Positions 1 to 32,029 of a stretch of DNA of 32,029 nt are shown here, piece after piece. Made by a program: the position numbers and the translations under genes. Below the pieces are notes generated by a model. It had not been told where the DNA came from, did not search any database, and worked only from the letters and a program-made list of their open reading frames with translations. Origin of the DNA: Saccoglossus kowalevskii (lineage: Eukaryota > Hemichordata > Enteropneusta > Harrimaniidae); contig NW_003151255.1 of assembly GCF_000003605.2 (NCBI RefSeq), positions 663,152 to 695,180 on the forward strand, written 5' to 3'. Position 1 is the stretch's first letter. The number at the start of each line of letters is the position of its first letter.

Positions 1-3000
1 ATGAATCATACTGATTATTCATACTGATTGATGTAAATTCGACTTTACCTAAATTGTGGTTCAAGAAAAGCACAAATAATCCAATACTTGAAACAGGCAA
101 GACTAAACAATCACAGAAGGAAATGCTGCAAAGCTAGCTATCTCTCATTGTACATAGTATATCATCCTTCACCACTACACCCTAAGATGTATGTGTTAGG
201 TAGATAGCAAACTCATTATTACCGTGTCACATTGACATATCTGACTTGCTGTAAAATGTTCTACATGTAGGATGTCCATATTTTAATACATTTCTAGTAC
301 AATGCCACCTTCGTTGACGTTGTAATCATCCAATTATAGTAAGCCAAATCCTCAAATTATAATAACATTTCATTTCATGTGATGTAAATGGAATCGACAT
401 CTTGTAATTAGTAATTTAACTTCACTCGAATGACGAGTAATTCAACTCGTCTTAGCTTTTCGCATGTGAGGTGCTTACAGAACACATTACGGGTTAATTT
501 CCACATCTGTGACAGTATCGGTGTGGAAATACATCGCCTATTTGCACTGTGAAAAAGAGATCACAAAGCTAAATATATTCAACATGTATGCATAAATCCT
601 CGAGAAATCATGATGTTATGCATTTATGTATACTAACCACGCCCTTCTGTGAACATTTATGTTGTGAAATCAATTATGGAAATTACTGCGGGTTCTGTCT
701 TTGTACAATATGATATATATATTTCACAAAGGAAAAAAATAGAAATTCATCTATTTTTAAATTAATAATAGGTTGCATTACATCATTTATTCGGCAACAT
801 CATAAGCCACAACCCTTCGGACATTACATGAAGAGGCAATTTAAGTCTCTGATCTTTACTTGTTAATCAAAACTAGTAATCATCATTTTCATATTGGTCA
901 ATTTCAGTTAGATTATTCAATTTCATTAGACTAGAGTCCTTAATAATATCACGACGTGAAAGAAATTTAAATTTGAATGGGGAATAAAACGATATGAAGT
1001 TAAGCATTTCGATTTACATAGCGACTTACACATATATAAAATTCGAAGATGAGCTGCGCGACAACTACCGTCCTTAGAGACATTGTTTCCTTTATTTCAT
1101 CACATTGCATATGTTATTTAGTTGTGCTATTAAACTATTTGATTACAAATATGTCTGAGATAACCAGAGGATGAATGACAATTGAGACTGTTACTAGGCA
1201 ACACACATAATAACAATTGCACTATACATACTATACACTGCAAACTCTTCCATTATTTCATTTAGAGACAAATTGCTGTCCGATTTCGGAAAAGATTAAG
1301 CATTCGCTGATGTCATCGCTTCGAACATGATAACTATGAATAAGTGGAACGGCTTTAAAAACGAACGTCGATTTAGTTATAAAAGCGTAGAAACTATTTT
1401 GCAACATTTTTTGTTCACGCCGCTTTTCTAAATCACTTCCTTTGGCAATGAGTAACGATTAGAATCAGTGCGCAAGGCGTATTTTTAATTCACTCACAAT
1501 GACTTCTTGGTAACGTATAGCGACTGCCATTAAGTAATGTCCCACGTGAGTCGTTACTTCTGCGATGAATAGCACACGTATATACCATGCACTGACAATA
1601 CGATAAAGAGTGATATTCTCGCTCAACCTAGTGTTTAAATTTTTTATAAATTAACTCGTCAAATATATAAAACCAATGCAAAATTAAACCAAGCGCACTA
1701 ATGAGGACAATAAAACTTATAAGCGACGAAAAATGTTGTTGTGGCGAGAACACAACAATGTGTACAATATACATGCCACACGTCACTTAGTACAATATAT
1801 AGCTTATTTTAAAATGTGTTAAGTTAGCATAATATCATGGTGGTTAAATAATGTTCACGTTCACATAATTGCCTTTTAAACACTGCACTGCTATAACAAG
1901 AGACATATCGTTTACCATAAATTGGAGAACAAATATTAACCTAGTAGAATTTGCATCCACTTTAGCTGACATTTTACACTACACATGCGTTCTGTCATAC
2001 AAGAGCGGGCGTTTACAGACGGTAGTGTGAAGTGCGTGGATTAAATCCATACTGGGTGAATCTCGATACCGTTCTCTTTTAATAGGTAGAACGTCTGAAA
2101 CAATTAAATGGTCGATTCATTACACGATTCGCATGGGGATTAATTAATATCAATTGTGTATCATAGTACAGACTGTGTCAACTTACATGAAGCAAATCAG
2201 TATCCACGTCTCGTCGCTCTCTCTGTGTCTCTTCTGCATGACTCGTTAACTCGGCATAATCGACAAGAAAGCATACAATCAACATACATGACAACATTTT
2301 CAGTTTCTTCACTGTCTACGTATTGATGTGTGTAAGAAAATGGTTTTTAGTTTTAGAGTGAACCAACTCAGTTTGATTTGCGATTAATCCCACGTTAACA
2401 TAATTTGACCTGACCTTCGGGTAACCATGGTTATTCACGCATTTACATATTGAAATATACACGCTGACAAATGTAATTCACATTCTAATAATAAAAGCTT
2501 GATACGTTATAAAATAAAAGTGTTCATAATACAACCTAGTGATATACCTTGACGACAATATTATAATATTCAACATCAGAGCTTACTAAAATCCCTCGAC
2601 AATGCCAATTTAATTTTTGTGCCCGAACCTGATAGCCCAAATGTGAAGAAATAGACACATTCTTATCAGCCCGTATCATAATACTGCTAGGACCCGTAAA
2701 AATTCGTACTACATAACATATAGTCACCTTATTTTTTCACAATTTGTTTAAATCTGCGCCCTTCAAACTCGGATGAAAAACAAACCAATCATTACATATA
2801 TTGAGTATAGATTAAAACAATAAACTCAATATGTGATTTAGATTACGATACTAAGGCTCTTTGTATTTTTTGTATGTTTGCCATAAAATTACATTGCAAA
2901 CCTCGTACAATACATTAGTAGAATCGTTTTAACGCAGAATCATGTCTTGTGGAAATAGGATATTGTTCAACAGCAAACTAGACATATTTTTCCAATTAAA

Positions 3001-5824
3001 AAATGTATTCTTGTTTACCAAGTGAATTAAACGAATAATATTGGTTCACAACAATAACAGCAGATAAAATTCCAAGGGGACAGTATACACGCTGTTATTT
3101 GTAGTTTAATATTGAACAATTAATTATCAATTAAAAACAAACATTACATTACAATGTATTATTTTGCACAATCACACATTACTTCAGTACTTATATATAT
3201 TATTTTGCATTTAGCATGTCGCAAAATGTATCTCTCTTCTGTCGGGTAGATAACGGGGAACAAATCCGCTAAGCATGGAGCATATCGTATTCATTCGTGA
3301 TTGCAGTTATTTTGTGGTGCGTGCGTCACATAAGCTACAATTAGTTATCGGACGCGGGAAGATAATTGCAATAGTAGCGACCAAATGTTAGAACGTGAGC
3401 ACGTCTTGCTGATGCTACGGCATCAAAAATACATGAAACATAAGGAGTTCGAAAGAATTGCATTTGTAATCTATCCTATAAAGTATATGATAAAACCTTT
3501 ATGAGCTGGATACGGTTGTTGCTGATCTCGAATCACAAGAGCCGTATCTAGTCTATAAAAAAAATAAGGACAACTACGCATATGCGACTCACTGACTACA
3601 CAATAAGATTCGCTTATTCACAGCGGAATTGTGATTTGCTGACACTTTTCAGATCGTGACAGTGATATAAATTATTTATGTTTTAGTAAAATAACTTTAA
3701 TACTCGACCACCATCTAACATACAACAAACACACAACGCGACAAATCTGAATTTGACCTCCCACAAATGTGTATTATATTTCTCAATAATATTAATAATG
3801 TCAGATATAAAAATAAAAGTATTATGTTAATATGTTGTCAAAATTTATTTTAATACATAAAACATAGAAATTGCTGAATCAAAAATTTTCTTTCATTAAA
3901 TATCACGAAATAGTCCCCTCTGTTAGTATATCAACCCCATAAAAGTTGAAAGCTAAAATGAAAATATCTGTTGAATTATGAATGGCGTTCGTTTTAAATT
4001 CAAAATTACAAAATTGTCGCTATACGATGTACGCCAAAACAAATTCTACAGAAGTATGCAAACTTCTGTCAGCAACATTTTGTCATCATGGAATCCTGAT
4101 TGGTTATTATACTGTCCCAACAAATCACCATTGATCTCCATATTACCAGAAGTGTATTTTTTGACCCAGTAAACACCGTTTGTAGAATGTGTCACGTATT
4201 TAAAATATCATTCATTCATTCGTTTGTTTTTTTTGAAGACTGAATAATATTTTGAAATAGGTGGATTGCAATATACGTAGCGGGCTGCATTGAATAGTAT
4301 TTTTTTCTTGTCTACTAGAAGTGATAAGCTATAGATAAACATAAATCATATACAATTAGTAAATTCTGAAAAGACCAAAGCTCTAACCTCAAAATTAATT
4401 GAGACTGATTTGAGTCCTATTTTCTAAACACATGTTTTGTTCATTGATTGCTTTGGTACTGATCCATTCGAAGTGACGACAAGTCAACTCAGATGATATT
4501 TGGCAATTATTAAAGGTTTGATGTATTATATCGACCATATGATCAAAGAAGACATTTGCCATGTGCAAATTGTTCCGACCAAGGAATGTACAAATGTATT
4601 GATTGCAAATGTGTCAAATAATCAATTTTAATAAAATGTTATTGTTGTAGTCAGTGAACAAAGCGCATTGTTACGTGCTTGTTCAGAGCGATTGAAACAA
4701 ATTTAAAAATTGACTGTAGCCTATTGTCGTATTACATGGTAGAAAAAAAATATGTTCTGGATCAATAAATATATTCGCACCTACAGTACACTCACAAGTA
4801 CACTGACAAAGGTGGCAGCTTGCAACCATACAATTACCCAAGTAAAGGCAATGTATATAATCCATAATTCTCAATCGAATCTATCCGCTGCTACTGTTGC
4901 TTTTTCGTGTTCACCTCTGTCAATCTTGCCAACGATTTATATGAAATACATGGGCCGTAGTTCATGTATAAAAATAAGCTAAAAATATAGCAGAGGGCAT
5001 AGATGTGTTGTATAATGGCTGGATATAATATACGTGTTTATCAAAACATGGCGGTCTTATGTGTTTGTTGTTTCTAATAACTTGTTAACATTGCGAGGCA
5101 GACAAGCAAGTAATTTTCAAGTCACGTTTTACAATTTTGTGAGCCAGTATCGTTAAAACCAGTTTTGTATTTTTTGTACCTGATTTCAAATACATTGACT
5201 GCTTATTTATGCTCACCTTTCATGTACCGTCAACTCTGACCAAAAAAGTGGGTTCTATTATGAAATATATTACATACGTATATAATTAATATGTACATAA
5301 CAAGTATAAAACTATAGCAACCCAAGGGTCAGGTCATTTTGATAACGATGACGCGAGTGTGTTCACTGTAAAACACACTGATAATTAGGTGGTGACATGA
5401 CTGACAATGTTATCATATATATTGCATCCGAGACTTTTTTTGTAGACGCAAATGAATCGTTGGAACCTTAATACTGAATTATTTGATATAAGTTGACAAA
5501 CTTTTTAATTACAAGTTGTAATAATAAACTGACATCATTGTATTTTGTCCATAACTTAAATAACATATATTGTATTTGCAAAATAGAAAGCGATATCAAG
5601 TGCATGCTTAAATTATATTATATTAAATATTAATATTTACCTATTACTGCTCATAACAGCCACATTTAAAACATGCATACTTGAAACAAAAAATTGTAAA
5701 TTGTACAATGAAAATGCTCGTTCTCCAATGTATTTATATGTATGGATTGGTGATACTGTTGATTTTTAATTTGCACTTATTATAGTACGCTGAATAAAAA
5801 TAAATCCCATCTCATTGCTAAAAA
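1..5824. other. Non-coding stretch, no gene recognised
   Basis: Both strands carry frequent stops and only short open frames (about 60-80 codons) without recognisable domains or paired splice signals. Small items: a transposon-end-like segment at 1048-1076 and a 12-base palindrome (taaccatggtta) at 2422-2433. It could be intergenic or a long intron of the minus-strand gene, whose 3' end is not found. Confidence 0.6.
1048..1076 (-). repeat. Solo end of the TTAA inverted-repeat element family
   Basis: Read on the minus strand, this segment contains aaggacggtagttgtcgcgc, which matches the left terminus of the element at 5825 (aagggcggtagtcgtcgcgc) at 18 of 20 bases. No partner terminus was found within several hundred bases on either side. 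I read it as the relic of a third copy that lost its other end; chance similarity is unlikely but not excluded. Confidence 0.45.
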
Positions 5825-6251
5825 TTAAAGGGCGGTAGTCGTCGCGCCACGCATGCGCGAGACCTATAGGTCCCATATAAACAAATATGGCGACATTGAC
5901 TGTTGCGCAGATCAACGAGAACAACCTGAGACGTTACCAAGCTTTAATTATGCATTTGTAGGTGATTGGAAGGTATCAGAAGTCACTGGCGGTGATTAGT
6001 GCAAGTCGCGCCAAGGTCAAACCTCATACTTGTGATTTGCAATAGAAAAGCGCAATGGAATTTGAGAAAATCAATGTTTATCAACACAAATTTTGTACAT
6101 GCGCAGCGCGACGACCAAATGACATCTAATGTACCAAAGCAATAAGTTTGTTATATTCAAACGTTAACTTAATTGTATGATGTTGTATTGTACCCAGAGA
6201 CGAATGCCATACGGTGTATACATGCGCAACGCGACGAACACCACTCTTTAA
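5825..6251. mobile_element. MITE-like element with TTAA ends, copy 1
   Basis: Short non-coding element bounded by TTAA at 5825-5828 and 6248-6251. The left end (TTAA, then agggcggtagtcgtcgcgcc) and the right end read in reverse (TTAA, then agagtggtgttcgtcgcgtt) agree at about 24 of 31 positions. TTAA target sites are typical of piggyBac and Kolobok transposons; the purine-rich terminus fits Kolobok better, but superfamily assignment is inference. No transposase frame is present, so it would be non-autonomous. The right end is duplicated internally (see the repeat entry). The same terminus occurs at 24565-24699. Confidence 0.6.
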
Positions 6252-6290
6252 TGTACCACGGCAATAAGTTAGTTATATTCGAATGTTTTA
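6096..6290 (+). repeat. Diverged direct duplication, about 122-base period
   Basis: The segment starting at 6096 (tacatgcgcagcgcgacga) recurs at 6219 (tacatgcgcaacgcgacga). The segment at 6141 (aataagtttgttatattc) recurs at 6263 (aataagttagttatattc). The offset of 122-123 bases is constant, so this is one duplication covering the right end of the TTAA element and about 40 bases past its TTAA boundary. Confidence 0.7.
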
Positions 6291-7548
6291 TTGTAATTTA
6301 AACTCTAAATGTTATTTTTCCGAATTGCGTGACTGATTACTTAATAGTGTTTCATAAATATTTCACAATCCGTCAATTTGTAAAGAATGAAAGCGCTACA
6401 ACGGAAGTGAAACAAGAAACATTGACATAACACATGTCGCCATTCGTTTGTAATCTATTCATGGTTTATATACCTGTCAGTCGGTGAAATCAAAGCAATT
6501 CTTTATCTTTTATCCTATGTGGGATAGCAACGTGTTATTTGCCTTGTGATTCATTGTGAAGATAATTAGAATAATTCGCTACAATTGGTGTTGTATGTGT
6601 CGCATAGCAACATTAACTTCCGTGTTATCAAAAGACAAGTTTTCTTATATCTTTGAATCAGTCATATTTCAATCGAATCGCGTGGTCAAAGAGATTCGTT
6701 TAGATATCACATACTGTTTGTGCTTAACATACATATAATGCAGTTAATGCTATCGTATCGACTGATGCCAAGCGGAGATCTATGCAATCCCGTAATGGTT
6801 GAGTGCGTACTTTGCGGTATTCTCGTGGTAACTTTGTTAGTATACATCCTTTTCTTGAATGTAGTATTAGTTTAATGATTGATTATATCTTTCAAAAGTA
6901 ACCAAAAGCGTTTTGCTTTGTGTGAACGTTTGCGTTCAATGATGAGATTTCATTTCCTTCCGCTCTCAATGTGAAACAATTTTAGCCCACGACCTCAATA
7001 ATTATGGATGCATCAATTACAGATTTCATCAACAACAACAACAATGCGTAAACGATTTGAAAATCTGACGTCTGTCCTTACAAGCGTACTTTGTTATGGG
7101 TTCGAAACTGTTCGAGCCGTGAATCTTGCCATCACTGTTGGGGCTGTGGATTGCGTTTACGTATGACGTGACTGGCGGAAATTATTGATTCCTATTCATA
7201 CAAACGTAGTTTCTTCAATATTATTACTACCTTTACTTGTTATCAATATACGCAACTATCTGTTACAACTGTTGTTATTTTGCGCAAGTACGACAATTAG
7301 AACGAACTAACTTGAACATTTATTAAATAACCGCAAATATTTGTTTTGCCATTACTGTTTCAGTTAATGTTTTGTTTTTTTTCATTTTTAGAGTATACAG
7401 ATTTCATGTGTGTGTTCAATAAGCATGAAGTAGGCATTGCTAAAAAATGAAACCTTCAAAAAGAATCCAGCCTGCCAAAAATTTGAAGGTATATGTACAA
7501 ATTTCAGAGACATTCCTGAGAAAAGTAGTATCAGTGACTTTGAACCGG

Positions 7549-7574
7549 CGGCGGCAACGTTCGGCGGCAACGTT
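7549..7574 (+). repeat. Two tandem copies of a 13-base GC-rich unit
   Basis: The unit cggcggcaacgtt occurs twice without spacer (7549-7561 and 7562-7574) in AT-rich surroundings. It is a simple local duplication; no function is implied. Confidence 0.8.
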
Positions 7575-9093
7575 CGAAGCAGATACTTTTTTTACCTACA
7601 TTTCTAATCCAATGTACTCCTGCTTATACTTCATCGATTCCACGATGATAACGAAAGGTCACAGGTCACCAAAAAAGTTTGACTCGGTGGCTCACCAATA
7701 GCGTTCATACGATGCCAGACATCGTCAAGTCGGCTCATGCCAATTCACCTCGAGCCAAATAGTTCCATCTGAACACATCTATTGTTGGTGACGTTCAAAT
7801 GAGTGCTGATACGTTTTTGAACAAGTAAGCATAGGTTTTTTTAACGAAACGGCAATTTATATTATTTAGTATTGTTTGAATTAGTAATACAAAATTCAAT
7901 ATGACAATGTTTTGATCCAAAGAATTATATCTATTAAAGTCATTGTTTGTATAGCAGTAGTATAATTTACTTTACTATCTTCAATCTAGAATTTCTCACA
8001 TGACACACCCTTTTAACAAGAAGACGTTATCAAACATGGAATTCCAGTTCGAATATTGTAGAACGGAATAAGACCGTTCGAACCCATTCGACCCGCTACA
8101 AGTGTAAAGCGGCCGCAACATATTTCTATTGTGACTGGTAGTAATTCTTGCTGCTTAGAACTGCCGACAAGTAACGGCAGATTATCATAGGTGTTAATTA
8201 TTTTTATTGAACGGTATATGTACCAAAAAGGAAATGCAATATCAGCGTTTGCATTACACACGAACATAAAAGAGAAAAAAGCAAATCGCTGTTCGAGTAA
8301 GGAAAGATCAAGGAACACAACATAACATGGTCACCATTATGATTGGCATGTATAACGTGTAAAGAGAGAATGCCATCATTTGAGTGCTCCCTATTGGAAG
8401 ATTTGTGCACTGGAATAAGGAAGCTGTGTTGGATAAATAGCAGGTGTGACATAATATATCATGCTACTTATAGGATGTGCTTAAATAAACTTTGGGTAGC
8501 ATTATTTAAAACATTGATTGCTAGACTATATATATGGAAATATGTTGCTGTGAGCCTCGTTACGGTGTTATACAACTGATCCTGTGGTATGGTACCTTGT
8601 ACGTATTTGGAAACTTTTATATATGGTATGAAAGTCATTTTTTTCTTCGCATTGTTATTTTATATACTCGTAACATTTGACATTCAGACAAAGTACTGAC
8701 GTACATATTTATCTTGCAATATTAGATGTCGTGATTTATGTACATGTCATGGCATCGTATAATTTGGTCATAACACAGCCCTTAAAAATAATGCAATAGT
8801 GACTTCCCAATATTGAATCTTACAATCAATACTTTCTTTCAATGGCATCGATAATTGGCCAACTAGATCTTTGTCTCAGGTCCATATACAAAGCAATCAA
8901 TGAATCTCAACCATTGCATATTGTTAAGCTTCCAATATCTTACAATACATTGACGACCTCTCAAAATAAATCCTGCTTTAACACATTTCACTCGACTCCA
9001 TAATTGCCGCGCATTACTGTTATTCTAGACATCGTACATGTCAATTATAGAATCGTCCCTTCACAATATATATTTCATAGATCAACACTCTGA

Positions 9094-9113
9094 ATAGACA
9101 CGATCGTGTCTAT
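9094..9113. repeat. Perfect 20-base palindrome
   Basis: The sequence atagacacgatcgtgtctat equals its own reverse complement, centred between 9103 and 9104; the next flanking pair (a at 9093, c at 9114) breaks the symmetry. It could be a dimeric protein-binding site or chance. Confidence 0.85.
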
Positions 9114-12057
9114 CAAATAAAATGATGTACTGGTTTAATATTGTTCAGAGATTCTATAAATATAGTGCATTCTATAATATACTATACACAAATGTATCAA
9201 CATATCCGTAGTATCCTCATAAAACATTGAATTTTACAAAATGTTAACATTCTCTCATCATTATAAGATGCAACGATGGAGGATCACACAAAACATCCCT
9301 CTCTATTTTGAAACTTTGCACCTGATGCCATGATTTATATGTATCATTTTATATAAAACGAGTTGTCCATCCACTGTAAGCTTCAAACACATATTTCTTT
9401 TTTCTGAGCGACGATGAGAACACAAGGTAAAAACGTAGAGGCTCATGAGTAGACATTAATTTGTAAAAAAAAATCATGCAACGGCTTCCCGCTTTAAATT
9501 ACAGGTCCACATACGAAACAAAGGCGTTCAATTGTATTTTTTGGTTGGCAAATGCAATTTAGACTCAATTATTTTTTTTAGATCAGTGTCTGTCTGTTAG
9601 TTAAAAGTTATTCAACTTCTGAGGCAATAGTGAAACCAGGTTTAATTGCAGTTGTAACAAATATACCCACTTCATACCATTTACACATATAAGTTCAAAT
9701 CGACCAATAACCATCTCGTTTGCATATGTCGTTTGGAACCTATATTGATGACGAGGCGATGCGAAGAGCGCTCGTTTCAAGGCTATATCTTGTACATAAA
9801 ATATGAATCTTTATCACCCATCAGACTGTGATTCAGTGTTTTCCTTCCAGGCGAATATATTAGCATTGGCGTTGGCATTGAAAATGACGATAACGTGACA
9901 CTAATATTATCTATATTTTTAATGCGTTGTAGAACTTCCTTTGTCGAGGAACATTAACATTAAATAAAATGAAAAAAAAAATCATATAGTCCAGAGACTG
10001 ATTTCACTGTATTTCCAGGGTTCTTCTGAGTGAATTCCTGTTTAATCATATATCTAAGCTGTTAAACGACAATCGTTGCATCGAAATACTGGTAAATTGT
10101 TTAATTAATGTATGGTGACATTCGTTTTTTTTTGTTACGGCGAATAAGTGAGTTCTCAAAAAGTAAGAGTTCGTGTTAAATGTTATTGCTTCACTTTTAA
10201 TGATGCATGTAGCCTAGCATCCCTGATACAGAACTCGGCAACAAGTAAGTAATAACTAACGCTTTGCACACGTCAATTAAACCCGTTTATATCTGTTAGT
10301 TTATTATTCAAATCGACGGATGTTTTCTGCCTTGGGAATTCGATAATGCAAATAATAACTGATATTCTTGTTGAAACGATAACCCACTTGGGGATAATAT
10401 TTCTCAAAAGGGAATATTTACATCAGTGATACTTCTAATACAACTACAGCTGATGAAAAATTATTTTTCTATAAATAAATTCATATTTTATCTGAGAACG
10501 ACTAGGAGAGTCTGTTATACATTAATACTACTGCTTTCGTAACTGATGTGCGAAAATGTACTCAATGATGATTTGTTCTTCATTTTTCACCTTCTAAACT
10601 GTGATGAAATATGTTTATTACGCGTACTTAAACAGACATTTAAAAAAAGCTGAATTTCTAAATATATTTCTGTTTGACTAACACTTTTATTAATCTTAAG
10701 TAAGAAATTATTTGTAGCTTACATTCGATTGAAACCCATTTATCCGATCCATCTACAATGACAATATTGAGGCTGAAGTTAAAACAGAGACAGAGTTATT
10801 TAATTTTTAACTAACAATGTAGAAGGAATACAATGCTGCCTTAGTTAGGGAGCAATTCGATAGTCGCAATATACACCATTTACTGATATTTACCCGTTAC
10901 TAGTGATTTCAAGCATATTTTTAACAGTGGAGGTTTTTCAGTATTCTTTCGAACATACTGATGAATGTATTAGTTATTACATGAGAATATGGGTTTAGGA
11001 TTGGCAACCTACAGTGTTATTTGCTAATGCAATATGTATACACACCTGATAAAAATGTAGGTAAGGATATAAATTGTTACTACTTCTTATTTGCCTTGCT
11101 GCAATATATACCGTCAGTTAGAAAAGTGCACGTGTAGTAATATCATGAACATATATCACGAGTGCAATTATATGTATCGCAACTACTTTTTGTTGAACAT
11201 TTGAAAATAGATAAATGTTGATTTTTTTAGTATAACACTGTTCTGTCATGGTAGCAAAACAGTTTCACTAATTATGATTCCAAGTAATCTTGCAGGTTTT
11301 GTTGGATGTGGGGTTAGTGTCACTGATTTAATGGAATATATAGCAATTTGGTTGATTTTTTGCAAAATTAAACGTATTTGCACAAACTGAAACCGTTGTT
11401 ATATATGCAATTTTTCCAATAAGAAATTTCTGTCTGTTGCAGTTCAATTCTATGTGACTTATGTGTGTATAAATAACCCATTACATGTTTGAAAAACTAT
11501 AAAATGTGAATTGTTCAAATTTGTTATCAACAATACTGTGGTAATGGATGCTTTTAGAATGAAATAATTATTTATTTTTCTATTCATTTTTAACCAGCTT
11601 TTAATTGTTGTCGTTTCGCAGACATCAAGCACTGCTGAGTGCTAGTATCGGAAGTTGGTGGTTATGACGGAGAAACATGTATCTATTCATCATAAAACCA
11701 CTTTTTATCAGTCAGACTACACAATCTGCTAACTACACAGGTGATACGCAATGTTAAAGCATCAATGTTAAAAGGGTGTGCTACGTTTCATAATATTCAA
11801 TACTTTTTGTTTTATTTATTTTAAAACAATATCTTATAAAAGCAATAATACCATATTTATTTGGAGAATCGATGTTAATAAACTGCACATAATTAAATTC
11901 ATATAAGGGTATACGATATGTCTGACCACACTTGACCACAATCTCGTTTGCCAGTGTGTGTTCCACGCGTTCGCCAATTGGACTTGTTCTGATCAATAAC
12001 ATCTCATAACGTCATGAAGAGTGTTGGTATCTGAACAGTTTCGACTGTGAAAGCAGC

Positions 12058-12252
12058 GAGCATGACGAGGATACAGAATCGAGCATGACGAGTACACAGA
12101 ATCGAGCATGACGAGTACACAGAATCGAGCATGACGAGTACACAGAATCGAGCATGACGAATATGCAGAATCGAGCATGGCGAGTGTGCAGAATCGAGTA
12201 TGACGAATATGTGGAATCCAGCATGACGAGTAAACAGAATCGAGCATGACGG
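12058..12252 (+). repeat. 23-base minisatellite, eight full units and a partial one
   Basis: Units of the form gag-catgacgagtacaca-gaatc start at 12058, 12081, 12104, 12127, 12150, 12173, 12196 and 12219, with a partial ninth unit from 12242. Units 2-4 are identical. Unit 1 differs by two bases, and units 5-8 carry more substitutions (aatatg, gtgtg, taaac variants). Because 23 is not a multiple of three, three units make 69 bases, so the minus strand reads as a 23-residue peptide repeat in more than one frame. I take these open frames as a by-product of the repeat, not as genes. Confidence 0.95.
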
Positions 12253-14397
12253 GAAGCTATCTCTTAAAACCGCATAAAAGTGAGTTATAATAAGTCGCAG
12301 TTTTATTATGCTTGATAATACTTTTATTATTTGTTATAATTCATTGAGCTAATGATTGTATGTTACATTTATGAATGAAAAATAAAATGCGAGTTCGACA
12401 CATTTCTATTGTCGTGCTTGCAAAAAAATTTGTACTGTCAGTGCGAATACACCCATTACGTATTTACTTATGTTTAATTGAATCCTTCTTTCCATTTCCA
12501 GTTCGTTGCACGCATGTAATTCTGAACTATTGTTTTTTTTATTGTATTCCTAAAAATGTTTGTTGAAAGCAAAACAAGTTGTATTTTTTATCATTTGTAA
12601 TTAATTTTCAGGTTTGTGAAATGTGGTCCAATTTACCTAATTTGTTCATGAAACTGTATGAGTCGATAGGCGTTCATCTTTACAAGATTTAGTTTTGATG
12701 TGAAATATGATTTACGCTTGTTATGTTAATATGGTTCAACTTATTTATCTAATCGGTAATCGAATCACAAATAATGATTTGCTCTACAATAGAGCTGGCA
12801 CATCATTGGTTAACATAAGTAACGAAGCCAGTGAGCATCTATAAATCTGTCATATTGCACCTGAGCTGAATTGACAACACAAACACAGTGGCGGCATTTG
12901 TTTGAATGGTCAATACTCATGTGCACGTGACATTGTCTGATTACGCCGTGAATTCTTTGGCTGGTACAAATTGGTTCACGGTTTGAATGGTTACAGGATT
13001 GCGCATAAAATATTTTCCGTCAAGCGACTACGGCCTTATGACTTCATATTAAACGATTATTCGCCAGGAGGTGGTATATCACTCAATTTCAAGACGTAAT
13101 TGTGGCCGATTAAAGAAAGTAGTATGATAACTTTATTTATTTAATGTATAACGAGTTACTATGGTGACAGTGATTATTTAATAACTATTTACAACTGTAG
13201 TAGGTATACCACATCCAAAAGGAAATTTATACGATTTATAGTTAGGGGCTATGTATACTAACACTCACGGCATTAAAGTGTTATTAAATATATAGACGTA
13301 TGTCATTGGTGTAATATATTATGGTGGATATTGATATACTGTAGAAACACTTATAGTGAATTGTAAATAGTTGTGAGAACTGGCTATGAGTAAGAACATA
13401 GAAGGCGGTCACTCGTGATCGCGTACTTGACATTGAATTTGTGATCGTGGTTTCAACATTGCGGGAATTGACATTGCCAGCTGTTGCGTGACTAATTGGC
13501 TTGTAGCCGTTGTAGGTCAAGTCTATACAGAATGATCATTTATTTCGAGTTAGTTAAACTGACATCAAGGGAGATGGCTAACTGGTCAACTAGGCCGAGA
13601 CAACGCGTAGTGTGTGTGTAGCTGCTACGTTCGACTGCCCTCTCCACGTTTTCTGGGTCTTAACTGTACTCACTCGTACAGGAAACATCGCTCGGAAACT
13701 GTGCATCAAACATACAATACGACTTCGCACGAATATGCACTTGTTCTGGTAATTGTTGTTAGATGTACTATACGTGCGGTGAATTAAACAATATGTTATT
13801 ATTTTGTTTGGAACCATATTTTGAAATTTATTTTGTTGGTATTACAAATGAAAAATATTATTAGTGGTATTCAATCTTATGGTCTTGCGCAGCACTCAAG
13901 CTCGCACTATAGTAGATAACTGGCAAATACTGTACGCATATGGGTGAACAACCACTGTCATTGTATGAATAATATGACGCTATCGGAAATGGCACTCTTT
14001 ATGAAATTATTGAAGTATTCAGATGTAGGTGTGACATTAGGGTCAGTAATTTACATAAAACAGTGGAAATTTAGAGCAGAGAAGGTCTATTAGGTAAAAG
14101 GTTTGTATAAGTTACATTGAATTAATTAAAAACATTCAATTACACATTTCTAAGTATGTCTGATGTCTTAAGTAGGCACTTGAAAATAATACATTTCAGC
14201 AATGACGAATCGATTATTGATCATTCACATACTGCCCTCTATGTTTTATCAGTGGCCATGCTGTTTACTTTCGTTTTCGTTCTCTTTCTCAATCAGATGC
14301 ATGTTGGAATTTTTGTGTCGTGTGTTATTGGTTTCATGATTTTTGGTTTTATCTACTTTCAAATTATTCAGTGCAGTGCAATCTGGGCGAATGATAC
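12253..14397. other. Non-coding stretch, no gene recognised
   Basis: Only short open frames without recognisable domains on either strand. Sequence is AT-rich with scattered moderately GC-rich patches (around 12880-13080 and 13590-13700) that did not resolve into a known element. Confidence 0.5.
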
Positions 14398-14556
14398 CAG
14401 TGGCGGATCTAGGGGGTCTTGGGGTCGGGACCCCCCCCCCCCTCGTTGAAAAATGTATTAAAGTTGTTTTTGTGTAATATAAAAAAATCATTAACTTAGT
14501 TTATATTTCATTTTAAAGTTTGGATCCCCCCATAAAAAATCCTGTATCTGCCTATG
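14398..14556. mobile_element. hAT-like miniature element with degenerate inverted ends
   Basis: The left end cagtggcggatctagg (14398) and the right end read in reverse, cataggcagatacagg (14556-14541), agree at 11 of 16 positions. The CAGTGGCGGAT...GGGG terminus is of a kind seen in hAT-type non-autonomous elements of invertebrates (general knowledge, not searched). The interior contains a 12-base C run (14431-14442) and a g-rich/c-rich pair near each end; no coding capacity. The 8-base flanks (aatgatac, gatatatt) do not match, so a target-site duplication is not shown. Confidence 0.45.
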
Positions 14557-14828
14557 GATATATTTACTCACGTTACTCAGCTATGCCATGTTCGGTGGAT
14601 TGACACAAAGCATACACAATTCACATTTAAGTATTTTCTCTTCCAAAACTCGCAAACATATGTACATGCTCATATAGTCGTCGTCTTTATGATCAGTTTT
14701 GATTTGTTAATGTTGAAGTAATTGTACTGTGAATAAATGTACGCATGTACAAATTTAGGGCTGACATCGATACTGCTCTGAAACGTTAGTATGTATAAAC
14801 ATATTCAATGCCACATGTGTACATACAT

Positions 14829-14938
14829 CAGAGGCGGCGGCATGGGGTGGGGTTCTACTCACCACATCTTACGACGCTACATAGGCGCAAGTGGTCGCGC
14901 AATTGTTTTCCCGGGGACCCCCGGTGCCGTCGCCACTG
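14829..14938. mobile_element. Second hAT-like miniature element, about 110 bases
   Basis: The left end cagaggcggcggcatggggt and the right end read in reverse, cagtggcgacggcaccgggg, agree at 15 of 20 positions. They share the CAG.GGCG start with the element 270 bases to the left. It forms an unusually GC-rich island in AT-rich DNA. The flanking 8-mers (acatacat and cacatctg) differ, so insertion is not proved. The plus-strand open frame across it (14791-15066) has no recognisable domain. Confidence 0.4.
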
Positions 14939-17397
14939 CACATCTGTTCGAACTACTAGACCTTAACAATTGCCACCACTTTTCACTTGCTTTGAAATTA
15001 CATAACAAATATTTATCCATGTCATTTTGTTGTTATAGTTTGATGAACGAATGTTTCCATCGCTAAACCACACAGGCATAAATATATAATAGCAATAATC
15101 CCGACCGAAGTTGGTATACCACTCTATAATTTATTTCATATCGATATGGGTATTGCTTAAGAACTTTCTTCTGTGGTAAGCAACTTATGCATTATGGCAT
15201 ACATCTTGGTCACAGTTGTTAAAAAACTGCTATGTGTGAATTTTCATGCAGAGCTCATGTAGATAGTCCTGATTGAGCGGGAAACAAGTTAGTTCATGGT
15301 AGTTATCAGTTTTTCAAAATAAGGCGTTTTTTATCAGTGAACAGAATAAACTACTGCTAAATATAAAGATAAAGCATTGAAACTAAGATCAGATTTGTAT
15401 GTACAGAAAATGTTATTTTCATACATACTTACATTATTATAAATAATATTATTGTCTTTTAGCATTTTAGTTTCGTTATTCCGTAGTAAGAATGTAATAA
15501 CCATGCAACGTACATTTCAAAAGTCAATAATACCTTAACATGAACGATCGTTAAAATATCATTCTTAATACACGCATTAATAACGCAATTGCGTGTAATG
15601 TACACTCAGTAACTAGTAATGCTTTTCTCATGCTTTGTTGGGGAGTAATATACATGCATTGAGAAATATTAGCGTATAATATATTGAGTATTGAGCATAA
15701 TATAGAGTCTCTGGATTGCCTGGGACTATTAAATTAACTAGTTTCTTGTCTAGAATCGGATTTTGAACCATTGGCGTGGACCATGTGAATGTTGCTTCAT
15801 AGACTCGATAAATCCGATAGCACATAGTGACGAATTGAAAACTCCATTTTTGGCAATGTATACGTTTCATACTGTTTATCACCGTAATAAAAACATAATG
15901 TGTGCTCTTTTTAGCGCGTTCCGTATCTCATTCGCTTATATAAAGCTATGCCTTGCAACCGTTTACCGACAGTTCGTCGCATGGATGTTGGAATTTGTGG
16001 AGATTCTTAGATATGAATATATTCACAGGTACATGGACACATTAATAACTTTTCTCCTAACTGGTGGGTAATTCTATCAGCGGTCTTTCCAAATCGCAAG
16101 CGAATTTAAGAACCGGTTTGCCAAGGAATATGTATCGAATATGTATGTACGAATCTCACGTAAAGCCAAGTTATGCTACTTGAAAACGGAAATGTACCTC
16201 GGATAATGTCAAAATCAAACCGCAGGACAAAAGATTTTCCACTAAAACATAAAACATTTTATATTATTTTAATTACACTCTAGTAATTTTATACAGTGAA
16301 GTATGCAAAGTTCAGACTTTGCTTATGCACGTATATATAAAATGTTGTGAACACTGAGCGCCAGCTTTCTGTCAAATTCAAATAATGTCTACACCCATAC
16401 GCATATACCTTACGTGACATAGCAACTGCGATCACCTACTTATTAAAATGAGGCGCTTGCTGATTGGATATATTGAAGTAATTCATTTATAATAATTAGA
16501 ACTAACAATAACTTCATAATATCATTTCCGGATTGGTCAATCACAACATCAATTTGATTTGTACAAATGTATATTTAATAAAACGATTATAATTACCACA
16601 ACTGCTCTTCACTACAATTTCAATCGCAAACACTATTATTACAACTATTAATTACACTATATGATATATTCTTGAATATTTGTTGTTTTGCGTTTGTTTT
16701 ATTCATTGCATAACATCACTTTCTGTATCAGTTAACTACATACTATACAGAATATTTTCATTTTTAAAATTCGGTCACATTGTTCAATAACCTTTACTCC
16801 GTATTAAATTATATGGGTCATTTTGTCAAATATGGGATTGTCTGATCACAATTAAAATTGACTTCTGTATAATGAAACATACACATACTACTAGGTGAAC
16901 AGGTAGTTTATTTACGATCGATTGAAAAATATAATTGTGACAATTTAATTGTCAATTGTCAGAAAAAAATAATCCACTTCACTGAAAATGCCTTATCCTA
17001 AGAGCTCTAGTAAATATGTTTGTAGGATATTATATAGTTTTGTTCATATATAATATATATTAAATGTTATACATATATGAAAATGACGGTGAAGCACACA
17101 CAAAATCAAGGGTATCTAAGAACTTATTTTGTACCACATTCCGTCTGTCTTGCTGATGGCAAAGCACTCGTCAGTAGCTTAGTAGACCGATGTCAGACGT
17201 GTCAGTTACTGTATTGCCTGCAAATACATGTTTGTCAAAGCATTAGTCTTCGAAATCTAACACATTATTGCGAATGTTGTACATGTAATCATGAGGTTGG
17301 ATGTTTTAATGGATGAGTCACCACCCTGGTATTACATATATAACCATATAACTGCTTTAGTTCTATAATTGTTTTAGTTCTTGTAGCGAAATTGTAC
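14939..17397. other. Non-coding stretch, one doubtful lectin-like patch
   Basis: Nothing firm is seen. A minus-strand open frame around 15720-15830 contains 'FTWST...VPGNPE', which recalls the third part of a C-type lectin domain, but splice phases do not fit the exon at 17.4 kb (see rejected items). Confidence 0.45.
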
Positions 17398-17505
17398 TGT
17401 CCTATCCATACATAGTCATCACATTGTGTACATGAACTCAATATAAGGTCCCGGATGAAATCGTTCGTTGACTCACCATCTACATTCACTAACGATGCGC
17501 CGGCA
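17398..17505 (-). CDS. CTLD-like exon downstream of the LINE
   Basis: This is a 108-base exon bounded by an acceptor (ctactacag, ending 17506) and a donor (gtacaa from 17397). It enters and leaves in phase 2. The translation contains GASLVNV, ESTNDFIRDLI and DDYVWIGQ, which follow the middle of a C-type lectin domain (G-x-x-L-V-x-[IV], E-x-x-x-F-[IL], W-[IL]-G). It carries two extra cysteines just before the WIG motif. It could be part of a further CTLD of the main gene upstream, now separated by the LINE, or belong to a neighbouring lectin gene. Its flanking exons were not identified with confidence; a 30-base candidate at 18161-18190 would keep phase. Confidence 0.5.
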
Positions 17506-18160
17506 CTGTAGTACATTGCATAAGTATAAATATTTAGTAGAATGCTAACTCAGTATATGTACAAATTCGACATATTGCAAATATTTGTTATATTTGTTAT
17601 AATTTTTCTTAATATGTCGTTATCATCTTTAAATATCATTTTTATTTTAGTCATATCGGTATTTATATAATTCGTATGTGCTTTTTGTAGTTAGTGTATT
17701 CGATCAGTAATATAAGTTGAACTAAAATGTACTTACATTTCGCATATATTAATGTTTTCTGCATAGTTTGCAACGAATGAAGATGTCGAATACATATAAC
17801 AGGTATCGTTTGACAGTTGCCATCCTACAATTCAGTCGTTAATGAAATAAGATTATAAGATAATAAGATTATGCATCGGTAATAAAAGCGGCCATAAAAG
17901 AAATGATCATGCTCTACATGAAACGTTCGTACTTTAGTAGTTACATAGTTTTTACAGTGATGATAAATGATCATGACCATATAATAAGATACCTATTTTC
18001 TGGTCTGAACCAGATTCATTCATGACCGTGCAGTCAGCATTGTTTTATTTTATCTCTATTCGACACCTTATAGTGTCATCGTGGAATACTGGTTAGGACT
18101 AACGGTTTTAGCCAGTCGTGAAAAAAATATTATTATTAGAGGATTTGATAAATTACTTAC

Positions 18161-18190
18161 CAAGAGAACATCCAGAAACTGTGTATATAT
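18161..18190 (-). other. Candidate 30-base micro-exon
   Basis: On the minus strand a near-ideal acceptor (caatttttattcag) and a near-ideal donor (gtaagt) enclose exactly 30 bases, open in all three frames. In phase 2 it would join the exon at 17505 and place a cysteine immediately before AGASLV. In phase 0 it reads IYTQFLDVLL, which resembles the CTLD segment before WIG. Ten codons cannot be proved without transcripts. Confidence 0.2.
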
Positions 18191-18462
18191 CTGAATAAAA
18201 ATTGATGATATGCTTAATAATGTCCGAAAATGTCTTATTTTTTGTTTAAATTATACCAATTTTCTTAGTGCGTTACAATTGTGGCATCATTATACGGGTA
18301 ATTATACGGATTATTGAAATAATCATCATTATCTATTTTTTATGTTTCAAATATGTGAGTGTTCATAACTATATACGTATGGAAATTTCAATGGTAATAA
18401 CAGGCAACCATACAGAAGAATAAGCAACAAAGCAGCATGAAATCAATTGTTTAATCCTGATT

Positions 18463-18477
18463 TATATATATATATAT
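18463..18477. repeat. (TA)n run at the LINE 3' end
   Basis: Alternating TA of about 15 bases lies directly 3' of the last coding remnant of the LINE (minus strand). It may be the element's microsatellite-type tail, which some non-LTR elements carry in place of poly(A), or an independent simple repeat. Confidence 0.7.
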
Positions 18478-18566
18478 TTTTATTTTTCAGAAGATAACCA
18501 CATAAATACACGACATTGTACAGAAAAAGAAAAGTATACCCATGTACAGGCAAAGGAAGAAAGAGT

Positions 18567-20169
18567 TCACAACTGGTAGTCGTTATATTTAAAAGTATTG
18601 TACACACGCACCCACTTCTCTGCAAGCTCAGATTGCTTTCCGTTCATACATGCACTTTGATTTTCAACAATATTTTACAACGATAGATGTAGTATCGATC
18701 CATCCGGAGAAATGCATTAAATAATATATTGGCATGATTTTCGACATCACCAAGAATACATTTCATTGCATTTAATGATATGTTGGAATGTGTTATGGTA
18801 CGATACCACTGTAATGCGCATGACCAGAATTTTGAAATAAAAACGCAATCCCAGAAGAGATGAAAATAGTCCTCTATTACTTCCTTACAAAACGTACATA
18901 CAGGATCATCAATCATATTCCATGGGTGAAGAAGACGATTTGATGGCAAAAATTTCATAATAAGCTTGTATTGNNNNNNNNNNNNNNNNNNNNNNNNNNN
19001 NNNNNNNNNNNNNNNNNNNNNNNNNNNNNNNNNNNNNNNNNNNNNNNNNNNNNNNNNNNNNNNNNNNNNNNNNNNNNNNNNNNNNNNNNNNNNNNNNNNN
19101 NNNNNNNNNNNNNNNNNNNNNNNNNNNNNNNNNNNNNNNNNNNNNNNNNNNNNNNNNNNNNNNNNNNNNNNNNNNNNNNNNNNNNNNNNNNNNNNNNNNN
19201 NNNNNNNNNNNNNNNNNNNNNNNNNNNNNNNNNNNNNNNNNNNNNNNNNNNNNNNNNNNNNNNNNNNNNNNNNNNNNNNNNNNNNNNNNNNNNNNNNNNN
19301 NNNNNNNNNNNNNNNNNNNNNNNNNNNNNNNNNNNNNNNNNNNNNNNNNNNNNNNNNNNNNNNNNNNNNNNNNNNNNNNNNNNNNNNNNNNNNNNNNNNN
19401 NNNNNNNNNNNNNNNNNNNNNNNNNNNNNNNNNNNNNNNNNNNNNNNNNNNNNNNNNNNNNNNNNNNNNNNNNNNNNNNNNNNNNNNNNNNNNNNNNNNN
19501 NNNNNNNNNNNNNNNNNNNNNNNNNNNNNNNNNNNNNNNNNNNNNNNNNNNNNNNNNNNNNNNNNNNNNNNNNNNNNNNNNNNNNNNNNNNNNNNNNNNN
19601 NNNNNNNNNNNNNNNNNNNNNNNNNNNNNNNNNNNNNNNNNNNNNNNNNNNNNNNNNNNNNNNNNNNNNNNNNNNNNNNNNNNNNNNNNCATACATACCC
19701 TAATCTTTTCATTATTCGGCTTTGTGTTTTTCCAAGTAGATGGAATGGCTGATACCAACTGATTATACTCGTGATGTGTACATAACTTACCAAACTTTAC
19801 AATAAATTCATCATATTTCATCAATGTACAAGTCTCACAAAATAAATCATTGATAAAGATAATACCAGCATCTACACATTGTTTTCATACAATAGGGTCC
19901 CTGTTGATGCGCACATTGGAATTGTTCCAAATTATTTCCTTCAAAATGTTATATAATCTATCAATTGGGGTATAGTTATATTGCAGCCATGGATAAATAA
20001 TTTCTTTCAAAAAAGCGGAGGGTAATGGGTCGAGAGTACTATGGTCTTTTTTTTCTAAATTTGCGAAAAAGAGTAAAATACCACCAAATTGACCTAGTAT
20101 AGCTTTGTAATATACACTACAGAAAGATTTTGTATTACAATAAAGTCTCGGCATCCAAGCTGCTTTCAA
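18567..20169 (-). pseudogene. LINE ORF2 C-terminal part, interrupted by the gap
   Basis: Upstream of the gap, 19885-20169 encodes a region with MPRLYCNTKSF and NDSN-type linker text as found after the reverse transcriptase of L1-like ORF2. Downstream of the gap the frame to 18644 carries a knuckle C-x2-C-x8-H-x4-C (VCTFC...FHLFWDC), the C-terminal CCHC motif of this group. A frame change near 18650 leads to a short tail with EKWVRVYN and a stop at 18567-18569. What lies in the 716 unknown bases cannot be said. Confidence 0.75.
18974..19689. other. Assembly gap, 716 N
   Basis: This is a run of N inside the LINE. Open frames across it are artefacts of translating N. The gap probably reflects repeat content; its stated length may be an estimate. 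Confidence 1.
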
Positions 20170-20301
20170 TGCAGCATTGAATTCTCTTAAAATGGTTAGG
20201 TTGAGGCCAATTTATCATATGGTTTGTAGACATCGTCTTTTTTTAACCCAATTACGTTTACCTCCCCATAAAAACTGGAAAACTATATTATCATATTTTT
20301 T

Positions 20302-21920
20302 TTAAAAAGCCGCGTCCGGGGAGGGAAAAGACATAAACAAATAAGTAAATTGCGAAATCGCCAAAGATTTTATAATCGTTATTTTACCATATACCGTCAG
20401 ACCCATGCCCTTCCATGGCTGCAACAACTTTCTCACCTTTTCAATGCGATAATTAAAATTCAATGTAGTTATTTGTGAATAATCAACAGGAAGATGTATT
20501 CCAAGCACATCAACAGAAACATCAGCCCAGGTTACAGGATGAGATGTTTCAATAGTAAAGTATTTTTTTATAGACCCAACCCTCAAGACTTTGCATTTAT
20601 CATAATTTGGTTTCAACCCAGAAATAATTGCAAAATTAGACAACATACTTAGCAACGAGTTAAGTGATTCACGGGAAGGATACGTTGGGAAATTCGTGTC
20701 ATCCGCATATTGAGAGATCTTATTCTCTATGGGACCTGTATATAAACCTTTAATTTTGTCACAGCGTCTCACTCGATTTGCCAAATGTTCAACACAAATG
20801 ATAAACAGGTAAGGTGACATGGGGCACCCTGTCTAACACCACGGGAGAGACCAAACTGCATTGAAATATTACCATTATTGATTATACAGCTACTAATATC
20901 CCGGTACATGAGTTTCACCCAGGTTACAAATGATTGACCAAAATTAAAATATTCTAAACTTTTTATAATTAAATGCCATCTCAACTTATCAAATGCTTTT
21001 TCAAAATCAGCTATAAAGACAAATCCCGATTCATCATTTTTTCATACGTTAATTTCCAGCAACCTTCGAATATTGTCTACAATAAATCGACCATGAATGA
21101 ACCCAGTTTGGTCTTCATTAATTATATCTGAGATCACATGTTACACACGAAGAGAAAGACATATTGCAAGGATACGGACATCACAGCACAAAAGAGTTAG
21201 TGGTCTCCAATTTTTTTTAAAAACACTGGGTCTTTGTCTTTTCCCTGGGCATCCTTTTTGAGAAGCAAAGTTAGTAGCCCGGTTTTTGTGACGATGACAT
21301 TTGACTGCATTCATATGAATATTCAAAACAGTGAAGCATGTTGGGGGCTAACTGTGTGAAAAAGCACTTATAAACTTCCACCGGAATACCATCTAAACCA
21401 GGTGATTTTCCAGGTGGAAAAGAGTTGATTGCATTACGTAACTCGGACACTGTGATCATACCCTCGCACAATGACTTTTTCGATTCACTAACGGAATTGT
21501 AATTTACAGGGAAAAATTCACCATAATCTTTCTCTGATGGTTCAACTTCTCCATCCAACGAATATAATTTGTTATAAAAATCCACTACCTCGTTTAGAAT
21601 ATCTTCCGGATTACTAATTATCGTACCATTTGTTAGTGATAATTTGTTTAGATTCTTTCGAGAACAATTTCTTTGAATTAAATTTAAAAAATACTTAGTT
21701 GGCCGTTCCCAGCTAACATCCAGCGTGCTTTCGCACGGATAATGGGACCAGCTGTTTTCATTGAATAATATGATCGTAGTTCATCCTGTTTTATTGCGAG
21801 TTCTTGCAAACTGTCGACGTTAGGGATATCTACAAAGTCAATTAAATTTTGTAATTTATGGATTTCGTCAGGGAGTTTCTTTTCCTTTTGTCTATATTGC
21901 TTACATTTATATGAACTATA
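20302..21920 (-). pseudogene. LINE reverse transcriptase, frame-broken
   Basis: The fragments follow the order of an L1/Tx1 reverse transcriptase. At about 21700-21760 there is a linker with RAKARWML, continuing as ERPTKYFLNL in another frame. At 21271-21585 are FYNKLYS and GKSPGLDGIPVEVYK. At 20769-20984 is GLSRGVRQG. At 20302-20820 are MSPYLFIICVEHLANR and the catalytic ISQYADD (residues 38-41 of that fragment). The step between GVRQG and MSPYLF is a one-base loss near 20820-20830; another frame change is near 21710, and more lie near 21000-21300. The catalytic aspartates are still present, but the reading frame is not intact. Confidence 0.88.
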
Positions 21921-22099
21921 TTTTATACAATGACCTTTAAATGCACATTTAAAAGCATCCCAACATTGTGTGGAGTCGAGGTTCCAGTATTAACTTCAAA
22001 GAATTCTGTAACAAATTGCTTCGACTGGTTGAGAAATTCACTGTCACTCAAAAGTGAAGTATTAAAGTGCCAATACCCTTTACCACGCGGCAAAATGCT

Positions 22100-22850
22100 A
22101 GTTTCAATACCAACAGATATCAAACAATGGTCAGAACGGAACCGTTCACCTATAGTTGCCATAGTAACCTTTGCTACAAAAGAGAAAAGGATGAAAATAT
22201 AATCAATTCGACTAGCTCTTGCCCCCTTCGCCAGAAATACCGTCTAGAGGTCTGATTGCGTAATCGTCAAATGTCCGTTGCATCCCAAGTGAACATTAAA
22301 TTATTAATACTATCTCGTGATTTTGGGTGATAATTATGTAAATTAGTACCCGCTCTGTCAATAGATTCATTTAACACGGTATTAAAATCCCCACAGACAA
22401 TTATTTCTAAAGTATGTTCACAAAATTCACTAAGATTTGAGTTAACACTATCAAAACAATCAGGACTGTCTACATTAGGTCCATATAAACACATCAAAAC
22501 AAAATGAAGTGAATAAACTGTTATGTCGGCCATAATCCACCGACCATCTGTATCATGTCTTATATTGTTAATTACATACGAAAAGTTGTTTTTCAAGCAA
22601 ATATCTACCCCGCGTTGATTGGTTGCAGCATGACTAAATATTATTTCGGCCCCCTGATTTATATAGCAATACGTAGTTGATACAATAAGATGGGAATTTT
22701 GAAATCAAATTCAAATTTCAGACCGAATGTCTGATTACCTTCTTGACAAATAAGGAAATTATCTTCACTACAATTGGTTCGTTTCCAGAAATAGTTGAAT
22801 TCGTAATTCAGTTCTGAAATATAAAAGGATTTATCACAAAATGTTTAAAT
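22100..22850 (-). pseudogene. LINE endonuclease domain, frame-broken
   Basis: This matches the N-terminal apurinic/apyrimidinic-type endonuclease of non-LTR elements. Visible are ICQE (the position of the catalytic glutamate motif, usually LQET), GAEIIFSHAATNQRGV, MCLYGPN, VCGDFNTVL (the GDFN motif) and RSDHCLIS (the SDH motif) near the end. The first part is in a different frame from the next, with a change near 22690, and the SDH part lies in a third frame. It cuts target DNA for insertion in intact family members; this copy cannot be translated whole. Confidence 0.85.
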
Positions 22851-23014
22851 TGTAGCCTTTGCATTTGTATATAAGTGCATTTTAAGTATAGCTATTCTCC
22901 ACATCACGTAGTGTTCCATTCACAGTTGTTTAACATTTACAAATACACGGTATTTGTGACTTAAATGCCAACCCCACGAACCTACGAACCTACGCAATCC
23001 CTAGACTGAGGCGT

Positions 23015-23141
23015 CTAACTGGTGAACATTGCTTCATCTTGTACAATTGTTTGATCCGTATACACCAATGCATTTACTACATCGCCATAGTGCAGTCCAA
23101 ACCACCAATTTTTAGTACTTTCACTCAGCAAAGCTTGGTGC
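23015..23141 (-). CDS. Second CTLD, middle exon (3' limit uncertain)
   Basis: After an acceptor (tattttctcag, ending 23142) the frame reads HQALLSESTKNWWFGLHYGD, followed by VYTDQT and DEAMF, then a stop at 23015-23017. WWFGL sits where CTLDs have W-[IL]-G-L, and VYTDQT where they have W-x-D-G-T. It follows naturally after RLATIENRGTQ of the exon at 24017, but the acceptor is phase 2 and that donor is phase 0, so a direct join shifts frame. The true donor is not clear: candidates are a GT at 23018-23019 or earlier ones near gtaaat. A final CTLD exon with the last cysteines was not found. Confidence 0.45.
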
Positions 23142-26100
23142 CTGAGAAAATACTAATATTAGAAAGTTCCACCATTATTTAATTTTATTTGTATGCTACA
23201 TTTTGCAGCTTTGTCACAATATATGAATGTTTATATAAATTATATTATGTGTATTTGGTCATTCCGATCCGAGCTCTAGGGATTACATAATTCCATACTG
23301 TTACTTGCGGAACATTTGCGCATGCGTCAGTGCATGTGTAAACGTTCGGAAACTTATTTAGAGAATGGTTTAAAAAAGAGCGTGCACATACAGTGTACAA
23401 TGTTTGTGCAAAGAGTAATGATTGGTTGAAAGCATCGTCAACCATTAACATATTTACGGATTTTATGTAGGACTGTAAATCAGGGAACCATCATTGCAAT
23501 TGAGCCAGCCTCCAAATTATGAAGCTGTATTATTTGTTAAACTTATTTGATGTCTTTAACATGAATAATAAAATTAGCTATGGAATATAATCAGCAGTTG
23601 AATCGTTTGTGGGTTATGGCGGCATAATAATTAGATCATCAAGATTTCGTGCGTTGGCTTGAAGGCAAATTACGAAAAAACATTAAAACGGCAAAATATT
23701 TCCAACCACAGTATGTCAAATGTATCTACAGAGCGGTACTCTATCTAAAAGTTAGTATTGAGTATAGTATAATAAAATACCCCCCCCCCACAATTGCGCA
23801 TAACATTTGAATACTTGCTAAAGAGTTATGTTTATTTTATGTATTATAAATCATACCTGGGTACCTCTGTTTTCTATTGTCGCAAGTCTTCCGCCAAGTC
23901 GTGCACAGGCCATATTTCCATAATTCCAACTATGTAACTCCTTGATTTGATGATAACATGTTTGGTTATATGTGACCCCCTTGCCACCAATACCACATCC
24001 ATTATACGAAGTCGTTACTGTAAATAAGGAGCAAATAAGAGTGTAACACAAAAACATAAGTTGCTAGGTCCATGCGTCGCGATCACAGTTAACAACATTG
24101 ACCTCTCAGCAGTGGTACCAGTCGTCGGAAATAAGTAAGCATACCTCGCTGACTAGTCTAACCCATCATGAATGGTGTCATATCGTAATACATCTAAACT
24201 TGACAAGTGATCAATATAAAGTCGTAATTAGAAATGCTAGTCTCGCATAATTTTCTTGACAGACAAATCAGATTTTGAAATTATCTGACAATGTCTTCAA
24301 AATATTTCTGAAAGTCTTAAGCAGTCTATTTATATTTGCAGATAGTGAGCTATGTCTTAATCGAAAATTGTCATATGACCATATATAAACCATAAGCTGG
24401 AGCGGAGGGAATGTTACTTGAACGATACGAGAAATTGATAAATTCAGAATTGCATAATCCCGCTTCCCATACAGCCTGGTGTGTAAGCCATTAGGTTAAT
24501 TTAAACTACAAGATCAAGGTATGAATCTGTATCTATGCTCAATAACTAAAACAATCGTTCCTATTTAAAGCGGGAAGGTCATCACCTGCGCACGCGCGGG
24601 AATTGAGTCCAAAGCGACAATATCAACACATGCTAAAAACGCAAAGGCTCGTCCGTGGATGTTTGTTTGCATGCGCAGGTGACGACTCGCCCGCTTTAAA
24701 AGTCAAGAGATCACCAATGTACCAGAACTTGTTGTTAAAGATTCCATCATTTCAACTTAAATAAATTCAGCCCCATACGAATACACGAATAGAAGAGGTA
24801 TATATTACATGTCCATTGGACCACCAATTGTAAATTGTAACCTCTAATTCGCCAAACGTGACAAATACATTGTCAATGAGAACATTAACATCAGTATGTT
24901 TATGTTTTGCATAAATTCTTTGCTACGGAAAGTATTATTTAATTAATCATTAACTTAAATGGGCAACTCAAATAACATGCACTAATTAATTATATACAAT
25001 AATTAGTTTCTATTTGTTCAACAAACCTATTTCACATCACATATTACTTACCGCATATATCATACAATGTCACTGCGGTATACGTTTTTGAAGGAGACAC
25101 GTTGTGGCTATTCGAGGCGTAAATACAAGTAGCCACATTGTGAATCACATCATCCATAGTCAGCATGCTATCCCAAAAGTTAAACTGTGATATTTCCCCT
25201 GTGAATGCTCTGTGGGCTTGGAATGAACCGGCAATTAAATCTTGGTACTGTCCTATAAGCATTAGACCGCTGCCTTGAATGTAATTACCAGTTTGCAATC
25301 CTATACCCAAACTCTTTAATACTCCATTTTTATAAACCTTCCAGTCACCGGTGTAGCTACTCCAAGTAACACACATATAGTGCCAGATACCATCAGCAAA
25401 TACAACACCAGTAGGTCCAGTGAATTGGCCATTAATCCTCAAGCGTAATGATGTATAGTCGTATACTAGTAATTCATTTGTCTCATCATTAGTTGAATAT
25501 GATACGAGTATGCCCTTATTTTGTGAGGTCGAAATCATCCACATGCATGTAGACATTGCGTACAGATCGGGAATTGGTTGCAGTAGAGTCACGTTTGAAT
25601 AAATGTTCAGACGATATTTGATGTTACTTTATAATGACAAAATAATAAATTAAATCAAAGCGACCATATTTCGTATATAAAATATTTACCCGAATAAGCT
25701 ATTTTCCGAAGAAAGCTTGGTATTTATTTAGTAACTGTTTCAAAATAGATAGCAGAGGTAGCCACATAGCTGGAATTGGTGTAATTTCAGACACACGAAC
25801 ATAAATTACATCATGCAACTTGAGATTCGAACCTGGGATTTAATTTCCCTGTTCTCAAAACAAATAATAAAAAAATCGAATTACGTAAATCGACATAGTT
25901 GTTAATACCATACACGAGTCTAAAGTCAACACAAGAAGGAAAATCACAATAGTCGGGAGTAAATCCGCACCATTCTTGTGGAGAACAACAAGGATTTGTT
26001 CCGTTCGGATTACATTCAGCTGACTGCCCTGTGTATACCACCCAATCTCCACCACAGCGTAGATCAGATCTCCATTGCGGCAATGAGTTTCCTAATCAAC

Positions 26101-29100
26101 GGTACATGCAATATATATAAGTATAATTTGACATGTGTCGGAATGCATTCCAAATAACACAAAACAAATTAAGTCGATTTCAGTGAGTGAGATGAGTGAG
26201 ATTTTAGCCAAAAAATCGTTAACGCCATGCTTATGTTTGAGGAAGTGCATTACAATTGTATAAACCACTGCAGCATGAAGACAGTACATTCCCACTTTAC
26301 AGTCTCTTCGATGGTATGATGGTGTTTGTAATTCCAATTCGTCAGGCATAAATGCTTTTAAAGCATTAAAATAATTTGTAATAAATTGACGTTGAATATC
26401 TTGAAATATAATGTAGATACTTTGTAGTCTGATAGTAGCTACCAATATATAAAGCGATACAGAGTGCATTACATAGTGGGTAATATTTACTATCATTTTG
26501 CTTTATAAATTTAAACCGTATATTGCATTATTCCGGGGTAAATTTCACTTCTCATGTATCCTGTTAATATCTTATTTAATGTTCAACCTATCATTGACTA
26601 AGTTTCTTTAATTTTATATTAATCATCAAAAGGTCCGTTCAAGTATAGCGTCACGTTCAGCTAAACTGTTATATTGTAAAGATGTATGGGTATTTTTCAA
26701 GAAAAATTCCTACGGACAATAGCAACATGAAAATTACCCATGATTATAAATTGACGGTATTCAAATAAAAGATCTAACACACCATGAGTGTTTAAGCGTG
26801 TACGTATGGTCCCTATATACAAAACGTTACTTTCATCTTTACTATTCAGAACACATCATATCATGCATAGAGAGAACAGTATCCCAAAACATTATTTTGT
26901 GACACATTGAATTATATCTAATCAAGATGTTTTACCCCGTTATACTGCTGATATTGAAGATTCGACATAATGTGTAGATCACGGGTGTCCGATTTACTAT
27001 GAATATCTCAGCTAGGGGATTTCTTTATTGATAGATAAAAATCAATGTCTCTAATAACATTCATTTCCGGTTTTGTCAAGTTGACAGTAATTGTGGTATT
27101 TATTTTATCCAGCAATCATAAACTTCACTGAAGCGGCACTGAACACGGTTGGTAATAAAACTGAGTGCATATTTTACCATCACTATTCTTCAACTTCTAC
27201 ATTTCGATGAGATCAGTTATGTTCAACGCACTTGTGTTCAAAGAACAAGAACACAACTTAATAATGTTACTAAACGTAAAAGTGTTTACGAACATGCAGA
27301 CTTAGAATATGCATCTAAATACTACAAGATATGACCCGAAACAAATAGCATTCTACTGAGTGTTTTAAAAATAACATCACAATAGGTGCAAGTTCTAATA
27401 AATTCCTATATGAGCTCATTTATCCATTATTTCAATAAAGTATATATTTATAGCAATAATAACAGTATTCATATCTGCACAATGATAAGAATATCTTACC
27501 TACAAGGTTATCAGGTGTACATATGTATTTAGACAAAGAATTGCACCATAAGTCGTCAATCTTGAATCCGTATCGACCATTCGTAACTATAATGACAAAT
27601 GAAATCATCATACTATCCATGCTAGATAATGAATATTCAATGCAGCTTATACGTACAGGTCCATTATTCACTATTTAATAGCTGTGTCTATATATAAACG
27701 AATTGATTTGCTCCATGAAACTAAACATTGTTTCTAGTTCGTAGCAATACTATTTTTTTCGCAAAAACAGCTTTAAACTCTTTGTTTTGTTATATTTTGT
27801 TTTGAGAGTCTTGTCATTTCTATAATGCAAATATAAATATTTACAAAACACTCTCTTAAACAGTGCTGTGGATTATTGTCTCCTCCATTATTCAGTTCAT
27901 CAACAGCAAATATGTCCATTTCTTTGTCGATCAACGTTCCTACTTCGTCACTGTGCCTGTATTGTCCTTCAATTTCTAAATCAGTGACACCAATCCAATA
28001 CTTGTCTTCTTTGAGTCCACCATATGCTTGATGAATATGATACATAAGTCGTTCCTCGAAAAAGAACAGAATCATACATACATAACTATCAACAGGACTT
28101 AGCTATTAAAACAGAATTCAGAAGTTAAATTATTTTAACTGTTAGGATATTAATGTACAAAAAGCATTCTGATATTAAATAAAAAAAATTACCAGAGTGG
28201 ACTTGTCGTGTATTTGGGTTAGATGACCGCCACGTAGCGTACAGTCCTGTTCTGATTCCATCCAGGATTTTGCTTCTGATGAAAACCATACGCACAATCC
28301 GTCTTCAAAAAATATTCCAATTTCATCCCCGAATCGGCACATATTTAATTAATATTTCCCTTGGTTGACCGACGTCATAGAATTGAGACCAAACATCTGG
28401 ATCAGCTGTGAAACACCACGGTCCCAGACTGTTGTCTGGATTACGACACTTGTTGTGATCTCCAATTCCAAATGATGGATAATTTTGTGGCAGTACTGAG
28501 TGTTCATGGGGATATTGTTCTGACCAGTTTTGACACGTTGTTCCATTCATAGTAATATTAACGTCTCCCCGGTAGTCTCTGCCGTCTTTTTCGTAATATT
28601 TTCGTCTTTTTCTTTCATCTTCCGCTGCAAGACCTCCAGTTATATGGATGTTATAAATTGCATGTTGTTTTTTAGAAGAGCAATCTATACTATTCAAGGA
28701 TAATTATTGTTCATTGCCAATGGTGATATGACAAATATTTTTATTCTCGGCAATAAAACAATGCCATATTACTTCATTACTCAAATACGCGTCATTGACT
28801 GACATTTTTTTAAAATGAACACGCAGTTTTTAATTTCCATGGCATTTTGGAACATTTTGTTACAACATATAACATGATTGTCGATTGTAATAATGTAATA
28901 ATCACATTGTCTTACAGATTTTAACATTCACTACATCACAATTAGGACCAGTAAATACATCAGTACGACACAGGCATATATATCCCAATTCAGTACACGA
29001 TGTGTGACATACAGCTGGTGATTGACATGGATTATTTACACAGGGATTACTATCTGGTGTGAAGGAGGGACATACCTATTAAACAAACATAATATAATTA

Positions 29101-29857
29101 TTATTATTATTATTAAAGTGATGGCAACAAAGTTCCACTCATAAGTGTACTTATGTTGCAATCATGATATACAGTATTTTACAATGTGTGTACAACGCCC
29201 AATTTATTGGGAATATACACATTCATTCGCGTATTCAGGCATCATTTGACTAGTAACATTCAAAACAATATAACACATGTTTTATTAATAATTTGTAGGA
29301 AAGAAAAAACACACTTCCAGCTCATAAGTTGTATATCGAATAGTTTCATATCACATTTCACCTGAGTAGAATTTAACAGCACATTATTACACCGATGCGT
29401 CATACGCACGATATTATATAGTAAGAACAAAACCTTTTTTACAATTATTTTTTTTACGATATCAATAATTCATAGTTAGCAATGTATCCGCTGATGTCAT
29501 TGCCTGGTTGCTGTCGGCATGCGTTACCCTCAACTATTCTGGTAAACATAATTCACTGATCATGACTCACACTATACATTTATCTCATGGTATGGCGTTA
29601 GTATTGAACAGATGGAACAAATGGCCCACAAAACAATGAACCAACATTTTTTTAATTATACAAGCAGGAATGTTAAATTCGGGTAATCAGTAAATAAATG
29701 AAAATGTATGTAATTTCCTTTACCACCAAATGGTTTCTCAACTCACCATAATTTGCTCTGCGTTCCTCCTTGGTCTGTCATTACGGTGTCTTCCCGTTTG
29801 ACTGCCCAGTTCCATGGTACTGCAGCAGACAAACAACAACAATTGTAGCAACCCCAT
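23015..29857 (-). CDS. Secreted mosaic lectin: EGF-kringle-CTLD-hevein-pentraxin-CTLD
   Basis: This intron-split gene was assembled by eye from splice sites and frames. Order of modules: signal peptide; EGF-like; kringle; C-type lectin domain over three exons; hevein-like cysteine module; pentraxin domain; and the start and middle of a second CTLD. All modules are extracellular, so the product should be secreted or an ectodomain; no transmembrane exon was found, but the 3' end is missing. Phases agree at exon 1/2 (0), EGF/kringle (1), CTLD1 part 1/2 (0), CTLD1/hevein (1) and pentraxin/CTLD2 (1). They do not agree at hevein/pentraxin and CTLD2 part 1/2, and CTLD1 part 2/3 needs a weak donor. 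A role in glycan or surface recognition is inference from the domain families. I recognise no named orthologue. The exons are entered separately. Confidence 0.75.
23780..23789 (+). repeat. C10 homopolymer
   Basis: A run of ten C in AT-rich intronic sequence. It is similar to the C12 run at 14431-14442 but without the hAT-like terminus beside it. Confidence 0.9.
23857..24017 (-). CDS. Second CTLD, first exon
   Basis: This 161-base exon lies between acceptor ccttatttacag (ending 24018) and donor gtatga. It enters in phase 1, which matches the pentraxin exon, and leaves in phase 0. The frame shows NGCGIGG, YNQTCYH, SWNYGNMAC and RLGGRLATIENRG. These are the first cysteine pair, the W-x-x-[AG]-x-x-x-C helix and the G-G-x-L-A-x-I strand of a long-form C-type lectin domain. 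It is the best-conserved lectin exon in the gene. Confidence 0.8.
24563..24701. mobile_element. MITE with TTAA ends, copy 2, in an intron
   Basis: The element lies between TTAA at 24565-24568 and TTAA at 24696-24699. The left terminus tttaaagcgggaaggtcatc continues cacctgcgcac; the right terminus read in reverse is tttaaagcgggcgagtcgtc, continuing cacctgcgcat. The 32-base ends differ at 6 positions. The whole is only about 139 bases, with no coding capacity. It shares the (g)ggcggtagtcgtc..gcatgcg type of terminus with the element at 5825-6251. It sits in the intron between the pentraxin exon and the second CTLD. TTAA target sites suggest piggyBac or Kolobok mobilisation. Confidence 0.75.
25052..25626 (-). 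CDS. Pentraxin domain exon
   Basis: A complete pentraxin (concanavalin-like sandwich) domain of about 191 codons lies in one 575-base exon, with acceptor attataaag and donor gtaagt. Visible in order are STCMW (first conserved Cys), IWHYMCVTWSS, WKVYKNGV, GSGLMLIGQYQD, RAFTGEISQFNFWD, and a C-terminal CIYAS and YDIC. The family signature is H-x-C-x-[ST]-W-x-[ST]; here the residue two before the Cys is Tyr, so it is a near match. Against C-reactive protein, the calcium motif 'EQD' is YQD and the later Gln appears as Arg, so calcium binding may be altered. Exit phase 1 joins the CTLD2 exon. Entry phase 2 has no clear partner in the hevein exon. Confidence 0.9.
25909..26091 (-). CDS. Hevein-like cysteine-rich module exon
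   Basis: After acceptor gttgattag (ending 26092, phase 1) the frame reads LPQWRSDLRCGG, QSAECNPNG, PCCSPQEWCGF, DYCDFPSCVDFR. The spacing C..C..CCS...WCG....C....C resembles hevein/type-1 chitin-binding domains, and the WR-x-D-x-RCG start with CVDYR-like end is a form I associate with invertebrate multidomain proteins. One usual Cys in '[HY]C-x-C' appears as Phe (YCDF). Entry phase matches the last CTLD1 exon. The donor is uncertain: gtatta at 25908 gives phase 1, while the pentraxin exon needs phase 2. Chitin or GlcNAc binding is possible but not shown. Confidence 0.75.
26092..26496 (-). other. Unexplained 134-codon open frame in an intron
   Basis: The largest open frame in the intron between CTLD1 and the hevein module. 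It begins MIVNITHYVMHSVSLYILV and contains hydrophobic stretches and FMPDELELQTP. I recognise no domain and no splice logic linking it to the gene, and it runs into the hevein exon's acceptor. It may be chance or a relic of an inserted element. Confidence 0.2.
27500..27586 (-). CDS. First CTLD, third exon
   Basis: This 87-base exon lies between acceptor tttgtcattatag and donor gtaaga, phase 1 at both ends. The frame reads TNGRYGFKIDDLWCNSLSKY then ICTPDNLVG. This is the final strand set of a C-type lectin domain with its last two cysteines (LWC and YIC). At the WND calcium/sugar motif the sequence is IDD. The donor joins in frame to the hevein-like module. Confidence 0.8.
   Translation of the reverse strand, partial: LRMVDTDSRLTTYGAILCLNTYVHLITL
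27850..28054 (-). CDS. First CTLD, second exon
   Basis: After acceptor ctgttctttttcgag (phase 0, matching the previous donor) the frame reads KYWIGVTDLEIEGQYRHSD, then DELNNGGDNNPQHCLRE. WIGVTD, the GQYRHSD turn and the NNGGDN-x-x-x-HC loop are core CTLD features. At the EPN/QPD sugar-specificity position the sequence is ELN. The 3' limit is unsure: a donor at 27849 (gttttg, weak) keeps frame with the next exon, whereas gtaaat five bases on (27844) looks better but leaves phase 0. Confidence 0.8.
28193..28302 (-). CDS. First CTLD, first exon
   Basis: The frame reads DGLCVWFSSEAKSWMESEQD, then CTLRGGHLTQIHDKSTL, ending at donor gtaatt in phase 0. C-V-W-F-S, W-x6-C and GGHL-x-x-I are the opening helices and strand of a C-type lectin domain. 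It lies only 67 bases from the kringle and in another frame. A short intron (28303-28369) with acceptor tattttttgaag would join it in phase 1; otherwise a frameshift separates them. The frame also stays open about 50 bases further upstream (to MCRFGDE). Confidence 0.75.
28370..28684 (-). CDS. Kringle domain exon
   Basis: The exon starts after acceptor gaatagtatag (phase 1, matching the EGF exon). Visible are CSSKK near the start, then GRDYRGDVNITMNGTTCQNW, YPHEH, HNKCRNPDNSLGPWCF and DVWSQFYDV. This is a clear kringle: the YRG, TCQ-x-W, PH-x-H, N-x-CRNPD and PWC blocks are all in place, about 75 residues. Three of six canonical cysteines are present (C2, C3, C4). C1 is Tyr (KYYE) and C5 is Tyr (QFYD), and C6 is not at its usual place. 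Kringles bind peptides or lysine-type ligands; the fold here would depend on only one canonical disulfide. Potential N-glycosylation sites are NIT, NGT and NWS. Confidence 0.88.
28916..29075 (-). CDS. EGF-like domain exon
   Basis: This 160-base exon lies between acceptor ttgtttaatag (phase 0) and donor gtaaga (phase 1). The frame reads VCPSFTPDSNPCVNNPC, QSPAVCHTSCTELGYICLC and RTDVFTGPNCDV. Cysteine spacing C-x4-C-x5-C...C-x-C-x8-C is that of an EGF domain. Two extra cysteines are present, one near the exon start and one between C3 and C4, which could pair with each other. Both junction phases agree with the neighbouring exons. Confidence 0.85.
29097..29115. repeat. (ATT)n microsatellite
   Basis: About six ATT units lie in the intron just upstream of the EGF exon's acceptor. 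Confidence 0.85.
29747..29857 (-). CDS. Exon 1: start codon and signal peptide
   Basis: The ATG at 29855-29857 sits in a good context (aaaacaATGG, A at -3, G at +4). It opens with MGLLQLLLFVCCS, a short n-region and leucine-rich core typical of a signal peptide, with likely cleavage around the following TMELGS. A basic stretch with RHRNDRPRR follows, which could be a furin-type cleavage site. The exon ends at donor gtgagt in phase 0 and joins the EGF exon in frame. The longer open frame over the same bases (29781-29981) is in a different frame and is rejected. Confidence 0.75.
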
Positions 29858-30004
29858 TGTTTTCAAACCAATAGAAGTAGACTTCTGATTGAGCTACTTC
29901 ACATTGTGTGAGTACTTTATTCGCCAAAGAATAGTTTAACATATTCAGGTGTATTGGAAATCTCGCTATTATAGAGGCCACGTCACCAGTCTCTCGAGGT
30001 TATT

Positions 30005-30020
30005 CACTTTAATATAACGC
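30005..30020 (-). promoter_or_regulatory. Possible TATA-like element of the lectin gene
   Basis: Minus-strand gcgttatattaaagtg lies about 150 bases upstream of the ATG and could serve as a TATA box if the leader is about 120 bases. AT-rich DNA gives such matches easily. Confidence 0.2.
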
Positions 30021-30034
30021 ATGTATTGTAACCG

Positions 30035-30048
30035 GTTTCCATAGTAAC
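30035..30048 (-). promoter_or_regulatory. RFX X-box-like motif
   Basis: gtttccatagtaac matches the X-box consensus RYYNYYATRRNRAC on both strands, about 180 bases upstream of the start codon. X-boxes bind RFX factors. About one match is expected by chance in a window of this size, so position is the main support. Confidence 0.3.
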
Positions 30049-32029
30049 ATGTTTACAACTCTCTGTGCAGTATTTTAAATAACGTTCGAGAGCTGCAATC
30101 ACGTATTCCATGTCTGTATTCCGATGCTCTACAATTTTCGACAATCGCATTCACACAATTGCAAAATGCAAACAAATTAGCTTATATAACGTAATCGTTT
30201 AATTTGAACATTGATTGTTTGTGTCATTATATCAAGTGTGACTAATTTGACTTAAAAATATTATTATCAAACAATTTTCAAACTTTCAGGGTGAAACATT
30301 TTTTTTTTCTTTAAATTAACAATTAACAAAATAACCTTTTGTCTGTCAGATATTCTAGATATAACTCACTGGGCTGAAAACTATTGGAATCAAGATATTT
30401 TTCCTTCAGTGCGTTCCATAAATCACTTACAATCAGCGAACGGCCTTATTGGATGGAATATTTATTATTAAAACCCGGAAGCACTACAATAACTGTTTGA
30501 TGATGTAAGTAAATATGTCAATTTCAAATATCTTCACAAAAAGAATATCATTGCATGCCGCTCCCCCGCGCACCATCCTAATTGATTCAGAATCAACTCG
30601 GAAATACTGCTTCTATTTTTGCCCAAGATCGTAAATTACGTGTTTTGGGAGGTTATAAATACGTACGAAAATGGAATATATACAATTACTAGTGAGTGCG
30701 TTATATTATCCTGTATAGTGAAATTGATTTATTATATTCATCATTTGCGTTGTGATATGTCAAAAATACTTTACTCATTGAACAAGACCATTCAGAGGAA
30801 AACGACAGATATTTATGAGAGTGGAAATATATGATCTTCAATAAAGTATAATTTACTAGGAATACACATTTGTGTGAATCTGCATTGAACGAGTTCAGAT
30901 TTATTTTAGTTGAATCGCTGTTTGAATGTGACATCTGATTGTGAGGGGAGGATGTCCGGAATACCGAGATGATGACAGTCATTTCAGACTAAACTATATA
31001 ATAAAACGTGAGTATGGTATAAGGTATAAGGCATTTGGTGGTCAATATATTTGTGTATTGACTTCCCAGGCTTAAAAGACATAATATTATGCTTCATAGC
31101 TTGCGTAGATGTTGTGATTGATCTGACACTGACAAAAATGCTAATACAAATATTGATCCTAGCCTCGTTCGATAAACAGATTTATCGACTCTCAGAGAGC
31201 ACTGTTAACATTGCTTCGCCTTGGTCAAAAACAATGCTCTCTTTCTGTCGACAAATATGTATATCAATCTCGAGTCAATACTTATATAGTATTTCACACT
31301 ATGAATGGCTTTAGAGAGCCACAAGATTCAGACGATGAACGTAAGATCGTTTTCTGCATGTGATCATAGAATCTATCTAGATGGATTATTAAGTGTGCGT
31401 TATGACAAGTTGTAAGCTTCATTGACACATGAACGAACAAGCTAAATCATAAATGACTTGTGAATTTATTGTCGTTTTCCCAGGGTGGGCAATATATTCA
31501 TTTTGTGCCATATATTGCATTGCAGACAAACATAAATGTTGAGAAAGTTCTTAGATAGTACCGGATGATGATTTACACTGACCATCACAGCAAGAAGATG
31601 TATAATCAAACTGATCACGATCACAAAAACGAATTTTCTTAAAAAAATATTCCATGTATTGTTAGGTAACTTTGAAACGATCAGATTGACAATATTTTAA
31701 CGACCGTTGTCATTAAAAAAACCCTATGCCTATAAAAAGTTATCTATCATAATCTTGTATATAAAATCATGTGATTACAAGTTTCGACAAGAATTGTTTT
31801 CATCAAATTAATGGTTGGTAAATTTCGCGTATACATTTAATTACAATCCAAATTATCTATTCAAATTACATTTTGAGGCCATACATCAAACCACTGGGGC
31901 AATCGCCTTGTATTAAACAGGAAGCTAATTTAAAATACCGAATACGTTCTTATTCTTTAACAAAAAAGGTGCGAGACTAGACTCCTTCGCCGAAACAATT
32001 TATTTACCACATAAATGCTGTCTATATTG

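Follow-up and report, generated by a model that had tools for sequence, protein, structure and literature searches.

Several described proteins share part of the domain content of the locus studied here. According to a passage in PMC5014086, the ectodomain of Kremen1/2 consists of kringle-WSC-CUB, and part of PMC4610682 reports that amphioxus PGRP3, a relative of the hevein-like module considered below, binds chitin. For lancelet mosaics, an excerpt of PMC4284660 describes recombined phase 1-1 module exons with transposable-element fragments nearby, and Banyai and Patthy, in an excerpt of PMC4967905, argue that prediction errors may underlie such mosaics and cite a Lectin_C fusion that ESTs contradict. 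Among the openly licensed PMC papers listed in literature searches, none describes an EGF-kringle-WSC-CTLD architecture in its title or abstract start.

The window (the whole stretch of 32,029 nucleotides analyzed) very probably contains a recently inactivated member of a clustered and dispersed gene family for secreted multi-lectin proteins, as judged from a comparison within its own genome in which at least ten related loci were found, the window copy included. The family resembles Kremen1/2 in that WSC follows the kringle at the seven loci where EGF, kringle and WSC occur together, but it has EGF ahead of the kringle and CTLDs in place of CUB. In the apparently intact paralogue A, kringle-WSC is present, while Pfam gave no CUB at E up to 0.1 and the transmembrane segment typical of Kremen was not seen by eye, the frame stopping after CTLD3; the window copy, moreover, lacks WSC. 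Its hevein-like exon aligns with the N-terminal chitin-binding domain of BbtPGRP3 (PDB 4z8i, 4zxm) over 54 residues, including WRSD.RCG...CCS..WCG, but the module sits between CTLDs and is not joined to an amidase. Likewise, its pentraxin domain resembles neuronal pentraxin, PTX3 and CRP (Pfam Pentaxin, 68-75 bits), but is one exon among CTLDs and lacks one glutamate of the CRP-type calcium site (E138 position). Phase 1-1 module exons and nearby transposable-element fragments are shared with the lancelet mosaics, which differ in their domains and probably belong to another phylum.

Modules of the window copy and of its paralogues

The modules of the window copy lie on the minus strand in the order signal peptide, EGF, kringle, CTLD1, hevein-like, pentraxin and CTLD2, followed by remnants of CTLD3. 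Together with the other features of the window, they are:

29747..29857, minus: exon 1, encoding the signal peptide and a dibasic RPRRN stretch; donor GTGAGT in phase 0; length (111 bp) and phase equal to exon 1 of A
28916..29075, minus: EGF exon, phase 0 to 1, by homology to A
28359..28624, minus: kringle exon, 5' end set by the acceptor homologous to A's, no donor; Pfam 67.1 bits
28193..28342, minus: CTLD1 exon a, 5' end gone, fused to the kringle; no WSC exon here, unlike A
27856..28054, minus: CTLD1 exon b, its donor at 27855-27854 reading GA instead of the GT of A
27500..27586, minus: CTLD1 exon c, phase 1 to 1
25885..26091, minus: hevein-like exon, phase 1 to 1 with C|GTAATT, the counterpart of A's donor
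25052..25626, minus: pentraxin exon, ORF intact, entered in phase 2 and left in phase 1; paralogue G has its pentraxin in this slot too
23857..24017, minus: CTLD2 exon a, phase 1 to 0
22990..23152, minus: CTLD2 exon b, premature TAG at 23017-23015
22739..22813, minus: CTLD2 exon c, beyond the stretch first predicted
20302..22704, minus: fragments of endonuclease/reverse-transcriptase ORFs of LINE type, within the intron between CTLD2 and CTLD3; GDFN and YADD stretches recognized by eye
17737..17824, minus: CTLD3 exon b, by homology
17402..17505, minus: CTLD3 exon c, its donor at 17401-17400 reading GA instead of GT
17088..17217, minus: remnant of CTLD3 exon d, 3' end approximate; in-frame TGA at 17173-17171, frame shifts relative to A
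10751..11668, plus: relic D, a further copy in opposite orientation with degenerate fragments of CTLD1c and CTLD2b, perhaps CTLD1b, by homology
2187..2297, minus: signal-peptide exon (exon 1) of the neighbouring paralogue B; the exons after it fall outside the window in a stretch reading N

In a minus-strand Pfam scan, the kringle (67.1 bits, E 1.7e-18) and the pentraxin (68.1 bits, E 1.1e-18) scored above cut-off, while the CTLD (19.2 bits for the window exons alone, against the 22.6-bit Lectin_C cut-off) and the hevein-like module (7.2 bits) remained below it. Searched alone, the pentraxin exon reached 74.6 bits against a cut-off of 25, which places it in the pentraxin family, and its best PDB match was neuronal pentraxin-1 (E 7e-31). 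The hevein-like exon alone gave 23.0 bits for Chitin_bind_1 (E 9.8e-5, cut-off 27.8) and matched amphioxus PGRP3 in PDB (E 1.8e-8); the EGF exon alone gave 15.3 bits, under cut-off, and exon b of CTLD1 had no Pfam match. These weak exons could be identified because the same contig bears A, in which EGF, kringle, CTLD1 (three exons), hevein and CTLD2 (three exons) follow one another in identical order. The original prediction of genuine domain exons on one strand is therefore sustained by Pfam together with homology to A, with EGF, CTLD and hevein-like scores under cut-off.

Paralogue A lies 71-86 kb from the window copy's start codon, whose ATG is at position 29857. It is predicted in silico to comprise 15 exons, with 14 of 14 introns GT-AG and in matching phases, and one ORF of 760 amino acids from ATG to stop in the order EGF-kringle-WSC-CTLD1-hevein-CTLD2-CTLD3. 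Pfam recognized Kringle, WSC and three Lectin_C domains in the spliced product, the latter with 94.3 bits over three stretches, above cut-off; searched against PDB, WSC gave only weak matches (E 0.024 and 0.026). The modules of A read in one predicted open frame, for which reason two separate genes were rejected, and the shared exon order supports the earlier view of a single gene; secretion, also proposed, is supported by the signal-peptide exon and by the end of A after CTLD3.

Paralogues E (C3324) and H (C4732) have the module order of A, minus hevein. The predicted ground plan of the family is signal peptide - EGF - kringle - WSC - CTLD1 - (slot) - CTLD2 - CTLD3, with borders downstream of the signal exon predicted to be in phase 1 across the family. 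A carries every one of these features (EGF, kringle, WSC, the three CTLDs and phase-1 borders). The window copy does not: it keeps the order and the CTLD3 remnants, but is without WSC and without a kringle/CTLD1 border. It is a degenerate family member by descent, incomplete in anatomy. The original prediction had overlooked WSC and a third CTLD, as well as the existence of a family.

Lesions and probable decay of the window copy

The WSC exon found between kringle and CTLD1 in A, E, F and H is absent from the window copy, in which kringle and CTLD1 are joined without a splice junction and out of frame, reading being stopped at TGA 28325-28323. As read from the aligned exons, the adjacency of kringle and CTLD is a deletion scar, because WSC was lost and the kringle fused to CTLD1 out of frame; the direct kringle-CTLD order originally proposed is not that of the family. 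A short in-frame intron at this point (GTCAAC donor, TTGAAG acceptor) was rejected, as the donor is poor and splicing would remove CTLD residues conserved in A.

Two donors read GA, namely those of exon b of CTLD1 (GAGAGTGT, against GTAAGTGA in A) and exon c of CTLD3. Moreover, the TAG in exon b of CTLD2, once taken as the gene end at 23015, is premature: the codon is CAG in A and encodes Gln in B, and the gene continues with exon c of CTLD2 (22813-22739) and CTLD3 remnants from 17824 to about 17088. This CTLD3 is broken and lies beyond the LINE-type ORF fragments, more of which extend to about 18644 and flank a run of N.

Disulphide cysteines have also been lost. Kringle domains have six cysteines forming three disulphides, and the six kept in A are reduced in the window copy by Cys 1, 5 and 6, despite its 67.1 bits; this count uses the acceptor homologous to A's, chosen over an alternative farther upstream that would give the exon one more cysteine. 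Hevein-type chitin-binding domains have eight cysteines and a CCS..WCG core; the core is present in the window copy, with seven of the eight cysteines of A's copy. As for phases, those predicted at EGF/kringle, CTLD1/hevein and pentraxin/CTLD2 are indeed all phase 1, but the wider claim that most junctions agree meets the out-of-frame kringle/CTLD1 fusion and a clash at hevein/pentraxin, where the counterpart of A's donor cannot be joined in frame to the pentraxin exon, whose reading frame is opened by a single acceptor, of phase 2.

Overall, with an out-of-frame fusion, two GA donors and premature stops, the window copy has neither an unbroken frame nor canonical splice sites throughout, and on account of these lesions, with the broken CTLD3, an intact gene in the window was rejected; most likely, no full-length protein would be made. 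Any single lesion could be an assembly error, although six exons are affected, and by lesions of several kinds.

Pooled over ten exons, A and the window copy differ by a dS of 1.06 and a dN of 0.29, and dN/dS of the window copy over its entire history is about 0.28, well under 1, as for a gene that would have been working until lately. The EGF exon is unusually similar in DNA (dS 0.17 against the pooled 1.06; 87% amino acid identity over 53 residues). The distance to outgroup copies is only slightly greater for the window copy than for A, so its inactivation would be recent; a period under purifying selection was probably followed by decay.

The CTLD1/CTLD2 slot and competing readings

The phase-1 slot between CTLD1 and CTLD2 contains nothing in E, F and H, hevein in A and B, pentraxin in G, and both in the window copy. 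Paralogue G is predicted in silico to have ten exons open from ATG, all introns GT-AG, in the order EGF-WSC-CTLD1-PTX-CTLD2; Pfam recognized Pentaxin, WSC and two Lectin_C domains (52.8 bits over two stretches, above cut-off). No pentraxin match was obtained at the slot of A, B (in an intron free of N) or E, and the best in H had only E 0.56; neither hevein nor pentraxin was matched at the slot of F, the absence of hevein there coming from searches other than the Pfam scan of F's flank, which covered L041:1-4500. B also carries a stop, one TAG, and the window copy is therefore not the sole disabled one. Relic D matched with E 2e-5 and 2e-4 for CTLD1c, 0.003 for CTLD2b and only 0.14 for CTLD1b (tblastx summed E 4e-8). 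Elsewhere, Pfam gave only a sub-threshold Ndufs5 match over a tandem repeat (1-14900, plus strand, frames 1 and 2) and nothing at E up to 0.1 in 8000-16900 (minus strand, three frames).

The lack of a pentraxin match in those copies, the phase 2 acceptor and the position of the nearest relative (47% identity), which lies in a pentraxin-CTLD-fibrinogen cluster on a different contig, C997, could suggest that an intron here merely houses a separate pentraxin gene or a stray insertion with no relation to the mosaic. We consider this unlikely: the exon lacks a signal peptide of its own and its donor has the phase that CTLD2 needs, and the idea is weakened by G, whose pentraxin exon is phase 1-1, in frame and exactly at the same junction. 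Because G carries it there, the pentraxin evidently belongs between two CTLDs and is no accident. A 13-row tree, its rows chosen among 101 matches, had stars on 5 of 10 inner branches and placed G on a branch with more than 3 changes per column; the two pentraxins may or may not share a single origin.

That the window encodes a working secreted EGF-kringle-CTLD-hevein-pentraxin-CTLD protein, as had been proposed, would suit the ordered modules on one strand, several phase-1 junctions, the open pentraxin and hevein exons and the low overall dN/dS, but the fusion, the GA donors, the TAG in CTLD2, the hevein/pentraxin clash, the lost cysteines and the broken CTLD3 make it extremely improbable. 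Remodelling by exon skipping is also very unlikely; EGF would be spliced to hevein (phase 1 on both sides), hevein to the open pentraxin frame through an alternative phase 2 donor, GT|GTATGG, and CTLD2 read to its TAG, yielding a short secreted EGF-hevein-pentraxin protein. This donor, after 25914, does repeat an 8-mer of A's kringle donor (GTATGGTA), but the kringle/CTLD1a fusion and exons b and c of CTLD1 would all have to be skipped, leaving hevein with an unpaired cysteine and CTLD2 without about its last quarter. The recently inactivated family member thus remains our preferred reading, and the original proposal is partly supported: an exon-shuffled secreted recognition family appears upheld, by the phase-1 modules and the in-frame pentraxin of G, while a single working protein at this locus does not.

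Putative function and meaning for the family

Intact members may act as soluble pattern-recognition proteins. Their CTLDs, together with the optional hevein or pentraxin module, would bind microbial or environmental glycans, and the EGF-kringle-WSC head, with kringle-WSC as in Kremen, could form a rigid protein-docking stem. An innate-immune or matrix recognition role is inferred from the domains, and glycan binding is putative. Sugar-binding C-type lectins carry EPN/QPD plus WND motifs; by eye, CTLD1 of A has EPS, and no clear EPN/QPD and WND motif was seen in its three CTLDs, which speaks against glycan binding, as does the glutamate missing from the pentraxin of the window copy.

A reading confined to a single window can take a deletion scar, here the kringle beside a CTLD, for a new architecture, and the real novelty adjoins that scar: the pentraxin slot and the EGF-kringle-WSC-CTLD plan. 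Should the proteins be produced, they would form a class of secreted recognition molecules without a description found in the literature searched. Tentatively, the phase-1 CTLD1/CTLD2 border may be a recurrent cassette slot, at which hevein-like and pentraxin modules are gained, lost and swapped within one genome, among paralogues that are tandem, inverted or gene-converting; the family would then represent a repertoire of secreted recognition proteins that keeps evolving, and dead copies like this one would belong to its turnover. With different modules in the same intron among related genes of one genome, exon shuffling becomes datable and directly testable, and need not be inferred across phyla.

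Modules of the window's copy and an apparently intact paralogue

The original prediction had read 23015-29857 as one secreted EGF-kringle-CTLD-hevein-pentraxin-CTLD protein (CTLD, C-type lectin-like domain), and all exons of W, the window's own gene copy, within that stretch lie on the minus strand. Searching three minus frames of window 22.8-32.0 kb against Pfam, the kringle (67.1 bits) and the pentraxin (68.1 bits) were clear, and these two modules stand as proposed; a CTLD match at 19.2 bits and a chitin-binding match at 7.2 bits fell below cut-off, as did, searched alone, the EGF exon (15.3 bits) and the hevein-like exon (23.0 bits, E 9.8e-5). CT1b, an exon of CTLD1, gave no Pfam match alone. 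Against PDB, the hevein-like exon matched the amphioxus PGRP3 chitin-binding domain (E 1.8e-8), the pentraxin exon matched neuronal pentraxin-1 best (E 7e-31), and the kringle exon matched plasminogen and other kringles.

The genome searched was a 572-Mb assembly of 4830 contigs, in which the window is C4124:663152-695180. By tblastn with the window exons, EGF, kringle, CTLD1a-c, hevein-like and CTLD2a exons were found, ordered as in W, on the plus strand of C4124, approximately 71-86 kb from the W start codon. This paralogue, A, was delimited by exon matches and in-silico splicing:

C4124:607286-622130, plus strand: gene A

Gene A has 15 exons, with all 14 introns GT-AG, consistent phases and a single ATG-to-stop frame of 760 aa, and its predicted plan is signal peptide-EGF-kringle-WSC-CTLD1-hevein-CTLD2-CTLD3-stop. 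In Pfam, its product matched Lectin_C (94.3 bits in total over three stretches), Kringle (66.9 bits) and WSC (40.8 bits), with Chitin_bind_1 (15.3 bits) below cut-off; no membrane segment was seen in it by eye.

Lesions and divergence of W

Exon 1 of W equals that of A in length and phase. In A, kringle and CTLD1 lie 2.65 kb apart (611178-613829) with the WSC exon in between, whereas in W, by the borders set in the analysis, 16 bp lie between them and the frame does not carry across; reading on from the kringle meets a TGA at 28325-28323. The CT1b donor is GA where A has GT. The pentraxin acceptor, in phase 2, is out of frame after the hevein donor homologous to that of A; an alternative hevein donor after 25914 would fit the pentraxin phase. 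Cysteines 1, 5 and 6 are missing from the kringle and one cysteine from the hevein module. CT2b carries a TAG at 23017-23015, the corresponding codon being CAG in A and Gln in paralogue B. The left end originally placed at 23015 is this premature stop, and comparison with A carries the W exons further, to CT2c and CTLD3 remnants:

22813-22739, minus strand: CT2c of W
17824-17737, 17505-17402 and 17217 to about 17088, minus strand: CTLD3 exons of W

A LINE-type insertion separates these CTLD3 exons from CT2c. Among them, CT3c has a GA donor and the last carries a stop and frame shifts; motif search of 22739-17000, a stretch including a run of N, gave no candidate for the 30-bp exon CT3a. LINE-type ORF fragments were observed in the W intron at window 22704-18644, broken by a 716-base N run at 18974-19689. 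Judged from its sequence, W itself is a pseudogene, and in the best reading it would yield no product, or an aberrant one only.

Pooled over ten exons, A-W divergence amounted to dS 1.06 and dN 0.29, two of the ten being saturated at synonymous sites, and W scored slightly below A against the outgroup paralogues H (795 and 849, six exons) and E (643 and 751, five exons), which together indicate that W was long constrained and recently broken. The EGF exon has an A-W dS of 0.17, against 0.75 to saturated in the nine other exons compared, the likeness falling within a stretch with sharp bounds:

Window 29048-28911 (W) and C4124:610285-610422 (A): A-W high-similarity stretch, EGF exon

This likeness looks like gene conversion between the inverted paralogues A and W.

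Family copies and the CTLD1/CTLD2 border

Two further copies lie on C4124, the second obtained by in-silico splicing:

C4124:655-647 kb, minus strand: copy B, with hevein (containing a TAG), CTLD2 and CTLD3
C4124:776115-782330: copy G, 10 exons, open frame, GT-AG introns

Copy B is an approximately 19-kb inverted duplicate of the A region (C4124:603170-622600), partly hidden by N; window 1-8082 is its upstream part, with exon 1 at 2297-2187. A relic of another copy, with CTLD1c and CTLD2b fragments and perhaps CTLD1b, was observed at window 10751-11668 (plus strand), as was a 23-bp tandem repeat of 8.5 copies at 12057-12251. G has the plan signal peptide-EGF-WSC-CTLD1-pentraxin-CTLD2, its pentraxin being a 585-bp exon (phase 1-1) between CT1c and CT2a; no kringle or hevein match was found at the corresponding places, nor a CTLD3 exon match in the 0.67 kb examined downstream of CT2c.

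Full spliced readings were obtained for A and G only, while E, F and H derive from unspliced exon matches. E (C3324) and H (C4732) show EGF-kringle-WSC-CTLD1-CTLD2-CTLD3 with neither hevein nor pentraxin insert, and C4732 holds three more EGF-kringle-WSC loci, one with stops. In F (C1599), EGF, kringle and WSC are present, aligning pieces having 78-88% DNA identity to A; no hevein or pentraxin match was found between CTLD1 and CTLD2, and none of the 40 hevein matches listed for the genome lies on C1599. A lone additional EGF exon, 88% identical to that of A, occurs at C1599:277221-277388 on the strand opposite to F. EGF, kringle and WSC occur together at seven loci (96 matches of 137 candidates, E up to 1e-5), which with W, B and G gives a family of at least 10 loci.

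The CTLD1/CTLD2 border is thus empty in E, F and H, carries hevein in A and B and pentraxin in G, and has both modules in W. Although W is more distant from A than F is, it is F that lacks hevein, which implies that hevein was lost as well as gained, unless it was gained twice. The W pentraxin is best matched on C997 (47%), next to a partial CTLD and a fibrinogen domain, and is 34% like that of G; the pentraxin tree did not distinguish one shared insertion from two.

Modules across the genome and proposed function

Genome-wide, at least 86 kringle, 96 pentraxin and 40 hevein-like exon matches were found (the last being 40/40 scored candidates, with the C4124 cluster accounting for three). Separate observations include a tandem pentraxin array (C4257:167750-202482, at least 31 matches, approximately 1-kb spacing), 11 hevein-like exons (C120:895-11350, approximately 1-kb spacing, near-equal scores of 55.3-57 bits against the W exon), and a pentraxin in a row with a partial CTLD and a fibrinogen C-terminal domain, all on one strand (C997:802500-807500). 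Kringle-kringle-pentraxin-hevein clusters occur in identical order on C3618 and C1505, one pentraxin having a stop; these modules are together there as in this family, but in another order. On mitochondrial C4830, COX1 is flanked by COX2 and ND1, on the strand opposite to both. At conserved sites, these three genes have ATA at Ile, AAA at Lys and TGA as Trp, with one AGA at a Ser-like site in ND1; such codon use fits hemichordates, not echinoderms or lancelets.

For A and G, predicted gene anatomy and domain identities form the basis shown here. Banyai and Patthy (PMC4967905) advise caution on such mosaics without transcripts, and this applies to A and G as well. Nevertheless, the 15-exon frame of A, its matching phases and the same order of most modules in other copies make mis-joining hard to invoke. 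In the literature searched, no description of the family's domain combination was found; every single domain is already known, and the combination would be the new part. Phase-1 shuffling, described for lancelets (PMC4284660), is a style common to lancelet mosaics and this family. Kringle, WSC and CUB form one rigid unit in Kremen1 (PMC5014086), and the chitin-binding domain of BbtPGRP3 binds chitin and broadens the enzyme's substrate range (PMC4610682). Judging by the first exon, the family proteins would be secreted, and their CTLD, hevein and pentraxin modules may serve in recognition of glycans or chitin.
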